Shown: one piece after another, positions 1 through 64,000 of the stretch
How positions within the stretch are numbered: the first letter of the stretch is position 1
Layout of the letters: the number at the start of each line of letters is the position of its first letter
Source: Maribacter sp. 4G9
GTDB taxonomy: Bacteria > Bacteroidota > Bacteroidia > Flavobacteriales > Flavobacteriaceae
Assembly (NCBI RefSeq): GCF_002742265.1
Contig: NZ_MDGL01000194.1
Location: 62,001 to 126,000, forward strand
Length of the DNA stretch: 64,000 nucleotides
Direction: 5' to 3'
The notes under the pieces: generated by a model
Told to the model about the DNA's origin: nothing
The model's database searches: none
What the model saw: the letters and a program-made list of their open reading frames with translations, nothing else
Translations under genes and position numbers: made by a program

Positions 1-91
1 TCAAAAAACTTTGGGCAAGATCCGATAGTCCATCTTTTGAAACAAGCTTTCCGTTGATTTTAAAATTAGGATGTACCATGATATCTGGCAT
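1..91 (-). CDS. menE: MenE-like o-succinylbenzoate-CoA ligase, N-terminal fragment (cut by window edge)
   Basis: Only the first 30 codons are in the window, read leftwards from an ATG at 91; a second ATG at 79 could also serve. The peptide contains HPNFKINGK and ends near LAQSFL, which resembles the opening of flavobacterial MenE proteins as I remember them. MenE activates o-succinylbenzoate with CoA in menaquinone synthesis. It lies 6 bp after the CPBP gene, which itself overlaps menC, so the three look like one operon. The call rests on a short stretch plus context; the rest of the gene lies outside the window. Confidence 0.6.
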   Translation of the reverse strand, partial: MPDIMVHPNFKINGKLVSKDGLSDLAQSFL

Positions 92-97
92 GGGGAA

Positions 98-1045
98 TTA
101 GCTATTTTCTTGGGACAGAAATTCCTCCTTGGTCAAAACCCTACCTGTCAATCGTTCCTTCCAATTGGTCCATTTGTATTTTTTTGAGAAAAACCAGAGC
201 AACAATGGAAATACTACCAATACAGGGACCAATACATCCCATCCCAATACCGGATCAGAAATATCCCGATAGACGGAATCTGTCTGAAAGGCCGTCCAAT
301 CCGCCGTTACCAATAAAGCTGCGGTAAGGTTATTGGCAGCATGAAAACCCAAGGCCAATTCCAAACCTTCGTCCATAAGAGTAAGAATACCAAGGAAAAA
401 ACCTGTGCCTATGTAGAAAACTAGAATACCATATCCAAGTTTTTCGACCTCTGGATTCAAAATATGCAACATACCAAAAAGCAGGGAGGTAAAAACAAGG
501 GGAAACCATCTATTCTTTGTCAGTATACCAAGCCCTTGCATCATATAGCCCCTCATAAAATATTCTTCCATACTGGTTTGTATCGGAATGAAAATAATTG
601 AAATGACAGTCAATATTAAAAACGGAACCAAATTGAAATTTAAGGCATAGTCCTCCGGTGCCAACAAAATGTCCAGAAATAACAAGACCATGGATATGAA
701 GGCCCAAAGACCAAAAGAGTAAAGAATTCGGTTCCAATCAATTTTTCTTCGCGAAGTTGTTAACGTCCGGACCGATTGTTTATGAACGAACGTGACATAC
801 AAAAGCAGACAAGCCAAACCTATAGCAAAAGTGAGCAACATGAGGAAAAGAAAGGTATTGGAGCCCAAGGCTTCGGACATACTTCCTATATCACCCGTCG
901 CTAAGGTACCTGTGGCACCGGACATGATTAAGGCTATTATCAAAGGTATCCCCCCAAAAAACTGCCATGCCCCAAAGACAACGAACACCCCAAGAATGAA
1001 CCTCCAACTATCACTTAACCCTTTATATGCTTGTTCTATATACAT
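98..1045 (-). CDS. CPBP-family intramembrane glutamic endopeptidase (CAAX protease-like)
   Basis: This 315-residue membrane protein carries the three conserved CPBP/Abi motifs: EExxxR (MEEYFMRG, E160-E161-R165), FxxxH (F190, H194) and HxxxN (HAANN, H235-N239). About eight hydrophobic segments are visible. Members cleave substrates inside the membrane, but bacterial substrates are mostly unknown. Its start overlaps the menC stop by 10 bp and menE follows after 6 bp, so it is co-transcribed with menaquinone genes. I see no direct role in quinone synthesis; its place in the operon is a common flavobacterial arrangement. Confidence 0.85.
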   Translation of the reverse strand: MYIEQAYKGLSDSWRFILGVFVVFGAWQFFGGIPLIIALIMSGATGTLATGDIGSMSEALGSNTFLFLMLLTFAIGLACLLLYVTFVHKQSVRTLTTSRRKIDWNRILYSFGLWAFISMVLLFLDILLAPEDYALNFNLVPFLILTVISIIFIPIQTSMEEYFMRGYMMQGLGILTKNRWFPLVFTSLLFGMLHILNPEVEKLGYGILVFYIGTGFFLGILTLMDEGLELALGFHAANNLTAALLVTADWTAFQTDSVYRDISDPVLGWDVLVPVLVVFPLLLWFFSKKYKWTNWKERLTGRVLTKEEFLSQENS

Positions 1046-2088
1046 AAACTTTCTATTAAATTATTTTCCCAACTATGTTGCCTGTTATAATATAACCCAC
1101 CCTTTTTTACCTCTAAAGGACTTTCAAAATTATTGGTGAACAACGCTCCTGTTCCCAATCCTTGTGGCATGTTATTCTGCAAAGTGGACGTCCATTGGGC
1201 AATGGCGTTCAAACCAATATTGCTTTCCAAGGCACTGGTTATCCACCATCCGATACCACTTTTTTCGGCCAAATCGATCCATTCCTTACTTCCCTCAAAT
1301 CCACCTACTAAACTAGGTTTTAAAATGATGTATTGGGGGGCAATAACGCGCAAGAGTTCCCTTTTTTTTGATTTATGGATCACTCCTATCAATTCCTCGT
1401 CCAAGGCAATGGGCAAGGGTGTTTTTTCACATAAATCCTTCATAGCTTGCCAATTACCCTGTTTAATAGGTTGTTCTATGGAATGCAGCTGAAATTGTGC
1501 GAGTTCTACCATTTGTTGGAGAGCCTGATTCGGTGTAAATGCCCCATTGGCATCGACCCTAAGTTCTATTTGATCTGAGGAAAAGTCCTTGCGTATCAAC
1601 TCCAACAAACGTAATTCCTCATTAAAATCTATGGCCCCGATCTTCATTTTAATACAAGAAAAACCTTGTTCCAATTTTTCGGCGATTTGGTCTTTAATGT
1701 ATTCCGCGTCGCCCATCCAAATAAGGCCATTGATCGGAATTGGTTTGTTTTCAAGAAGAAAGGAGGTTTGAAAAAGTTCGAACGGGTTTTCATTTTCCAA
1801 TGATATATACGCTTGCTCCAATCCAAATTGGATGCTGGGGTAATTCATCAATTCTCTCAACAGAACGGATTTGCCCCTCTGGATATTATCCTCGACCCAT
1901 CTGCATTTTTCCTCATAATGCGGTACATCATCATAACTAAGCCCCCTAAAAAGTCCGCACTCCCCTATTCCCAGCTTTCCCTCATTTTCCAAAATAACGA
2001 ACCAGGTCTCCTTGATCCTCAAAACACCTCGTGAAGTGCCACTAGGTCTTTTAAAATTTAGAATATACTTTTTGAAACTTGCTTTCAT
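1036..2088 (-). CDS. menC: o-Succinylbenzoate synthase
   Basis: A 350-residue enolase-superfamily protein. The barrel motifs are in order: KMK with K147 and K149 as candidate catalytic lysines, the metal ligands D179 (RVDANGAF), E205 (IEQP) and D230 (LDEELIG), and K257 (ILKPSLVGGF). MenC dehydrates SHCHC to o-succinylbenzoate in the cytoplasm. The family also includes dipeptide epimerases, but the neighbours menE, menA, menD and menF favour MenC. It is the first gene of the menC-CPBP-menE operon and is divergent from the SDR gene at 2187. Confidence 0.9.
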   Translation of the reverse strand: MKASFKKYILNFKRPSGTSRGVLRIKETWFVILENEGKLGIGECGLFRGLSYDDVPHYEEKCRWVEDNIQRGKSVLLRELMNYPSIQFGLEQAYISLENENPFELFQTSFLLENKPIPINGLIWMGDAEYIKDQIAEKLEQGFSCIKMKIGAIDFNEELRLLELIRKDFSSDQIELRVDANGAFTPNQALQQMVELAQFQLHSIEQPIKQGNWQAMKDLCEKTPLPIALDEELIGVIHKSKKRELLRVIAPQYIILKPSLVGGFEGSKEWIDLAEKSGIGWWITSALESNIGLNAIAQWTSTLQNNMPQGLGTGALFTNNFESPLEVKKGGLYYNRQHSWENNLIESLCI

Positions 2089-2186
2089 CTTAATCCCTGG
2101 ATCGTTTTGTTCAACACAAAATCCTTTTCCAGATTTAAGTTGAATCCTTCAAATTTAGTTATATTTTGACATTCAATAAAGTCACT

Positions 2187-2981
2187 ATGGACAACATAAA
2201 AGATAAGGTCATTTGGGTTACCGGGGCTTCCTCGGGAATTGGGGAAGCACTTTCCTACAAACTAAATGGGCTTGGGGCCAAACTTATACTATCAGCCCGT
2301 AGGGAAACCGAATTGGAACGGGTCAAAAATAATTGTTCGTTTCCCAATAAGGTGGCCGTTCTTCCTTTGGATCTTGCCAACTTTACCGAGTTGGAAGACA
2401 TGCCCAAAAAGGCACTTTCCCTTTACGGTAATATCGATATTCTCGTCAATAATGGCGGAGTTAGTCAACGTTCTTTAATAAAGGACACCTCCTTTAAAGT
2501 ATATCAAGAATTAATAAACATTAATTATCTGGGCACCATACAGTTGACCAAATGTATGCTCCCATATTTCATCGATGCCAAATCCGGACATTTTGTTACC
2601 GTAACCAGTTTAATGGGAAAATTTTCCTCACCCTACCGATCGGGTTATTGCGGGGCGAAACATGCCCTGCACGGATTTTTTGATTCATTGCGGATGGAGC
2701 ATGAAAAGGATCGTATCTATGTGACAATGGTCTGCCCGGGATTTGTTCAGACCAACGTTTCCAAAAACGCCCTGATAGGAGACGGAAGTAGTTCCAATAC
2801 CGATGATACGGCCACAAAAAATGGTATTGCCCCAGAAGACTGTGCCCAACAAATAATTGAAGGCATAAAAAGAAAAAAATTCGAGGTCTATATTGGAGGA
2901 AAGGAAAAATACGGGGTTTACTTAAAACGTTTTTTTCCTAAACTATTACATAAATTGGTTTTGAGAAGTAACGTTAGATGA
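2187..2981 (+). CDS. Short-chain dehydrogenase/reductase (DHRS7-like)
   Basis: A 264-residue classical SDR. The cofactor loop is TGASSGIG (residues 12-19), the NNAG motif is present as NNGG (88-91), and the catalytic residues are S141, Y154 and K158 (YCGAK). I chose the ATG at 2187; a TTG 21 bp upstream would add only a short unlikely extension. The substrate is not known; related proteins are annotated as DHRS7-type or short-chain oxidoreductases. It converges on the histidine kinase gene with only 2 bp between the stop codons. Confidence 0.85.
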   Translation: MDNIKDKVIWVTGASSGIGEALSYKLNGLGAKLILSARRETELERVKNNCSFPNKVAVLPLDLANFTELEDMPKKALSLYGNIDILVNNGGVSQRSLIKDTSFKVYQELININYLGTIQLTKCMLPYFIDAKSGHFVTVTSLMGKFSSPYRSGYCGAKHALHGFFDSLRMEHEKDRIYVTMVCPGFVQTNVSKNALIGDGSSSNTDDTATKNGIAPEDCAQQIIEGIKRKKFEVYIGGKEKYGVYLKRFFPKLLHKLVLRSNVR

Positions 2982-2983
2982 AC

Positions 2984-4951
2984 TTATTTGAAATGGAACC
3001 AAAATCGCACCCCTTCCGCGGTTCTATCTATATTGAGTGTAGTTTGTAATTGATTTGCCAAGCGATTCATCAAGCGTATGCCCATAGAAGAATTCGCCCG
3101 TTCATCAGAATCCTCTGGAAGCCCCACCCCATTGTCCGTATATTCAAAAAACCCTTCTTGTCCCTGGGTTTTTCTAAGGTGTATGTAGATCTTGCCATTC
3201 TCCTCATCATGGGGAAAGGCATATTTAAAGGAATTGGATACCAATTCGTTCAAAATAAGTCCAAAGGGAATCGCGCGGTCAATGTCCAGCTCAACACCTT
3301 CGGCATCTATGGTAATGTTAATGTTATGACCTCCCTTTTTATAGACCGATTGTACGCTATTGATCAAACTTTCAATATAGCCCTGCATTTCTATTACGGA
3401 CAAGTCCTCATTCTGATATAGTTTTTGATGGATCAAAGCCATGGCCTTCACCCTGCTCTTTCCTTCTTCCAAAGCCATAATGGCCGCCTTGCTTTTGGTA
3501 TTCTTCGTTTGAAGGCTCAAAAGACTGGATACCATCTGAAGATTGTTCTTAACCCTATGATGGATCTCCTTTAATAGGGAATCCTTTTCAATCAAGGAAT
3601 TTTCTATAAAATGCTTTTGTTCCGCAATCAGTCTTTGGTTTTTGATACTTTTCAAATACGCATATACCAGACCAGAGAAACCAAGTAGTGTAAAAATCAA
3701 AGAAATAAAGACCAGGTTTATGCGCTCATCCTTTTCTAAAATTTCATTTCTAGATTTTTCCAAGTCCGCCTTCTGGGCCTCCATCATTTTTCTGGAATTC
3801 TCCAGATCCTGTTTGAGTACGGATTCCAACTGCTGACTCTTTATGTTGGTGTCATTGTCCTCTAAGGAGTCCCTAATTCTATTATTTTGTTTAAGGTACT
3901 CATTGGCACTTTTAAAGTCGCCGGTTCTATCGTAATAGGAAGCGTACAATCTGTTCCTTTTAAGGATGTTCTTAATCTTTACAGGGGCTAGGTCATTACT
4001 TAAATAATCCGTAGCCTTTTCATAATTGTTTAGCTGCAGGTAGCACTCCGCTATCTCCAAGGTGTTTTCCACCAATTCTGGAGAAACTTTTCCAGTATTG
4101 TACTTTTTCATCAATTCAATACTTTCTTCCAAAAAAGGTATTGCTTTTTGATATTCCTTTAATTGCACATGGCACTTACCAATATTTCCAAGAATTACAC
4201 CTTTTAAATGATTGCCTTCGTTTATTTGATTTGCGGTCTTGGAATTTAGTATATCACTAAAATAGACATCAATAAGCGCGTTGGCCTTTTTAAAATAACT
4301 CAATGCCGTGGGTGTGGATTTATCCAACCTAAGGTAGTTTCCAATATTATTGTTGTAAACGGCTTGGGCATAAAAATCACCATCCTCAATATTTTTCTTT
4401 TCCTCGGTCATATAGTCTTCCATAGCCTTCCTATGCTGACCTAGATTGGAATAAATATCATAAAAGGATACGTTTTCAGCTAAACCCAGTTCTCTTTTAT
4501 ACCTACGGATTTCTATCTGCTTGTCGAATAACTCTAACTTGGAATAGTCATCGTCCATGATATTGAGAATCAAAGACTTCATTTCCAAAGGAAATTCCTC
4601 CATATCACCATAAAGGTCTTTGGCTATTGCCAAACTCTTCTCATAATCCCCTAAATCATAATAGATTTGCGATTGGATCAAACGATATTCGGATACCGAG
4701 GTACTATCGCTTGCTTTTTGCGAGCTGTTTAAATATACGTTAACGGTGTCCAACCAATCATACGCGGAATTTTGATTGTACCTGTTTGAGGTATCGAAGA
4801 AAAAGTCGACACGACTTTCGGAATCAGACAGTTCTTTAAACTGTTGGAAATAATTTTCGCTTTGTGATGGTACATCTTGTGCTTTAACTTCCGAAGAAGC
4901 TAACAAAAAACAAAAAAAACCAATAAATAGTACCAAAAAGCCTTTTTTCAT
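2984..4951 (-). CDS. Membrane sensor histidine kinase with TPR sensor region (HisKA_2 type)
   Basis: A 655-residue protein with a signal peptide (about 1-24), a long helical region with TPR-like repeats (about 90-360), a coiled coil (about 370-410), one membrane segment (about 412-434) and a cytoplasmic kinase. The phospho-acceptor region is EIHHRVKNNLQ (H464/H465), typical of HisKA_2. The ATPase has N-box residues N568, E569 and N573, a DNGVG loop at 606-610 and a second glycine loop near 622-624. The response regulator at 5363 is the probable partner, although 411 bp separate the genes. The signal sensed is unknown. Confidence 0.88.
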   Translation of the reverse strand: MKKGFLVLFIGFFCFLLASSEVKAQDVPSQSENYFQQFKELSDSESRVDFFFDTSNRYNQNSAYDWLDTVNVYLNSSQKASDSTSVSEYRLIQSQIYYDLGDYEKSLAIAKDLYGDMEEFPLEMKSLILNIMDDDYSKLELFDKQIEIRRYKRELGLAENVSFYDIYSNLGQHRKAMEDYMTEEKKNIEDGDFYAQAVYNNNIGNYLRLDKSTPTALSYFKKANALIDVYFSDILNSKTANQINEGNHLKGVILGNIGKCHVQLKEYQKAIPFLEESIELMKKYNTGKVSPELVENTLEIAECYLQLNNYEKATDYLSNDLAPVKIKNILKRNRLYASYYDRTGDFKSANEYLKQNNRIRDSLEDNDTNIKSQQLESVLKQDLENSRKMMEAQKADLEKSRNEILEKDERINLVFISLIFTLLGFSGLVYAYLKSIKNQRLIAEQKHFIENSLIEKDSLLKEIHHRVKNNLQMVSSLLSLQTKNTKSKAAIMALEEGKSRVKAMALIHQKLYQNEDLSVIEMQGYIESLINSVQSVYKKGGHNINITIDAEGVELDIDRAIPFGLILNELVSNSFKYAFPHDEENGKIYIHLRKTQGQEGFFEYTDNGVGLPEDSDERANSSMGIRLMNRLANQLQTTLNIDRTAEGVRFWFHFK

Positions 4952-5362
4952 ATCATGCTCAAAACAAGGTCACGGACATAATTTAGTATCTTGGATCAAC
5001 AATACTAACAAATCGACTGTAAAAATTGTATTATCCCAAGTCAACTATGCCATTACTCCAACAATTCAAGTATTTAAAATGGATATTCACGATATTTAGG
5101 TTCCGCTAAGGATAGATTCAAAATATCCCAAAAGCTTACCTTCATCAAATTCAATTCATATCACTTGTACCAATGATATTGAACAATATCCTGTTTTACA
5201 AAAATATTATTTAGAGAGCCAGCTTTGGACTTAATGTTGTATAAAGCCAATTTTTTGTTGTGAAGTAACCATTAATCGAAAAACACGTCATTTCAACTGG
5301 TTTTTAAAACACTTTATCGATAAAATTACAAGAGGGTGCTACTAGAATCTTCTCCAAACAGT
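4952..5362. other. Intergenic gap between response regulator and histidine kinase
   Basis: This 411 bp stretch holds no convincing gene. It is AT-rich. One minus-strand -7-like box, TATTTTTG, is at 5206-5199, about 245 bp before the kinase start, but no TTG sits at the usual distance, so I do not call a promoter. The kinase may have its own promoter somewhere here. Confidence 0.4.
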
Positions 5363-6127
5363 TTAAGAATTCATTGCGGAAATAATAAATTCCTTGAAAT
5401 CCTTTGAGATGGGTATAAGGGTGTTATTTATCAAAATATCCTTTGAGTTAATTGCGTCGATATGATCGACATTAACTATATAGGATTTATGTGCCCTATA
5501 AAACTTATTTGGGGGCAATTTTTCCAGATAATCCTTTAAAGGAGAACGCACCAAAAATTTCTTGTCTGCCGTATTTACCTCTAAATAGACATTGTCAGCC
5601 TTGATAAATTGGATATCACCAAATTGTATTCTATAATAAAGATGTTGTTTTTTGACGAAAATGGAATCCTTCAGGATTGAATTGCTCATGGGAACATCTT
5701 CATTTGACTCTACCGAATTTGAAGCTGTCTTTCCAGAAGCCTGTTTTCCATAAATAAAATTGGACAAAGCGATTTCTATGGAAGTATAGAGGTCTTGTTG
5801 CTCGAAAGGTTTTACCAGATACCCATTAGGTTTTACCGTTTTTGCATTTTCAACTGTGGCTCTGTCTGAATTCGATGTCACGAAAATAAACGGGATATCA
5901 TAATTTTCCCTTATATGTTTCCCTAAATCGATTCCTGTTTTATCCGAGGCTAGGATGATATCGATAAGGACAAGGTCTACTTGTTGGGTTTTTAACACCT
6001 CAACCGCTTGTTCATAAACGATAACATTGTCTACAATTTCATAACCAATTTCCTCCAACATGGACTGCATATCATCTGCAATGATTACGTTGTCCTCTAC
6101 GATAAGTATTTTAATAGGTTGTTCCAA
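5363..6127 (-). CDS. Response regulator, REC-LytTR
   Basis: A 254-residue two-domain regulator. The receiver domain (about 5-122) has the acidic pocket E11-D12, the phospho-acceptor D56, T84 and K106 (LVKPFE). The C-terminal LytTR domain (about 150-254) contains the family-typical FYRAHKSYIVN stretch that binds DNA. It lies 34 bp after menA in the same direction and upstream of the TPR kinase, its likely partner. Targets cannot be told from this window. Confidence 0.9.
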   Translation of the reverse strand: MEQPIKILIVEDNVIIADDMQSMLEEIGYEIVDNVIVYEQAVEVLKTQQVDLVLIDIILASDKTGIDLGKHIRENYDIPFIFVTSNSDRATVENAKTVKPNGYLVKPFEQQDLYTSIEIALSNFIYGKQASGKTASNSVESNEDVPMSNSILKDSIFVKKQHLYYRIQFGDIQFIKADNVYLEVNTADKKFLVRSPLKDYLEKLPPNKFYRAHKSYIVNVDHIDAINSKDILINNTLIPISKDFKEFIISAMNS

Positions 6128-6161
6128 AATTGTGCGTGGTTTAGTGGGTTAACGTCCAAAA

Positions 6162-7070
6162 CTACAAAAAATTGTAATAACTAAAATAAAAGAGCACGGC
6201 CATTAAAAAAGTACTCAATGCCAGAATCTTGAGCTCAGGGTCCAACAAAGCAGGATCGGTAACATTTTGAACCTTTCTAATATGCAAGAAAATTGGAATA
6301 AATGCAAGCAAACTAAAATAGCCCCACCAACTCTTTGCCGTGAGATTTAAAAAAATAAGAAGGGATAAAAAAGCGACCGATAGCAGTACAAGATGGTATA
6401 TTTTCCCGCGAGCAAATCCCATTTTGACAATCAAGGTATTCTTACCGGATTCCTTATCGGACCGATGGTCCCTCAAATTATTCAAGTTGAGCACACCAAC
6501 ACTTAAAAGCCCCATGGTAATTGCCGGCAATGCAGCAAGAACAGGAATGGTTTTTATGAACAGGAACATACTACCTAATACACCTACCAATCCAAAAAAG
6601 ACAAATACAAATAAATCCCCCAATCCATTATAACCATAGGCATTTTTACCAATGGTATAGTTAATGGCTGCCCAAATACTCAATACCGCCAAAAACATGA
6701 AAAGCAGGGTCCATAATAATTCTTCAATGCCAAATGAAACATACAAAAGGACCAAAACCAGTAGAAAATCAACGACAATGGATACGATTATCCCTTTCTT
6801 CAAGGCACTTTTGCTTAAGAGTCCACTTTGTAGGGCGCGTTTAGGGCCAATTCTATTTTGGTTATCGGTTCCCTTTATTCCGTCACCATAATCATTGGCG
6901 AAATTTGAGGTGACCTGAAATCCAATTGTAGTAAAAATGGCCAGCCAAAAAATAACAGGTTGAAAACTACCATAAAAGGAAGACAACCCAGCACCAACCA
7001 GTATTCCGGAGACGGAAAGTGGAAGGGTCCTTAACCTTGCGGCGTTTATCCACGCCCTTAACTGGTTCAC
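6162..7070 (-). CDS. menA: 1,4-Dihydroxy-2-naphthoate polyprenyltransferase
   Basis: A 302-residue UbiA-family membrane enzyme with about eight to nine membrane segments. The first Asp-rich motif is NDYGDGIKGTDN (residues 59-70, with D60, D63 and D69), followed by RIGPKRA, as in MenA. It attaches the prenyl tail to DHNA to give demethylmenaquinone. The start is GTG at 7070 and shares one base with the TAG stop of the upstream gene (TAGTG), so translation is probably coupled. Confidence 0.92.
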   Translation of the reverse strand: MNQLRAWINAARLRTLPLSVSGILVGAGLSSFYGSFQPVIFWLAIFTTIGFQVTSNFANDYGDGIKGTDNQNRIGPKRALQSGLLSKSALKKGIIVSIVVDFLLVLVLLYVSFGIEELLWTLLFMFLAVLSIWAAINYTIGKNAYGYNGLGDLFVFVFFGLVGVLGSMFLFIKTIPVLAALPAITMGLLSVGVLNLNNLRDHRSDKESGKNTLIVKMGFARGKIYHLVLLSVAFLSLLIFLNLTAKSWWGYFSLLAFIPIFLHIRKVQNVTDPALLDPELKILALSTFLMAVLFYFSYYNFL

Positions 7071-7672
7071 TAATAAGGATCTTCTATTTGAACTCTTTTA
7101 CCTTCTTTGTAGGAAGCCACAAAGGCATCCTCAAAACCAAGAGCTACCAATTGTTGCCTAAAGGACCTGGCCTCTTCCAAGGTTTCAAAAGTACCTAGGG
7201 AGTAGGAGTAAAACGGATTCGTTTTTACGAACAAGGTGTTGGTCAACGCCTCGGAAGCGAGTGTTACGTTATTATCAACAAAAGACTTGACCTGGACGGA
7301 ATATATTTTTTCCTTTTCAAGGAATTGTTTTGCCAGGTAAAATTCCTTTACCAAGCTTAGTTCGTCGTTTTGCGCCTTTAAATTATCGATCCTGGATTTT
7401 ATGGCATCCAAGCTATCTATGGATACAAGAAGGTTGTTGTTCTGTTTGTCCAGTGAATTGGACGTATTCAAACCGGCTGTAAAAGATGTAAGTGCCAAGC
7501 CACCAATTAAGAAAAAAGCCGTAATCCCAGCAAAAATGTTCCGCTGTATCTTACTTCTTTTTAGCTCCTTATTTTTAAATTTTATCTGGTCTAGAAGCCG
7601 TTCATTGATTATTTGAGCCTTGTCAATGTCTTTATGCAACTCTAAAAGATCGCTTTCTTCGATAAAGGGCAT
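7070..7672 (-). CDS. Single-pass membrane protein with SPOR-like C-terminus
   Basis: A 200-residue protein with a charged N-terminal cytoplasmic helix, one membrane segment (about 46-69), a coiled-coil stretch (about 75-110) and a C-terminal region (about 120-195) with the pattern of SPOR domains: IYSVQV, then YSYSLGTFETLEEARSF. SPOR domains bind denuded peptidoglycan. The match is by eye and the domain may be divergent. It shares its stop codon base with the menA start, so the two are coupled; a link to menaquinone synthesis is not obvious. Confidence 0.6.
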   Translation of the reverse strand: MPFIEESDLLELHKDIDKAQIINERLLDQIKFKNKELKRSKIQRNIFAGITAFFLIGGLALTSFTAGLNTSNSLDKQNNNLLVSIDSLDAIKSRIDNLKAQNDELSLVKEFYLAKQFLEKEKIYSVQVKSFVDNNVTLASEALTNTLFVKTNPFYSYSLGTFETLEEARSFRQQLVALGFEDAFVASYKEGKRVQIEDPY

Positions 7673-7753
7673 ATGCTAACTATTTAGAACTTAAAACTAC
7701 TTTAAATGTAAGTAAAAAAAGAGTTGGAATTACACTTCTTACCACTACCATGA

Positions 7754-7783
7754 CAAAAATAGGGCTAAAGGAATACTAGACAA
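7754..7783 (-). promoter_or_regulatory. Predicted Bacteroidota-type promoter for the SPOR-like/menA operon
   Basis: On the minus strand a TTG (7783-7781) is followed after 19 bp by TATTTTTG (7761-7754), matching the flavobacterial pattern TTG-N17-23-TAnnTTTG. It lies about 82 bp before the start at 7672. Confidence 0.5.
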
Positions 7784-7855
7784 AATATAATGATATTTAA
7801 TTCAGATTAAAAAATTGAGCACCAAGCGTTTAATACATTAAATATTCTCCTTTTA

Positions 7856-8689
7856 CTAGGTAGACAAACGGATGCCATTATTTTCCAAATCAACCTTTCG
7901 CTCTTTATATAAAGTACCTAGTCCTTTTTTAAAGGTTTTTTTGCTCATCTGCAGCATATCCCTAATTTCTTCGGGATCCGACTTGTCATGCAAAGGCAAA
8001 AAACCTCCATTCTCCTTTAGGACATTGTATATTTTAGTAGCAGCAGGTTCCAGGACTTTACTACCAAGGGGTTGCAGTGAGATATCTATTTTATTATCGT
8101 TTCTAATTCTTTTTACACAACCTGGAAGGACATCTCCAATATTGACCGTCTTAAAAACTTCGTTGAAATAGACCAACCCTTTATGTCTTTCGTTAACGAT
8201 TACTTCCCAACCCAAATCCGTTTGTCTAGTAACTACCAAATCCACTTCTTCCCACTCCTTAAGGTCCAGGTTCTCATTACTTAAAAATTTATCCAATTTA
8301 TTGGAGGCGACCAATCTTCCGCTTTTTTCGTCAAGGTAACAGTGAACCACATACCACTGACCCTGTTTCATTTTACTTCGTTGCTCCCTAAAAGGGACCA
8401 ATAAATGTTTTTCAAGACCCCAATCCAAAAAAGCGCCAAATTCATTTACTTCGGCAACCTGCAATAACCGGAACTCCCCTAACATGATATCCGGCTCCAA
8501 GGTTGTAGCCACTGGTCTTTCATCATAGTCCAAATAACAGAATACCTCAATATTTTGTCCTATCTCATAGGATGCAGGCACGTATTTATTGGGCAATAGA
8601 ATATCGTTACCATCCTCATCGCCTAGAAATAAACCAACACTGGTATCCCTTAGGATTTTCAAATCATTTTTTCTTCCAATCTCTATCAT
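7856..8689 (-). CDS. cvfB: CvfB/YitL-family S1-like RNA-binding protein
   Basis: A 277-residue protein with the CvfB layout: three S1-like OB folds (about 1-65, 66-140, 145-215) and a C-terminal winged helix (about 215-275). Stretches such as GAFLDWGLEKHLLVP and VGLFLGDEDGNDILLP are typical. Family members bind RNA; the Staphylococcus protein influences virulence factor expression. It is commonly found beside men genes in flavobacteria. It is monocistronic here. Confidence 0.88.
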   Translation of the reverse strand: MIEIGRKNDLKILRDTSVGLFLGDEDGNDILLPNKYVPASYEIGQNIEVFCYLDYDERPVATTLEPDIMLGEFRLLQVAEVNEFGAFLDWGLEKHLLVPFREQRSKMKQGQWYVVHCYLDEKSGRLVASNKLDKFLSNENLDLKEWEEVDLVVTRQTDLGWEVIVNERHKGLVYFNEVFKTVNIGDVLPGCVKRIRNDNKIDISLQPLGSKVLEPAATKIYNVLKENGGFLPLHDKSDPEEIRDMLQMSKKTFKKGLGTLYKERKVDLENNGIRLST

Positions 8690-8693
8690 AGTA

Positions 8694-8701
8694 CAAAATT
8701 A
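8694..8701 (-). promoter_or_regulatory. -7 box immediately before cvfB start (possible leaderless mRNA)
   Basis: TAATTTTG lies exactly 4 bp before the cvfB ATG. No TTG is found 17-23 bp upstream. If used, transcription would start at or next to the ATG. Confidence 0.3.
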
Positions 8702-8738
8702 CGTGAATTAGGGAAGTAATTTGGGATACTATACAAAA

Positions 8739-8767
8739 TAAAAAAAGGCCGTTTCATGGAAACGACC
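8739..8767 (-). terminator. Rho-independent terminator after DUF2853 gene
   Basis: On the minus strand a 9-bp stem (GGTCGTTTC pairing with GAAACGGCC, one G-T pair, loop CAT) is followed by a run of T. It lies 24 bp after the DUF2853 stop and would end the menI-menF-menD-DUF2853 transcript. Confidence 0.75.
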
Positions 8768-8790
8768 TCTTATTCAATTAAGAAAATATT

Positions 8791-9129
8791 CTAATATACG
8801 GAAGCCTTATTAAAATGTTTGCAAAGCATATAATAAACCACAGCCCTATGTTTATTTCTGTTGGCTGATCCATATTTGTCCATTACGGATTTAATAGCAT
8901 CCATTAATTGTGGACCGTCACTAAGACCTAATTTTTTAATCAGATAATTGTTCTTTACCGTCTCAAGCTCCTTTTCATCACCTCCAGACACTTTGGAGGC
9001 GTCAAGGTTGTAAATCGATGGCCCCAAGCCAATGGTTACTTTGGTAAGCAAATCCATGTCAGCAGTTTCACCGAATTTATCCTTGATGTCTGCTGCGTAT
9101 TTTTCAATAAGCTCGTCTCTTTTACTCAT
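8791..9129 (-). CDS. DUF2853 family protein
   Basis: A 112-residue soluble helical protein, starting MSKRDELIEKYAAD and containing MDLLTKVTIGLGPSIYN, as in the DUF2853 family. Its function is unknown. It sits 41 bp after menD in the same direction and ahead of a clear terminator, so it is the last gene of the menaquinone transcript. The recurring association with menD in flavobacteria suggests but does not prove a link. Confidence 0.8.
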   Translation of the reverse strand: MSKRDELIEKYAADIKDKFGETADMDLLTKVTIGLGPSIYNLDASKVSGGDEKELETVKNNYLIKKLGLSDGPQLMDAIKSVMDKYGSANRNKHRAVVYYMLCKHFNKASVY

Positions 9130-9170
9130 AATTTTTTAGTGTCTTAATTAGTTAATAGTTAATATTTTCC

Positions 9171-10919
9171 CTAAGATATAAAATGAAAGTAATCTGTCAA
9201 AATTTTATTATTGAGAAGCCTAGGGGTTTGCACCTCCAAAAGTCTTGGAAAGTCAGCAGGTTTGTAAAAATCCTTAACTACCTTTTGTAGGCTTTTCCCG
9301 TCTTTTGCGGTACTGTAATCTATATGGAACATTTTGCATAGATCGGAGGCATTAAGTTCATGCGATGTCTCAAAAAAACGTTCGTACATTTCAGAATCCT
9401 TTCTACCAGGTAAAATTCTAAAAATCCCCCCTCCTCCATTGTTTATTAGTATAATCCTGAAATCGCTCCTCATATAATTGTTCCACAACGCGTTACTATC
9501 GTAGAAAAAACTAAGGTCCCCAGTAATTAATACTGTTGGGGATTCATTATGGATTGAAGCTCCCAATGCAGTTGAGGTACTACCATCTATGCCACTAGTC
9601 CCCCTATTGCAAAATACTTTCAACGAGGAATCCAATTCAAACAATTGGGTATACCGTATTGTAGAACTGTTTGCCAAATGCAATTGATAATTCTTTGGAA
9701 CCGACTCCAATATCTTGTCAAAAACATAAAAATCCGAGTACGGAATTTGTTCTAAATAGTCTTCCCTTAAATTCCTGTATTTCTGCCTGACCGTATTCCA
9801 TTTTTGAAAATAATTGGAAGAACCGTACTTTGAAGATGAATACATTGTTTCGAAAAATGCGTTAGGCGAGACCTTAAAATGTTTGCTTAGACAAAAAAAA
9901 GTGTCATTAGCATGAGTTGGTCCTACATGCCAGTGGTGGTCAGGAGCATATTCCCTCAGAAACGCCTTGATTTTTTTTGAAACTACATGTCCGCCTATGG
10001 TAATCAAAAGTTCAGGTCTTAAATCTTTAAAAAGGGATTCCCTTTCATTACTCGTCTCAATAGGTGCCAATATAGAATCGATACTATTAAAAAAATGTTC
10101 ATGATGGAGGTTCGAGGTGGTTTCCGTAAAAACTAATACGGAGGAGTCGTTCCCTATGTCGTCCAAGATATCCTGAGCTATGGAATCTGGATAGTTGACG
10201 CCTACCAAAATGATTTTTCTTTCGGCTTTGTTCCATATTTCTACAAAATCCACAAGACTGCCACCTACGATTTCCTGCCCAGGTCGAACAGCCTCCGGAA
10301 GCTCCAATTCCATTTCCTCAACACTGTACAATGGTTCCTCAAAAGGAACATTGATATGCACCGGTAGGTTGTTTTGAATTGCAATGGACAAAGCCTTGTT
10401 CAATTCGTCCTGATTAAAAGCGTGCACGATTCCCTGCCCTTCTTCCAAATCCACTGACTCAACCCAAGTAGGACGATACCTTCTGATCTTTTCCGTTGAA
10501 TGGCTTAGGTCTTGCCTTAAATTGGCGGAATACCCTATATGCCGATGGTATACATAATCCTGACGGATGGTTTGTCCGTCGCCAATATCAATTTTATAGG
10601 AAGGCCTGTCCGCCGAAATGACCACCAACGGTATCTCACTGTAATAGGCCTCCGCAATTGCAGGATAATAATTCAACAGGGCACTCCCCGATGTACATAC
10701 CAAAACTACCGGCCGCCTCAAATTTTGAGCCATCCCCAACGCAAAAAACGCGGCACAGCGCTCATCCACAATACTATAACAGTTAAAAAAGGAGTCATTT
10801 GTAAAAGACAGGGTCAAAGGGGCATTTCTTGAGCCGGGGGATATGACAATGTTATTTATACCATTGGCTTTACAATGCCCTATTATGGATTGGGCTACGG
10901 GTATATTGGAGTACTTCAT
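9171..10919 (-). CDS. menD: MenD: SEPHCHC synthase, thiamine diphosphate enzyme
   Basis: A 582-residue ThDP-dependent enzyme that joins 2-oxoglutarate to isochorismate. The N-terminal motif SPGSRNAPLTLSF, the VDERCAAFFALGMAQ stretch with the activating glutamate, and the C-terminal ThDP/Mg site GDLSFFYDSNALWN then NNGGGGIF are all present. I start it at the ATG at 10919 (MKYSN); the upstream TTG adds three residues only. It follows menF by 49 bp. Confidence 0.95.
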   Translation of the reverse strand: MKYSNIPVAQSIIGHCKANGINNIVISPGSRNAPLTLSFTNDSFFNCYSIVDERCAAFFALGMAQNLRRPVVLVCTSGSALLNYYPAIAEAYYSEIPLVVISADRPSYKIDIGDGQTIRQDYVYHRHIGYSANLRQDLSHSTEKIRRYRPTWVESVDLEEGQGIVHAFNQDELNKALSIAIQNNLPVHINVPFEEPLYSVEEMELELPEAVRPGQEIVGGSLVDFVEIWNKAERKIILVGVNYPDSIAQDILDDIGNDSSVLVFTETTSNLHHEHFFNSIDSILAPIETSNERESLFKDLRPELLITIGGHVVSKKIKAFLREYAPDHHWHVGPTHANDTFFCLSKHFKVSPNAFFETMYSSSKYGSSNYFQKWNTVRQKYRNLREDYLEQIPYSDFYVFDKILESVPKNYQLHLANSSTIRYTQLFELDSSLKVFCNRGTSGIDGSTSTALGASIHNESPTVLITGDLSFFYDSNALWNNYMRSDFRIILINNGGGGIFRILPGRKDSEMYERFFETSHELNASDLCKMFHIDYSTAKDGKSLQKVVKDFYKPADFPRLLEVQTPRLLNNKILTDYFHFIS

Positions 10920-10968
10920 CGACCACAAAAATAAGACCTCTTAACGTCAAAAACCAATTGCTTTACAC

Positions 10969-12075
10969 TTAATCCAAGAGTACCCTTAAAATGGTTTGGC
11001 TTTTGTTTTCAGTTTCCTCCCATTCTTTCCAAGGGTCAGAATCTGAGGTAATTCCACCGCCCACAAATAACGTTGCCCTATTTCCATTCAATTTCATACA
11101 TCGCAAATTGACATAAAGCGCTGTTGCATCCATGACGGACCTATAGGCTTTTTGTTCCGTATTCCTGCTATTGGAACTTCGATCTACTTCATTCTTCAGG
11201 TTTAGTTCCCCTAAATAACCCGTGTAAAACATTCGGTCATATCCTTCATTTTCCAAAATGAATTTTTTGGCCCTTTCCTTAGGTATACCGCAGACCGCAG
11301 GTGTGGGATGCAGGGATTCAATCAATGTGCCCAATTTTTCCTTTCTAAACCGACCTGAAACCTTGGTTCGCAAATGCCATAAGTGTCCAGCCCTAACGGT
11401 CTCCAAGTTCCCAATCTTTAGGTCTGTCACGCCATCCTTTAAAGACTGTTCTATATAATCCGTAACCACTTGTTGTTCATGGTATTCCTTCTCGCCCCAA
11501 ACCGGTATCGTATTGTCCCCAGTAACAAGTTGGGTTCCAGCAAGTGACATCGTTATAAAGACATCACCCCTTACTTTCAACAATATTTCTGGGGTGGCAC
11601 CTAGCCAGGTACCTACCTCTGGATGATGCCATAGATAACAAAAGGCATTCCCGTAGGTATGGATCAATCTTTGAAAAATGGCAAAAATAGAAATTGAAAC
11701 AGAAACGTCCTTTGTTCTAGATAGCACGACCTTTTCCAGTTGGCCTGATCTAATGGAATCGATTGCCTTTGAAACAATACTTTCAAAAGGCTTGGAATCA
11801 ATATGCTCCAATCTTTCAAGGTTTTTTTTTAGGGACGGCTTTTCTGATTGTATTGCTTCTGTGAAAACCTCATCGGGCAGTATGAGCACAGGTTTATTAG
11901 CCGTGTCAAAAGGAGCAAACACAAAACCACTTTCGGAAAAATCAATAACCGAATGAAGGGTTCCACTCAATTGAAAAATACCCTTGACATACGATTCCTT
12001 GGGTTTTTTGTAGAGCACAAATGGAAGCCCTTGCATCATTCGACTTTGGGCTTTTTCAAATAAGGAATTAGCCAT
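10969..12075 (-). CDS. menF: Isochorismate synthase
   Basis: A 368-residue chorismate-binding enzyme. The C-terminal core has VVLSRTKDV, TWLGATPEILL, HPTPAVCGIPKERA and GYLGEL, all conserved in MenF/EntC/TrpE relatives. It converts chorismate to isochorismate, the first step of menaquinone synthesis. The short N-terminal part and the menD neighbour point to isochorismate rather than anthranilate synthesis. The start follows the menI stop after 1 bp, so the genes are tightly coupled. Confidence 0.92.
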   Translation of the reverse strand: MANSLFEKAQSRMMQGLPFVLYKKPKESYVKGIFQLSGTLHSVIDFSESGFVFAPFDTANKPVLILPDEVFTEAIQSEKPSLKKNLERLEHIDSKPFESIVSKAIDSIRSGQLEKVVLSRTKDVSVSISIFAIFQRLIHTYGNAFCYLWHHPEVGTWLGATPEILLKVRGDVFITMSLAGTQLVTGDNTIPVWGEKEYHEQQVVTDYIEQSLKDGVTDLKIGNLETVRAGHLWHLRTKVSGRFRKEKLGTLIESLHPTPAVCGIPKERAKKFILENEGYDRMFYTGYLGELNLKNEVDRSSNSRNTEQKAYRSVMDATALYVNLRCMKLNGNRATLFVGGGITSDSDPWKEWEETENKSQTILRVLLD

Positions 12076-12076
12076 A

Positions 12077-12499
12077 TTATTTTTTAGGTAAGGCGATCGT
12101 AGTCAATTTACACACGGATATTAGTTGGTCATCCTCGTTTGTAATCCTGATATCCCAAACCTGTGTGGTCCTCCCTTTATGTATAAATGAGGCCTTAGCA
12201 AATACAAATCCGTCCTTAACACTTTTAACGTGATTTGCAGAAATTTCGATTCCCCTTACAAAATACTCCGCTGCATTCAAAAAAATATAGGAAGCCATAC
12301 TACCAACACTCTCAGCCAGCGCTACCGTAGCACCTCCATGGAGTACACCATCTGGCTGATGCACACTGGGTGTAACCGGCATTTTGGCCACTAGAAAATC
12401 CTCCCCCATATCCACGTATGTGATACCCAGTGTTTCCATAAGGGTATTTTTAGAGGAGTTATTGCAGACCTCAAGTATCTTATCTTTGTGTTCGCCCAT
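12077..12499 (-). CDS. menI: Hotdog thioesterase, likely 1,4-dihydroxy-2-naphthoyl-CoA hydrolase
   Basis: A 140-residue PaaI-type hotdog protein. QPDGVLHGGATVALAESVGS carries the family signature with a probable catalytic glutamate (E in LAES), and the C-terminal half (ANHVKSVKDG, TTQVWDI, LTTIAL) closely follows the E. coli MenI (YdiI) pattern as I remember it. With menF 1 bp downstream and menD next, hydrolysis of DHNA-CoA is the natural role. I chose the ATG at 12499 (MGEHKDK); an upstream ATG at 12538 would add 13 residues. Confidence 0.82.
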   Translation of the reverse strand: MGEHKDKILEVCNNSSKNTLMETLGITYVDMGEDFLVAKMPVTPSVHQPDGVLHGGATVALAESVGSMASYIFLNAAEYFVRGIEISANHVKSVKDGFVFAKASFIHKGRTTQVWDIRITNEDDQLISVCKLTTIALPKK

Positions 12500-12564
12500 G
12501 CTGTTTTTTTTATGTAAAATTAAGGAATAGAAAACCAAGAGGCAGAAACAAAGACGATTGATTT

Positions 12565-13212
12565 ATGCAAACCGAAATAAAACAAGTCCGGTACCAACAT
12601 GCCAATACCTATGAAACCTTAAATGAACTTGGCGCAAAGACCAAGAATGTTTGGTTGGTTTTTCACGGTATAGGATTTTTAAGCAAATACTTTCTTAGGT
12701 ATTTTGATGCGTTGAAGGAGGATGAGAACTATGTCATCGCGCCGCAGGCGCCTTCCAAATATTATCTAGATGGAAAATACAGGCATGTGGGAGCCAGTTG
12801 GTTGACCAGAGTGGACAGGGAACAGGAAACAGAAAATGTGCTTAACTATATAGAAAAAGTGATTGAAAACGAACGAATACCTTCGCGATGTAATCTAATC
12901 GTGTTTGGATTTTCACAAGGGGTTTCAATTGCTACAAGGCTCATTGCAAAGACAGGATTGCCATGTGAAAAGCTAGTTTTATATGCAGGAGGACTGCCCA
13001 ATGAATTGACAGCAAATGACTTTACAAGTCTTTTGGAAAACAAAACCAAGATATACTCTATTGTAGGTACTGAAGATGAATATATCAATACCGAAAGACT
13101 TGAGGAAGAAACCAAAAGATTAAATGCCCTGTTTCATGGTACAGCTGAACAAATTACATTTGACGGTGGGCACGAACTAAAAAAAGAAATTATTAATTCC
13201 CTAGCTGATTGA
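12565..13212 (+). CDS. Alpha/beta hydrolase, phospholipase/carboxylesterase type
   Basis: A 215-residue hydrolase. The nucleophile elbow is GFSQG, the probable acid is the Asp in VGTEDEY and the histidine is in DGGHEL near the C-terminus. These fit the phospholipase/carboxylesterase (Est) family. It is divergent from menI across about 65 bp. A MenH-like role in menaquinone synthesis is tempting, since menH is not seen here, but the sequence type is that of a small esterase, so I do not assign it. Confidence 0.8.
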   Translation: MQTEIKQVRYQHANTYETLNELGAKTKNVWLVFHGIGFLSKYFLRYFDALKEDENYVIAPQAPSKYYLDGKYRHVGASWLTRVDREQETENVLNYIEKVIENERIPSRCNLIVFGFSQGVSIATRLIAKTGLPCEKLVLYAGGLPNELTANDFTSLLENKTKIYSIVGTEDEYINTERLEEETKRLNALFHGTAEQITFDGGHELKKEIINSLAD

Positions 13213-13213
13213 T

Positions 13214-13765
13214 ATGGAAATTATTCTTGAAAACGAAAGAGTAAAGTTATCGCCCCTGAATTTGGAAAATTATCAGTACTTGATTCCAGTGGCTTCCGAA
13301 AAAAAATTGGTCCAGTATTCCCCATCGGATATTGAAACCCCACAAGCACTAAAAAAGTATGTAAGCGCTGCTTTGGAACAAGAAAAACAAAAATTGGCCA
13401 TCCCCTTCCTTATATATGATAAGCAAATAGAAAAATATGCCGGGAGTACCCGATATATGAATATTGCCTGGACGAATAAAGTGCTTCATATAGGTTCCAC
13501 CTGGATTGGTAAAGAGTTTCAGGGAACCGGCCTTAATACACAAATGAAAAAGTTAATGTTGGACTATGCCTTTACCGATTTGGATTTTGAGAAAGTGGAA
13601 TTTAGGGTGGATGAACGAAATAGTAGGTCCAGAAAGGCAGTCGAAAAACTGGGGTGTACTTTGGAAGGTATTCTACGAAAAGATGTATATCTGCTGGATG
13701 GATTTAAACGAAATACCTGTTGTTATGGCCTGTTACGGAATGAATGGATGGTAGATTACAATTGA
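13214..13765 (+). CDS. GNAT N-acetyltransferase, RimJ/RimL type
   Basis: A 183-residue GNAT protein. It begins with the typical opening (ENERVKLSPL) and has the acetyl-CoA region near GSTWIGKEFQGTGLNTQMKK, followed by VEFRVDERNSRSRKAVEKLG, the conserved C-terminal part of the family. The substrate is unknown. It starts 1 bp after the esterase stop and shares its operon. Its stop is separated by one base from the stop of the convergent gene at 13767. Confidence 0.85.
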   Translation: MEIILENERVKLSPLNLENYQYLIPVASEKKLVQYSPSDIETPQALKKYVSAALEQEKQKLAIPFLIYDKQIEKYAGSTRYMNIAWTNKVLHIGSTWIGKEFQGTGLNTQMKKLMLDYAFTDLDFEKVEFRVDERNSRSRKAVEKLGCTLEGILRKDVYLLDGFKRNTCCYGLLRNEWMVDYN

Positions 13766-13766
13766 A

Positions 13767-14684
13767 TCAGTTCTTTTCCTTATGTCCGTAATAAGTTATT
13801 TTTCGTGTGATATATGAATTTTCAGGGGTTATGATCTGCTTGACCCAATTGCCGCCTTCTTCCTGATCGTATTGATAGATGTATTGCTTTTTGTCCAAAA
13901 TGGTTTCGCCCCTTTTAATTTCCTCAACCAGCATGCCGTTTTCGTCATAATCAAAAGTAGTCCTCACAGTAGGTACAAATTTTTTGTCCTCAATATCAAA
14001 TTCAAACTCCTGCAGTGCCAGTAGCTTTTCGTCCGGGCCAAATACTTCCTCATAGGCCTTATTGGCTTCCCCTTTAAGATATTCCTTGGTAAGTACGATT
14101 TTCTGATTCTCCCCATTTTTTTTCTGGAAGGACGTTCTAATAGATTTCAAAGGCACCCCGTTCAATAAATAGGTGACGGTATATTCCCCTTTAAATTTCT
14201 TGTATTCCACCAGAGTTTCATCGGTTCCTTCGTTGTTGGTCCTGACTATTTTTGTCAATTCACCTTTATCGTCATAGAAATACACGTATTGATCCAAAAA
14301 TTCCTTGTCATAGGAAATGATTTTTTCCGTAATCTTTCTGTTCTCAGTGGTATCCAACTCATAAAAATGGGCGATAGAAGTTCTGGGGTCGAACTTATTT
14401 TCCCTATAGGTCTCGGACCTCTTTTCAACCAAAAGGGTATCCTGATACTTATAATACACTACGTCGTAATCGGACTCGTTGTATCGGGTTACGGACTTGG
14501 TTAGAAATCCCCTTCTGTTAAAATCATATTCCTCCTTGCCATATTTAGTGCTTACAAGCGAAGTTTTTACACTATCCTTCAAATCAAAATCGGCCAGACT
14601 AAAGATTTGAATTTCCTGACCAATACCTTGAAATGGTGAAATCAGGTAAACCAATAAAAACAAGATGGAGTAACTTTTTGGCAT
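13767..14684 (-). CDS. Secreted hypothetical protein with YD-like beta repeats
   Basis: A 305-residue protein with a signal peptide (about 1-22). The rest repeats short aromatic strands such as YDFNRRGFLTK, YYKYQDTLLVE, YFYDDKGELTKIV and FDYDENGMLVEEI, a pattern like YD/RHS-type or MORN-like repeats. No enzymatic motif is seen. It is probably periplasmic or outer-membrane associated. The function is not known to me. Confidence 0.65.
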   Translation of the reverse strand: MPKSYSILFLLVYLISPFQGIGQEIQIFSLADFDLKDSVKTSLVSTKYGKEEYDFNRRGFLTKSVTRYNESDYDVVYYKYQDTLLVEKRSETYRENKFDPRTSIAHFYELDTTENRKITEKIISYDKEFLDQYVYFYDDKGELTKIVRTNNEGTDETLVEYKKFKGEYTVTYLLNGVPLKSIRTSFQKKNGENQKIVLTKEYLKGEANKAYEEVFGPDEKLLALQEFEFDIEDKKFVPTVRTTFDYDENGMLVEEIKRGETILDKKQYIYQYDQEEGGNWVKQIITPENSYITRKITYYGHKEKN

Positions 14685-14688
14685 ATCA

Positions 14689-14718
14689 CAAAATTAACTG
14701 AATTACCAACGCCACCAA
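14689..14718 (-). promoter_or_regulatory. Predicted promoter of the 14684 gene, near-leaderless
   Basis: On the minus strand TTG (14718-14716), 19 bp, then TAATTTTG (14696-14689) matches the flavobacterial promoter pattern. Only 4 bp separate the box from the ATG at 14684, so the transcript would have almost no leader. Confidence 0.5.
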
Positions 14719-14729
14719 ATTACATTCCA

Positions 14730-14759
14730 AAAATAAAAAGGAGCGATTTTCATCGCTCC
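14730..14759 (-). terminator. Rho-independent terminator after dnaK
   Basis: A perfect 8-bp stem (GGAGCGAT with ATCGCTCC, 14740-14759, 4-base loop) is followed on the minus strand by TTTTTATTTTT. It lies about 80 bp after the dnaK stop codon and before the next gene's promoter. Confidence 0.8.
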
Positions 14760-14806
14760 TTTCATTTGCTTATGGATACGTATTGATATCCTCTTATTTC
14801 AATAGC

Positions 14807-14864
14807 TCGAAGTCTACCTTTCGGCTTCGCTCAGGACAGGCTACTTGACTTCTTCGAAGTCTAC
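14807..14864. repeat. 11-bp direct repeat flanking a REP-like segment at the dnaK 3' end
   Basis: TCGAAGTCTAC occurs at 14807-14817 and again at 14854-14864, the second copy inside the last dnaK codons. Between them, directly after the dnaK stop, 14818-14840 contains cggcttcgctcaggacagg, a sequence of the kind found as dispersed repeats in many bacterial genomes. Read from the outer copy, the frame would end VDFELLK followed by TAA. Confidence 0.6.
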
Positions 14865-16751
14865 GTCCTCTACGTTGTCACCTTCGGTTGCATTACCACT
14901 GTCCGCTGTAGGTTCCCCTTGCGTTGGAGCACCACCCTGTTGTGCGTCTGCCTGTGCCTTGTACATTTCCTCCGAAGCTACTTTCCAAGCTTCGTTGATT
15001 TTGTCAAGCGCTGGCGTGATTAAAGCTACATCTTTGGATTCAAAAGCGGCTTTTAACTCCGTTAGCGCATCCTCAATAGGCTTTTTCTTGTCTTCGGACA
15101 ATTTATCGCCAAATTCCGAAAGTTGCTTTTCGGTCTGGAAGATCATACCATCAGCTTCGTTCAATTTATCCGCCTTTTCCTTCGCCTTTTTATCGCTTTC
15201 GGCATTGGCCTCGGCTTCTGCCTTCATTTTTTTGATTTCTTCCTCGGTCAATCCGGAAGAAGCCTCTATTCGAATGTCCTGGGATTTTCCGGTGGCCTTG
15301 TCGGTTGCGGAAACTTTGATGATACCGTTGGCATCAATATCAAAGGTTACTTCAATTTGTGGTGTTCCCCTTGGTGCCGGTGGAATGCCGTCCAAATGGA
15401 ACTTACCAATTGTTTTGTTATCGGCGGCCATAGGTCGCTCTCCTTGAAGTACATGGATTTCCACGGAGGGCTGATTGTCAGCGGCCGTAGAGAATACCTG
15501 GGATTTTTTTGTTGGTATCGTAGTGTTCGCCTCGATCAACTTGGTCATAACACTACCCATGGTCTCAATCCCAAGAGATAAAGGAGTTACATCCAATAAC
15601 AGTACATCTTTTACATCTCCTGTCAATACACCACCTTGAATCGCGGCGCCAATGGCCACAACCTCATCGGGGTTTACACCCTTTGAAGGTTTCTTGCCAA
15701 AGAATTTCTCAACGGCTTCCTGTACCGCTGGTATCCTTGTGGAACCACCAACCAATATAATTTCGTCAATATCACTTTTGGATAGTCCCGCAGCTTTCAA
15801 GGCACTTTCGCAAGGCTCAATGGTTCTTTTGACCAAATCAGCAATCAATTGCTCAAATTTTGAACGTGACAACGTACGTACCAAGTGCTTTGGTCCTGTT
15901 GCGGTTGCCGTTACGTAAGGCAAGTTGATTTCGGTCTGTGCAGAAGAGGACAATTCAATTTTCGCTTTCTCCGCGGCCTCGCGCAGTCGTTGCAAAGCCA
16001 TGGAGTCGTCACGAAGATCCAAACCTTCCTCCGCCTTGAATTCCTCTGCCAACCAATCTATGATTTTTTGATCTACATCATCCCCACCTAGGTGTGTATC
16101 ACCATCCGTAGCCAATACTTCAAAAACACCATCGCCCAATTCCAGGATGGATACGTCATGCGTACCACCACCAAAGTCAAATACGACAATTTTTTGGTCG
16201 GTGTCCTTCTTATCCAAACCATAGGCCAAAGAGGCGGCCGTAGGTTCGTTGATAATGCGCTCAACGGTAAGTCCGGCTATTTCACCAGCTTCTTTGGTAG
16301 CCTGTCTTTGGGAATCGTTAAAGTAGGCCGGGACGGTAATCACGGCACGGGTAACATCCTGTCCCAAATAATCCTCAGCGGTCTTCTTCATTTTTTGAAG
16401 AATCATGGCAGATAGTTCCTGTGGCGTATAAAGACGACCATCAATATCCACTCTTGGGGTATCGTTATCTCCTTTGGTGACCTTATAAGGTACTCTTTTC
16501 GCCTCTTTTTCCGACTCGGAAAATTTATTCCCCATAAATCGTTTTATGGAGTAAATAGTTTTATTTGGATTGGTAACCGCTTGTCTTTTCGCAGGGTCCC
16601 CAACCTTAATCTCACCGCCATCCACAAAAGCAATAACGGACGGTGTTGTTCTTTTACCTTCTGCGTTTGGAATTACTACTGGCTCATTACCTTCCATCAC
16701 GGAGACACAGGAGTTGGTAGTACCCAAATCTATTCCAATAATCTTACTCAT
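14841..16751 (-). CDS. dnaK: Chaperone DnaK (Hsp70)
   Basis: A 636-residue Hsp70. The ATPase domain opens with [17 protein letters not shown], has [17 protein letters not shown] and [15 protein letters not shown] (a variant of the usual GGTFDVS), then the linker region [15 protein letters not shown] before the peptide-binding domain, and a Q/G-rich tail ending EDVDFEEVK. It folds proteins with DnaJ and GrpE, which are not adjacent here. A palindrome 79 bp upstream may be an operator. The histidine in GGGTHDVS, where phenylalanine is usual, is a small oddity. The 3' end is bordered by a repeat structure. Confidence 0.97.
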
Positions 16752-16829
16752 TTTATATGTTTTAAAATTTAAGTGCTTAATTTTTCAGTCATCTTCTAAA
16801 TGACAAACAATATGCCAAGGGGGAAAAAC

Positions 16830-16842
16830 TGACAGGATGTCA
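16830..16842. promoter_or_regulatory. 13-bp palindrome upstream of dnaK, candidate operator
   Basis: TGACAGGATGTCA is a perfect 5-bp inverted repeat with a 3-bp spacer. It lies 79 bp before the dnaK ATG and 110 bp before the divergent serine dehydratase start. Position and symmetry suggest a regulator site; no known motif is claimed. Confidence 0.3.
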
Positions 16843-16914
16843 TTTAATCCTGATTTTAAATAATCTGGGCCGATTTGCCGAAATCAAAAAAAGAAATCAT
16901 AAACTACCTTAATC

Positions 16915-16922
16915 TAACTTTG
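16915..16922 (+). promoter_or_regulatory. -7 box (TAACTTTG) upstream of serine dehydratase
   Basis: TAACTTTG matches TAnnTTTG and lies 29 bp before the ATG at 16952. No TTG is found at the usual distance upstream, so only the -7 element is supported. Confidence 0.35.
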
Positions 16923-16951
16923 TACTTTAGTGTTGGACTAGATTAAAGAAT

Positions 16952-18385
16952 ATGCGGCAAAGAGAAAGCATTAGCATTTTTGATATGCTTAAAATAGGTA
17001 TTGGCCCTTCCAGCTCCCATACTTTGGGACCATGGCGGGCCGCGGAAAGATGGATAAAGGAACTTAGGGAAGAAGACAGGTTTGATAAGGTCGCCTCCAT
17101 CTGCGTGCAGGTTTACGGATCCCTTTCGCTTACCGGCAAAGGACATGCTACGGACTATGCCATCATTTTAGGATTGTTGGGCAAAGACCCGGAAACGATT
17201 CCCATTGAAGACATTCATGCATTGGTCCAAGATGTCAAAAACTCACATAAACTGAATTTTGGCGCTATCCATACCCTAGGTTTCGACCCTGAAAAAGATA
17301 TTATTTTCCATAAAAAGTTCCTGCCATTCCATGCCAATGGATTAAAGTTTCAGGCCAAACTGCTCGATGGAAAAAAAACCTCAAAAACATATTATTCCAT
17401 TGGGGGAGGATTCGTAGTGGTCGAAGAGCGCAAAAACGCCAAGAAAAAGGATGAGGCCTTTAACACATTTCCGTACCCTGTTGAAAATGGCCAGGAACTG
17501 CTTGACCTATGTCAAAAAGAATCCAAAACCATTTCTGAAATAGTCTTGGAAAATGAACGATCGTTAAGGTCCAACGAAGAGATCGACCTTCAAATACATA
17601 GGATTTGGAACACAATGTTGGAATGTATGTATATAGGATGTCATACCCAAGGAAAACTACCCGGTGGACTTAACGTAAAAAGGAGGGCGTTCGAACTTCA
17701 TGAAAACCTTAAGGGCGCCCTGCCCTACTCCAACCCGGAGGAATGGCTGCAGACAATCCGCCAAACAGAGGTCAAATTCAGACAGATATTACAATGGGTC
17801 AGTTGTTTTGCCCTTAGCGTAAATGAAGTGAACGCTTCCTTGGGAAGGGTTGTCACGGCCCCTACCAATGGCAGTGCGGGCGTGATACCTGCAGTTCTCA
17901 TGTATTATTTGGTCATTGAGAACCATGGAGGTAATTTTGAACACATAAAACAATTTTTACTCGTTGCCGGGGAAATTGGAAGCATCTTTAAAAAAGGTGC
18001 GACCATTTCCGCTGCCATGGGCGGTTGCCAGGCCGAAATTGGGGTGTCCTCCGCTATGGCGGCAGGTGCCCTGACAGAACTTTTGGGAGGAACACCAGAA
18101 CAAGTCCTTATGGCCGCGGAAATTGCCATGGAACACCATTTGGGCCTTACCTGCGATCCTATAGGCGGATTGGTACAGATTCCATGTATAGAACGCAATT
18201 CCATGGGAGCGATAAAGGCCATCCATGCAGCCGAATTGGCATTGGGATCCGATCCTGCCGAAGCCAAGGTTCCCTTGGACAAAGTGGTCCAGACGATGTG
18301 GGAAACCGCCAAGGATATGAGTTCCAAGTACAAGGAAACCTCTGAGGGAGGATTGGCCGTTGGGGTATTTCTAAGCGATTGCTAA
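16952..18385 (+). CDS. sdaA: L-serine ammonia-lyase (iron-sulfur serine dehydratase)
   Basis: A 477-residue single-chain enzyme that turns L-serine into pyruvate and ammonia. The N-terminal beta domain starts [17 protein letters not shown], and the C-terminal alpha domain has MGGCQAEIG and [16 protein letters not shown], which supply the cysteines for the 4Fe-4S cluster. It is divergent from dnaK. The next gene starts 20 bp after its stop, so they probably form one transcript. Confidence 0.95.
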
Positions 18386-18405
18386 TCCGTAAAAAACAGG
18401 ATGAA

Positions 18406-20325
18406 ATGAAGAATTTAATTTCAGAACGTGTTGCGGATTTTTTAAAGAACTATCCACCTTTCAACATCATGGATAAAAAACTTTTGGAAGATCTATCCCA
18501 GCAGGTGACCATTATCTATAAAGAAAAGGGAAGTCCCGTTTTTTCCTTTGGGGAAGAAGCCCATCCAAGTTTCTATGTGGTGCACAAAGGGGCTATCGAA
18601 CTCAATAATCCAATTTTGAAGTCGGTTACGGATTATTGCGACGAGGGCGATATTTTCGGGCTAAGACCATTGATCGCAAAGGAGGACTATAAGCTGGAGG
18701 CCAGAGCCTATGAGGAATCCATTCTATATGCAATTCCCATTGCGGTTTTCAGGCCCATTTCAGAATCCAATCAACGTGTTTCCAACTTTTTGACGGAAAG
18801 TTTCGCATCCAACACACGTAACCCGTACAACCAAACAAGGAAATTGGAAAGATCAGGTATTTCCACAACTTTGAATGCGCAAGGTAATTTGGTCATCGAT
18901 GATTTTCAGCCCATCCGATATTCTAAAAAATTAGTTTCCTGCGGACCAAAAACCACCATCCAAAAAGCGGCGGCGATAATGACAAAACATCGTATAGGTT
19001 CGGTTCTAATCTGTAAAAATGAACTGCCTATAGGCATTGTCACGGACAAGGATTTAAGGAATAAAGTGGTGACCGGGGATTTTCCCATTACCTCAAGTGT
19101 CAGGAATATCATGTCCTCCCCCGTTATTACGTATCCCGAAAAAATTACCATCGCCCAGGCGCAAATGGCCATGATGAAAAATGACATCAGCCATTTAATT
19201 CTGACCAAAGACGGTACCACAAATAGTGGTCCGGTAGGGATAATATCCAAAAACGATATCATGGTATCCCTTGGGGACAATCCCTCCGTAATCGTAAAAG
19301 CCATCAAAAGAGCCAAAAAAATAAAACAGGTCAAGGAGCTTCGTAAAAGCATCATGATGCTTTTAAACGGATATCTGGAACAAAACCTGCCCATGGCCTT
19401 GACTTCCAAGATAATTTCCGAGCTGAACGATACCTGTATCAAACAAGTTATAGCAATTTCTTTGGAGCGCATGAAGGTTCCACCACCGGTAAACTTTGCA
19501 TGGCTGGCCTTGGGAAGCCAAGGAAGGGGTGAACAATTACTCCATACGGATCAGGACAATGCCCTTGTATTCGAGGATGTAGCGGAAGATCAGCTGCCCG
19601 CGACAACTGAATACTTTTTGGAACTTTCCAGCATGGTGACCAAGGGCCTAAATAAAATTGGGTATGAATATTGTCCTGCGGACATGATGGCTTCGAACCC
19701 CAAATGGTGTCTGAGCCTACAGGAATGGAAAAACAAAATTTCCTACTGGATCATTAATCCAGGCCCCAACGAGGTTTTGATGTCCTCCATTTTTTTTGAC
19801 TATAGTTTGGCCTATGGCCATCCAGATTTAATGAACGAACTGTCCGATTTTATTTTCTCCAGTGTAAAAAAATACCCGATTTTCTTGGTTCATATCGCCA
19901 ACGGTGCCTTGCAAAGTCCTTCCCCTTCTGGTTTCTTTCGCTCGTTTTTAGTGGAACAGGATGGACAGCATAAGGATTTTTTCGACTTAAAGAACAGGGC
20001 ATTGAGACCCCTAATAGATGCCGCCCGGGTACTCGTGCTTTCACACTCTATAAAGGGAATAAGCAATACTTGGGAACGTTATGAAAAATTGGCAGAATTG
20101 GAACCAAACAACCAGGAATTGTATTTGGCCTGTTCGTACGCCACCAAGGCCTTACTGAAATTTAAGACGAAACAAGGTTTGCTGCACCATGATTCCGGAC
20201 GATACATCGAGTTGGAATCCTTGACCAAGGAGGAAAAAATGAAATTAAAAAGAACCTTTAAGGCCATTAAGGAAATTCAGGACCTGATTTCCATTCGGTT
20301 TAAGGTTTCCAATATTTTAGGCTGA
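18406..20325 (+). CDS. cNMP-binding / CBS / DUF294 nucleotidyltransferase-like protein
   Basis: A 639-residue protein with four parts: a cyclic-nucleotide-binding fold (about 10-135), a pair of CBS domains (about 170-300), a GlnD-like nucleotidyltransferase core (GSQGRGEQLLHTDQDNAL, about 360-390) and a C-terminal DUF294_C region. I start it at the ATG at 18406, preceded by AGGATGA. Such proteins often sit with acetate uptake or activation genes and a DnaQ-like exonuclease; only the exonuclease partner is here, with a 1-bp stop/start overlap (TGATG). Its activity is unproven. Confidence 0.85.
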   Translation: MKNLISERVADFLKNYPPFNIMDKKLLEDLSQQVTIIYKEKGSPVFSFGEEAHPSFYVVHKGAIELNNPILKSVTDYCDEGDIFGLRPLIAKEDYKLEARAYEESILYAIPIAVFRPISESNQRVSNFLTESFASNTRNPYNQTRKLERSGISTTLNAQGNLVIDDFQPIRYSKKLVSCGPKTTIQKAAAIMTKHRIGSVLICKNELPIGIVTDKDLRNKVVTGDFPITSSVRNIMSSPVITYPEKITIAQAQMAMMKNDISHLILTKDGTTNSGPVGIISKNDIMVSLGDNPSVIVKAIKRAKKIKQVKELRKSIMMLLNGYLEQNLPMALTSKIISELNDTCIKQVIAISLERMKVPPPVNFAWLALGSQGRGEQLLHTDQDNALVFEDVAEDQLPATTEYFLELSSMVTKGLNKIGYEYCPADMMASNPKWCLSLQEWKNKISYWIINPGPNEVLMSSIFFDYSLAYGHPDLMNELSDFIFSSVKKYPIFLVHIANGALQSPSPSGFFRSFLVEQDGQHKDFFDLKNRALRPLIDAARVLVLSHSIKGISNTWERYEKLAELEPNNQELYLACSYATKALLKFKTKQGLLHHDSGRYIELESLTKEEKMKLKRTFKAIKEIQDLISIRFKVSNILG

Positions 20326-20975
20326 TGGGTATCTTTAATCGTTCCGCGAAATATCCCGACTATTGGAAAGAATATGTCGCACTTTTTAGACAATCCTTGC
20401 CCACGGAATTTGACCAACTCACTTTTGTGGTTCTGGATACGGAGACCACTGGTTTCGATAGAACAAACGATCGTATCCTTTCCATTGGCGCCCTAAAATT
20501 AAAGGGCAATCGTATCCAAGTGGATGATATGCTGGAAATGTACATTACTCAAGAGGCCTTTAATAAGGAAAGTGTGCCCATTCATGGCATATTAAGGAAT
20601 AGCAAGCAAGATTGCATTTCTGAGGAGGAAGCAATACCAAGGTTTCTAAAATATGTTGAAAATCATATTATAGTGGCCCATCATGCGGGCTTTGATATGG
20701 GAATGATCAACAATGCCCTGAAAAGAATTGGATTGCCCAAACTAAAAAACATTTGTTTGGATACAGGGGTTTTGTTTAAAAAAACGCTAATCAAATCCTA
20801 TCTGGTCCAGCCCAAAGACCACTATTCCCTGGATGATTTAGCCGAAAAATTTTCGATTTCCAAAAAAGATAGACACACGGCTTTGGGGGATGCCTACATT
20901 ACAGGAATCGCCTTTCTAAAAATTTTGTCTAAACTCAAGGAGAAAAGAGCCTTGTCCTTAAAAAACCTGAAATGA
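20325..20975 (+). CDS. 3'-5' exonuclease, DnaQ/epsilon-like
   Basis: A 216-residue DEDDh exonuclease. Exo I is VVLDTETTGFD, Exo II is the Asp in VAHHAGFDMGMINNAL and Exo III is HTALGDAYIT. It overlaps the DUF294 gene by one base, so translation is coupled. The pairing suggests a common but unknown task. Its TGA stop directly abuts the TGA stop of convergent purC; the two form TGATCA. Confidence 0.88.
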   Translation: MGIFNRSAKYPDYWKEYVALFRQSLPTEFDQLTFVVLDTETTGFDRTNDRILSIGALKLKGNRIQVDDMLEMYITQEAFNKESVPIHGILRNSKQDCISEEEAIPRFLKYVENHIIVAHHAGFDMGMINNALKRIGLPKLKNICLDTGVLFKKTLIKSYLVQPKDHYSLDDLAEKFSISKKDRHTALGDAYITGIAFLKILSKLKEKRALSLKNLK

Positions 20976-21929
20976 TCAGCCCTTCCTTAAGTAGTCCAAA
21001 ATATTCTTTTCGATCCGTTCATGGATGTTTAAGGTATCAGCCTTTTGAAAGGTTTCACCAGTGATATTTTCATAAAGCTCTATGTATCTTTCGGAAACGG
21101 ATGTAATGTAAGCGTCAGACATTTCCGGTACTTTTTGACCTTCCAATCCCTGAAAACCATTGGAAATAAGCCATTGTCGCACAAACTCCTTTGACAATTG
21201 CTTTTGCGGTTCGTTCATATCCTGTCTTTCCTGATACCCGTCCAAATAAAAATAACGGGAAGAATCGGGCGTATGGATTTCATCAATAAGAACTATCTTC
21301 CCATCCTTTGTTTTCCCAAATTCGTATTTGGTATCCACCAATATAAGACCTCGGCCCGCCGCTATTTCCGTACCGCGTTCAAACAAGGCTTGGGTATATT
21401 TTTCAAGTACCTCATAATCGGCCTTGGAAACGATGCCTCTTTTTAATATATCATCCTTGGAGATATCCTCGTCATGATCCCCCATTTCCGCTTTGGTAGC
21501 TGGAGTTATGATAGGTGATGGAAATTTATCGTTCTCCTTCAACCCTTCTGGCATGGATACCCCGCATAGGGTCCTTTTTCCGGACTTGTATTCCCTGGCC
21601 GCGTGCCCGGAGAGATATCCGCGGATAACCATTTCTACCTTAAAAGGTTCGCAGGCATGGCCTATGGCTACATTTGGATCTGGGGTCGCTGTTAGCCAAT
21701 TGGGTACGATATCAGCCGTAGAAGCCATCATTTTAGTGGCTATTTGATTTAAGATCTGACCTTTATAGGGTATACCTTTGGGCATTACGACATCAAAAGC
21801 TGAAAGTCGATCTGTGGCAATCATGACCAGGCGGTCATCCTCAAGGGCATAGACCTCCCTAACCTTCCCTTTGTAAACACTTTTTTGTCCGGGAAACTTA
21901 AAATTGGTATCAAAAATGGTGTTGGCCAT
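20976..21929 (-). CDS. purC: Phosphoribosylaminoimidazole-succinocarboxamide synthase
   Basis: A 317-residue SAICAR synthetase of the longer type. Conserved stretches include [52 protein letters not shown] and [13 protein letters not shown]. It ligates aspartate to CAIR in purine synthesis. It follows phoH by 5 bp and is probably co-transcribed with it. No terminator is present at its end, where it meets the exonuclease gene. Confidence 0.97.
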
Positions 21930-21934
21930 GTCCT

Positions 21935-22888
21935 CTAGTTTTGGTGTTCGATAGTTTTATAGGCTTCTATGACTTTCTTCACCAGTTTGTGGCGAATGAC
22001 GTCCTTATCGTCCAGATAAATAATTTCGATGCCTTCCACATTTTGTAAGATCAGCAAAGCCTCCTTGAGTCCGGAAATCGTCCTCCTTGGCAAGTCGATT
22101 TGACCGGGATCCCCGGTCAATAAAAACTTCGCGTTTCTGCCCATACGCGTGAGGAACATTTTCATTTGGGCATGGGTGGTATTTTGGGCCTCATCCAGAA
22201 TAACAAAAGCATCGTCCAAGGTCCTTCCCCGCATAAATGCCATTGGGGCTATCTGTATAGTACCGTTCTCAATGTAATGGGCCAGCTTTTCCGCAGGGAT
22301 CATATCCCTAAGGGCATCGTATAGTGGCTGCATGTAGGGATCTAGTTTTTCCTTTAGGTCACCAGGTAAAAATCCAAGATTTTCACCCGCTTCCACGGCA
22401 GGTCTTGTTAAAATGATACGCCTTACTTGCTTTTCCTTTAAGGCTTTCACAGCTAGGGCCACCCCCGTATATGTTTTACCCGTACCAGCAGGACCAATGG
22501 CGAACACCATATCGTTTTTCCTGGCGGCATCTACCAAACGGCGTTGATTGACGGTCTGGGCCTTTATCAATCTGCCACTGACCCCGTGCACCAAGGTTTC
22601 CCCACTATTTTCAGGGCCGTGGTAGTCTTTGGAATCCGTACTGGTAAGTACCCTTTCGATGCTATTTTCGTCCAGCTTATTGTACTTTATGAAATGCTCC
22701 GTAAGCATATCAAAGCGTTTGTCAAATTCCTCCAGTTGGTCCTCTTCCCCGTAGGCCTTTATTTTATTGCCCCTGGCTACAATTTTTATTTTTGGAAAAT
22801 ACTTTTTTAAGAGTTCTATATTTTCATTTTGTTGTCCAAAAAATTCTCTTGGACTTACCTCGGTGAGTTCTAATATGATTTCGTTCAA
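21935..22888 (-). CDS. PhoH family ATPase
   Basis: A 317-residue PhoH-like protein. A short N-terminal domain (about 1-110) is followed by the ATPase, with Walker [17 protein letters not shown] and the family stretches [32 protein letters not shown] and [14 protein letters not shown]. The natural start is TTG at 22888 ([18 protein letters not shown], where relatives begin MNE). The open frame runs further upstream, but that part crosses a predicted promoter and looks non-coding. It acts in RNA metabolism or phosphate-related stress in other species. purC follows. Confidence 0.92.
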
Positions 22889-22955
22889 ACAGTGGGATTT
22901 TGAAGATTTTAATTGGACCAAGTTTAATTTCGCCTGGCTGTTTTTTTGTTTAATT

Positions 22956-22988
22956 TTGTATATCAAATTTAAGTAAAAATTAAGTTTG
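22956..22988 (+). promoter_or_regulatory. Predicted promoter of the SAM hydrolase gene
   Basis: TTG (22956-22958), 22 bp, then TAAGTTTG (22981-22988) fits the Bacteroidota pattern and ends 29 bp before the ATG at 23018. It overlaps the predicted phoH promoter on the other strand. Confidence 0.5.
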
Positions 22989-22997
22989 ACTAACCAA
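22964..22997 (-). promoter_or_regulatory. Predicted phoH promoter
   Basis: On the minus strand TTG (22997-22995), 23 bp, then TAAATTTG (22971-22964) fits the pattern. It lies about 75 bp before the TTG start at 22888 and shares bases with the divergent promoter. Confidence 0.42.
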
Positions 22998-23017
22998 AAA
23001 CATATCAACATTGCTGC

Positions 23018-23848
23018 ATGGCAATTATCACCCTTACTACTGATTTTGGATTGAAAGACCACTTTGTTGGGGTGTTAAAAGGTTCTATTTACAGTGAATT
23101 GCCAGATGCAAAAATTGTTGATATTTCCCATAATGTGACCCCGTTCAACATTCAGGAGTGCGCCTACATACTCAAGAACTCCTACAATAGCTTTCCAAAA
23201 GGCTCCATACATATTGTGGGAATAGACTCAGAGGCCACCCAAGAAAATCAACATATTGTTGTTTTGATAAATGGCCATTACTTTATCAGTGCCAATACCG
23301 GGGTTATAGGACTGATCACATCCGAAATCAAACCGGATAAGATCGTTGAGATAAAAATCCCGGATCCCATGCATGGGTCGTTTCCCGTATTGAGCGTTTT
23401 CGTACAAGTAGCTTGCCATATCGCCAGGGGGGGCACATTGGAGGTTGTAGGCAAACCTTTCGAAGATCTAAAGGACCTTAGGGAATTTATGCCACGCATC
23501 GTTGATGAAGGGAAAAAGATAATTGGGAGCGTCATTTATATTGACAACTATGGGAATGTGGTGACCAATATTCAAAAACATCTCTTTGAGGCCTACAGAA
23601 AAGGACGCGATTTTGAGCTTTTGGTGCGCAACCACAAAATAAAAAAGATACATAAAGGGTATACAGATATCATTGATTTCTCCGTGGAAAAAAGTAGACG
23701 AAAAGGCGACGGCGACCTGTTGGCCCTTTTCAATTCCTCCGAATATATAGAATTGGCCATCTACAGAAGTAACCTTAAAACCGTTGGGGGCGCCGTTACT
23801 CTTTTGGGGCTTGACTACAGGGATACCGTTATTATTGATTTCCTCTAA
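23018..23848 (+). CDS. SAM hydrolase / hydroxide adenosyltransferase (DUF62)
   Basis: A 276-residue DUF62 protein. The N-terminus ITLTTDFGLKDHFVGVLKG, the DISHNVTPFNIQECAYIL stretch and the C-terminal NYGNVVTNI are typical. Family members hydrolyse S-adenosylmethionine to adenosine and methionine; halogenases (fluorinase, chlorinase) are rarer relatives with an extra loop that I do not see. It is divergent from phoH. The physiological purpose is not well known. Confidence 0.88.
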   Translation: MAIITLTTDFGLKDHFVGVLKGSIYSELPDAKIVDISHNVTPFNIQECAYILKNSYNSFPKGSIHIVGIDSEATQENQHIVVLINGHYFISANTGVIGLITSEIKPDKIVEIKIPDPMHGSFPVLSVFVQVACHIARGGTLEVVGKPFEDLKDLREFMPRIVDEGKKIIGSVIYIDNYGNVVTNIQKHLFEAYRKGRDFELLVRNHKIKKIHKGYTDIIDFSVEKSRRKGDGDLLALFNSSEYIELAIYRSNLKTVGGAVTLLGLDYRDTVIIDFL

Positions 23849-24153
23849 AATAATTCTATCACAAAAAAGTGGAATCCTGATATTCCACAAGTTCTTCCTT
23901 TAATAGGTCTGAAAAATTTTCGAAATACCTTTATAGTTAATAACTCCGTAATCATTTTTGCCCCATATACAATGTCAGCCCCTATAAAACGGATAATTAA
24001 AGTTCAATTGAACCTTGTCTGACTGTTGATAAGTTTGTTTCCGAAAAATAACCTTTTAAAATATCTTTGTTTGATGGCAAAAGCCTCAAACCAGCTGGAT
24101 TTTACGGAAGGTTTAAAGGGCTTTTCAGATTGAAACAAAACATAGAACGACCA
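23849..24153. other. Intergenic region between SAM hydrolase and dnaN
   Basis: This 305 bp region holds a 7-bp stem-loop (GTGGAAT/ATTCCAC, 23869-23888) with A-run before it, which on the plus strand lacks a good T-run and so is only a weak terminator candidate. It also holds the predicted dnaN promoter and a 19-codon open frame at 24074-24133, whose ATG stands 4 bp after the -7 box. Confidence 0.4.
24035..24069 (+). promoter_or_regulatory. Predicted dnaN promoter
   Basis: TTG (24035-24037), 24 bp, then TATCTTTG (24062-24069). The spacing is one base beyond the usual range. The dnaN ATG follows about 84 bp later. Confidence 0.42.
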
Positions 24154-25272
24154 ATGAAATTTATTGTCTCCAGTACGTATTTATTAAAACAGCTTCAAAT
24201 ATTGGGCGGTGTTATTAACAATAGCAACACCCTTCCTATTTTGGATAATTTCCTGTTCGATTTGAATAAAGACAAACTTACGGTGTCCGCCTCAGACTTG
24301 GAGACTACCATGAGCTCTGTTTTGAATGTGGATTCTGACAACGAGGGTACCATTGCCGTTCCCGCTAGATTGTTATTGGATACCTTGAAGACGTTTCCGG
24401 AACAGCCTTTGACTTTTATTGTGGCCGATAACAATACTGTAGAAATTAGCTCAAACCATGGTAAATATGCCTTGGCCTATGCCGATGGGGCCGAGTTCCC
24501 AAAAGCTGTGGAACTTTCAAGTCCCAGCGCAACAACTTTACTGGGCGATATTCTGGCAACGGCCATCAATAAAACCATATTTGCCGCAGGAAACGATGAT
24601 TTGCGTCCGGTAATGAGCGGGGTATTTTTTCAGTTTTCTCCAGATAATTTGACTTTTGTCGCTACCGATGCCCACAAATTGGTAAAGTATCAAAGGGAAG
24701 ATGTTTCGGCCTCGGAAGTTGCTGAATTCATTATGCCCAAAAAACCCCTGACACTTTTAAAGGGAATTTTGGCAGGTAGCGAGTCAGACGTATTGATCGA
24801 ATATAATGACAGTAATGCAAAATTCACTTTTGACGATACGGAGCTCATTTGCCGATTGATTGATGGAAAATACCCCAATTACGAGGCGGTAATCCCAAAG
24901 GAAAATCCAAACAAATTGACCATTGCAAGGAACCAGTTTTTAAGCTCGGTGAAAAGGGTCTCGATATTTTCCAATAAAACAACATATCAAATTAGGCTGA
25001 AGATTGCCGGGGCGGAATTGAACATTTCCGCGGAGGACCTGGATTATTCCAACAAGGCTGAGGAACGATTGACATGTTCCTATCAGGGAGATGATATGCA
25101 GATCGGCTTCAACTCCAGATTCCTTGTTGAAATGTTGAACAACTTGGGATCTGACGAGGTCTCTCTTGAGATGAGCCTACCAAATCGCGCTGGGATTCTA
25201 ACGCCCATAGACGGTTTGGACGAAGGTGAAAATGTGACCATGTTGGTAATGCCCGTCATGCTGAACAATTAA
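24154..25272 (+). CDS. dnaN: DNA polymerase III beta subunit (sliding clamp)
   Basis: A 372-residue clamp with three similar domains. The start MKFIVSSTYLLKQL at 24154 is the usual one; the frame extends 29 codons upstream but that part does not resemble the family. The C-terminal segment LTPIDG with the final VMPVML is typical of the peptide-binding pocket region. It is not next to dnaA or recF in this window. A strong bidirectional terminator follows. Confidence 0.96.
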   Translation: MKFIVSSTYLLKQLQILGGVINNSNTLPILDNFLFDLNKDKLTVSASDLETTMSSVLNVDSDNEGTIAVPARLLLDTLKTFPEQPLTFIVADNNTVEISSNHGKYALAYADGAEFPKAVELSSPSATTLLGDILATAINKTIFAAGNDDLRPVMSGVFFQFSPDNLTFVATDAHKLVKYQREDVSASEVAEFIMPKKPLTLLKGILAGSESDVLIEYNDSNAKFTFDDTELICRLIDGKYPNYEAVIPKENPNKLTIARNQFLSSVKRVSIFSNKTTYQIRLKIAGAELNISAEDLDYSNKAEERLTCSYQGDDMQIGFNSRFLVEMLNNLGSDEVSLEMSLPNRAGILTPIDGLDEGENVTMLVMPVMLNN

Positions 25273-25291
25273 CTCGACACACAAAAAATAG

Positions 25292-25322
25292 AAAAAGGGG
25301 AGCCAAATTGGCTCCCCTTTTT
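25292..25322. terminator. Bidirectional terminator between dnaN and DUF4870 gene
   Basis: A perfect 15-bp inverted repeat (AAAAAGGGGAGCCAA with its complement TTGGCTCCCCTTTTT, one-base centre) provides a GC stem and T-run on both strands, serving the convergent genes. Confidence 0.9.
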
Positions 25323-25337
25323 CTATTTTAAATCCTT

Positions 25338-25703
25338 TTACGATATAAACCGAATCGTCCCAAAATGGCTTGGCCCTTCGCCATTGGAAGCCTTGACCGC
25401 ATTTACTAGCGGCATTACAAAAGAAAGGATTCCAGCAAAAACCAACAGTAAGATGCCGGCCCCTAAAAGTAAAATAGCTGGTATTCCAATGATGACATAA
25501 AGTATCAGGCTGAGCTGCAGATTGATAATGGCCTTACCATGTTCGTTCATTCCAATGACGGAATCCTTTGTGCTTAACCACAATACCAAAGGAACAATGA
25601 GTCCGCCAAAACCTGTGATATAATCCAGATACTGACTAAGATGTGCGACCACCAAAAGGTTTCTATCCTCCCTTAAAGCTATATTTTGATTTACTACTTC
25701 CAT
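25338..25703 (-). CDS. DUF4870 membrane protein
   Basis: A 121-residue protein with three membrane segments. It has the DUF4870 layout: an N-terminal AHLSQYLDYITGFGGLIVPLVLW helix hairpin, the NEHGKAIINLQLSL stretch and a C-terminal hydrophobic part. The function is unknown. It converges on dnaN and shares a terminator with it. Confidence 0.85.
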   Translation of the reverse strand: MEVVNQNIALREDRNLLVVAHLSQYLDYITGFGGLIVPLVLWLSTKDSVIGMNEHGKAIINLQLSLILYVIIGIPAILLLGAGILLLVFAGILSFVMPLVNAVKASNGEGPSHFGTIRFIS

Positions 25704-25775
25704 TTTTTGATTGATTTTATGATGAATAAGTACCTATAAGACGCTAAAAAAGTGGATTTGTTACAAACCATGTCC

Positions 25776-26186
25776 CTATTTCTTCCGTTCCAACTTTTCC
25801 AATTTTTTGCCCTCCTTCAGGAGATTCGTATTCAACTTTTCTATTTTCTTGTTCAGTTTTTCGATATCATTTGGGGAGAGCTTCCCTTTTTGGATGTCCT
25901 TTTCCATTTTTCCCTGAATGGAAGTTAACTGCCTTTCCATTTTTGCAATACTCTTTTCCGTGGATGCTATTTTTTTCTTTAGCTTTTCCGCTTCTTCCGC
26001 CTCCTTTTCAAGACGTGCTTCCTTTTTCTCCTTTTTTTCCCTTTTATCGACCTCTCGCTTAACTTCCTTTAATTCCTTTTCCCGCTCCTTTTCCAAAACG
26101 GTTTCGGTAGATGTTGTTACTTCTTGGGCGGATAGGGAAAAACAGGATACCAAGAGTAATAAAAGATATGTAAAACTAAATTTCAT
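25776..26186 (-). CDS. Exported Lys/Glu-rich coiled-coil protein
   Basis: A 136-residue protein with a signal peptide (MKFSFTYLLLLLVSCFSLSAQ) and a mature part that is almost one continuous charged coiled coil of Lys and Glu. I chose the second ATG (26186); an ATG at 26198 would add four residues. It has no enzymatic motif. Low complexity makes family assignment unreliable. It is divergent from mnmE. Confidence 0.65.
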   Translation of the reverse strand: MKFSFTYLLLLLVSCFSLSAQEVTTSTETVLEKEREKELKEVKREVDKREKKEKKEARLEKEAEEAEKLKKKIASTEKSIAKMERQLTSIQGKMEKDIQKGKLSPNDIEKLNKKIEKLNTNLLKEGKKLEKLERKK

Positions 26187-26237
26187 TTTTGTAGTCATTT
26201 ATTGCTTTGTATGGAATTTAAAAATAAATAACGTCAT

Positions 26238-26279
26238 TTGAAAATAAGCGGATGACTACTTTTGAAATGATTATTTTTG
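26238..26279 (+). promoter_or_regulatory. Two -7 boxes upstream of mnmE
   Basis: TTG (26238-26240), 16 bp, then TACTTTTG (26257-26264), and a second box TATTTTTG (26272-26279) exactly 4 bp before the ATG. The second would give a leaderless mRNA. Either or both may be used. Confidence 0.35.
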
Positions 26280-26283
26280 CAGC

Positions 26284-27690
26284 ATGAATAGAGACGAGAC
26301 CATTGTGGCACTGGCAACCGCTTCTGGGGCGGGAGCGATTGCTATTATAAGGGTTTCAGGAATCGATGCCATAGCCATCACCTCCAAACTTTTTAAATCC
26401 ATACACGGGAAAAATCTGGAGGTCCAAAAAACCCATACCGTTCATTTGGGCCAAATAGTGGACGGCGATAAAATCCTAGATGAAGTCTTGGTCACTATTT
26501 TCAAGGGCCCACACTCATACACAGGTGAAAACGTTGCGGAAATATCGTGTCATGGGTCCCCGTACATACAGCAGGAAATCATACAACTTTTTTTAAGGAA
26601 TGGCTGCCGAATGGCCAAAGCCGGAGAGTTTACACTACAGGCTTTTTTAAATGGCAAAATGGATTTGAGCCAAGCGGAGGCCGTAGCCGATTTGATCGCT
26701 TCGGACAATGAGGCCAATCATCAAATCGCCATGCAACAAATGCGGGGCGGGTTCAGTAACGAAATTCAGAAGTTGAGGGAACAACTGTTGAACTTTGCTT
26801 CCTTGATAGAACTGGAGCTGGACTTTGCAGAAGAGGATGTAGAATTCGCCGATCGCACCCAATTTAAATCCTTGGTCAGTCGGATTCAAGAAGTATTGAA
26901 GAGGCTTATCAATTCTTTTGCAGTGGGCAATGTCATCAAAAATGGTATTCCCGTGGCGATTGTTGGCGAACCCAATGTGGGCAAATCCACACTTTTGAAC
27001 GCACTTTTAAACGAAGATCGTGCAATTGTATCGGAAATAGCAGGTACTACGAGGGACAGCATTGAAGACGAAATTACCATTGGGGGTATTGGTTTTCGGT
27101 TTATAGATACGGCCGGTATCAGGGAAACCGATGATATCGTGGAAAGCATCGGCATAAAAAAGACATTTGAAAAAATTGAACAATCACAGGTCGTTATTCT
27201 ACTGGCGGACGGAAGTACTTTAAATTCTGGTACTTCCTTAGATGAAAAACTCAAACAAATACAGACCGAGGCAGAAAAAATCAGGAGCAAACATCCGGAG
27301 AAACCTTTTTTGCTGTTGATCAATAAATCGGACCTCCTTAGGGACGAAGCAAAAGAATGGATACAGGAAACCTTGGGGGATGCCCATTTCATTTCGGCGA
27401 AAACTGGAAAAGGTATTGAAGAAATACAAAATCAACTATTGAAATTTGTAAATACGGGAGCCCTAAGAAACAACGAGACCATTGTAACCAACAGTCGCCA
27501 TTATGATTCCCTTTTAAGAGCTTTGGATTCCATTGAAAAAGTCCAAATGGGCCTATCGGAAGAACTTACCAGTGACCTTATGGCCATAGACGTAAAGGAA
27601 ACCCTATACCACTTAGGGGAAATAACCGGGGAAGTTACCAATGATGAGCTTTTGGGAAATATTTTTGCGAATTTTTGCATCGGTAAATAA
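26284..27690 (+). CDS. mnmE: tRNA uridine-5-carboxymethylaminomethyl(34) synthesis GTPase
   Basis: A 468-residue protein with the full MnmE layout: an N-terminal tetrahydrofolate-binding domain (TIVALATASGAGAIAIIRVSG), a helical domain, an inserted G domain (GEPNVGKSTLLNALL, then IAGTTRD, DTAG and NKSD) and the C-terminal FCIGK with the conserved cysteine. With MnmG it modifies the wobble uridine of certain tRNAs. Confidence 0.97.
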   Translation: MNRDETIVALATASGAGAIAIIRVSGIDAIAITSKLFKSIHGKNLEVQKTHTVHLGQIVDGDKILDEVLVTIFKGPHSYTGENVAEISCHGSPYIQQEIIQLFLRNGCRMAKAGEFTLQAFLNGKMDLSQAEAVADLIASDNEANHQIAMQQMRGGFSNEIQKLREQLLNFASLIELELDFAEEDVEFADRTQFKSLVSRIQEVLKRLINSFAVGNVIKNGIPVAIVGEPNVGKSTLLNALLNEDRAIVSEIAGTTRDSIEDEITIGGIGFRFIDTAGIRETDDIVESIGIKKTFEKIEQSQVVILLADGSTLNSGTSLDEKLKQIQTEAEKIRSKHPEKPFLLLINKSDLLRDEAKEWIQETLGDAHFISAKTGKGIEEIQNQLLKFVNTGALRNNETIVTNSRHYDSLLRALDSIEKVQMGLSEELTSDLMAIDVKETLYHLGEITGEVTNDELLGNIFANFCIGK

Positions 27691-27709
27691 AGGCAAAAAC
27701 CGGCTTGCA

Positions 27710-27919
27710 CTAATTGTCGATATCAATAAAGCTATTGACCGAGGTATACAGTTTGAATGTGTCGAACAACTTGTTCTGAAATTTTCTGGCAATATCAGGG
27801 TCGTTGAAAATCCAGGCTTCTGCTATGGAAGGTGAAAGCACCAATTCGCCTAGAAGATACTCCACGAAATAGGAGCCTGATTCAGTAAGCAGCACAAAGT
27901 TAGGTCCGGTACATTTCAC
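27710..27919 (-). CDS. Small hypothetical protein
   Basis: A 69-codon frame starting with GTG, directly convergent with mnmE (19 bp between stops). The sequence has normal composition (CTGPNFVLLTESGSYFVEY, then PDIARKFQNKLFDTF) and looks more like a real protein than a shadow. It is the only candidate in the 379 bp between mnmE and msrA; the rest of that gap shows nothing recognisable. I do not know a family for it. Confidence 0.45.
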   Translation of the reverse strand: MKCTGPNFVLLTESGSYFVEYLLGELVLSPSIAEAWIFNDPDIARKFQNKLFDTFKLYTSVNSFIDIDN

Positions 27920-28069
27920 AATTAGGTGATGTCGAATACTTTGAAAGTAAAAATAATCACTTTCCCGTAATTATCCACATAATAGAATTAGAATTTCCGA
28001 TGACTCAACCACTACGCTAATAAAAAGGACCCTTTCAACCGATTTTCATTGAATCCGCTCCTATTGTCG

Positions 28070-28573
28070 CTATCTCAAAAACGACTCGCTATCGTCGAAC
28101 CTAACAAAATGGCAGGTATAACCATTGGGGTTTTTCACTAAGTAATCTTGATGATAGTCTTCGGCAGGCCAAAAGGTGGTCCATGGTTCCAAGGTAGTTA
28201 CCACTTTGGATGGCCATTTCCCCGATTGGTTCACCACCTGGATAACTTCCTCAGCTTCTACCCTTTCCTCCTCGTTTTGATAGAAAATAGCCGACCGGTA
28301 ACTGGAACCCCTATCGTTCCCTTGGCGGTCTACGGAGGTGGGGTCATGCATCCGAAAGAAAAAATCCAACAACTCCTTAAACGAAGTTTTTTGTGGATCG
28401 TAGGTAATCTCTATACCCTCCGCATGTCCCGGATGATTATGATAGGTCGGGTTTTCGTTCTCACCACCTTGATAGCCCACCTCGGTATCCACTACCCCGG
28501 GTCGCCGTCTGAAAATGTCCTCCATGCCCCAAAAACATCCTCCCGCTATATATGCTTTTTTATACTCCTTCAT
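28070..28573 (-). CDS. msrA: Peptide methionine sulfoxide reductase
   Basis: A 167-residue MsrA with the catalytic cysteine in GGCFWGMED (C13), followed by [18 protein letters not shown] and [18 protein letters not shown], all typical. It reduces the S-sulfoxide of methionine residues. Downstream of selO and a small conserved protein on the same strand, it suggests a redox-repair group. A -7 box upstream suggests it can be transcribed alone. Confidence 0.96.
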
Positions 28574-28607
28574 AGACTTTTTAATAGCTATTGTAAATAG
28601 ATATTTA

Positions 28608-28615
28608 CAAAGATA
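28608..28615 (-). promoter_or_regulatory. -7 box (TATCTTTG) upstream of msrA
   Basis: TATCTTTG on the minus strand lies 34 bp before the msrA ATG. The nearest upstream TTG is 26 bp away, a little far. Confidence 0.32.
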
Positions 28616-28681
28616 CGGCCCATCTGTAAATTTTAGTCTTCCAATTATTTTTGGTCAAATTGAAAACGTGTAGCCACTTCC

Positions 28682-28933
28682 CTATCCTTTTGGGTCCATG
28701 GGCTTTACCATATTAATAAAATCCACGACCTTTGCTGCGGACATTTCACAAGGTTTCAATAACTCCTTTTCTTTTGTCATATAGTAATTGAGACTTATAT
28801 AATCGCTTCCTCCCAATTCCTCGGCAAATAATTTAAAGGATTTTCCCTGATTGAAGGTACTCTTACTTATACCATATTTTTTGCCTTTATACATTCCTTC
28901 GGAATAGCCCTCCGGAAATTTTTGAAAATTCAT
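28682..28933 (-). CDS. Small conserved hypothetical protein next to SelO
   Basis: An 83-residue protein (MNFQKFPEGYSEGMYKGKKYG, rich in Tyr, Lys and Gly, ending in VKPMDPKG). The open frame extends upstream into the selO gene, but the ATG at 28933, 10 bp after the selO stop, is the likely start. It resembles short proteins I recall beside selO/msrA in other flavobacteria. The function is unknown; the position suggests translation with selO. Confidence 0.7.
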   Translation of the reverse strand: MNFQKFPEGYSEGMYKGKKYGISKSTFNQGKSFKLFAEELGGSDYISLNYYMTKEKELLKPCEMSAAKVVDFINMVKPMDPKG

Positions 28934-28943
28934 ATCATGTATT

Positions 28944-30515
28944 TTAGGAACTGCATGAGAGCATGGAACAACCGGCCTTGTGTCGGGCCCAATCAGGTCT
29001 TTTGGCGAACCATTTTTCCCTTTCAGGTTGCTCATCATAGGGCTTTTTGAGCAATTGAAACAACTCGTCAACCAAGGTATAATCCCCCGTATCCGCTGCA
29101 TCGATGGCCATTTGGGCCATATAGTTACGCAACACATATTTCGGGTTCACCTTATTCATTCCACCCTTTCTTTGGACATCGGTCAATGCTTCTTGCTGCA
29201 GCCGGTTGCTATAGTTCAAGAACCATTGTTCCCATTGTTCCTGTACCTTGCCCTGGATTTCATCGGGAAAATAAAAGGCTTCCTGTACAACTTCGATTCC
29301 GGGGATACTTCCATCCTTTTTATAGTTCGCCAAATACCTGAAAAAAATGGTCATATCGGTTTCAGAAACCTGTAAAACGGCCTCCAAATCGGTAATTAAA
29401 CCAAAATCCTCCTGCTGCTGGGTTTTAAGGCCTAATTTTTTCAGCATCATGGCTTGGTAGGCTTTTGGATACGCCTCCTTATATTCCATTAAAATTTTCT
29501 CCAAAGGTTCTGCCTCGTCGATTAGGGGATACAGCGCATTTGCCAATTGCAAAAGGTTCCACAATACGATCTGAGGTTGTGCGCCAAAGCGGTATCGCTT
29601 ATGGGTACGGTCTGTGGTATTGGGCGTCCACCCGTGGTCATACCCCTCCAACCATCCGTATGGACCGTAGTCGATGGTAAGTCCTAGGATGGACATATTA
29701 TCAGTGTTCATAACCCCATGCACAAAACCTACGCGTTGCCAATGGACCACCATGGCGAGACTTCGGTGCGCCACTTCTTGAAAGAATCTGAGATAGGTTT
29801 CCTTTGAAGGAGCACCCAAGTGCGGAAAATGATGTTCAATGGTAAAATCTACCAGTTTTTTGAGAGTTTTAACATCACCTCTAGCTGTAAATATTTCGAA
29901 ATTCCCAAACCGGATAAACGATTCCGCTACACGACAAACTATGGCACCTTTCTCGTTTTCAGGGTTGCCATCGTAAAGCATATCCCTCAGGACCATGTCT
30001 CCACTCAGCATGAGGGACAAGGCCCTAGTGGTGGGAATCCCCAAATGGTGCATGGCCTCGCTACAGAGATATTCCCTAATGGAGGACCTAAGTACGGCCA
30101 GGCCATCGGCCGATCTAGAGTATGGAGTTTCCCCCGCGCCCTTCAGTTGTAAGGTCCAGTTCTTTTGGAGATGTTCAACTTCGCAGAGATTGATGGCCCT
30201 TCCATCGCCTAACTGGCCGGCCCAATTGCCAAATTGATGCCCCCCATAGCACATGGCATAGGGTTGCGTGCTTGTAAGTATTTCAGCTCCTGAAAATACA
30301 TTTAGAAATTTTTCCAAGGTTGCAATGGTGGTATCCAATCCCAGGATAGTAAGCATTTCCGGACTAACATGTACCAAAGAAGGGTTACTGGGCACCTTTG
30401 GCTTTACAAATGAAAAACAAGCTTCCGTAACCTGACGCCGCGCAGTATCCGTTCTAGTATCGGCAGGAAGTTCCTTATTGAACCTATCGATAATTTTCAG
30501 TTTTATATCCATCAT
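28944..30515 (-). CDS. selO: SelO/YdiU protein adenylyltransferase (AMPylase)
   Basis: A 523-residue pseudokinase-fold enzyme of the SelO family. Conserved parts are GGHQFGNWAGQLGDGRA, the LKGAGETPYSRSADG loop, SSIREYLCSEAMHHLG, GFVHGVMNTDN with the metal-binding Asn, and TIDYGPYGW with the metal-binding Asp. It ends CSMLSCSS, so a cysteine stands where the mammalian protein has selenocysteine. It transfers AMP to target proteins in redox control. I start it at the ATG at 30515, with a second ATG directly after. Confidence 0.95.
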   Translation of the reverse strand: MMDIKLKIIDRFNKELPADTRTDTARRQVTEACFSFVKPKVPSNPSLVHVSPEMLTILGLDTTIATLEKFLNVFSGAEILTSTQPYAMCYGGHQFGNWAGQLGDGRAINLCEVEHLQKNWTLQLKGAGETPYSRSADGLAVLRSSIREYLCSEAMHHLGIPTTRALSLMLSGDMVLRDMLYDGNPENEKGAIVCRVAESFIRFGNFEIFTARGDVKTLKKLVDFTIEHHFPHLGAPSKETYLRFFQEVAHRSLAMVVHWQRVGFVHGVMNTDNMSILGLTIDYGPYGWLEGYDHGWTPNTTDRTHKRYRFGAQPQIVLWNLLQLANALYPLIDEAEPLEKILMEYKEAYPKAYQAMMLKKLGLKTQQQEDFGLITDLEAVLQVSETDMTIFFRYLANYKKDGSIPGIEVVQEAFYFPDEIQGKVQEQWEQWFLNYSNRLQQEALTDVQRKGGMNKVNPKYVLRNYMAQMAIDAADTGDYTLVDELFQLLKKPYDEQPEREKWFAKRPDWARHKAGCSMLSCSS

Positions 30516-30539
30516 AGTTACCTCAGTTCCTTGATACAC

Positions 30540-30547
30540 CAAAAATA
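30540..30547 (-). promoter_or_regulatory. -7 box (TATTTTTG) upstream of selO
   Basis: TATTTTTG lies 24 bp before the selO start. No TTG stands at the standard distance upstream. Confidence 0.32.
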
Positions 30548-30989
30548 CCAAGGTTGGCTAATATATCCGAAAAGTATTCCTGTTTTGATTAATACCGATA
30601 AAATAAATTATAGTAACAGATTTTGGTTTTTGAATTCCATCGAAAAATACGATGCGTTTATAAATGAGCCGATTAAAAATGGTGGCAGCATATATCCATG
30701 ACTCAAAAGTCCAGCTAATGATTTAACAACAAATGGTACGCTTTCCCAATGTAATATTTTAAATTGAAACGATACTTAAAGCAATACTTCTTTATAGAAT
30801 ATACCTTTACCCTATAAAATAAGGAATTGGAATTACTATGGTTTGAATACAATTTTAAAATTCTTGGGGATTCTTTGTACTTACCCATAGAAATGAAATA
30901 TCTTCACATCATCAAAAGAATCAGCCCGCTATTTTTAAAAAATACATATTTCGGTATTTTCGAACTAAAAAAATCCCTTAACCAATCAG
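30548..30989. other. Intergenic region between selO and cpsB
   Basis: About 440 bp, AT-rich, between two divergent genes. One plus-strand frame begins at 30827, but it runs into cpsB in another frame and has no family features, so I do not call it. No convincing promoter pair or repeat is visible. Confidence 0.4.
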
Positions 30990-31733
30990 ATGTTCAGTTT
31001 TTTTACAAAGAAGCACTTTTTGATAGACCGTTTGGAAGGATTCGTGGATATTCACAATCACATTCTGCCAGGTATTGACGACGGCGCAAAAACGGTCGAG
31101 GATTCACTGGCCCTTATTACCGGTTTCAAAGAATTTGGTGTGACGGATTTTATCTGTACGCCCCATATCATGGAAAACTACTATCCCAATACGCCGGACA
31201 CCATCAAGAATTCCTTGGCCCAGTTGCAGCAGGGTCTAAAAGCGAACGATTTAAACCACGTTCGTGTAGAAGCTGCTGCGGAACATATGATCGATTCGGG
31301 CTTTGAAGGGAAATTGGAAGAAAACCGCTTCATGCCACTTGCAGAAAGCTATGTCCTCATAGAAATGTCCTATTTGCAACCTTCCTTGAATCTATTCGAT
31401 ATGGTGGAAAAAATCTCCGAAAAGAGCCTCTACCCTATTTTGGCCCATCCGGAACGCTATAATTTCCTTCACGGAAAGCTAAAGTCCTTTGAAGAGTTCA
31501 AAAAGAAGGGTATGCTACTGCAATTGAATATCTTGTCGGTATCTGGGTATTACGGCAAAGAGGTCCAAAAAACGGCCTTGTCCCTATTGAACAACAACCT
31601 CTTGGATTTTATTGCGACGGACATCCATAACCTCAAACAATTAAGTGCCTTAAAGGAAATGGAGCTAAAGCAGTCCGTCATAGATTCATTGCTTCCTATC
31701 ATCGAAAGGACAACCTACAATTTTAGAAGTTAA
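30990..31733 (+). CDS. CpsB/CapC-type tyrosine-protein phosphatase (PHP fold)
   Basis: A 247-residue metal-dependent phosphatase of the PHP family. Metal ligands are visible in DIHNHILPGIDDG (H22, H24), TPHIME, the EAAAEH stretch, LAHPERY and ATDIHN. Such enzymes dephosphorylate the tyrosine-rich tail of the BY-kinase that governs capsule chain length. The likely substrate, Wzc, is encoded convergently right after it, across a shared terminator. Confidence 0.9.
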   Translation: MFSFFTKKHFLIDRLEGFVDIHNHILPGIDDGAKTVEDSLALITGFKEFGVTDFICTPHIMENYYPNTPDTIKNSLAQLQQGLKANDLNHVRVEAAAEHMIDSGFEGKLEENRFMPLAESYVLIEMSYLQPSLNLFDMVEKISEKSLYPILAHPERYNFLHGKLKSFEEFKKKGMLLQLNILSVSGYYGKEVQKTALSLLNNNLLDFIATDIHNLKQLSALKEMELKQSVIDSLLPIIERTTYNFRS

Positions 31734-31790
31734 TAGGTACGCTAGGACATTTTAGGTGAAAGGGAAATATCCTTCGAGATTTTAATATTC

Positions 31791-31821
31791 CAAGTTTCAA
31801 GTTTCAAGTTTCAAGTTTCAA
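31791..31821. repeat. Heptamer tandem repeat (CAAGTTT)n
   Basis: Four perfect copies of CAAGTTT followed by CAA lie between cpsB and the terminator. It is non-coding. Such short repeats vary in copy number by slippage. Confidence 0.9.
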
Positions 31822-31822
31822 T

Positions 31823-31874
31823 AAAAAAAGAACCCCGTTTTTAGGTCTTGACCTAAAAACGGGGTTCTTTTTTT
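31823..31874. terminator. Strong bidirectional terminator between cpsB and wzc
   Basis: A perfect 24-bp stem (31823-31846 with 31851-31874, loop CTTG) begins with seven A and ends with seven T, so it works on both strands for the convergent genes. The stem includes GAACCCCG and its complement. Confidence 0.92.
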
Positions 31875-31935
31875 AAATTAATGGGTGTGGACACCCTTGA
31901 TTGCAGGGGCAAGATTTATTTCTGAATTCCCCTAC

Positions 31936-34299
31936 TTAAAATTTCCACCACTTCTTAGTGGTTTTGCTATAGCCATAGCCATATTTTCCGCCATATCCCA
32001 AGTTGTCCAAACTAACATCGTTTACGACAAAAGATAGGTTTTTCAGTTTTCCTTCCTCAAGCAATTGAAGTGGAAATTCAACCGCCTTTGTTTCGGTAAC
32101 CCCAGCTCGTGTAACATACACAAGATGGTCTGCATACGGAGTAATCAAAAGTGTATCGCTCACAACCATCAGCGGTGCGGTGTCTACAATGACATAATCG
32201 TACATACCTGACACATAATCAAAAAGTTCCTCTACCCTCGGGCTCATTAATAATTCAGCGGGGTTGGGAGGTATTTTACCGGAATAAATGACATCTATAG
32301 TATTGTGGTGTACCAACATTGGATTGATAATATCCTTTACCTCAATTTTATCATTGAAAATAAACTCGGTGAGACCTGCATCCTTGTTCTTGCCTGCACC
32401 GCTTTTCATTTTATCAACGGAATCTCCGGTAAAAAAAGAATAGAACTTAGGGTTTCGTATGTCCGCGCCAATTAACAATACCTTTTTATGGGTGCTAGCC
32501 AAAATCATCGCCAAATTGGTAGAAATAAATGTTTTTCCTTCCCCGGGTACACTCGAAGTAATAAAAACCTTATTGTTTTTACCTTGTATTCCTTCTTTTT
32601 TGGATTTTATAAGATAATCTAAATTGGTTCTAAAAATTCGAAGCGACTCCGCCAGTACGGAGCGATCATCCTTTGTGATTAATTTGGCGTCTCTTTTTCC
32701 TAGTTTTGGTAATTCCCCCAATACCGGTACATCTTTGGTAATATCCTCAAGACTATGCTTATTATGTATTTTATTATCCAAAAGATCCTTGGCATAAATT
32801 AAGCCAAAGGGAACTAGAAGACCTAAAATTATGGATGCTAGATAGGTAATGATTTTCTTGGGTTTAACAGGCTCCAATTGTTGTAAATGGGCTTGATCGA
32901 TGACTTTAGATTTTGGAGAACTAGATGCAAGTGAAATCTGTGACTCTTCTCTTTTCTGTAACAAATAAAGAAATAAGGATTCTGTTGTTTGTTGCTGTCT
33001 TTCAATATCCCGTAATTGTCTAGAAGTACTAGGGGCGGCATATATTTTAGAGTTAATACGGGACAATTGTCCCGACAAGTTATTAACCTGTAAACCAAGG
33101 TTTCTTTCAACACCTGACAAACTAGATTGTATTGTTTCCTTAAGACCAGAGAGTTGTTCATCCAAATTAACTATAATGGGATTCTGTGCATCAGCACTTT
33201 TAAGTAATCGCTTACGTTCTAACGCCAACTCATTATATTTTGCTGTAGCACTTGCAATACTCTGATCACTAAGTCCTACATTAGCAGGAAGGACTTCAAA
33301 TCCACTTTCATCAGATAAGTATTCTCGCATACCACTAGCAATATTTAACTGAGTTTTTGCATTATCCAATTCTTGACGATTAGCAGCACTCATATTCAAA
33401 GCAATATTGGATTCATTGGCTAAATCGGTGATACCCTTTTCTGTTTTAAATTCTTGGGCATCCTGATCTACGGAACTCAGTTCGGACGAAATATCCAAAA
33501 TCCGCTCATTTATAAAATTGGAGGTTCTATCGGCAATAATTTTCTTATCTTCAATTGCATTCATATTGTAGACAGAAACCAATTCATTGAGAATGTCAAT
33601 TGCCTTCCTAGGAATTGGGTCTGTCAATGATATAGTTATAAGATTAGACAAATCTCCAGCGGGCTGGATAATTGTTTTTGATTGATATGATTCCGCAACT
33701 TTAAAAACTGGAATAAAATCAATTGAAATTTTTTTATCCAAATAGCCAGAGAGTATTTGTTCATTTGGTGTGACTATTAAGTCACCATATGGTGTATTAA
33801 TATTTTCTCCATAAGTGAAATTTTGAATAGGTTCGTCTTCAGAAAGTGTAAAACCAAAGTTAGTTTTGTCAATTGGTTCAATAAAAAAAGTAAACTCTTC
33901 CTGATTTATTAAGGAATCGTTTTGAGTGAAATTTAAATTAAAAGGCCTCACTTTATAGATTTCCGAACTTTTCAGATTACCAACAACTTTGAACTTAACA
34001 TTTAATTTTAAGATTTTTACTACCTCAATAAAATTAGATCGAGAATTAAGTATTTCAATTTCATCTTCAACTCTATTTTTTCCTCCCTTACCTAATATTT
34101 GAAGGTCATTAAATGCTGCTAGTTCGGAAGAGGCATTCTGCTCTTCTATAATATGAATTTTGGCTTGAGCTTGATATTCTTCTGTTGCATATCTAAGATA
34201 TAGTATTGCAAAAAAAATGCTCATAACCACACCGAGTAGAAACCACTTCCATCTCTTGGTATAAACTTTTAATAAATCTCCAAAATTATCTTCATTCAT
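31936..34299 (-). CDS. wzc: Wzc-like tyrosine kinase and polysaccharide co-polymerase
   Basis: A 787-residue inner-membrane protein. It has an N-terminal membrane segment (about 18-36), a Wzz chain-length domain, long coiled coils (about 250-440), a GNVR-type region and a second membrane segment (about 483-500). The BY-kinase has Walker A SVPGEGKT (584-591), Walker A' VLLIGADIR (608-616) and Walker B YVIVDTAP (702-709), and a tyrosine cluster at the tail (Y769, Y773, Y775, Y777). It controls polymer length and export with Wza. It is the last gene of the 38247-31936 operon. Confidence 0.95.
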   Translation of the reverse strand: MNEDNFGDLLKVYTKRWKWFLLGVVMSIFFAILYLRYATEEYQAQAKIHIIEEQNASSELAAFNDLQILGKGGKNRVEDEIEILNSRSNFIEVVKILKLNVKFKVVGNLKSSEIYKVRPFNLNFTQNDSLINQEEFTFFIEPIDKTNFGFTLSEDEPIQNFTYGENINTPYGDLIVTPNEQILSGYLDKKISIDFIPVFKVAESYQSKTIIQPAGDLSNLITISLTDPIPRKAIDILNELVSVYNMNAIEDKKIIADRTSNFINERILDISSELSSVDQDAQEFKTEKGITDLANESNIALNMSAANRQELDNAKTQLNIASGMREYLSDESGFEVLPANVGLSDQSIASATAKYNELALERKRLLKSADAQNPIIVNLDEQLSGLKETIQSSLSGVERNLGLQVNNLSGQLSRINSKIYAAPSTSRQLRDIERQQQTTESLFLYLLQKREESQISLASSSPKSKVIDQAHLQQLEPVKPKKIITYLASIILGLLVPFGLIYAKDLLDNKIHNKHSLEDITKDVPVLGELPKLGKRDAKLITKDDRSVLAESLRIFRTNLDYLIKSKKEGIQGKNNKVFITSSVPGEGKTFISTNLAMILASTHKKVLLIGADIRNPKFYSFFTGDSVDKMKSGAGKNKDAGLTEFIFNDKIEVKDIINPMLVHHNTIDVIYSGKIPPNPAELLMSPRVEELFDYVSGMYDYVIVDTAPLMVVSDTLLITPYADHLVYVTRAGVTETKAVEFPLQLLEEGKLKNLSFVVNDVSLDNLGYGGKYGYGYSKTTKKWWKF

Positions 34300-34349
34300 A
34301 AATTAAGATATTGAATTAAATTGAAAATTGACTTATGCAAACTTTATTG

Positions 34350-35126
34350 CTATAATCTAGTAATAAGTAAAATTGTAGAAGTAATAAGAGTAGTACCGAT
34401 GGATACCCAAATTGATGCCCTATTGTCCAAAGCAGAAGAAGTTACTGCTGATTTATTAGGCTCTACATAAATAACATCATTCTGAGTTAAATAATAAACT
34501 GGGGAATCTAAAGCGTCCTTTTTAGTTAAATCTATCCTATGGTATATTTTAGTTCCATTAAAATCACGAATGACTAATACATTATCCCGTTTACCCTTAA
34601 TCGTTAAATCTTTGGCCAAACCTAGAGCTTCCAGAATTGTTATTTGTTCCCCAACAACAGGATAAGTACCTGGTGAATTTACTTGCCCTAAAACCGTTAC
34701 TGTAAAATTCTTAAGTCGTATATTAATTATTGGATCTTTCAAATATGGAGTTAATCTATCCTTTAGCAATTTCTTTGTCTCTTGAGGAGTCAAGCCTACC
34801 ACCTTAACACTACCAATTACTGGGAAATCTATTTCGCCGCTTTTATTCACTATATAATCTATCTTTTGAGGATTTATTCCGTTTTCCCTCGTACCGCTAA
34901 ATAAATTAAATGGCATACTTGCATCCATATCCAATGTTGAAACATGTATTTCTATAAGATCATCCACTTTAAAAGTCTGCAAATGAGAATTCTCACTTAC
35001 CTTAGTTTCATAGTCCCCAATACCTTGAAAATATACTACGTCCTTCTTAGAAGCACAGGAAATAAAAAAAACAAACAACAAGAAAATTAACAACCTGTAA
35101 AATATTGAATTTTGTTTGAGTATCAT
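34350..35126 (-). CDS. wza: Wza-like polysaccharide export lipoprotein
   Basis: A 258-residue lipoprotein. The signal sequence ends in a lipobox FISC with C24 as lipid-modified residue. The Poly_export domain (about 50-140, with DLIEIHVSTLD and GEIDFPVIGSVKVVGLT) is followed by an SLBB domain (about 145-225, VTVLGQVNSPGTYPV). A final hydrophobic helix (about 236-257) probably spans the outer membrane. It forms the export channel for the polymer and lies 50 bp upstream of wzc. Confidence 0.93.
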   Translation of the reverse strand: MILKQNSIFYRLLIFLLFVFFISCASKKDVVYFQGIGDYETKVSENSHLQTFKVDDLIEIHVSTLDMDASMPFNLFSGTRENGINPQKIDYIVNKSGEIDFPVIGSVKVVGLTPQETKKLLKDRLTPYLKDPIINIRLKNFTVTVLGQVNSPGTYPVVGEQITILEALGLAKDLTIKGKRDNVLVIRDFNGTKIYHRIDLTKKDALDSPVYYLTQNDVIYVEPNKSAVTSSALDNRASIWVSIGTTLITSTILLITRL

Positions 35127-35179
35127 ATTTTTGGAAATAATTTTGAAAGATAATTAACTTTTTAGAATAGGAATAGGAA

Positions 35180-37114
35180 TTAGAATTTAACAACTTTTAA
35201 TTGACGAGAAGTTATTTCATCATTTTTTTCTTTTGAATCTAGATCACATAATTTTGAATTTTGAGAGATATATTCAGGTACAATTTCTTTCATCAATTTC
35301 ACGGTATTGCCGTTGAAAAACATATTCGTAATACAAAGTTCATCGATTTTAGAACGCACTCTTCGGTAATCAATTTCCCTAACCTTACTTATCTTTATTT
35401 TATCGTGATAGGTAGGCAACGTATTCTCACCATTGGCCAAAAGCTCTTCATACAATTTTTCACCAGGTCTTAACCCCGTGATTTTAATATCTATATCCTC
35501 TGGATAACGCAATCCGGATAATTTAATCATGTTCTTTGCCAAATCATAAATTTTTACGGACTCACCCATATCAAAGATAAATATTTCCCCGCCTTCGCCC
35601 ATGGCCCCAGCTTCTAAAACCAATTGAGAAGCTTCCGGTATGGTCATAAAATAGCGTGTGATATCCTTATGTGTAAGGGTTAATGGCCCTCCTTTTTCAA
35701 TCTGTTTTCTAAAGAGGGGTATAACCGATCCATTAGATCCCAAAACATTCCCAAAACGTGTGGTAATGAATTTGGTTGTGCCCTCCTGTTGCATACAACT
35801 TATGTACATTTCTGCAATACGCTTGCTTGCCCCCATTACATTGGTTGGGTTGACGGCTTTATCCGTCGAAACGAAGACAAATTTTTCAACGCCATGGATC
35901 AAGGATAAATCTACAATAGTCTTAGTTCCTGCAATATTAATCTTTATAGCTTCATAAGCGTTGTATTCCATTAATGGAACATGTTTATAGGCGGCAGCAT
36001 GAAAGACCAAGTTTGGTTTATACTCCTCGAACAATTGGTTCATCCTGTTCTTGTCCCTAATATCACCTACAATGGGTATAAAATTATGAAATCCGTTCTG
36101 CTTCAATTCTTGTTGCAAATCGTAGAGTGCGGATTCAGCTTGGTCTACTACAAGGAGTGAATTGTAGCCATAATTACAGATTTGACGCACAATTTCGCTA
36201 CCAATGGAACCGGCTCCCCCGGTTACGAGGATAGTTTTATTCAAAAGGGCAACCTCTATCTTACTATTTTTTATTTGAATTGGAGCACGATCTAGCAAAT
36301 CTTCAATTTGAACCTGTTTTATCTGTGATACTTTTAGCTCACCATTGATCCAATCCTCTATAGGGGGAACAATCTTTACGACTATCGGGTAATCAACAAG
36401 ACCCTCTACGGTTTTTCTTAATTTTAGGGAATCAATATTCTGTATGGAAAAAATAATTTCGGAAATATTATTTTTCGCAATAAAATCTTCGGTCAGGGTT
36501 CTTCGAGCATAAACGGGGACTCCGTTAATTTTTTTTCCAATTTTCTTTACATCCCTGTCAATATACCCAACGACCCTGTATTCGCTTTGCGCATGACTTG
36601 TAATGGCACCATGGGTTAAAACACCGGAATCGCCAGCACCATAAATCAAAACATTCTTTATTGCCTTATTGCCCTGATGCATTCCATTATAGATGGACTT
36701 AAAAACAAAACGGGATGCAGTAAGACCTATAAAGGTTATAAGACTGTTGATGATTATTATTGAAAGTGGTATGGTAAACAAATCCAAAACCCCGTATAAC
36801 CTATTGCTGAGCACTATGAAAATAACCAATATGCTTGATAGGCAAACGGCGTTAAATATGTTATATACATCACGCACCCCAGTGTGTCTTACAACTCCTT
36901 TAAAAGAACCCACCATCAAAAAGGAAACAAGGGAAGTTAGCAGTACCAATGGCAATTGGAACAAAAGATTGGAAACTTCAAAATCCAGGGTTAGGTTAAA
37001 CCGAATAAGATAGGACAATACAAACGCAAACGCAACCGTAAAAAGATCTATGGCCAAGACCAACCACTTGGAAGCGTATCGTTCGGCATTATAGGTAATG
37101 TACTTTTGAATCAT
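35180..37114 (-). CDS. FlaA1/PglF-like nucleotide-sugar 4,6-dehydratase, membrane-bound
   Basis: A 644-residue protein with four N-terminal membrane helices (about 15-135), a CoA-binding-like Rossmann domain (about 150-280) and a C-terminal SDR domain (cofactor loop TGGAGSIGSE, 298-307). The active-site region reads STDKAVNPTNVMGASK, with Met in place of the usual Tyr, as in WbpM/PglF enzymes. These make UDP-4-keto-6-deoxy-GlcNAc. The aminotransferase directly upstream overlaps it by 4 bp and likely takes the product. Confidence 0.92.
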   Translation of the reverse strand: MIQKYITYNAERYASKWLVLAIDLFTVAFAFVLSYLIRFNLTLDFEVSNLLFQLPLVLLTSLVSFLMVGSFKGVVRHTGVRDVYNIFNAVCLSSILVIFIVLSNRLYGVLDLFTIPLSIIIINSLITFIGLTASRFVFKSIYNGMHQGNKAIKNVLIYGAGDSGVLTHGAITSHAQSEYRVVGYIDRDVKKIGKKINGVPVYARRTLTEDFIAKNNISEIIFSIQNIDSLKLRKTVEGLVDYPIVVKIVPPIEDWINGELKVSQIKQVQIEDLLDRAPIQIKNSKIEVALLNKTILVTGGAGSIGSEIVRQICNYGYNSLLVVDQAESALYDLQQELKQNGFHNFIPIVGDIRDKNRMNQLFEEYKPNLVFHAAAYKHVPLMEYNAYEAIKINIAGTKTIVDLSLIHGVEKFVFVSTDKAVNPTNVMGASKRIAEMYISCMQQEGTTKFITTRFGNVLGSNGSVIPLFRKQIEKGGPLTLTHKDITRYFMTIPEASQLVLEAGAMGEGGEIFIFDMGESVKIYDLAKNMIKLSGLRYPEDIDIKITGLRPGEKLYEELLANGENTLPTYHDKIKISKVREIDYRRVRSKIDELCITNMFFNGNTVKLMKEIVPEYISQNSKLCDLDSKEKNDEITSRQLKVVKF

Positions 37115-38247
37115 GATAAAACATTTTTAATGGTAGCGACAACCCGCTCCAAATCTTTTTGTTCCAAATTGGACCCACTAGGTAAACATAATCCCCTGTT
37201 AAACAAGTCCTCGGAAGTACCATCCAAAAATTGCTCACATGTGCTAAATATGGGCTGTAAATGAAGGGGTTTCCATAAGGGTCTGGATTCAATATTTTCT
37301 TCCAATAATGCGTTTCTCAACATTTCCCGCATATCATAACTGGAAGTTAATATACAACTTAACCATCTATTGGAAAAATAATCCTTTGGTTCGAACAAAA
37401 AATGGATATCTAAACAGCCTTCTAAGGCCTGAACGTAGAAATCATGATTTTTCCTTCGCGCTTTCACCCTGTCACCAAGAACTTCCATTTGCCCTCTTCC
37501 AATTCCTGCGAGCACGTTACTCATTCTGTAATTGTAACCCACATGGCTATGTTGGTAGTGCGGGGCATCGTCCCTGGCCTGGGTCGCCAAAAATATGGCT
37601 TTGTCCCTTATTTCTTTATCTTTGGATACGAGTGCTCCCCCACCGGAAGTTGTTATTATCTTATTGCCATTAAAGGAAAGTATACCAATATTACCAAAGG
37701 TACCACAGGAAATCCCTTTATAGGAACTCCCAAGAGCCTCTGCACTATCCTCCAAAATAGGTATCTGAAACTCATCGGCAATTGCCCTAACCGCCTCTAT
37801 TTTATAGGGCATACCGTATAAGTGAACGGCTATGATGGCTTTGGGCTTTTTATAATTTTTAATACGATTTTCAATAGCTTTTCGCAATAATTCAGGGTGA
37901 ATGTTCCAAGTGTCCGTTTCGCTATCTACAAAAATAGGTTTTGCACCGAGGTACATTATAGGATTGGCAGAGGCCGAAAAGGTAAAACTCTGACATATTA
38001 CTTCATCCCCAACACCTACTCCCAAAAGCTTCAGTCCCAGATGAATGGCTCCAGTTCCAGAACTTAAGGCTGCGGCATATACCCCCTGGCCCAATTCAAC
38101 CTCAATGGCTTTTTCAAAAGCGTTAACATTGGGGCCCAAAGGAGCGACCCAATTAGTATCAAAAGCCTCATGTATATAGTTTAACTCATTACCGCCCATG
38201 TGCGGGGAGGAAAGCCAAATCTTTGTAGGTACTTCTGTAGTTTTCAA
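37111..38247 (-). CDS. DegT/DnrJ/EryC1/StrS aminotransferase (PglE-like)
   Basis: A 378-residue PLP-dependent sugar aminotransferase. The Schiff-base lysine is K196 (SFNGNKIIT) and the PLP-contact aspartate is D167 (LEDSAEALGS). The opening SSPHMGGNELNYIHEAF fits enzymes that aminate UDP-4-keto-6-deoxy-GlcNAc, as in bacillosamine synthesis. It is first in the operon with the dehydratase (4-bp overlap), wza and wzc. An acetyltransferase to complete bacillosamine is not seen nearby. Confidence 0.92.
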   Translation of the reverse strand: MKTTEVPTKIWLSSPHMGGNELNYIHEAFDTNWVAPLGPNVNAFEKAIEVELGQGVYAAALSSGTGAIHLGLKLLGVGVGDEVICQSFTFSASANPIMYLGAKPIFVDSETDTWNIHPELLRKAIENRIKNYKKPKAIIAVHLYGMPYKIEAVRAIADEFQIPILEDSAEALGSSYKGISCGTFGNIGILSFNGNKIITTSGGGALVSKDKEIRDKAIFLATQARDDAPHYQHSHVGYNYRMSNVLAGIGRGQMEVLGDRVKARRKNHDFYVQALEGCLDIHFLFEPKDYFSNRWLSCILTSSYDMREMLRNALLEENIESRPLWKPLHLQPIFSTCEQFLDGTSEDLFNRGLCLPSGSNLEQKDLERVVATIKNVLS

Positions 38248-38567
38248 AATGGTTGTTTAATTTAGGGATATAAATATAGGATCAAAATTAACCATATTAA
38301 GTGCTCAATCCATAGAATTAAGACTAATATTCGTCTAAGACCTGAAAATGATCGGTTAAAGATAACCATGATTTCATTTTACCGAAGCAAAAAGGGTTTT
38401 AATCTTTAATAATAAAACATGCTTTCCATTCACTGTTTAATTGATCATCTTTGCACTTTTAATTCTAATTACAGATAATATTTAAGAAACCAAAAAATCT
38501 TGGTATTAATCAGGATGATTAAAGGTGAATCACATCAAACTAAGTTAAAACAAATAAATAGTAACAG
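38248..38567. other. Divergent intergenic region of the capsule locus
   Basis: This 320 bp stretch separates the two divergent polysaccharide operons. It contains a candidate promoter for the leftward operon. For the rightward operon I see only a near match (CATCTTTG, about 38448-38455) and do not call it. No gene is visible. Confidence 0.45.
38283..38308 (-). promoter_or_regulatory. Candidate promoter of the aminotransferase-dehydratase-wza-wzc operon
   Basis: On the minus strand TTG (38308-38306), 15 bp, then TAATTTTG (38290-38283), 35 bp before the ATG at 38247. The spacing is slightly short. Confidence 0.38.
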
Positions 38568-39965
38568 ATGAAAAAGATTACCAAAATATGTTGTATAGGC
38601 GCGGGCTATGTTGGAGGTCCCACCATGTCCGTTATTGCCAATAAATGCCCTCATATCGTGGTCACTGTGGTAGATATCAACGAAGATCGAATTGCTCAAT
38701 GGAATACCCCAAACTTGGACAATTTGCCCATTTATGAACCCGGTTTAAAGGAAATAGTACGGGAGAGCAGGGGAAAGAACCTCTTTTTTTCCACCGAGGT
38801 TGACAAGGCCATTGACGAGGCCCAAATGATATTTATCTCGGTAAATACCCCTACAAAAACCTACGGAAAAGGAAAAGGGCAGGCGGCAGACTTAAAATTT
38901 GTGGAACTCTGTGCTCGCAATATTGCCAAGGTGGCGAAGGAGGACAAGATTGTGGTTGAAAAATCTACCTTACCGGTACGCACGGCCGAGGCCATTAAAA
39001 ATATACTGGACCATACCGGCAACGGTGTTGCTTTTGAAATTTTGTCCAATCCCGAATTCTTGGCCGAGGGAACCGCAATTGATGACCTATTAAATGCCGA
39101 TAGGGTTTTAATAGGCGGTGATGACACCCCTACTGGAAAAGCTGCCAAAAACGCCCTGAGTAAAATTTATGAAAACTGGCTGCCTAAAGAACGTATTTTA
39201 CAAACCAATGTATGGTCCTCGGAGCTTTCCAAATTGGTCGCGAATGCCTTTTTGGCCCAACGGGTTTCTTCCATTAACTCCATTTCCGCTCTTTGCGAAA
39301 AAACGGATGCCAATATTGCTGAAATTTCCAGGGCAATTGGTTTCGATAGTAGAATTGGGCCTAAGTTTTTGAATGCCTCCGTAGGTTTTGGAGGGTCTTG
39401 TTTTCAAAAGGACATCTTAAACTTGGTTTATATCGCACGAAGTTTTGGATTAAAGGAAGTGGCCGACTATTGGGAGCACGTTGTTATGATGAACGACTTC
39501 CAAAAACGGCGATTCGCCAATCACATTATTCAAACCTTGTACAACACGGTTTCCGGCAAAAAAATTGTATTATATGGTTGGGCCTTTAAAAAGGATACTA
39601 ACGATACGCGTGAATCGGCAGCTATCCATGTAGCCGATGCTTTAATGGAAGAACGTGCGGAACTTGTCATCTATGACCCCAAAGTTAGTGAGGATAGAAT
39701 TTATGCCGATTTGGATTATTTAGAAACCCGTTCTCCAGCAGAAAATAGGGCCCTCTTAAAAGTTGTTTCCGACCCTACAGAAGCTAGTAGGGAAGCCCAT
39801 GCCATTGCAGTTGTAACAGAATGGGATGAATTTAAGTCTTATGATTGGACTAAAATTTATGAACTTATGTTAAAGCCTGCCTTTGTATTTGACGGTAGGC
39901 GTATTTTGGACACCCAAAAAATGAGGCAAATTGGATTCAACTATTATAAAATTGGAGAAGCATGA
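38568..39965 (+). CDS. ugd: UDP-glucose 6-dehydrogenase
   Basis: A 465-residue enzyme of the longer, animal-like UGDH type. The N-terminal NAD fold is [17 protein letters not shown], the central part has [11 protein letters not shown] and [10 protein letters not shown], the catalytic cysteine is in [11 protein letters not shown], and [16 protein letters not shown] follows. It oxidises UDP-glucose to UDP-glucuronate. It overlaps the epimerase gene by 4 bp, which fits supply of UDP-glucuronate to that enzyme. Confidence 0.95.
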
Positions 39966-40981
39966 AAATTTTAGTAACCGGAGCGTCGGGATTCATTGGT
40001 TTTCACCTAGTTAAGTCCCTTTTGGATAGTGGATATATTGTAGTTGGTTTGGACAATATCAACGACTACTATGATGTTCATCTAAAATATGCACGAATGG
40101 CTGAGTTGGGTGTTGACCAAAGCAAAGCCGAACCATGGGGCGTAATTTCCCAAAGCAGTACTTTTTCCAATTTTTCATTTATTCGTATGAGTTTGGAAAA
40201 TCGTATAGAGCTTCCAAAATTGTTCAAGAAGGAAAAGTTTGATGTGGTTTGTAACTTAGCCGCGCAAGCCGGTGTGCGCTACAGCTTGGAAAACCCCGAA
40301 GCCTATATGGATAGCAATATGGTGGGTTTCTTGAATATTTTAGAATGCTGTCGCCACTATGCTATAAAACATTTAATTTATGCGAGTAGCTCAAGTGTAT
40401 ATGGTCTGAACAAAAAAGTTCCTTTTGAAACTGATGATCGTGTTGATTATCCGATAAGTCTTTATGCTGCCACCAAAAAAAGCAATGAACTTTTCGCCTA
40501 TACCTATAGCCACTTATTTGCCATTCCTACAACGGGGCTTCGTTTCTTTACTGTATATGGGCCTTGGGGGCGCCCTGATATGGCCTACTACACCTTTACA
40601 AAATCTATTTTGGAGGGCAGGCCCATTCCCATTTTTAATAATGGCGATTTATCACGGGACTTTACCTATATTGACGATATTGTAAGAGGTTTGAACTTAA
40701 TTGTCCAGGAAGGCTTTAAACCGAGCAAAGAACTTAAAACCAATGCCGCAATCTACAATATTGGAAGGGGAAAGCCTGTAAACCTTATGGATTTCGTCAA
40801 CACAATCGGACAACATCTAAACAAGAAGGCTAGAATCAATATGTTGCCCATGCAAGACGGGGATGTATATACAACTTGGGCCAATACGGAAGCACTTCAA
40901 AAGAACTACGGTTACACCCCTAAAATTGATTTGAATATTGGGGTTAAAAAATTTATTGATTGGTATACTGCATACCACTAA
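39962..40981 (+). CDS. UDP-glucuronate 4-epimerase (NAD-dependent epimerase)
   Basis: A 339-residue extended SDR. The NAD loop is [10 protein letters not shown] and the catalytic residues lie in ASSSSVYG and [26 protein letters not shown] and the later [17 protein letters not shown] are marks of UDP-glucuronate epimerases, which give UDP-galacturonate. The 4-bp overlap with ugd supports this pathway. Confidence 0.9.
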
Positions 40982-41019
40982 GTTATTCTATCATTGCAAA
41001 CCAAACAACATTGGAGCTT

Positions 41020-42294
41020 ATGAAAATTGGTATTATAGGATTGGGCTATGTTGGCCTACCCTTAGGGGCATTGTTCGCCAGAAAATACTCCGTAGTGGGT
41101 TTTGATATCAATCCTAAACGTGTAGAAGAAATCAATGCTGGAAAGGACACTACACTTGAACTAACGGATATGGATTTGGAAAGTGTACTGACCTCAAAGA
41201 ACAAGTCTAAAGTTATAGGTCTTATATGTACCACGGAAATAAAAGATCTAGAGGATTGCACGGTGTATATAGTTACCGTCCCAACACCGGTAGATGATAC
41301 CAAACGTCCTGTGTTTACCCCTCTAATCAAGGCCAGTGAAACCGTTGGAAAAGTATTGAAAAAAGGGGATGTTGTAATTTATGAATCTACAGTATACCCA
41401 GGAGCCACAGAGGAAATATGCATTCCGGAACTGGAGAAATCCAGCGGCCTTGTTTTCAATAGCGATTTTTTTGCGGGATATTCTCCTGAACGTATTAATC
41501 CAGGGGACAAACATCATACAGTAGAAAAAATTCTAAAAGTTACATCGGGTTCCACCCCAGAAATTGCGCGAAAAGTAGATGATTTGTACGCTTCGGTCAT
41601 ATCGGCAGGTACGCATTTGGCACCAACCATAAAGGTAGCTGAAGCTTCCAAGGTCATTGAAAACACCCAAAGGGATATTAATATCGCCTTTATGAATGAA
41701 CTGGCCAAAATTTTCTACTTGTTGGGAATTGATACGAATGATGTTCTCGCTGCAGCCGGTACCAAATGGAATTTCCTGCCATTTAAGCCGGGATTGGTCG
41801 GTGGCCACTGTATTGGTGTGGATCCTTATTATTTGGCCCAGAAAGCCCAAGAAAATGGCTACAACCCAGATTTAATTTTAGCCGGTAGACGTATTAATGA
41901 TGGTATGGGAGAATACGTTAGCTCTCAAATTATTAAGCTGATGTTAAAGCACGACCTACAAGTGAAAGATGCTAAAGTATTGATTATGGGGATAACTTTT
42001 AAGGAAGACTGTCCGGACATTAGAAACACAAAAGTAGTGGATATGATCAAGCATTTAAACGAATACAGGGTAGAGACTACTATTTATGATCCATGGGCTA
42101 ATCCAGAGGAAGTATACAATGAATACGGACTAAACACCACACAAGTCGTACCAGAAGAAACATTTGATCTTTTAATTCTGGCGGTTGCACACAAAGAATT
42201 TCTCGAAAGCGACCTCTCCCCTTTTAAACATGAAAAAACACTGGTATACGATATTAAGGGTAAATTGAAGGATGGTTATACCGCAAGGCTTTAA
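41020..42294 (+). CDS. Nucleotide-sugar dehydrogenase, TviB/WbpA-like
   Basis: A 424-residue UDP-sugar dehydrogenase. It starts MKIGIIGLGYVGLPLG at the ATG at 41020; the frame continues 20 codons upstream into the epimerase gene, but that part is not family-like. The catalytic cysteine is in GLVGGHCIGVDPYYL and ITFKEDCPDIRNTKV is typical. Relatives oxidise UDP-GlcNAc or UDP-GalNAc to the uronic acid. With ugd and the epimerase it implies a polymer with more than one uronic acid. Confidence 0.9.
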   Translation: MKIGIIGLGYVGLPLGALFARKYSVVGFDINPKRVEEINAGKDTTLELTDMDLESVLTSKNKSKVIGLICTTEIKDLEDCTVYIVTVPTPVDDTKRPVFTPLIKASETVGKVLKKGDVVIYESTVYPGATEEICIPELEKSSGLVFNSDFFAGYSPERINPGDKHHTVEKILKVTSGSTPEIARKVDDLYASVISAGTHLAPTIKVAEASKVIENTQRDINIAFMNELAKIFYLLGIDTNDVLAAAGTKWNFLPFKPGLVGGHCIGVDPYYLAQKAQENGYNPDLILAGRRINDGMGEYVSSQIIKLMLKHDLQVKDAKVLIMGITFKEDCPDIRNTKVVDMIKHLNEYRVETTIYDPWANPEEVYNEYGLNTTQVVPEETFDLLILAVAHKEFLESDLSPFKHEKTLVYDIKGKLKDGYTARL

Positions 42295-42568
42295 AAGCTT
42301 TTACTTTAGAGCCTAGAGTTATGACTTAGGGTTGAAAATGCAACGAACCGATATATAGAGTTAAAAAAATTAGGTATCCACTATTCTCCTTCACATCATT
42401 TTATCAAGTTTTTCTGACATTTAAACCAATATTAACTGCCGTAGACCGTTATGGTTGTTATCTTTAACAAGTGAAATGCGGGAAATCGGTAAGAAAAAAA
42501 TATTGCTTTTATAACTTTAATTCGTATTTCTAAAGGTATTCGCATTAATAAAAAATTATATTTCAAAA

Positions 42569-43750
42569 ATGAACAACACTTCCACCTTACCTAGAACCTC
42601 AACCAAACCCTTAGCAGCCGCAGAAAAGGTATATCCAATTGCCCTAGAGCTTAGGGAAGAAACCGAAAAATCCAGAAAGCTTGCTAGTCCTATTGTTGAA
42701 AAACTGGCCGAACAGGGTCTTTTTAGAATGGCCCTTCCCAAATTCTTGGGAGGTATCGAAGACAATCCTGTAGAAACATTAAATGTATATGAGCTCTTAA
42801 GCAGTGCTGAAGCATCGGTGGCTTGGATCACTTGGAACAACCATTTGGCCTGTACTTTTGGTAGATATTTGAATAAGGAGGACATGAAAGCCGTATATGG
42901 CAATCCTATGCATGTCTATGCCAATTCTACCAGACCGGAAGGATTTGCCAAGAAAGTGGCAGGGGGCTATATGGTTTCTGGACGTTGGACTTTGGTATCC
43001 GGATGCGAATTAGCAGATTGGTTTGTTTTGCGTTGTTTGGTTACCTCAGATGAAAATCCGGTAACCCTAGGTCCCGGTGCGGTCTTAAAACTCGTTTTTC
43101 TACCTAAAAAACAGGTAAAGATTATTGACACATGGAGTGTAGGTGGATTGAGGGGAACCGGTAGTCATGATATTGAAGTGGAAGAAACCTTTGTACCGGA
43201 AAATTTAGCCGTTGGTTTTGAAGATGATGTACCTTTAAAAACGCCCTACAGTAGATTACCTATTGGATGTATCAATGCTTCCGGGAACGCCGCTATGTCC
43301 TTAGGCCTATTACGCGGTGCACTGGACGAACTTACCCAAATGTGCCTTGAACGTGTAACTCCTGGCAAAAACCCAGATTTGAGGGATAGACCAACGGTTC
43401 AGGCCGCATTGGCAAAGGGAAATACTATTTTAAAGGCTCATAGGATAGAACTCCACCGTGCAGTAGACGCGCTTTGGCAGGCATCTGTAAATGGCGAGTC
43501 TTTTTCCGATGAACTTTTAGCTGATATCTGGTCGGCATCTTGTGAAGCGGCCTCCGCTTCAAGGGCCATGATTACTGAACTATTTGCCGTTGCCGGAACA
43601 TCATCCCTCTATACTAAATATAGAATAGAGCGAATCCATAGGGATATCCATGCCGTACTACAACACGGCATTGTGCAACCGCATTGGATGAACCAAGCCG
43701 GTATGGCCTATGCAGGACTTAAACCCACTGCGGCAATGTTTGGTATCTAA
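42569..43750 (+). CDS. Acyl-CoA-dehydrogenase-like flavoprotein (class D monooxygenase type)
   Basis: A 393-residue protein with the acyl-CoA dehydrogenase fold, as in the HpaB/DszC-like branch: an N-terminal helical part (LAEQGLFRMALPKFLGG), a middle beta domain (VSGRWTLVSGCELADWFVL, DTWSVGGLRGTGSHDIEVEE) and a C-terminal helical bundle ending HGIVQPHWMNQAGMAY. The usual catalytic glutamate of true dehydrogenases is not obvious, and the family contains flavin monooxygenases that modify small molecules. Placed in a capsule cluster, directly before a FemAB-like transferase, it may modify a sugar or acyl group. The substrate is unknown. Confidence 0.75.
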   Translation: MNNTSTLPRTSTKPLAAAEKVYPIALELREETEKSRKLASPIVEKLAEQGLFRMALPKFLGGIEDNPVETLNVYELLSSAEASVAWITWNNHLACTFGRYLNKEDMKAVYGNPMHVYANSTRPEGFAKKVAGGYMVSGRWTLVSGCELADWFVLRCLVTSDENPVTLGPGAVLKLVFLPKKQVKIIDTWSVGGLRGTGSHDIEVEETFVPENLAVGFEDDVPLKTPYSRLPIGCINASGNAAMSLGLLRGALDELTQMCLERVTPGKNPDLRDRPTVQAALAKGNTILKAHRIELHRAVDALWQASVNGESFSDELLADIWSASCEAASASRAMITELFAVAGTSSLYTKYRIERIHRDIHAVLQHGIVQPHWMNQAGMAYAGLKPTAAMFGI

Positions 43751-43817
43751 ATAAATGCTATTAAACCCTATTTGGCAGCTAGTTTTTAAAAAAGATATCA
43801 AAATTTTAAAAATCGAT

Positions 43818-44879
43818 ATGATTGAAATACTAAAGGATAAAATAGATTGGGTAGGTGCTTTGAACACCATTAATCATACGGATTTTTATTTTTCCTACGA
43901 TTACCATCATTTTTCTAAAAACCAAGGAGAGGAACCCATACTTATTAAATATTCTACAAAGGAGGGTGTATTGCTCTTACCCTTACTTTTAAGAAAAATA
44001 GAAGGGACAGTGTTTAAAGATGCGATATCTGTTTATGGGTATGCGGGTGTTTTGACTAACATACCTCTCGAAAACTTTGATCGGGACATGTTTCAGAAAA
44101 CACTTCACAATTTTTTTAAGGACAACCAGATTATTTCTGTTTTCTCGAGGTTACATCCCTTTATGGAATATCAAGATGAAATATTGGAAGGCTTGGGGAG
44201 TATATCCGACCAGGGCATGGTTGTTTATTTGGAATTATCCTTACCCATAGATGTGCAGCGGGCTGGTTTTAATCGCCGGTTGAAAACCTATTTAAATAAA
44301 GCTCGTAAAGTATGTACGGTATCCATGGGTACCACTGAGGAAGAATTGGATGCCTTTATCCATCTTTATCACGAAAACATGAAACGGGTTGAGGCAACAG
44401 AGAGTTATTACTTTGATAAGCCCTATTTTGATGCCCTAATGGCCAGTAAAGACTACGAACCTTGCTTAATGGTGTGCAGGGACAATGAGACCCAACAAAT
44501 AATTGCTGGGGCAATTTTTGTCAAAAAGGATAATATGGTACAATATCATTTATCTGGACTTCATGAGGATTTTTTTGAGCTTAACCCTATTAAACTGATA
44601 ATCGATGAAATGCGACTTATGGTCTCCGAAGAAGGGTATGAGTTCATGAACCTTGGTGGCGGACGGGGTGGCAGCAATGAGGACTCCTTGTTTCGTTTTA
44701 AAAGTGGGTTTTCCAAAGCATTTAAGAAATTTAAACTTTGGAAATATATTGTCGATGAAGAAGCTTACCAGATATTAATTGAAGAGCATTTTTCAAAGTA
44801 TGATGATATTAATCTGAATGAAATTTCCTATTTTCCGGCATATAGAGCCGATGTTACAGAATTTTCTGAAGCCAAATAA
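43818..44879 (+). CDS. FemAB/GNAT-type aminoacyl- or acyltransferase
   Basis: A 353-residue protein of the FemAB-like GNAT group, with two related halves. RLKTYLNKARK, the ENMKRVEATESYYF stretch, IAGAIFVKKDNMVQYHLSG and MNLGGGRGGSNEDSLFRFKSG are typical. I take the ATG at 43818; an ATG at 43755, 4 bp after the previous stop, would add 21 mostly hydrophobic residues. Members attach amino acids or acyl groups to peptidoglycan or sugars. It is paired with the flavoprotein upstream, suggesting a two-step decoration. Confidence 0.75.
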   Translation: MIEILKDKIDWVGALNTINHTDFYFSYDYHHFSKNQGEEPILIKYSTKEGVLLLPLLLRKIEGTVFKDAISVYGYAGVLTNIPLENFDRDMFQKTLHNFFKDNQIISVFSRLHPFMEYQDEILEGLGSISDQGMVVYLELSLPIDVQRAGFNRRLKTYLNKARKVCTVSMGTTEEELDAFIHLYHENMKRVEATESYYFDKPYFDALMASKDYEPCLMVCRDNETQQIIAGAIFVKKDNMVQYHLSGLHEDFFELNPIKLIIDEMRLMVSEEGYEFMNLGGGRGGSNEDSLFRFKSGFSKAFKKFKLWKYIVDEEAYQILIEEHFSKYDDINLNEISYFPAYRADVTEFSEAK

Positions 44880-45175
44880 CCTGAAAATTGCATCATTTTA
44901 ATGATTCAATTTCAATTGAGAATTAGTTTGGCACATCATAAATTTTTCTATAATCTACTATAGAGAACAAAATAACAATTTATTCAAGTTTAATTTTACA
45001 ATAGTCATAAATGATGAAGATTTTAAACAATTTGTTTAGTACAAGATTTTTTGAGTAAATAATAAATCCATTTTTTAGCAATTTCTTTCTACAAATCGAG
45101 TTAAAAGCATAGTACATCGTTAAAAACAAATATTAATTGCAAACCCATAAGTTATTTTATAATCTTTGTATAGAT

Positions 45176-45994
45176 ATGGAAAAAATCACGGAATCATTAA
45201 CCGATAATCTTAAAACGGCTATAAACGCAGCAGTATCAGGTGGAATAGAAATCATGGAAATTTATAAAAAACCAAATTTCTCTTCTGAGTTAAAGCAAAA
45301 TAATTCTCCTTTAACGGAGGCCGATTTAGCAGCCAATAGGATAATCAACGAGTATTTGGAAAGGACAAATATCCCAATTATCAGCGAAGAAAATAAAAAT
45401 TTGGACTTTAGCGAACGAAAAAACTGGGATACGTGCTGGATTGTAGACCCTTTAGACGGTACAAAAGAATTTATAAAAAGAAATGGTGAGTTTACTGTGA
45501 ACATTGCGCTATGTCATTTTGGAAAACCTATTCTTGGTGTTATCTATGTTCCTGTTTCAAGAGAGTTATACTACGCCAACGTGAACGAAGGTGCTGCTTT
45601 CAAATCTATTTTAAATGAAAGTCATATGTTTTCAAAAGAACTTTATCGGGATGAAGACAGGATTTTCAGCAATAAATTGGATGAGGAAGTTGTTAGGGTC
45701 GTAGGTAGTCGATCCCACATGAACCAAGATACCCAAGAATTCATTTCAAAATTAAAAAATGATGTGAAAAATGTGGAAATTGTCTCAAAGGGAAGTTCCT
45801 TAAAATTTTGTCTAGTTGCTGAAGGAAAAGCTGATGTCTATCCAAGATTTGCCCCAACAATGGAGTGGGATACTGCGGCTGGGCATGCAATTTGCAATGC
45901 AACAGGGTTAAAAGTTATTTCACAGGAAACCAATGAAGAGTTACCTTATAACAAGGAAAACCTGTTAAACCCCTACTTTTTGGTAACCAAATAA
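45176..45994 (+). CDS. cysQ: 3'(2'),5'-bisphosphate nucleotidase
   Basis: A 272-residue inositol-monophosphatase-like enzyme. The metal-binding motif is DPLDGTKEFIKRNGEFTVNI, with WDTAAGHAI near the C-terminus. It hydrolyses the PAP left after PAPS-dependent sulfation. I start it at the ATG at 45176; a TTG at 45137 is less likely. It opens a five-gene run with DUF2061, cysC, cysD and cysN, each separated by 1-4 bp or overlapping. Here its PAP-removing role fits the sulfotransferases downstream. Confidence 0.93.
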   Translation: MEKITESLTDNLKTAINAAVSGGIEIMEIYKKPNFSSELKQNNSPLTEADLAANRIINEYLERTNIPIISEENKNLDFSERKNWDTCWIVDPLDGTKEFIKRNGEFTVNIALCHFGKPILGVIYVPVSRELYYANVNEGAAFKSILNESHMFSKELYRDEDRIFSNKLDEEVVRVVGSRSHMNQDTQEFISKLKNDVKNVEIVSKGSSLKFCLVAEGKADVYPRFAPTMEWDTAAGHAICNATGLKVISQETNEELPYNKENLLNPYFLVTK

Positions 45995-45998
45995 TTCC

Positions 45999-46448
45999 AT
46001 GGGAAAAATTTCGCGATTTATGGGGAAAATATCCCATAAAAGACATATTGCAAAAACTATAACATGGCGTTTGGTCGGGTCATTAGACACCATAATATTA
46101 TCCTGGATAATTACTGGCAATCCTACAACGGGAGTAAAGATTGGATTATCGGAAGTTTTCACAAAGATGATTCTTTATTATTTACACGAACGTGCGTGGG
46201 TAAAAGTAAAGATTCCAGAAAGCAGAAAAAGACATTTATTTAAAACAGTATCTTGGCGATTAATCGGTACTGTAGATACAATTATTGTCTCATGGATAAT
46301 TTCAGGTGACCCAATGACAGGATTACAGATTGGAGGCTTTGAAATAATAACCAAGATGATATTATATTACTTTCATGAAAGAGCGTGGTACCGTATAAAT
46401 TTCGGTTTGGATAAAATTATAAGGTCAAAGACATGGAAAAAAATTTAG
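45999..46448 (+). CDS. Tandem DUF2061 membrane protein
   Basis: A 149-residue protein made of two DUF2061 units. Unit 1 (about 16-65) has KTITWRLVGSLDTIILSWIITG and unit 2 (about 74-123) repeats it as KTVSWRLIGTVDTIIVSWIISG; both end in LYY(L/F)HERAW. Each unit has two membrane helices. The function is unknown. It lies between cysQ and cysC, and its last 16 bp overlap the cysC start. Its position suggests a link to sulfate handling, perhaps transport. A start at 46020 is also possible. Confidence 0.85.
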   Translation: MGKISRFMGKISHKRHIAKTITWRLVGSLDTIILSWIITGNPTTGVKIGLSEVFTKMILYYLHERAWVKVKIPESRKRHLFKTVSWRLIGTVDTIIVSWIISGDPMTGLQIGGFEIITKMILYYFHERAWYRINFGLDKIIRSKTWKKI

Positions 46449-47023
46449 TAACACAATCTTATAAAATCGGCATATCCGAAAGAAGATCCAAAAAAGGGCA
46501 TAATTCATTTTTAATATTTTTTACCGGCTTATCTGGATCAGGTAAATCCACTTTGGCAAATGCGCTAGAACAAAAATTATTTGATTTAAATATTAACACC
46601 TATGTTCTAGATGGGGATAATGTCCGACAAGGTATAAACAGTAATCTTACTTTTGAACCCAAAGATCGATCCGAAAACCTAAGAAGAATTGGAGAAGTAT
46701 CCAAGCTTTTTATTGATGCAGGCTTAGTAACTATTGCTGCGTTTATAGCACCCTACAGGAAGGACAGGGAGTTTATAAAAAAAACCGTTGGCGCAAATAA
46801 TTATGTAGAGGTTTTTGTGAATGCAAGTTTGGAGGTATGTGAAAAAAGAGATGTTAAGGGGCTTTATAAAAAAGCAAGAAATGGGGAAATAAAAAATATG
46901 ACTGGAATATCCTCACCATATGAAAAACCTTTAAACCCTAATATCGAAGTCTCGCATGAAAATACTGTAGAGGAATGCGTAAATATCATTTTTAATGAAA
47001 TTAAAAACCAATTAAAACTCTAA
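46433..47023 (+). CDS. cysC: Adenylylsulfate (APS) kinase
   Basis: A 196-residue kinase with Walker A GLSGSGKS (32-39), DGDNVRQGINSNL, the RSENLRRIGEVSKLFIDAG stretch and FIAPYRKDRE. It phosphorylates APS to PAPS, the sulfate donor for sulfotransferases. The gene overlaps DUF2061 by 16 bp and is followed after 1 bp by cysD. Confidence 0.96.
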   Translation: MEKNLVTQSYKIGISERRSKKGHNSFLIFFTGLSGSGKSTLANALEQKLFDLNINTYVLDGDNVRQGINSNLTFEPKDRSENLRRIGEVSKLFIDAGLVTIAAFIAPYRKDREFIKKTVGANNYVEVFVNASLEVCEKRDVKGLYKKARNGEIKNMTGISSPYEKPLNPNIEVSHENTVEECVNIIFNEIKNQLKL

Positions 47024-47024
47024 T

Positions 47025-47930
47025 ATGAGTAAATATTATTTAAATTATTTAGATGAACTTGAGGCAGAGGCTATTTATGTGCTTCGTGAAGTATGGGCCC
47101 AGTTTCAAAATCCTGTAATTCTTTTTTCAGGAGGTAAAGATTCTATCCTTGTAACACATTTGGCTAAAAAAGCATTTTATCCCGCCAAGATTCCCTTTCC
47201 ATTAATGCATGTAGATACGGGTCACAATTTCCCCGAAACCATAAAATTCAGGGATGACACTTTAAAAGAGCTTGGAGTAAACCTTATTGTCGGTTCAGTT
47301 CAAGAATCTATTGACCAAGGAAGGGTAGCGGAAGAAAAAGGAAAAAATGCTACGCGAAATGCACTACAAATAACCACCTTGTTGGATGCTATTGAAACCA
47401 ATAAGGTAGACTGTGCTATTGGTGGTGGACGAAGGGATGAAGAAAAGGCACGGGCCAAAGAACGGTTCTTTTCCCACCGTGATGATTTCGGGCAATGGGA
47501 TCCAAAAAATCAAAGGCCTGAGCTTTGGAATCTTTTTAATGGCAAACATTTTGAAGGAGAGCACTTTAGGGCATTTCCTATAAGTAATTGGACTGAAATG
47601 GACGTCTGGAATTACATCTGCAGAGAAAATATTGCCATTCCTTCTTTATATTTTGCCCATGAACGCGAGGTTGTCTGGAGAAGTGACTCTTGGATTCCAA
47701 ACTCGGAATTTCTAAAATTAGAAGAAGGAGAGAAAATAGTTACTAAAAAAATCAGGTTCAGGACTTTAGGAGATATTACTATAACCGGAGGCATTGAATC
47801 TGATGCAGATACTCTTGAAAAGATTGCCGAGGAAGTGTCGGGCATGAGACAAACCGAGAGAGGAAACAGAACAGACGATAAACGATCTGAAAGCGCCATG
47901 GAAGATAGAAAAAGACAAGGGTATTTTTAA
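47025..47930 (+). CDS. cysD: Sulfate adenylyltransferase subunit 2
   Basis: A 301-residue PAPS-reductase-fold ATP pyrophosphatase. The SGGKDS P-loop, the PLMHVDTGHNFPETI stretch, GGGRRDEEKARAKER and LWNLFNGKH are typical of CysD. It makes APS from ATP and sulfate together with CysN, whose gene starts one base after its stop. Confidence 0.97.
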   Translation: MSKYYLNYLDELEAEAIYVLREVWAQFQNPVILFSGGKDSILVTHLAKKAFYPAKIPFPLMHVDTGHNFPETIKFRDDTLKELGVNLIVGSVQESIDQGRVAEEKGKNATRNALQITTLLDAIETNKVDCAIGGGRRDEEKARAKERFFSHRDDFGQWDPKNQRPELWNLFNGKHFEGEHFRAFPISNWTEMDVWNYICRENIAIPSLYFAHEREVVWRSDSWIPNSEFLKLEEGEKIVTKKIRFRTLGDITITGGIESDADTLEKIAEEVSGMRQTERGNRTDDKRSESAMEDRKRQGYF

Positions 47931-47931
47931 A

Positions 47932-49197
47932 ATGAAAAAAATGGAACTAAACAACAACCAATTATTACGATTTACGACTGCCGGTAGTGTGGACGATGGG
48001 AAAAGTACCCTTATAGGCAGGTTGCTCTATGATTCAAAATCTATTTTTGAAGATCAATTACAGGCCATTGAAAATACCAGTCAAAAGAAGGGACATGAAG
48101 GTGTCGATTTAGCTTTGTTCACTGATGGGCTTAAAGATGAACGCGAACAGGGAATAACCATTGATGTAGCCTATAGATACTTTACAACACCTAAACGTAA
48201 ATTTATAATTGCTGATACACCAGGCCATATCCAGTATACTAGAAATATGGTTACTGGTGCATCCACTGCCAATGCTGCGATAATATTGGTTGATGCTAGG
48301 CACGGGGTTATCGAGCAAACTAAAAGACACTCTTTTATTGCTTCACTCCTACAAATTCCACATTTAGTTGTTTGTATCAACAAAATGGATTTGGTTGATT
48401 TCCAAGAAAAGGTTTATGATAACATCGTAGCCCAATATCAGGACTTTGCCTCAAAATTACTTGTACAAGATGTCCGTTTTATTCCTATGAGTGCTCTACT
48501 TGGAGACAATGTTGTAAATAAGTCGGAAAATATGACATGGTACCATGGAGCACCTTTACTACATACCTTAGAAACCATTCATATAAGTAGTGATTTTAAT
48601 AGCGTAGATGCTCGTTTCCCTGTACAGACCGTGTTACGACCCCAAAGAGAGGGTTTTATTGATTACCGCGGTTATGCCGGCCGCATATCCAGTGGTATCT
48701 TTAGACCTGGAGATGAGGTCACCGTTATGCCATCTGGTTTTACCTCAAAAGTTAAAACCGTAGAAGGTCCAAAGGGAGAATTAACCGAAGCGTATGCACC
48801 TATGTCTATTTCCATGACCCTTGAAGATGATATTGATATTAGTAGAGGTGATATGATTGTGCGTTCAAATAACAAACCAGAACCTGCACAAGACCTGGAA
48901 GTTATGCTTTGCTGGATGAACAATTCCTCCGCACGCCCAAGAGCAAAATATCTAGTAAGGCACACTACAAACGAGCAGACTGCGATGATAAAGGAAATAA
49001 TGTACAAAATAGATATAGAGACTTTAGGGCGTAACTTTGATGATAAGGAGATTCGAATGAATGACATTCTCAAAGTAAAAATAAGGACTACAAAACCATT
49101 AATGATTGACTCCTATAGGGAAAATAGGGCCACAGGTAGTTTAATTTTGATTGATGAAACAACGAATGAAACAGTTGCAGCAGGGATGATAATTTAA
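47932..49197 (+). CDS. cysN: Sulfate adenylyltransferase subunit 1 (GTPase)
   Basis: A 421-residue EF-Tu-like GTPase. G1 is GSVDDGKSTLIGR (19-31), then GITIDVAYRYF, DTPGHIQYTRNM and NKMDLVDF, followed by two beta-barrel domains. It ends soon after these domains, so no CysC kinase is fused, in agreement with the separate cysC gene. Its GTP hydrolysis drives APS synthesis. It is last in the cys run. No cysH, cysI or cysJ follows. Confidence 0.97.
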   Translation: MKKMELNNNQLLRFTTAGSVDDGKSTLIGRLLYDSKSIFEDQLQAIENTSQKKGHEGVDLALFTDGLKDEREQGITIDVAYRYFTTPKRKFIIADTPGHIQYTRNMVTGASTANAAIILVDARHGVIEQTKRHSFIASLLQIPHLVVCINKMDLVDFQEKVYDNIVAQYQDFASKLLVQDVRFIPMSALLGDNVVNKSENMTWYHGAPLLHTLETIHISSDFNSVDARFPVQTVLRPQREGFIDYRGYAGRISSGIFRPGDEVTVMPSGFTSKVKTVEGPKGELTEAYAPMSISMTLEDDIDISRGDMIVRSNNKPEPAQDLEVMLCWMNNSSARPRAKYLVRHTTNEQTAMIKEIMYKIDIETLGRNFDDKEIRMNDILKVKIRTTKPLMIDSYRENRATGSLILIDETTNETVAAGMII

Positions 49198-49467
49198 TTG
49201 ATAATTGATTTTTTGAGTAAACTTTATTTCAGAAAAAAGATTAGGATATTCTGATAGGTAAGTCCTTAAAATAAAATTAAAAAATTCATCTTAAGATATG
49301 GAAAAATAATTTGATATCAACAAAATTGGTTAATCCCTGAATTTTAGAAATTAAACTCTTTTAATACTGGGTTTTCATAAATCCCTTTTTCATCTAATAT
49401 TATTTATACTTTTTCATAAATACTAATTCTTAAATTTTAATTAGTAAACAACAATTTCTCTTTCATA

Positions 49468-50376
49468 ATGAAATATATATACATAACAGGGCGTGGTCGC
49501 AGTGGCAGTACAGTGATTGATGCCATGTTGGGTAACTCCAAATCCATTGAAAGTGTGGGCGAATTAGTCTCCGGAATGGGAAGAATTAATGCAATGTGCA
49601 GTTGTGGAAAAATGATGAAGGATTGTAATTATTGGATAGAAATTCGAAATGATTTCGAATCAAAATTTTCTAAAAACTGGGATGAATTTTCTAGGGATAC
49701 TGTAAAATCCGGACATATCAAATACTTTCTATCCACATTATTTAGCAATTCCACATTTTATAAGGTCTTGGCAAAAGACACCCAATTATTTACCAAAATA
49801 TTATTACAAGGGGTAGGTAAAAAAGCTCTTCTAGATTCGTCAAAAAATCCTAATAGGGCATTATTCTTAGCCAAATTTTATTCAGACTCTAAAATTATAC
49901 ATTTGGTAAAACACCCTGATGGTGTAGCTGCAAGCAAATATAAATTTATCGGAAGAGGTAAGGGTTACAAATTTTTAAGAAGAACTTATCTTAATCCCAA
50001 ACTTGCGCCATTATATATGACCGTAGAGGCTATTTCTTGGATGGTAGGAAACTCCATGATAGGGCTTATAAAATGGATTAAGCCGGATAAGGTTATGATT
50101 GTAAAATATGAAGATTTTGGGTCAAGACCTGAATTTATATTCAAGAAGCTTTCGAGGTTCTTAGATATAGACCTCACTGAAATTCAGAATGCCGTAACCA
50201 ATGGTCATCCTTTGACTTTTGGCCACACAATTGGTGGTAACGGTGTTAGAAACGAAGAAACATTTGTTTTCAACACAACCAAAGGGAAAAAAAGACCAAT
50301 GCCAGCTTTTTATAAGTTGTTAATTAGAATATTTTGTTGGCCTCTTATGCTTCTTTATGGGTATAAAATTATTTGA
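49468..50376 (+). CDS. PAPS-dependent sulfotransferase, CSCG type
   Basis: A 302-residue sulfotransferase. The 5'-phosphosulfate loop is TGRGRSGSTVIDAMLGN (about 7-23), and the probable 3'-phosphate region is LVKHPDGVAASKY. A cysteine cluster, CSCGKMMKDCNYW (C44, C46, C53), is also found in the protein at 58097. Such enzymes transfer sulfate from PAPS to a sugar hydroxyl or amine. The substrate is presumably the capsule polymer or its repeat unit. It is the first gene after cysN, 270 bp downstream, with no visible terminator between. Confidence 0.85.
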   Translation: MKYIYITGRGRSGSTVIDAMLGNSKSIESVGELVSGMGRINAMCSCGKMMKDCNYWIEIRNDFESKFSKNWDEFSRDTVKSGHIKYFLSTLFSNSTFYKVLAKDTQLFTKILLQGVGKKALLDSSKNPNRALFLAKFYSDSKIIHLVKHPDGVAASKYKFIGRGKGYKFLRRTYLNPKLAPLYMTVEAISWMVGNSMIGLIKWIKPDKVMIVKYEDFGSRPEFIFKKLSRFLDIDLTEIQNAVTNGHPLTFGHTIGGNGVRNEETFVFNTTKGKKRPMPAFYKLLIRIFCWPLMLLYGYKII

Positions 50377-50680
50377 TTTTATCGAATTTTTTTCAGCTTA
50401 GACTGGATTTCCACTAAGCAATATAAAAAATATTTATACTTACTACTTCTAATAGCTTATTTTTTGAGTAGAGAAATGACCTGACACTAAAGAAGCCTTT
50501 GTTATTTAACAATTTTTGAATATTATTTTTTGAATTAATTATTGCACATACTCAATATAAGTATAACGCTGTAGCCTATAATCGATAAGGAGGTAATTTA
50601 TATTTGATAATTTGACAAATTTGGTCCTAAATCAAAATGTAATTTTAATGAAATGTTTAAGAACTTAAGTCACTTTAACT
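50377..50680. other. Intergenic gap before the lyase-like gene
   Basis: This 304 bp region between convergent genes is very AT-rich. I see no gene, no clear stem-loop and no repeat. Confidence 0.45.
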
Positions 50681-51832
50681 TTAGTCCCTACCAGGAACAA
50701 CATCCTCATAAGTTCCTGGACCTTTCCAAACCCTATATTCATCAAAATAAACATTCCCTTTTGGAGTATTTTTAGAGGACCAATAAACTCCTATTGTGTG
50801 CTTAATCTCACCTGTGTATGGAATACCACTTACATTGGCATAACGATAAGTTGTAGTACCAGTCTTATCAACAATTTTTTCACCGTTAACCCATATTTCC
50901 AAAAATCCATCCGTAGGGTCTAACTCCCAATGTATAACAATATCAATCCATTCATCCAACTTATAATTAAAATAAGTATTTTCAGTACCTGTACTCGCAC
51001 CACTACTTTGTATTTCATCGACCATCTTTTTATCAGTTGAAGTAGCAAAATACATTTTACCTTGAGGTCCTTGTCTTAAAGTCACAGGGTTGACACCTCC
51101 ATAATCAGGAGAACCTTCCGGGCGCATATTTCTAAACTGTGCATAAACCCTAGAATTTTCGGCAGCCTCCTTAACCTTAATGGAAAAGCCGATCCAATGT
51201 TCGTCCCAGCTTGATACTCTATTTCTGTGAAGCTCATTTCTGGTAATATTGTCATTATAATCACCTAGCCATACTGCGCGTTTACCTTTTCTAGCATCAT
51301 TTGTTACTCTAGGCTCACCTCTATTGGATTCATATTCCCATTTGTTATCACCTGAACCGGTTAAATTCCATTGGTCCGTTTCAAAATCTGAATACCAAAT
51401 CAGTTTGCCCTTATTTGTAATAGTCACACTTCCAGTTTCCGTACTAACAGATGAGTCATCATTAACAGCTTCAGTAGTATAACTAAAAGTATCCGAAAAC
51501 TCTTCTGCTTCTGTAACCTCAACCCTTGGCACATAAGTCAAGGTATTATTTTCATTTATAGTCACATTACCATTTTCGGGAGTAGAAGTTTCGGAAATTA
51601 CAACATTTCCCAATTCATTGAACCGGTCATTATTTAAAACGTCCAATACTATGCTATTGGAACTTTTAAGAAAAAATTCGTCATTAACTACATATTTTTG
51701 AATATCAATACTTTGATCTCTGTTAATGACATAGTCAGATAGTAAGTCCGCATCCTTACTACAGGACTGAAAAAAAAGAATAAGACATAAAAGACAAGCC
51801 ATGCGTGTTGGATTTAGTAGGTTTCGCATCAT
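50681..51832 (-). CDS. Lipoprotein with Ig-like and heparin-lyase-like domain
   Basis: A 383-residue lipoprotein (lipobox FQSC, C24). Residues about 45-140 look like a cadherin/Ig-type repeat (DVLNNDRF, NGNVTINENNTLTYVP). Residues about 145-380 resemble the polysaccharide lyase fold of heparin lyase I and relatives: LIWYSDFETD, NELHRNR, HWIGFSIKVKE and YFDEYRVWKG. Such proteins cleave uronic-acid polymers. It is probably on the outer surface and may trim or release the locus' own polymer. Family choice is by eye. Confidence 0.65.
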   Translation of the reverse strand: MMRNLLNPTRMACLLCLILFFQSCSKDADLLSDYVINRDQSIDIQKYVVNDEFFLKSSNSIVLDVLNNDRFNELGNVVISETSTPENGNVTINENNTLTYVPRVEVTEAEEFSDTFSYTTEAVNDDSSVSTETGSVTITNKGKLIWYSDFETDQWNLTGSGDNKWEYESNRGEPRVTNDARKGKRAVWLGDYNDNITRNELHRNRVSSWDEHWIGFSIKVKEAAENSRVYAQFRNMRPEGSPDYGGVNPVTLRQGPQGKMYFATSTDKKMVDEIQSSGASTGTENTYFNYKLDEWIDIVIHWELDPTDGFLEIWVNGEKIVDKTGTTTYRYANVSGIPYTGEIKHTIGVYWSSKNTPKGNVYFDEYRVWKGPGTYEDVVPGRD

Positions 51833-52362
51833 GGTAAAGTTAATTAAACAAGATTTAGGAATTTAAAAAATTGGGTTTTTTTTATTTAACGCTGAAATTT
51901 TACAATAACGATGTAAATGTGTGTTTTTTCGATGAACTGCAGTTATTGATCCTCAATATTACGAGTATAGATTACTTTTTGGATTAAAAAAAAATCTGTT
52001 TTCGATAAAAAGCATTTTTTTTTAACATTTCATTATATTTTGCCTTTTTTAATAAACTTTCTACCTATGCAATAAATTAAAAAGGATTAAAAATTGCCAA
52101 CTTAATTTTGGCTTCTAGGTTTTGGATTGTCAAAGCAATAAATATGCTCTATCGGTAACCAGAAAGCTGATTGTTTTAAAATAGAATTTGACAAATCATA
52201 TTTAAGGTGGAGTTTTAACAACATTTATTGAAACTATTCGTTCATTAATGGCGTACTAAAAGCCGTGATTACTAAATTTGATGCCACGAATTATTCTAAA
52301 TAACTGTACCTCGTTAAGAGTACTTGGTAATTTTTTCGTCTCTTTTATAAACACTAGTTTAA
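51833..52362. other. AT-rich intergenic region
   Basis: This 530 bp divergent region contains many A and T runs and no credible gene, repeat or promoter pair that I can support. It should hold the start signals for the lyase-like gene and the GT4 gene. Confidence 0.4.
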
Positions 52363-53499
52363 ATGAATCTTCTACATATTAATGCATACTATATAGATAA
52401 TCATCTTTATTCCCAGTTGTACAAAACCTTGGACTCAGAACTTCAGCAAAAAGTTTACATTCCTATCAAAAAAGACAGAGTAGCCGAAAATGTAGTAGAG
52501 TTAAAACAGGGTGAACTTATATTTGAACAGGTAATCAAACCTGTTCATAAGTACAATTATTTCAAAAAAATTAAAGAAATAACCTCTTCGCTTATCGAAA
52601 AGAACGTGCATGAAAACATTGATTTTATTCATGCGCACAATCTATTTACTGATGGTGTAATTGCCTATAACTTAAAAAAGAAATTTGGAATCAAATACAT
52701 AGTTGCGATAAGAACCACTGATATAGAATTACAATATAAATATATGTATCATAGAAGGGCTAGGGTTAAGAAGGTACTTGAAGATGCAGAACAAATTATT
52801 TTTATTTCCCCTAATTACAGAGATAAATTCTTAACTATGTTAAGTGAATCCTTTATTGCAAGAATAAAAAATAAGATAAAAATTGTTCCAAATGGAATAG
52901 ACGATTTCTGGCTTAACAATCAAAAAAAACCAACTGCTAAATCTCTAGAAAAGAAAGTTCACCTATTATACGTAGGACAAATCATGCAAAGGAAAAATGT
53001 TTTTCCTTTAATGGAAGCAATAAATTTATTGAACACAAAAAAAGGGGAAGAAAAATATGATTTAACAATAATAGGTGGGGCAAACACTTACGAAAAAGAG
53101 TTTTACAATTCATTTCTTAGCACTATAAAACAATTTAATTGGGTCAAGTACAAGGGTGTAATAAAAGACAAGAAAATGCTACTTCAAGAATATAGAAACT
53201 GCGATATTTTCGCCATGCCAGCCAAAGGTGAACTATTTGGGCTTGTATACATTGAAGCTTTGTCCCAAGGAAAGCCCGTTATATATGCAAAGGGTGAGGG
53301 GATTAATGGATTTTTGGAAGGGAAACAAGTGGGAAAATCGGTTGACCCAGACGACTTAGAAGATATTTGTGATGGAATTATATATTTAAAGGAAAATTAT
53401 ATTTCGTTCAATGATTTTTCAGAAGTTGTTGAACCTTTTAATTGGAACAGAATAGCTAACCTTTATAAATCAATGTACCAGAAAGATGAACAGGATTGA
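52363..53499 (+). CDS. GT4 glycosyltransferase
   Basis: A 378-residue GT-B glycosyltransferase. The C-terminal domain has KIVPNGIDDFW, LLYVGQIMQRKNVF and the donor-site stretch PAKGELFGLVYIEALSQGKPVIYA with the conserved glutamates. It adds a sugar during repeat-unit assembly; the sugars are unknown. Its end overlaps the next gene by 14 bp. Confidence 0.88.
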   Translation: MNLLHINAYYIDNHLYSQLYKTLDSELQQKVYIPIKKDRVAENVVELKQGELIFEQVIKPVHKYNYFKKIKEITSSLIEKNVHENIDFIHAHNLFTDGVIAYNLKKKFGIKYIVAIRTTDIELQYKYMYHRRARVKKVLEDAEQIIFISPNYRDKFLTMLSESFIARIKNKIKIVPNGIDDFWLNNQKKPTAKSLEKKVHLLYVGQIMQRKNVFPLMEAINLLNTKKGEEKYDLTIIGGANTYEKEFYNSFLSTIKQFNWVKYKGVIKDKKMLLQEYRNCDIFAMPAKGELFGLVYIEALSQGKPVIYAKGEGINGFLEGKQVGKSVDPDDLEDICDGIIYLKENYISFNDFSEVVEPFNWNRIANLYKSMYQKDEQD

Positions 53500-54742
53500 A
53501 AAATTTGTCTATGACCAAGTAAAAAGTAATCCAAGGGTAAAACAGAGTATACGCAATTTATACCAATCCTTTTTTGATTTTCTGCCAAACAAAAAGAATT
53601 TTTCAATCAACGAGATTGATTTTAAGGAAGGGTTTTTCTATGGTTTTCATGATATTTCTCCTTTTTCTAAGGATGATTCCAAGCTCTTGGCCAATAAATT
53701 GACCATACCTTTAAGAATGCCTGAATTAGGTGATGTTTTGGAGGTAGGTTATTTTAATCTAGAAAATGGCTTAAGTGATTTTGTCAAAATTGATGCTACT
53801 CACGCTTGGAACTATCACAAAGGCTGCAGATTACAATGGCTTAAAGAAAATATTGTTATTTATAACGATGCAGATGGAGACGAACTAATTTCCAGTATTT
53901 ATGATATAAATTCAAATATCAAAAAATCATTATCCTTTCCAATTGATTCTGTTTCACCTTGCGGAGAATATATTGCAACCTTCAGTTACGGCAGACTTGA
54001 AAAATTAATGCCTGGCTATGGTTACCGAACTTTTGATGATGATAATTATATACAGGAAAAATTACCTGAAAATACTGGTTTGTTTTTAGGAAACACCAAT
54101 GAAAACACTAAAGAACTGCTTGTTAGCTTAAGTCAATTATCCAAAATTGGCGAATTAAATCCTGAAGATTTAAATTGTCATCATTATGTAACCCATTCCC
54201 TATTTTCTCCTGATGGTAAATATATTTCCTTCCTACATAGGTGGGTAGATATCAACTATACTTCTAAAAGACATACGAGATTACTAACAATTAACTTGGA
54301 ATCAAGAGAGTGTTATATTTCCCCAACGAATGATATGGTTTCACATTATGTGTGGAATGATCAAAATCAAATCATAGCCTATTCCAGAATAGGCGATAAA
54401 GACAGTCATGTTTTATTTGAGGAACCAACTTTACAAAAATATAGAAGAATTGCGTATCCCGCACTAAATTCTGACGGTCATCAGAGTTTTATTTCCAGTA
54501 ATTCATTTGTAACCGATACCTATCCAGATAAATTTAGAATGGCCAATTTGTACAAAGTTAATTGTATTACCAATGAAGTTACTCTGTTGGCTAAACTTAA
54601 CTCTTATAAAAAATTTCAATCACTACCTCCCGACAGACATTGGTGTTGCGATTTGCACCCCAGAATGAACCCAAAGGGCGATACAGTATGTTTTGATTCT
54701 GTGCACACTGGTAAGAGAGCTATTTGCGTTATGAAGATTTAA
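53486..54742 (+). CDS. Beta-propeller protein, oligogalacturonate-lyase-like, unknown role
   Basis: A 418-residue protein without signal peptide. It has WD40/TolB-like strands such as FSPDGKYISFLHRW and a C-terminal DLHPRMNPKGDTVCFDS, which together recall PL22 oligogalacturonate-lyase-like propellers. Several histidines (NCHHYVTH, HWCCDLH) could bind metal. It overlaps the upstream GT4 gene by 14 bp, so it belongs to repeat-unit synthesis or control. I cannot say whether it is an enzyme or a binding protein. Confidence 0.55.
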   Translation: MNRIEKFVYDQVKSNPRVKQSIRNLYQSFFDFLPNKKNFSINEIDFKEGFFYGFHDISPFSKDDSKLLANKLTIPLRMPELGDVLEVGYFNLENGLSDFVKIDATHAWNYHKGCRLQWLKENIVIYNDADGDELISSIYDINSNIKKSLSFPIDSVSPCGEYIATFSYGRLEKLMPGYGYRTFDDDNYIQEKLPENTGLFLGNTNENTKELLVSLSQLSKIGELNPEDLNCHHYVTHSLFSPDGKYISFLHRWVDINYTSKRHTRLLTINLESRECYISPTNDMVSHYVWNDQNQIIAYSRIGDKDSHVLFEEPTLQKYRRIAYPALNSDGHQSFISSNSFVTDTYPDKFRMANLYKVNCITNEVTLLAKLNSYKKFQSLPPDRHWCCDLHPRMNPKGDTVCFDSVHTGKRAICVMKI

Positions 54743-54758
54743 TTCTTGGTTTTATTTG

Positions 54759-55487
54759 CTAAGAAAATAAATATCTAAACTCAAAAATTAGATAATAGCC
54801 TATTTTATCCAAATAATTTGTTTTCCGCCTCATTCTTTCTAAGTCTCTTTCTATGGAATGATTCAAGTAATTTTTATAATCACCTATTTCACCTTTTCTA
54901 AAAAACCATTTTCGATCGGATTTTTCCCTTACCTTTTTAATACTGTTGAGTTCAATTATCCGCTTTATTTCTTCATCATTTATTGATACTCCCAGAAATT
55001 CCGTAAATCTCTTTAATTCTTCTGCCGTATCGCTTTTTAATGACTCAAAGGACGAGTGAAAAACATTCTCACTATAAGGAGCCCAATTCTCATTGTATTT
55101 AATTAGTTGAACTGCTTTATATCGACCTACTAACCAATAATAGGTACTAAAGGAAGGTTTAAAAGCACGAACATTAATGAAATGATTATAATGGGATACA
55201 AGAGCATCCCTAATATCACGATTGATCATAAAAATCTTCACATCATCCACATTACTTGTAAGTATGTCAATTTGCTTTCTTTTATAGATATGTGCCTTTG
55301 CTAAAAAATGTTTTGTTTTTATCTCATTTGATTTGATAATATCGGCCAATCTATTTTGATCAATAAAACTGTCTTGATCTTTACTTCTAAACGACTTTGG
55401 TAATGGCTGAAATTCCAATACATTTTTTAATAAGTTTCTTTGCCAGGTTGAACCTGATTTAAATGCCCCATTTGCTATTACTAACAT
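54759..55487 (-). CDS. PAPS-dependent sulfotransferase, cytosolic (SULT-like) type
   Basis: A 242-residue sulfotransferase. The N-terminal loop NGAFKSGSTWQRNLL binds the 5'-phosphosulfate, MINRDIRDALVSHYNHF holds the 3'-phosphate site, and the end of the family motif appears as RKGEIGDYKNYL. It is short but complete. It converges on the beta-propeller gene with 16 bp between, and is on the same strand as three more polysaccharide genes. Confidence 0.88.
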   Translation of the reverse strand: MLVIANGAFKSGSTWQRNLLKNVLEFQPLPKSFRSKDQDSFIDQNRLADIIKSNEIKTKHFLAKAHIYKRKQIDILTSNVDDVKIFMINRDIRDALVSHYNHFINVRAFKPSFSTYYWLVGRYKAVQLIKYNENWAPYSENVFHSSFESLKSDTAEELKRFTEFLGVSINDEEIKRIIELNSIKKVREKSDRKWFFRKGEIGDYKNYLNHSIERDLERMRRKTNYLDKIGYYLIFEFRYLFS

Positions 55488-55634
55488 AGAATCTATATTG
55501 TTTTGTTACTTGTAAAATTACTTTTAGAAATTTAATGTCTACTCTGCTATTTAAGATTTGTACTTTAGTACAATTGAAATTACCCAGACAAAACTTTTAA
55601 TTAAAAAAACACCAAGTTTAAATAATTGTTGTTT

Positions 55635-56591
55635 CTATTTTAAATGAATTGTGCAAAACAATTTATTCTCACCACTACCAGAGGGTTTACCATAAGTTTC
55701 CGAATACCACTTATTAAAATACCCGCCATATTGATTTGCCAGTTCTAAAATCATATCGTGGTACTTTTCTTTTAATAAGTTTAAAACCAATGGAGGACAA
55801 TCCAATTCTATTGATTTATTTACAATCTCTTTGGTCGGCGAATCATCTCCCTTAAGAGATTCTTTAAAACCTTCATTAGTTTCCTTACCGGTAGTGATAA
55901 ACTGAATCACTTCCTCAAGCAATTGTTCCGGTGACTCAATAATCGCATCATAGAAACCTAGTAAAATTTGTTCTTTTGGAAAGACACTACTAAAGTTCTC
56001 TATTGTTCTTAAATAGTTGGACCTAAGTTCTTGACCCTCCCCCTCTATGAACTCAATAATTTCCTTTTCAGTAACATCATCAAGTGTAAAGCCTTTTATT
56101 TTCTTCTTTATATGTCTAAAATGTGACCATGCTCTATCCACTGGGTTTCTAAGCATAAAAATTAGTTTTGCATTTGGTGATAAAGCATACATACGAGAAA
56201 CATCTTCCTTATTTAACATTGAGTAACTTGGGGTGATTTCACCCTTTGTTCCGGAATATCTATTAAATATGGATTTATACCATTCATCGTTGTAGTTTGA
56301 AAAATACCATCTTAAGAAGAAACCAACATTTTGGAAGTTTCCCCTAAATATGGACGAAAAGATTGCTCTACCCGCCCTTTCAAGATATGATAAGCTGAAA
56401 ATTCTATCTTTTACTTTAGATTTAGATAAGAAATTAGGTGATAAATATTTGGTATTCCTATCAAAATAATGAAATTCCTTAACCGGAGGAATTGAAAACC
56501 CGGGCGTTTTAGACAAGTTATAATACAACCAGGATGTACCTGCTTTTTGAGCCCCAATTCCCCAAAAATTAATAGGTTGATTATTTTTCAT
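55635..56591 (-). CDS. PAPS-dependent sulfotransferase, heparan-type
   Basis: A 318-residue sulfotransferase with the opening FWGIGAQKAGTSWLYYNLS, the PPVKEFHYFD stretch and MLRNPVDRAWSHFRH as the 3'-phosphate site, a layout like heparan-sulfate O/N-sulfotransferase domains. It differs clearly from the other three sulfotransferases here, so several positions of the polymer may be modified. Confidence 0.9.
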   Translation of the reverse strand: MKNNQPINFWGIGAQKAGTSWLYYNLSKTPGFSIPPVKEFHYFDRNTKYLSPNFLSKSKVKDRIFSLSYLERAGRAIFSSIFRGNFQNVGFFLRWYFSNYNDEWYKSIFNRYSGTKGEITPSYSMLNKEDVSRMYALSPNAKLIFMLRNPVDRAWSHFRHIKKKIKGFTLDDVTEKEIIEFIEGEGQELRSNYLRTIENFSSVFPKEQILLGFYDAIIESPEQLLEEVIQFITTGKETNEGFKESLKGDDSPTKEIVNKSIELDCPPLVLNLLKEKYHDMILELANQYGGYFNKWYSETYGKPSGSGENKLFCTIHLK

Positions 56592-56642
56592 GATTAAATT
56601 AGATTTTATATTTTTTATTTCAGGAGTTCTTAGCTCTATATT

Positions 56643-58100
56643 TTATTTTCTATTTAAGGCTTTATCCAAAACCGTATGCAAATAGTGACCAAATATTTTT
56701 GGTCTAAATTTTAGAAGCGTTATGAATACTATTATTAAAAACAGAAGGAAAACTATAAACATTGAAACATCTGCAATATTCCATAAGTTAAATATGGATT
56801 TGTAAATCACAATTATTATTGCAACGTATAAACCTAACTTTATGCCGGCCAGAAGGGGTTCAAAAAAATATTCCTTCATTGAACCTTCAAATACATTTTT
56901 TACAAGTATTATCATCATCAAATAATTTATGAAATAGCTTATAACAATACCGACTGCGGCACCATTAATCCCATAGAAATAACCTAATGAACCCGATATT
57001 ATTACTATCAGTGCAGTAAAAATGTACTTACGCGTTACGTTCTTATATATTAAACCCTTGGACCTTATTACTGCATCAGTCATTTTTCCGGAGTTACTAA
57101 ATGTTAGAACAAGAAACATTATTTGTAATGGTAATATGGCTTCATCCCAATTAGTACCCATAAGAATTTGTACAATTTCTGCAGAAAAGAAGATTAAAAA
57201 AACTGTTAACGGAATCATTATTGAATTACTTACACCAATTCCAAACTTATATATTTTAATAAGTTTTTCATTCTCGTCTTGTATTTCCGACATAACCGGG
57301 AACATTACCTTATTGATTATACTCGCTAAAAATTGACTTGGTAGTTCCTTAATCCTGGATGTTCTTTCATAAATTCCTAATATATCTTGAGCAAAGATTT
57401 TACCAAACACAAGATTTAGACCCTTACTTGACAAAAAATTACTAAAAGACAATAACATCATTCCAGATCCAAAACCAAACAACTCCTTCGCTTCGGTATA
57501 GTGAAATTTTAGACTTATTTTAATAGGCGCAAAATAGAACATTGTTATCGTGCTGATTAACGAGCTTAGCAGTGTAGCTACAACAAGGGACCAAACACCA
57601 TAATTTTTCGTTGCCAAATAAACACCAAAACTATAACCAATTAAGTTAGCGCAAATATCTACCAAAGAAGCATTTTTAAAACGAAAGTTCTTCAACAACA
57701 GGTTTACTGAAATGTTATTCAAAGCTAGTAACAATAGGTTAAGGGAAGAAACTTTAATTAGGTCATCCAATCGACTATCGTTATATGTTGCAGCGATATA
57801 CGGAGAAAGGAAATAGAAACAAACATATAGCACAAGTCCAATAAGAATGCTCGTTTGTAGGGCCCCATTAATATGATTATTATTAATTTCCTTACGTTGT
57901 ATCAGGGCAGACCCCATACCTCCTTGTATAAAGATATTACCAATACCGATAGTACCATTTACTATAGCCATTAACCCATAATCTTCTTTCAACAAGAGCC
58001 TGGTCATTATGGCAAAATATACAAGTTGCAGTACGTTTAGGGAAATAACCGATAAAGATTGCCACTTACCTGCATTCTTGATTTTCTTGCTGAGACTCAT
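56643..58100 (-). CDS. wzx: Wzx-like oligosaccharide flippase
   Basis: A 485-residue membrane protein with 12-14 predicted membrane helices, of the polysaccharide_synt / MVF-like type. The stretch KEDYGLMAIVNGTIGIGNIFIQGG is typical of the group. It flips lipid-linked repeat units to the periplasm. It overlaps the sulfotransferase at 58097 by 4 bp. Confidence 0.9.
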   Translation of the reverse strand: MSLSKKIKNAGKWQSLSVISLNVLQLVYFAIMTRLLLKEDYGLMAIVNGTIGIGNIFIQGGMGSALIQRKEINNNHINGALQTSILIGLVLYVCFYFLSPYIAATYNDSRLDDLIKVSSLNLLLLALNNISVNLLLKNFRFKNASLVDICANLIGYSFGVYLATKNYGVWSLVVATLLSSLISTITMFYFAPIKISLKFHYTEAKELFGFGSGMMLLSFSNFLSSKGLNLVFGKIFAQDILGIYERTSRIKELPSQFLASIINKVMFPVMSEIQDENEKLIKIYKFGIGVSNSIMIPLTVFLIFFSAEIVQILMGTNWDEAILPLQIMFLVLTFSNSGKMTDAVIRSKGLIYKNVTRKYIFTALIVIISGSLGYFYGINGAAVGIVISYFINYLMMIILVKNVFEGSMKEYFFEPLLAGIKLGLYVAIIIVIYKSIFNLWNIADVSMFIVFLLFLIIVFITLLKFRPKIFGHYLHTVLDKALNRK

Positions 58101-58954
58101 CCAATTTTATTAAGTATGTAACCAAGAAAATTAAAAAAGGGGTTCTTTTTAGCTACATCATGCCATCCATCATCATACTTTATTTTTCTTTTCTCAAAAC
58201 GATTGGGTGTACCGGCAATGGTGTGATCGTCGTTCAATTCCATATAATCAGGAACGCTAAATGAATTAAAACCAATAAATTCAGACATGTCATTAAATAT
58301 TTCTTGGGGGTTTTTGAAAAAGTCTTCATAATTTAAATTATAAATATCCTTTTTCTTTACACTTCTAAGCAAAAACCAACAATTTATTCTATGAATATAA
58401 TTAGCTAGTAATAATTTTAATAGACTAAGGTTCTCTTTATCGTATTTTCTTCTCCATTTTTGTCTGGATATAGATACGGCACGTAAATCCCTTTTTAAAT
58501 AAATAAATTTAAAATTAAATTGTGAGTTTCTATAAAGTGAAATTCCGTGGTACGCCTCCTTAGAGGAATCGACTAATATGCTACAATGAGTAATGTCAAA
58601 AACTGCATTATAAATATTATTCATAAGAGTAGCAACATGTTTATTTTCCTCTTTTATCAGCTCCTTGTCCGGTCCTTTGGGATAGATGATTTTCGTGTTT
58701 TTAATAACTTCTAAATCCTTTAATTTAAGTCTATTAAAAATTTTTTTCCAAAAATCACAATCGTTCAAGTTTGAACCGCATGAACAATTCCAATCCCAAG
58801 CACTACCTGGGCCTTTTTTGTGCAAATACCCTCCTAAAAGATAGGTTTCTCCAACGGAAATAATTTCTGTAGATTTTGATAGGATATTTTCAATAAGTGT
58901 AGACCCAGAACGCTGATTGGACATTATATAAACAATCGTTTGTCTTCGCTTCAT
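58097..58954 (-). CDS. PAPS-dependent sulfotransferase, CSCG type
   Basis: A 285-residue sulfotransferase. The P-loop is MSNQRSGSTLIENILSKS and the 3'-phosphate region is YLKRDLRAVSISRQKWRR. The cysteine cluster CSCGSNLNDCDFW (C57, C59, C66) matches the one in the protein at 49468, so the two form a subfamily. It overlaps the flippase gene by 4 bp, tying sulfation to repeat-unit assembly. Confidence 0.86.
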   Translation of the reverse strand: MKRRQTIVYIMSNQRSGSTLIENILSKSTEIISVGETYLLGGYLHKKGPGSAWDWNCSCGSNLNDCDFWKKIFNRLKLKDLEVIKNTKIIYPKGPDKELIKEENKHVATLMNNIYNAVFDITHCSILVDSSKEAYHGISLYRNSQFNFKFIYLKRDLRAVSISRQKWRRKYDKENLSLLKLLLANYIHRINCWFLLRSVKKKDIYNLNYEDFFKNPQEIFNDMSEFIGFNSFSVPDYMELNDDHTIAGTPNRFEKRKIKYDDGWHDVAKKNPFFNFLGYILNKIG

Positions 58955-59035
58955 TAAATTCTTCTTCAGATTTTTTTAATTGTTTCTAATTATAACATTC
59001 TTAGGAGAGTCATGATCAAAATGCTAATTTCCACT

Positions 59036-60181
59036 TTAGCCTTTCAAGCATTCGTTTTGACTTTTCATCATCCCTTTTATAAAACTCAATATGGCAGCAG
59101 CCCTCTCTCCTATTTCAAAATTTTTAGAGGCCCTCAAAGCATTATCGCTCATTTCTTTGGCAACCTTTTGATTATTAACTATAGAATCAATTGCAATCCT
59201 TATGGCATCTACATCCAATGGATCAACTAAAATAGAATACGAAGAATCACATTGATCTCTTACCTCAGGTATATCCGAAGATACAACCGGTAATCCGCAT
59301 GCCACAGCCTCAGCAATGGCGTTACAGGAGCCTTCTTTTTGTGTCGGGAGCACGAATAAATCTGCAGCCGAAAGAATCTCAGGTATTTTATAGGACGGCA
59401 AACTACCTTTAAATACTACTGATTTACCTTCCGGATTTTGAGGTCCACTCCCGATGAAAAGAATGCCAACATTATCCAATTCATTAACCGCGTCCAAAAC
59501 ACGTAAAGGACCTTTATGGTGCATAAATCTACCCACAAAGGCTATTAACTTAACATCCATAGGAAGTTCGTACTTTACTCTCATTTCTTTTTTATCCCGA
59601 CTATAAAACTTATTAAGGTCAACAGCATTGGGTTTCATTAAAATCCGCTCCGGAGTAACTCCATACCCGATTAACTGATCCTTCAATTTGTTGGAGACGG
59701 CGACAAAACCATTTATTCTTTTAACACTTCGATTAAAGTAACTTTTTGGATATCGTTTTGTAAAACTTGTTAAATCGCTTTCGCCTATAGCCGTAAATAC
59801 CGGTTTTGCATAATTGTTAAGTGCATTTACTGCCACAATACCATTCATTAGAAAATGTGCATATACAAAATCAAATTCTATATTATTATTTTTAACAGTC
59901 TTTTGAATAGCTCTAATTTGGGCTAATTCTGCAATTCTATAGGTATTGAACGAACCTAATTGTATACTGGAAAGCGAAAAGACCTTTGGTCGATAGACCG
60001 TACATAACTCTTCCCCATAAGACTTTACTTTTTTGACTTTAACAGACATAATATTGTCCGGAGAAATAACGGTAACCTTATGCCCTAGTTTACAAAATTG
60101 CTGTATCAAATTATAGACAAACACCCCTCTCGTAGGATGTTTTAAAGATGGATAATTATTAGATACGACTAATATTTTCAT
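59036..60181 (-). CDS. GT4 glycosyltransferase
   Basis: A 381-residue GT-B enzyme. It starts MKILVVSNNYPSLKHPTRGVF and has the donor-site region KEGSCNAIAEAVACGLPVVSSD with the conserved glutamates, preceded by AFVGRFMHHKGPLRVLDA. It is one of three GT4 enzymes in the locus. It follows the polymerase gene by 5 bp. Confidence 0.9.
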   Translation of the reverse strand: MKILVVSNNYPSLKHPTRGVFVYNLIQQFCKLGHKVTVISPDNIMSVKVKKVKSYGEELCTVYRPKVFSLSSIQLGSFNTYRIAELAQIRAIQKTVKNNNIEFDFVYAHFLMNGIVAVNALNNYAKPVFTAIGESDLTSFTKRYPKSYFNRSVKRINGFVAVSNKLKDQLIGYGVTPERILMKPNAVDLNKFYSRDKKEMRVKYELPMDVKLIAFVGRFMHHKGPLRVLDAVNELDNVGILFIGSGPQNPEGKSVVFKGSLPSYKIPEILSAADLFVLPTQKEGSCNAIAEAVACGLPVVSSDIPEVRDQCDSSYSILVDPLDVDAIRIAIDSIVNNQKVAKEMSDNALRASKNFEIGERAAAILSFIKGMMKSQNECLKG

Positions 60182-60186
60182 TGAGA

Positions 60187-61374
60187 CTATATCTTTTTGG
60201 ATTTTACTTTATTCTCATCAAGAATATGAATAGTGGACCCAATTAAGACTGCAAAAAAGAACCAGAATGTTGTTTTGCCAATACTACCACCTTGTTTGGA
60301 CATATTAAAAACTACGATTACAAACAATACAAGATTTAGAGAGTCACCATACTTTTTAAAATGAAGAAATAACAATTTGCCCAAACGGGCTAAAAAAGTA
60401 ACAAACAAAATTATTCCAGGAAGACCACATGCAATATATACATAGAGAAAAATGTTATGGGGGTTCATAAATGAACCTGAATAGGCGAACATTCTGGGTT
60501 TAACTCCTTCAAAACCGGCACCCATAATAATATTATCCCGAATAATATTATAGGCAGCTTCCCAAAGAACATTTCTACCAATATCACCAGATTCTACCGT
60601 ATCAGCAAATCTTTCCGCTATAACCGGATTTGTTTCCAATAAATAAGTTATTAGTACAACAGAACCCAATACTCCAAAGATAATAACGGCCAGCTTATTA
60701 AGAGCTCCCGTCCTCCTAAAATAGAGCAACACACCAAGCCCTAAAAACATGGAAACGAAAGCTCCTCTGGAGCCAGACACTGCAATTAGACTAATAAAAG
60801 GAATACACATTAGTATTATTATAATCGATCTTTTAATTGAAAAATTGTTTATAAGTTTTGAAATGGTAATCAAAAAAGCAATGGAAGCCTTTGCTCCCAT
60901 AACATTAGGATTTTCCTCAAAAATTAGCAATCTACCATTTTCGTATGTAACACCCTTGCCAAGTGATACCAGCAAAAAAACCAACAGCATACTGGTAATA
61001 TAACTATTTAAAACAATGGTTAAAGTTTTTGGTTTTATATGAAGGTGAGCTGCAATAAATAGCATTAATACTATTAAGAGAAGTGCTCTATAATTATAGG
61101 CAAATTTTAATTCCTCGACATATTCAGAGTTAAAAACGGAAAAAAAGAAGCCTACAAAAATTAGGAGAAATAGAGGAATTGCAAATCTTTTAAAGATTGA
61201 AAAACTAAAATTCCTTCCCACTAGCGGCACCCAACTTCCTAAGTATAGCACCGTCGACAAATAGGTTACCGAATATGAGCCCGTAAAACTGAAGGGGTCC
61301 CAATTTTCAAAAGTAACTGAGAAAACCAACAAATATAAACAATAATCGTTTATAATATTAAAAAGTTTTATCAT
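60187..61374 (-). CDS. O-antigen ligase / Wzy-type polymerase
   Basis: A 395-residue membrane protein with about ten helices and a large periplasmic loop near residues 250-310. It has the Wzy_C pattern: VSGSRGAFVSMF in the middle and the GAGFEGVKPRMFAYSGSFMNP region with PHNIFLYVYIACGLPG. With the flippase, it points to Wzx/Wzy-dependent assembly. Polymerase and ligase cannot be told apart by sequence, but no other candidate polymerase is seen. Confidence 0.85.
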   Translation of the reverse strand: MIKLFNIINDYCLYLLVFSVTFENWDPFSFTGSYSVTYLSTVLYLGSWVPLVGRNFSFSIFKRFAIPLFLLIFVGFFFSVFNSEYVEELKFAYNYRALLLIVLMLFIAAHLHIKPKTLTIVLNSYITSMLLVFLLVSLGKGVTYENGRLLIFEENPNVMGAKASIAFLITISKLINNFSIKRSIIIILMCIPFISLIAVSGSRGAFVSMFLGLGVLLYFRRTGALNKLAVIIFGVLGSVVLITYLLETNPVIAERFADTVESGDIGRNVLWEAAYNIIRDNIIMGAGFEGVKPRMFAYSGSFMNPHNIFLYVYIACGLPGIILFVTFLARLGKLLFLHFKKYGDSLNLVLFVIVVFNMSKQGGSIGKTTFWFFFAVLIGSTIHILDENKVKSKKI

Positions 61375-61893
61375 TAATTACATTAAGATAATTAAAATGT
61401 TTGGCAAAATAAGTTAAAAAAAAAAGAGCTACCCAACATATTGGACAAAATACATTTATTGATCGAATAATTAATAATTGATAGGCATTAATAAAGCTAT
61501 ATCTACTCGTGTAACCAAGCTATTATTTCTTTATTTAAGTATGTCTATTTCATTAAAATTTTAACGCATTCCTTAAAATATTGTCAAATGGAAATATTCT
61601 TCCTCAGTAATTTCCAATTTTACCATGAAACCAGTCTAACAAAAAACGCTAAGCTTTCACTCTAGATTTTTAAACTTTTTACAAAAAGTAATCAATACTT
61701 AATTCGTTAGCAGTTAAAGCGTGAATTATAAACTCAATTAGGGTTATTGATATACTACTTATCATATTCTTTTCACTAGTGCCATTTATATAAAATAGAT
61801 TTTAAAACTTTTCGTTTGTGTATTATTGTAACTACATTTAATAAATACTTTTTTAAACCTATTAACAAATAGTACTTGAAGTTTGAAAACCAT
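61375..61893. other. AT-rich divergent intergenic region
   Basis: This 519 bp gap lies between the leftward polymerase operon and the rightward GT4 gene. Only weak -7-like fragments are seen (such as TTCGTTTG near 61810). No gene or repeat is supported. Confidence 0.4.
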
Positions 61894-63093
61894 ATGAACA
61901 TATTATACCTTCACCAATACTTTAACACCCCAGATAAACCAGGAGGAACCCGATCTTACTGGAACATTTTAAAACTTATTGAATATGGCCATAAGGTAAC
62001 CGTTATATGTATTGGGAATGAAAATAAAAAGCGATTTGAGCGAAAAACCATTGATGGTATAAATATTGTTTCGGTTAGGGTCAGCTATTCCCAATCTATG
62101 GGTATCATGGCAAGATTAAAGTCATTTCTTCATTTTATGCTCGTTTCCACCTACCTTGCCCTAAAGGAAAAAAACATTGATTTTGTCATAGCCACTTCTA
62201 CTCCTTTAACTATTGGCTTTCCTGCCTTGGTACTGAAAAAGATAAAACGCATCTCCTATCTGTTTGAGGTAAGGGACCTTTGGCCGGAAGTGCCCATTCA
62301 AATGGGAGGTTTGAACAATAAATTTGCTATAAAACTGGCAAGGTGGTTTGAAAGAAGTATTTATAAAAACGCATCCCATATTGTGGCCTTATCTCCTGGA
62401 ATGGAAGAAGGTGTTATCGCTGCGGGAACACCACCAGAAAAAGTGAACATGATTCCGAACATGGCCAAAATTGATAAATTTTGGGCACGGGATCCCAATT
62501 TAGACTTAATGGATGAGCTAAACATTGCAAGGGATTCCTTTAAGGTAATCTACTTCGGGGCTATGGGTAAGGCGAACGCCATAGAATATATATTGGAAAC
62601 CGCTGCACTTCTTCAAAAAAATGAGGAAATTGAGTTTTTATTTATAGGAAGTGGTCCCGGGGAAGCCCTGATAGAAAACTATTTAACTACCAGTAAAGCC
62701 AAAAATGTACGCTATCTAGGGTTCTTTAACACGGATAAAACATCTGAAATTGTAAACTTTTGTGACATTTCCTTAGTAACCTTTAGTAGCATACCCATAT
62801 TAAAGACCAACTCCCCCAACAAATTATTCGATTCCCTGTCTGCGGCCAAACCAATCATCGTCAACTCAAATGGTTGGACCAAGGATTTAGTTGAAAAGAA
62901 TGCTTGCGGAATTTATGTGGATCCCGAAACCCCAGAAGACTTTGTGAAAAAATTACTTGCTTTGAAAGAAGATAAAGAGTCCTTGCAAATGATGGGTATA
63001 AACGCTAGAAAGTTGGCGGAAACCGTGTACGATAAATCCATTTTATGCGAGCAATTTGTCCATACCGTAAATCAAACCATCGCAAAATTATAA
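61894..63093 (+). CDS. GT4 glycosyltransferase (WcaI/WbuB-like)
   Basis: A 399-residue GT4 enzyme starting MNILYLHQYFNTPDKPGGTR at the ATG at 61894; a TTG 18 bp upstream is not needed. LFEVRDLWPEVPIQMGG, HIVALSPGMEEGV and the C-terminal TNSPNKLFDSLSAAKPIIVNS place it with WbuB/WcaI-type fucosyl- or N-acetyl-sugar transferases. The initiating transferase follows after 26 bp. Confidence 0.92.
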   Translation: MNILYLHQYFNTPDKPGGTRSYWNILKLIEYGHKVTVICIGNENKKRFERKTIDGINIVSVRVSYSQSMGIMARLKSFLHFMLVSTYLALKEKNIDFVIATSTPLTIGFPALVLKKIKRISYLFEVRDLWPEVPIQMGGLNNKFAIKLARWFERSIYKNASHIVALSPGMEEGVIAAGTPPEKVNMIPNMAKIDKFWARDPNLDLMDELNIARDSFKVIYFGAMGKANAIEYILETAALLQKNEEIEFLFIGSGPGEALIENYLTTSKAKNVRYLGFFNTDKTSEIVNFCDISLVTFSSIPILKTNSPNKLFDSLSAAKPIIVNSNGWTKDLVEKNACGIYVDPETPEDFVKKLLALKEDKESLQMMGINARKLAETVYDKSILCEQFVHTVNQTIAKL

Positions 63094-63119
63094 TTTAAGT
63101 TTTTTAATCTGTCCTCCCC

Positions 63120-63737
63120 ATGTATATTTACCTTAAGCGTTTTTTTGATATTGTGTTATCCTTACTTGGGTTAGTCATCCTATCTCCCATTTTGCTGGTT
63201 GTTGCTCTTTTTTTATTCCTGGATTTTAAGGGTACACCGTTCTTTACCCAGCAACGTCCCGGGAGGGATGAACATATTTTTCATGTCTTAAAGTTTAAGA
63301 CCATGAACAACAAAAAGGATGCATCTGGAAATTTATTGCCCGATACCGAACGACTAACGCCTTTGGGCATATTTATACGAAAAACCTCTATCGATGAGTT
63401 GCCCCAATTGATTAATGTATTAAAGGGAGATATGAGCCTCATTGGACCACGACCCTTATTGGTGAAGTATTTACCGTATTACAGGGAAGAAGAGCGGATT
63501 CGTTTTACCGTAAGACCTGGGATTACCGGTCTTGCCCAAATTTCTGGACGAAACTATATGACCTGGGACGAAAAGTTTAAAAAGGATATCCAATATGTCC
63601 AAAATATGAGCTTTTCCCAAGACCTTTTTATTTTCTACAAAACCATTTTTAAAATTTTTAAAACCTCCGATGTTGAGTTGGACCAAAGTTCCTACATGTC
63701 CGACTTGGATATTGAAAGAAAACAAATGATGGGTTGA
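63120..63737 (+). CDS. Initiating sugar-phosphate transferase (PglC/WcaJ C-terminal type)
   Basis: A 205-residue monotopic phosphoglycosyl transferase. The membrane helix is about 8-32 (FDIVLSLLGLVILSP), followed by TQQRPGRDEHIFHVLKFKTM, TSIDELPQLINVLKGDMSL and GPRPLLVKYLPYY. The short form, without the four-helix part of WcaJ, resembles PglC, which uses UDP-diNAc-bacillosamine; the PglF- and PglE-like enzymes upstream agree with that. It moves the first sugar phosphate to undecaprenyl phosphate. Confidence 0.93.
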   Translation: MYIYLKRFFDIVLSLLGLVILSPILLVVALFLFLDFKGTPFFTQQRPGRDEHIFHVLKFKTMNNKKDASGNLLPDTERLTPLGIFIRKTSIDELPQLINVLKGDMSLIGPRPLLVKYLPYYREEERIRFTVRPGITGLAQISGRNYMTWDEKFKKDIQYVQNMSFSQDLFIFYKTIFKIFKTSDVELDQSSYMSDLDIERKQMMG

Positions 63738-63763
63738 AATTGTACTAAGAAATTGTATTTTTG
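63734..63763 (+). promoter_or_regulatory. Predicted promoter of the ATP-grasp gene
   Basis: TTG (63734-63736), 19 bp, then TATTTTTG (63756-63763) is a good match to the flavobacterial pattern. The TTG overlaps the stop codon of the sugar transferase. The next ATG is at 63889. Confidence 0.52.
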
Positions 63764-63888
63764 AACTTGCTTTAACAAGTCGCCCAAAAAATTAAATTTC
63801 AATCTACCTATGCCTCATACCTTAATTCCTGAGCGTACAATTCCCTTTTATGTTTTATCTTTAAGTTCAACCCCTACTATCCAGTAAT

Positions 63889-64000
63889 ATGAACAATGTA
63901 TTAATTACCTCCGTAGGACGCAGGGTATCCTTGGTAAAGTTTTTTAAAGAAGAACTAAAGCAAATATTTCCGGAAAGCAAGGTATACGGTTCAGATATGA
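63889..64000 (+). CDS. ATP-grasp family protein, N-terminal fragment (cut by window edge)
   Basis: The first 37 codons, beginning MNNVLITSVGRRVSLVKFF, then KVYGSDM. This opening is that of carbamoyl-phosphate-synthase-like ATP-grasp proteins often found in polysaccharide loci. The rest lies outside the window, so the substrate cannot be inferred. Confidence 0.6.
   Translation, partial: MNNVLITSVGRRVSLVKFFKEELKQIFPESKVYGSDM

Follow-up and report, generated by a model that had tools for sequence, protein, structure and literature searches.

The window analysed here is a stretch of 64,000 nt from Maribacter sp. 4G9 (Bacteria; Bacteroidota; Bacteroidia; Flavobacteriales; Flavobacteriaceae according to GTDB) and corresponds to positions 62,001-126,000 of the forward strand of NZ_MDGL01000194.1 in assembly GCF_002742265.1, a genome of 99.98% completeness. 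The sulfation region under study extends over 45176..58954 of the window. Families were assigned according to Pfam gathering scores and NCBIfam (TIGR) curated cut-offs, and the region was found to begin with the following five genes:

45137..45994, + strand: CysQ, 3'(2'),5'-bisphosphate nucleotidase (TIGR01331, 255.6 bits, cut-off 228.8; PF00459)
45999..46448, + strand: two-domain DUF2061 protein (PF09834 in two stretches), overlapping the start of cysC
46433..47023, + strand: CysC, APS kinase (TIGR00455, 248 bits, cut-off 138.7)
47025..47930, + strand: CysD, ATP sulfurylase subunit (TIGR02039, 412.9 bits, cut-off 396.6)
47932..49197, + strand: CysN, GTPase subunit of ATP sulfurylase (TIGR02034, 557 bits, cut-off 336)

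The coordinates and family cut-offs bear out the description of these genes as one tight run in a first-pass annotation of the DNA; the genes overlap (DUF2061 and cysC) or are spaced by at most 4 bases, and CysD, CysN, CysC and CysQ are contiguous and all above their curated cut-offs, as expected of a PAPS-synthesis operon. The longest frame of CysQ starts with TTG at 45137, and the in-frame ATG at 45176 is as likely a start or a likelier one. Scans for promoters and terminators gave counts no different from the shuffle level. A role of DUF2061 as an indispensable sulfate transporter was considered and found to be unsupported, since four SulP-family permeases are encoded elsewhere in the genome.

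Four sulfotransferase genes, each above the gathering score of PF13469 and/or PF00685, lie downstream of the operon:

49468..50376, + strand: ST1 (Sulfotransfer_3; PF13469, 53.1 bits, cut-off 27), loop GRGRSGST
54759..55487, - strand: ST2 (Sulfotransfer_1, like cytosolic SULTs; PF00685, 63.1 bits, cut-off 22)
55635..56591, - strand: ST3 (PF00685, 48.7 bits; PF13469, 47.6 bits)
58097..58954, - strand: ST4 (Sulfotransfer_3; PF13469, 38.2 bits, cut-off 27), loop NQRSGST

The motifs GRGRSGST and NQRSGST are taken by us to be the 5'-phosphosulfate-binding loop, the loops of ST1-ST4 having been judged by eye. In searches of the PDB, ST2 matched sulfotransferases with E-values down to 7e-8, and ST3 matched 3rnl (4e-13) and HS 3-OST-3A1 (7e-5), the heparan sulfate 3-O-sulfotransferases being its nearest named enzymes. 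ST1 and ST4 show a weak likeness to the CurM polyketide sulfotransferase, and the structure predicted for ST1, with a mean pLDDT of 49, is too poor a model for use. These four genes account for all matches in the genome to PF13469 and PF00685, the two families to which the census was confined.

The sulfotransferases are embedded in a larger polysaccharide locus, which comprises:

31936..34299, - strand: Wzc-like co-polymerase/kinase (PF02706, PF13807, AAA_31; TIGR01007 above cut-off)
34350..35126, - strand: Wza-like export lipoprotein (PF02563)
35180-37114, - strand: CapD/PseB-like dehydratase (Pfam and NCBIfam)
37111-38247, - strand: DegT/LegC-like aminotransferase (Pfam and NCBIfam)
38568-39965, + strand: UDP-sugar dehydrogenase (Pfam and NCBIfam)
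39962-40981, + strand: epimerase (Pfam and NCBIfam)
40960-42294, + strand: TviB-like UDP-GlcNAc dehydrogenase (Pfam and NCBIfam)
50681..51832, - strand: lyase-like lipoprotein with an Ig-like domain and PF14099 (PF14099, 49.7 bits, cut-off 29.9; PF17963, 27.7 bits)
52363..53499, + strand: GT4 glycosyltransferase (PF00534)
53486..54742, + strand: protein within the locus without an assigned family
56643..58100, - strand: Wzx-type flippase (PF13440, 250 bits)
59036..60181, - strand: GT4 glycosyltransferase (PF00534, 83 bits)
60187..61374, - strand: Wzy-type polymerase, O-antigen ligase-like (PF04932, 55.1 bits, cut-off 31.7)
61876..63093, + strand: GT4 glycosyltransferase (PF13579, PF00534)
63120..63737, + strand: initiating sugar-phosphate transferase (PF02397, 204.8 bits)

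Hence Wzx, Wzy, Wzc, Wza and the initiating transferase were all found by Pfam, with Wzx and Wzy assigned at the level of the family; for the nucleotide-sugar genes at 35180..42294, the exact sugar names fall below the NCBIfam equivalog cut-offs. The protein at 53486-54742 matched no Pfam family at E 0.001, and a PDB search gave no useful match. It was confirmed by Pfam and coordinates that four PAPS-type sulfotransferases lie among a flippase, glycosyltransferases and a lyase-like lipoprotein, and the PAPS genes and sulfotransferases share one polysaccharide cluster, the arrangement that marks the type of locus described for Vibrio sp. KMM 8419. The lipoprotein itself was considered as a candidate marker of sulfation. 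In a congener without the sulfation genes, one protein resembles it over the N-terminal 90 residues alone (53%); the Ig-like domain of that protein was recognised by Pfam, and PF14099 was not.

The first-pass annotation also held that no sulfate reduction gene is present, which is correct for the window but not for the genome: the genome search for a separate cysH/cysI/cysJ set that it had proposed was run, and cysH and sulfite reductase were found on another contig (C39), where cysH directly adjoins sulfite reductase without a local cysD. Copy-number searches of the genome covered CysD, CysC and Sat. The only PF01507 matches are CysD and CysH, leaving one CysD, and the profile searches found no Sat and no second CysD or CysC; a second PF01583 match, on contig C24, is better explained as a shikimate kinase than as an APS kinase (45.5 vs 26.2 bits). 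No separate activation gene set for cysteine, of the kind that would make this operon a dedicated second copy, was thus found. Since CysD and CysC each turned up once and Sat not at all, it was concluded that sulfate-based synthesis of cysteine must draw on this operon too, and the term "dedicated" that had been given to the module could not be upheld. The same annotation had reasoned that its proposal would fail if these cys genes were the only supply for cysteine synthesis and the sulfotransferases acted elsewhere; the cys genes are indeed the only detected source of APS and PAPS for cysteine, but the sulfotransferases do not appear to act elsewhere.

The wider distribution of these genes was surveyed in 199 genomes of the family, 87 with CysC and 112 without (98 genomes matched CysC, and 11 weak matches with E-values of 7e-5 to 9.8e-4 were dropped). 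Counting genomes, and sulfotransferase genes within one genome, as independent here and in the distance count below, a sulfotransferase (PF13469/PF00685) was found in 73 of the 87 CysC genomes vs 5 of the 112 others. Neither family was found in the remaining 14 of the 87, so CysC alone is no proof of sulfation. PF13469 lies within 25 kb of cysC in at least 32 of 67 other genomes carrying both, among the matches listed, as compared with 3.1 expected under uniform placement. Twelve of the 150 listed matches were left out of this count (five second fragments of counted genes, six frames of about 840-870 residues and one short separate match), and none adds a genome within 25 kb. Of the 30 cysC loci L015-L044, among them that of the window, 26 have a DUF2061 frame next to cysC and on its strand, and 24 of these frames have 137-171 residues. 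The order cysQ-DUF2061-cysC-cysD-cysN is kept in five of eight named CysC loci, and the other three are without the DUF2061/CysQ arrangement. Two of the five were read further downstream of the operon: in Muricauda myxillae it is followed by two sulfotransferases, a PF14099 protein and a flippase, and in Pricia antarctica by an ASST-type protein and a PF13469 protein.

On the basis of these observations, the best reading is that the bacterium sulfates a Wzx/Wzy surface polymer of its own, with the operon as a hub shared between capsule sulfation and cysteine supply; we give this reading a probability of about 0.75. The locus would make a surface polysaccharide with acidic and probably amino sugars. 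CysDN would convert sulfate and ATP to APS, CysC would phosphorylate APS to PAPS, ST1-ST4 would, still in the cytoplasm and ahead of flipping by Wzx, transfer sulfate from PAPS to acceptor sugars of the lipid-linked repeat units, and CysQ would clear the resulting PAP. Since the searches gave no second ATP sulfurylase or APS kinase, the CysH reductase and the sulfite reductase, whose genes lie elsewhere, would be fed from the same PAPS pool. As the first-pass annotation had proposed, PAPS from CysDNC is most likely spent on the polymer of the locus, a view backed by the presence here of all four PF13469/PF00685 genes of the genome, the recurrence of the operon and the co-occurrence in the 199 genomes.

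Three other explanations were weighed, each of them improbable. PAPS could serve to sulfate a target other than the exported polymer, e.g. some lipid, protein or small molecule. The likeness of ST2 to cytosolic SULTs, which act on small molecules, and that of ST1 and ST4 to CurM would fit such a target, but all four enzymes are interleaved with the flippase, polymerase and glycosyltransferases, and the named enzymes nearest to ST3 are heparan sulfate sulfotransferases, so that this explanation is given a small chance. A strictly dedicated module was rejected for this genome on the copy numbers found for CysD, CysC and Sat; it would require that cysteine be drawn from another source, e.g. thiosulfate or organic sulfur, and that cysH be idle or otherwise used. 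Among relatives, sulfation-only use probably does occur, because 23 of 27 CysC genomes without a strong CysH (E <1e-50) carry sulfotransferases; in the present genome, a conserved operon retains sulfite reductase together with a cysH whose frame is open, and the idea is unlikely here. It is equally unlikely that plain assimilatory genes came to lie near a capsule locus by chance, with the sulfotransferases as unrelated passengers: the single CysD and CysC beside an existing cysH and sulfite reductase, and the 14 CysC genomes without sulfotransferase matches, would allow it, but the operon stands beside sulfotransferases again in other genera, CysC tracks sulfotransferases, and the 65 genomes that have a strong CysH and lack CysC carry none.

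In the congener, DUF2061-cysH-cysD-cysN lies between an Rrf2 regulator and sulfite reductase, and the same place in Maribacter sp. 4G9 holds a lone cysH. On comparing the two species, the regulator and the reductase were found to be 83% and 85% identical, but the cysH products only 53%. A strong CysH was present in 125 genomes, of which 81 neighbourhoods (the window's genome counted) were examined, a chosen and non-random set that leaves out four with CysC (G074, G076, G118, G150) and 40 without. None of the 27 CysH of the SFG loop type has cysD within 7 kb, and the 39 loci with a local cysD are without exception of the NFRPYE type. Ten NFRPYE loci (eight in CysC genomes, two not) and five loci with other loops have no local cysD, and those eight show that the coupling of loop type to neighbourhood is incomplete. 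Some loci stop at contig edges (e.g. G147, G066, G030, G105, G037), where the absence of a neighbour is weak evidence. The SFG type largely reflects shared descent; on a tree of CysH, having CysC and having lost the local cysD go together in a mean of 4.4 of 6 independent pairs and are opposed in 0.1. These phylogeny-aware pairs are few, and the trend is not significant (median p 0.125). Attempts to read APS or PAPS specificity from the proteins gave no separation of the types, either with NCBIfam models (five SFG vs five NFRPYE proteins) or with the iron-sulfur cysteines CC..CxxC, present in 0 of 21 aligned CysH proteins. For the CysH of this genome the PAPS reductase model outscores the APS model, yet below its cut-off, and the same holds for five CysH from CysC-less genomes. 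It may be, though the odds are somewhat against it, that a capsule-sulfation operon took over primary sulfur metabolism in one branch of the family, the assimilation operon losing DUF2061-cysD-cysN and its cysH being exchanged in place for a PAPS-drawing type.

Flavobacteria are known chiefly for consuming sulfated algal sugars, and sulfated polymers themselves are usually associated with animals, algae and cyanobacteria. The opinion that such sulfation is rarely described in detail in bacteria has partly been overtaken: as far as the available text of these papers goes, sulfated capsule structures have been determined, with such loci, for Vibrio sp. KMM 8419 (PMC11641403) and Cobetia marina (PMC11766843), and genetics exist for synechan (PMC8205485). 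Given these precedents, the present locus is a variant and not a new kind. The capsule cluster of Vibrio sp. KMM 8419 likewise contains cysC, cysN and cysD together with three sulfotransferases, of which the authors ascribe one to the O-antigen part, and the structure of its sulfated polymer was obtained by NMR; export there is by an ABC transporter, and the cys genes of the cluster are second copies (PMC11641403), whereas Maribacter sp. 4G9 has the sole CysC and CysD found, a Wzx/Wzy system, and DUF2061 and CysQ in the operon. In Cobetia marina KMM 1449, cysN/cysC, cysD and cysQ also form one operon within a capsule cluster, but CysN/CysC is bifunctional, a sulfate permease belongs to the operon, export is of the ABC type, and the available text does not mention DUF2061 (PMC11766843). 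Synechan (xss) of Synechocystis PCC 6803 is similarly a sulfated polymer of the Wzx/Wzy type with two sulfotransferases; it is cyanobacterial, the word "PAPS" is absent from the text of the paper, and the available cluster description names no PAPS genes (PMC8205485). A putative cluster for a sulfated GAG-like polymer in Pontiella sulfatireligans, where sulfated exopolymer was detected, resembles the present one in having a sulfotransferase among glycosyltransferases and a transaminase, but it has only one, and the available text describes no PAPS operon (PMC7356697).

The difference from the similar published clusters is that cysteine, too, appears to depend on this activated sulfate as its sole supply in the cell. 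If the operon is such a shared hub, genes needed for cysteine reside in a capsule locus that varies among the species of a single genus. If the takeover took place as well, cysteine synthesis would depend on genes inside a variable capsule locus, capsule type would be tied to sulfur nutrition, and DUF2061 would accompany sulfate activation in general, in a single-domain form with cysH and in a double-domain form with cysC. With its four different sulfotransferases, the locus is also a source of new enzymes for the sulfation of sugars, and the joint occurrence of CysC and a sulfotransferase in 73 of the 199 genomes suggests that genes for own sulfated polymers are present in a large share of the genera of this family.

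The window (G000:C193:62001-126000) belongs to a 4.6-Mb draft genome, 99.98% complete and in 196 contigs. Profile searches recovered every gene that the first-pass annotation had named there, a cys run and four sulfotransferases among polymer genes, with scores above curated cut-offs or gathering scores. The genes cysQ, DUF2061, cysC, cysD and cysN are contiguous, with intergenic gaps of at most 4 bases, and four predicted sulfotransferases lie downstream of cysN:

49468-50376 (+), sulfotransferase ST1
54759-55487 (-), sulfotransferase ST2
55635-56591 (-), sulfotransferase ST3
58097-58954 (-), sulfotransferase ST4

The surrounding genes encode a flippase (Wzx), a polymerase (Wzy), GT4 glycosyltransferases and an initiating sugar-phosphate transferase; those to the left of the sulfation part encode Wzc and Wza, together with two UDP-sugar dehydrogenases, a CapD-like dehydratase, an epimerase and an aminotransferase. 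Judged from its genes, the locus fits the production of an acidic, Wzx/Wzy-dependent polymer. The G+C content falls from about 0.40 at 38-44 kb to 0.31-0.36 over the sulfation part, though equally low values occur in some other stretches of the window. Two proteins encoded immediately 5' of cysQ (42569-44879), one resembling acyl-CoA dehydrogenases/flavin monooxygenases and one of FemAB/GNAT type, may modify the polymer further. A 418-residue protein without Pfam match lies inside the sulfotransferase stretch (53486-54742); its homologue, split in two pieces, is found near cysC in another locus (L108).

Each of the four sulfotransferases passes its Pfam gathering score and has, near the N-terminus, a readable phosphosulfate-binding loop, recognised by eye from its motif. 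In comparisons with the PDB, ST2 matched cytosolic sulfotransferases (E 7e-8) and ST3 matched 3rnl, a sulfotransferase of solved structure (4e-13), as well as heparan sulfate 3-O-sulfotransferase 3A1 (7e-5), while ST1 and ST4 gave weak matches only (CurM, E about 0.005); the structure predicted for ST1 by AlphaFold was too poor for use. ST1-ST4 are the only matches to the families PF13469 and PF00685 in the whole genome. In several other genomes of Flavobacteriaceae, the open frames that hold PF13469/PF00685 matches run to about 840-890 residues, which exceeds the length of ordinary sulfotransferases (for example G040:C1:510175 and G117:C20:541813).

It had been claimed that no sulfate reduction gene is present, which is correct for the window and incorrect for the genome. 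The proposed search for a separate cysH/cysI/cysJ set found, on contig C39, a 210-residue CysH beside sulfite reductase, a tetrapyrrole methylase, a pyridine-nucleotide oxidoreductase, a homocysteine methyltransferase and an Rrf2-type regulator, with no cysD at that locus. Neither a second CysD nor Sat was found in the genome, and the sole other APS-kinase match scores better as shikimate kinase; therefore, the capsule-locus operon is the one supply of APS and PAPS that was detected, also for cysteine, and the word "dedicated" had to be given up.

In a congener (G075), in which CysC, PF13469 and PF00685 had no match, the assimilation operon has the order Rrf2, DUF2061, cysH, cysD, cysN and sulfite reductase. 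Identity between the two species is 83% for Rrf2 and 85% for sulfite reductase, but only 53% for CysH. A single divergent cysH (L003:9788-11109) stands between the same neighbours as DUF2061-cysH-cysD-cysN of the congener (L075:9686-11192), which is an exchange within a conserved operon. The capsule locus of the congener retains the left arm CpsB-Wzc-Wza-CapD-DegT (61-75% identity) up to a contig break. A second contig, inferred to adjoin the first, carries a UDP-sugar dehydrogenase (67%), a polymerase, a flippase, glycosyltransferases and a lipoprotein-like protein with an Ig domain that has 90 N-terminal residues in common with the lipoprotein of the window; the cys genes and sulfotransferases of the window had no match over 45 bits on it.

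The CysH proteins were compared in 81 neighbourhoods by the type of a loop. All 27 CysH proteins with an SFG loop lacked cysD within 7 kb, and an NFRPYE loop was seen wherever cysD was local (39 of 39 neighbourhoods); cysD was also absent within 7 kb in 10 of 49 NFRPYE loci and in 5/5 loci with other loops. SFG types occurred in CysC genomes in 25 of 27 cases, the two exceptions being genomes only 87% and 73% complete, and NFRPYE was found in 23/25 of the CysC-free genomes examined. These distributions suggest that NFRPYE enzymes use APS, because CysC cannot make PAPS in CysC-free genomes, and that SFG enzymes use PAPS. Iron-sulfur cysteines and NCBIfam models did not distinguish the two types. 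The SFG loop mostly reflects shared ancestry, and a descent-aware test of loss of local cysD against presence of CysC was not significant, the sample being too small.

Every search of the family was made on the same 199 genomes (198 genera), with CysC scored as present at E below 1e-30 and CysH as strong below 1e-50. CysC was found in 87 genomes, and PF13469 or PF00685 in 73 of these versus 5 of the 112 others (Fisher p about 2e-33, genomes being counted without correction for descent); the exceptions are 14 CysC genomes with neither family. A PF13469 gene lay within 25 kb of cysC in at least 33 of the 68 genomes having both (at least 32/67 without the window's own genome, where 3.1 would be expected under uniform, independent placement). 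Such sulfotransferases were present in none of the 65 genomes that had strong CysH and lacked CysC, in 23/27 with CysC but no strong CysH, and in 50 of 60 with CysC and strong CysH; because of these counts, CysC in Flavobacteriaceae marks sulfation, not reduction.

The closest named relatives by CysC are Allomuricauda, Muricauda, Pricia and Croceitalea (69-72% identity). The order cysQ-DUF2061-cysC-cysD-cysN is conserved in five of eight named CysC loci scanned (two Allomuricauda, Pricia, Muricauda and Croceitalea), and CysC has no adjoining DUF2061 or CysQ in the remaining three, which belong to a Flavobacteriales bin, a Bacteroidota bin and a Pseudomonas. Two conserved loci were read further. 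In Muricauda myxillae, two sulfotransferases come after the operon, and between them lie, in this order, an MBOAT acyltransferase, a protein without assignment, a PF14099 lyase-like protein and a flippase. In Pricia antarctica, a protein of ASST type and one with PF13469 follow cysN, and on the opposite side lie a flippase and glycosyltransferases; the ASST-type protein (PF14269, L116:12929-14263) is directly 3' of cysN and adjoins the PAPS-type sulfotransferase.

DUF2061 is annotated as a predicted membrane protein. The two-domain form (45999-46448 in the window) adjoins cysC in most loci read, and a short form lies directly 5' of cysH, mostly at loci with local cysDN. A DUF2061 frame stands beside cysC in 26 of the 30 loci L015-L044, 24 having 137-171 residues and two having 66 and 81. 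As a required sulfate importer it is unneeded, because four SulP permeases are encoded elsewhere in the genome (contigs C155, C174, C7 and C42). By title and abstract, the four papers found on DUF2061 concern iron and antibiotics, not sulfate.

Comparable systems have been published. The sulfated capsule of Vibrio sp. KMM 8419 was solved by NMR, and its locus holds second copies of cysC, cysN and cysD with three sulfotransferases, such clustering of PAPS genes and sulfotransferases being a hallmark according to its authors (PMC11641403). The capsule cluster of Cobetia marina KMM 1449 has cysN/cysC, cysD, cysQ and a permease (PMC11766843), synechan is made by a Wzx/Wzy cluster with two sulfotransferases (PMC8205485), and Pontiella produces a sulfated exopolymer (PMC7356697). 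Sulfated polysaccharides are reported from six bacterial genera according to a review (PMC11625862), and in Shark Bay mats the sulfotransferase searched for was absent from all Bacteroidetes bins (PMC9723792). No description of such a locus in Flavobacteriaceae was found by title or abstract among the matches listed from the open-licence literature, which for several queries were the best 15 of 34, 10 of 15, 10 of 20 and 12 of 60.

The idea that the bacterium sulfates its own surface polymer is kept: the best reading, with a probability of about three in four, is that this polymer is sulfated and that the operon also serves cysteine. This kind of system is already known. What sets this variant apart is the Wzx/Wzy setting in Flavobacteriaceae, an operon that includes DUF2061 and, most of all, that whereas the cys genes of Vibrio sp. 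KMM 8419 are second copies, the operon of Maribacter sp. 4G9 is the cell's sole detected sulfate-activation set.
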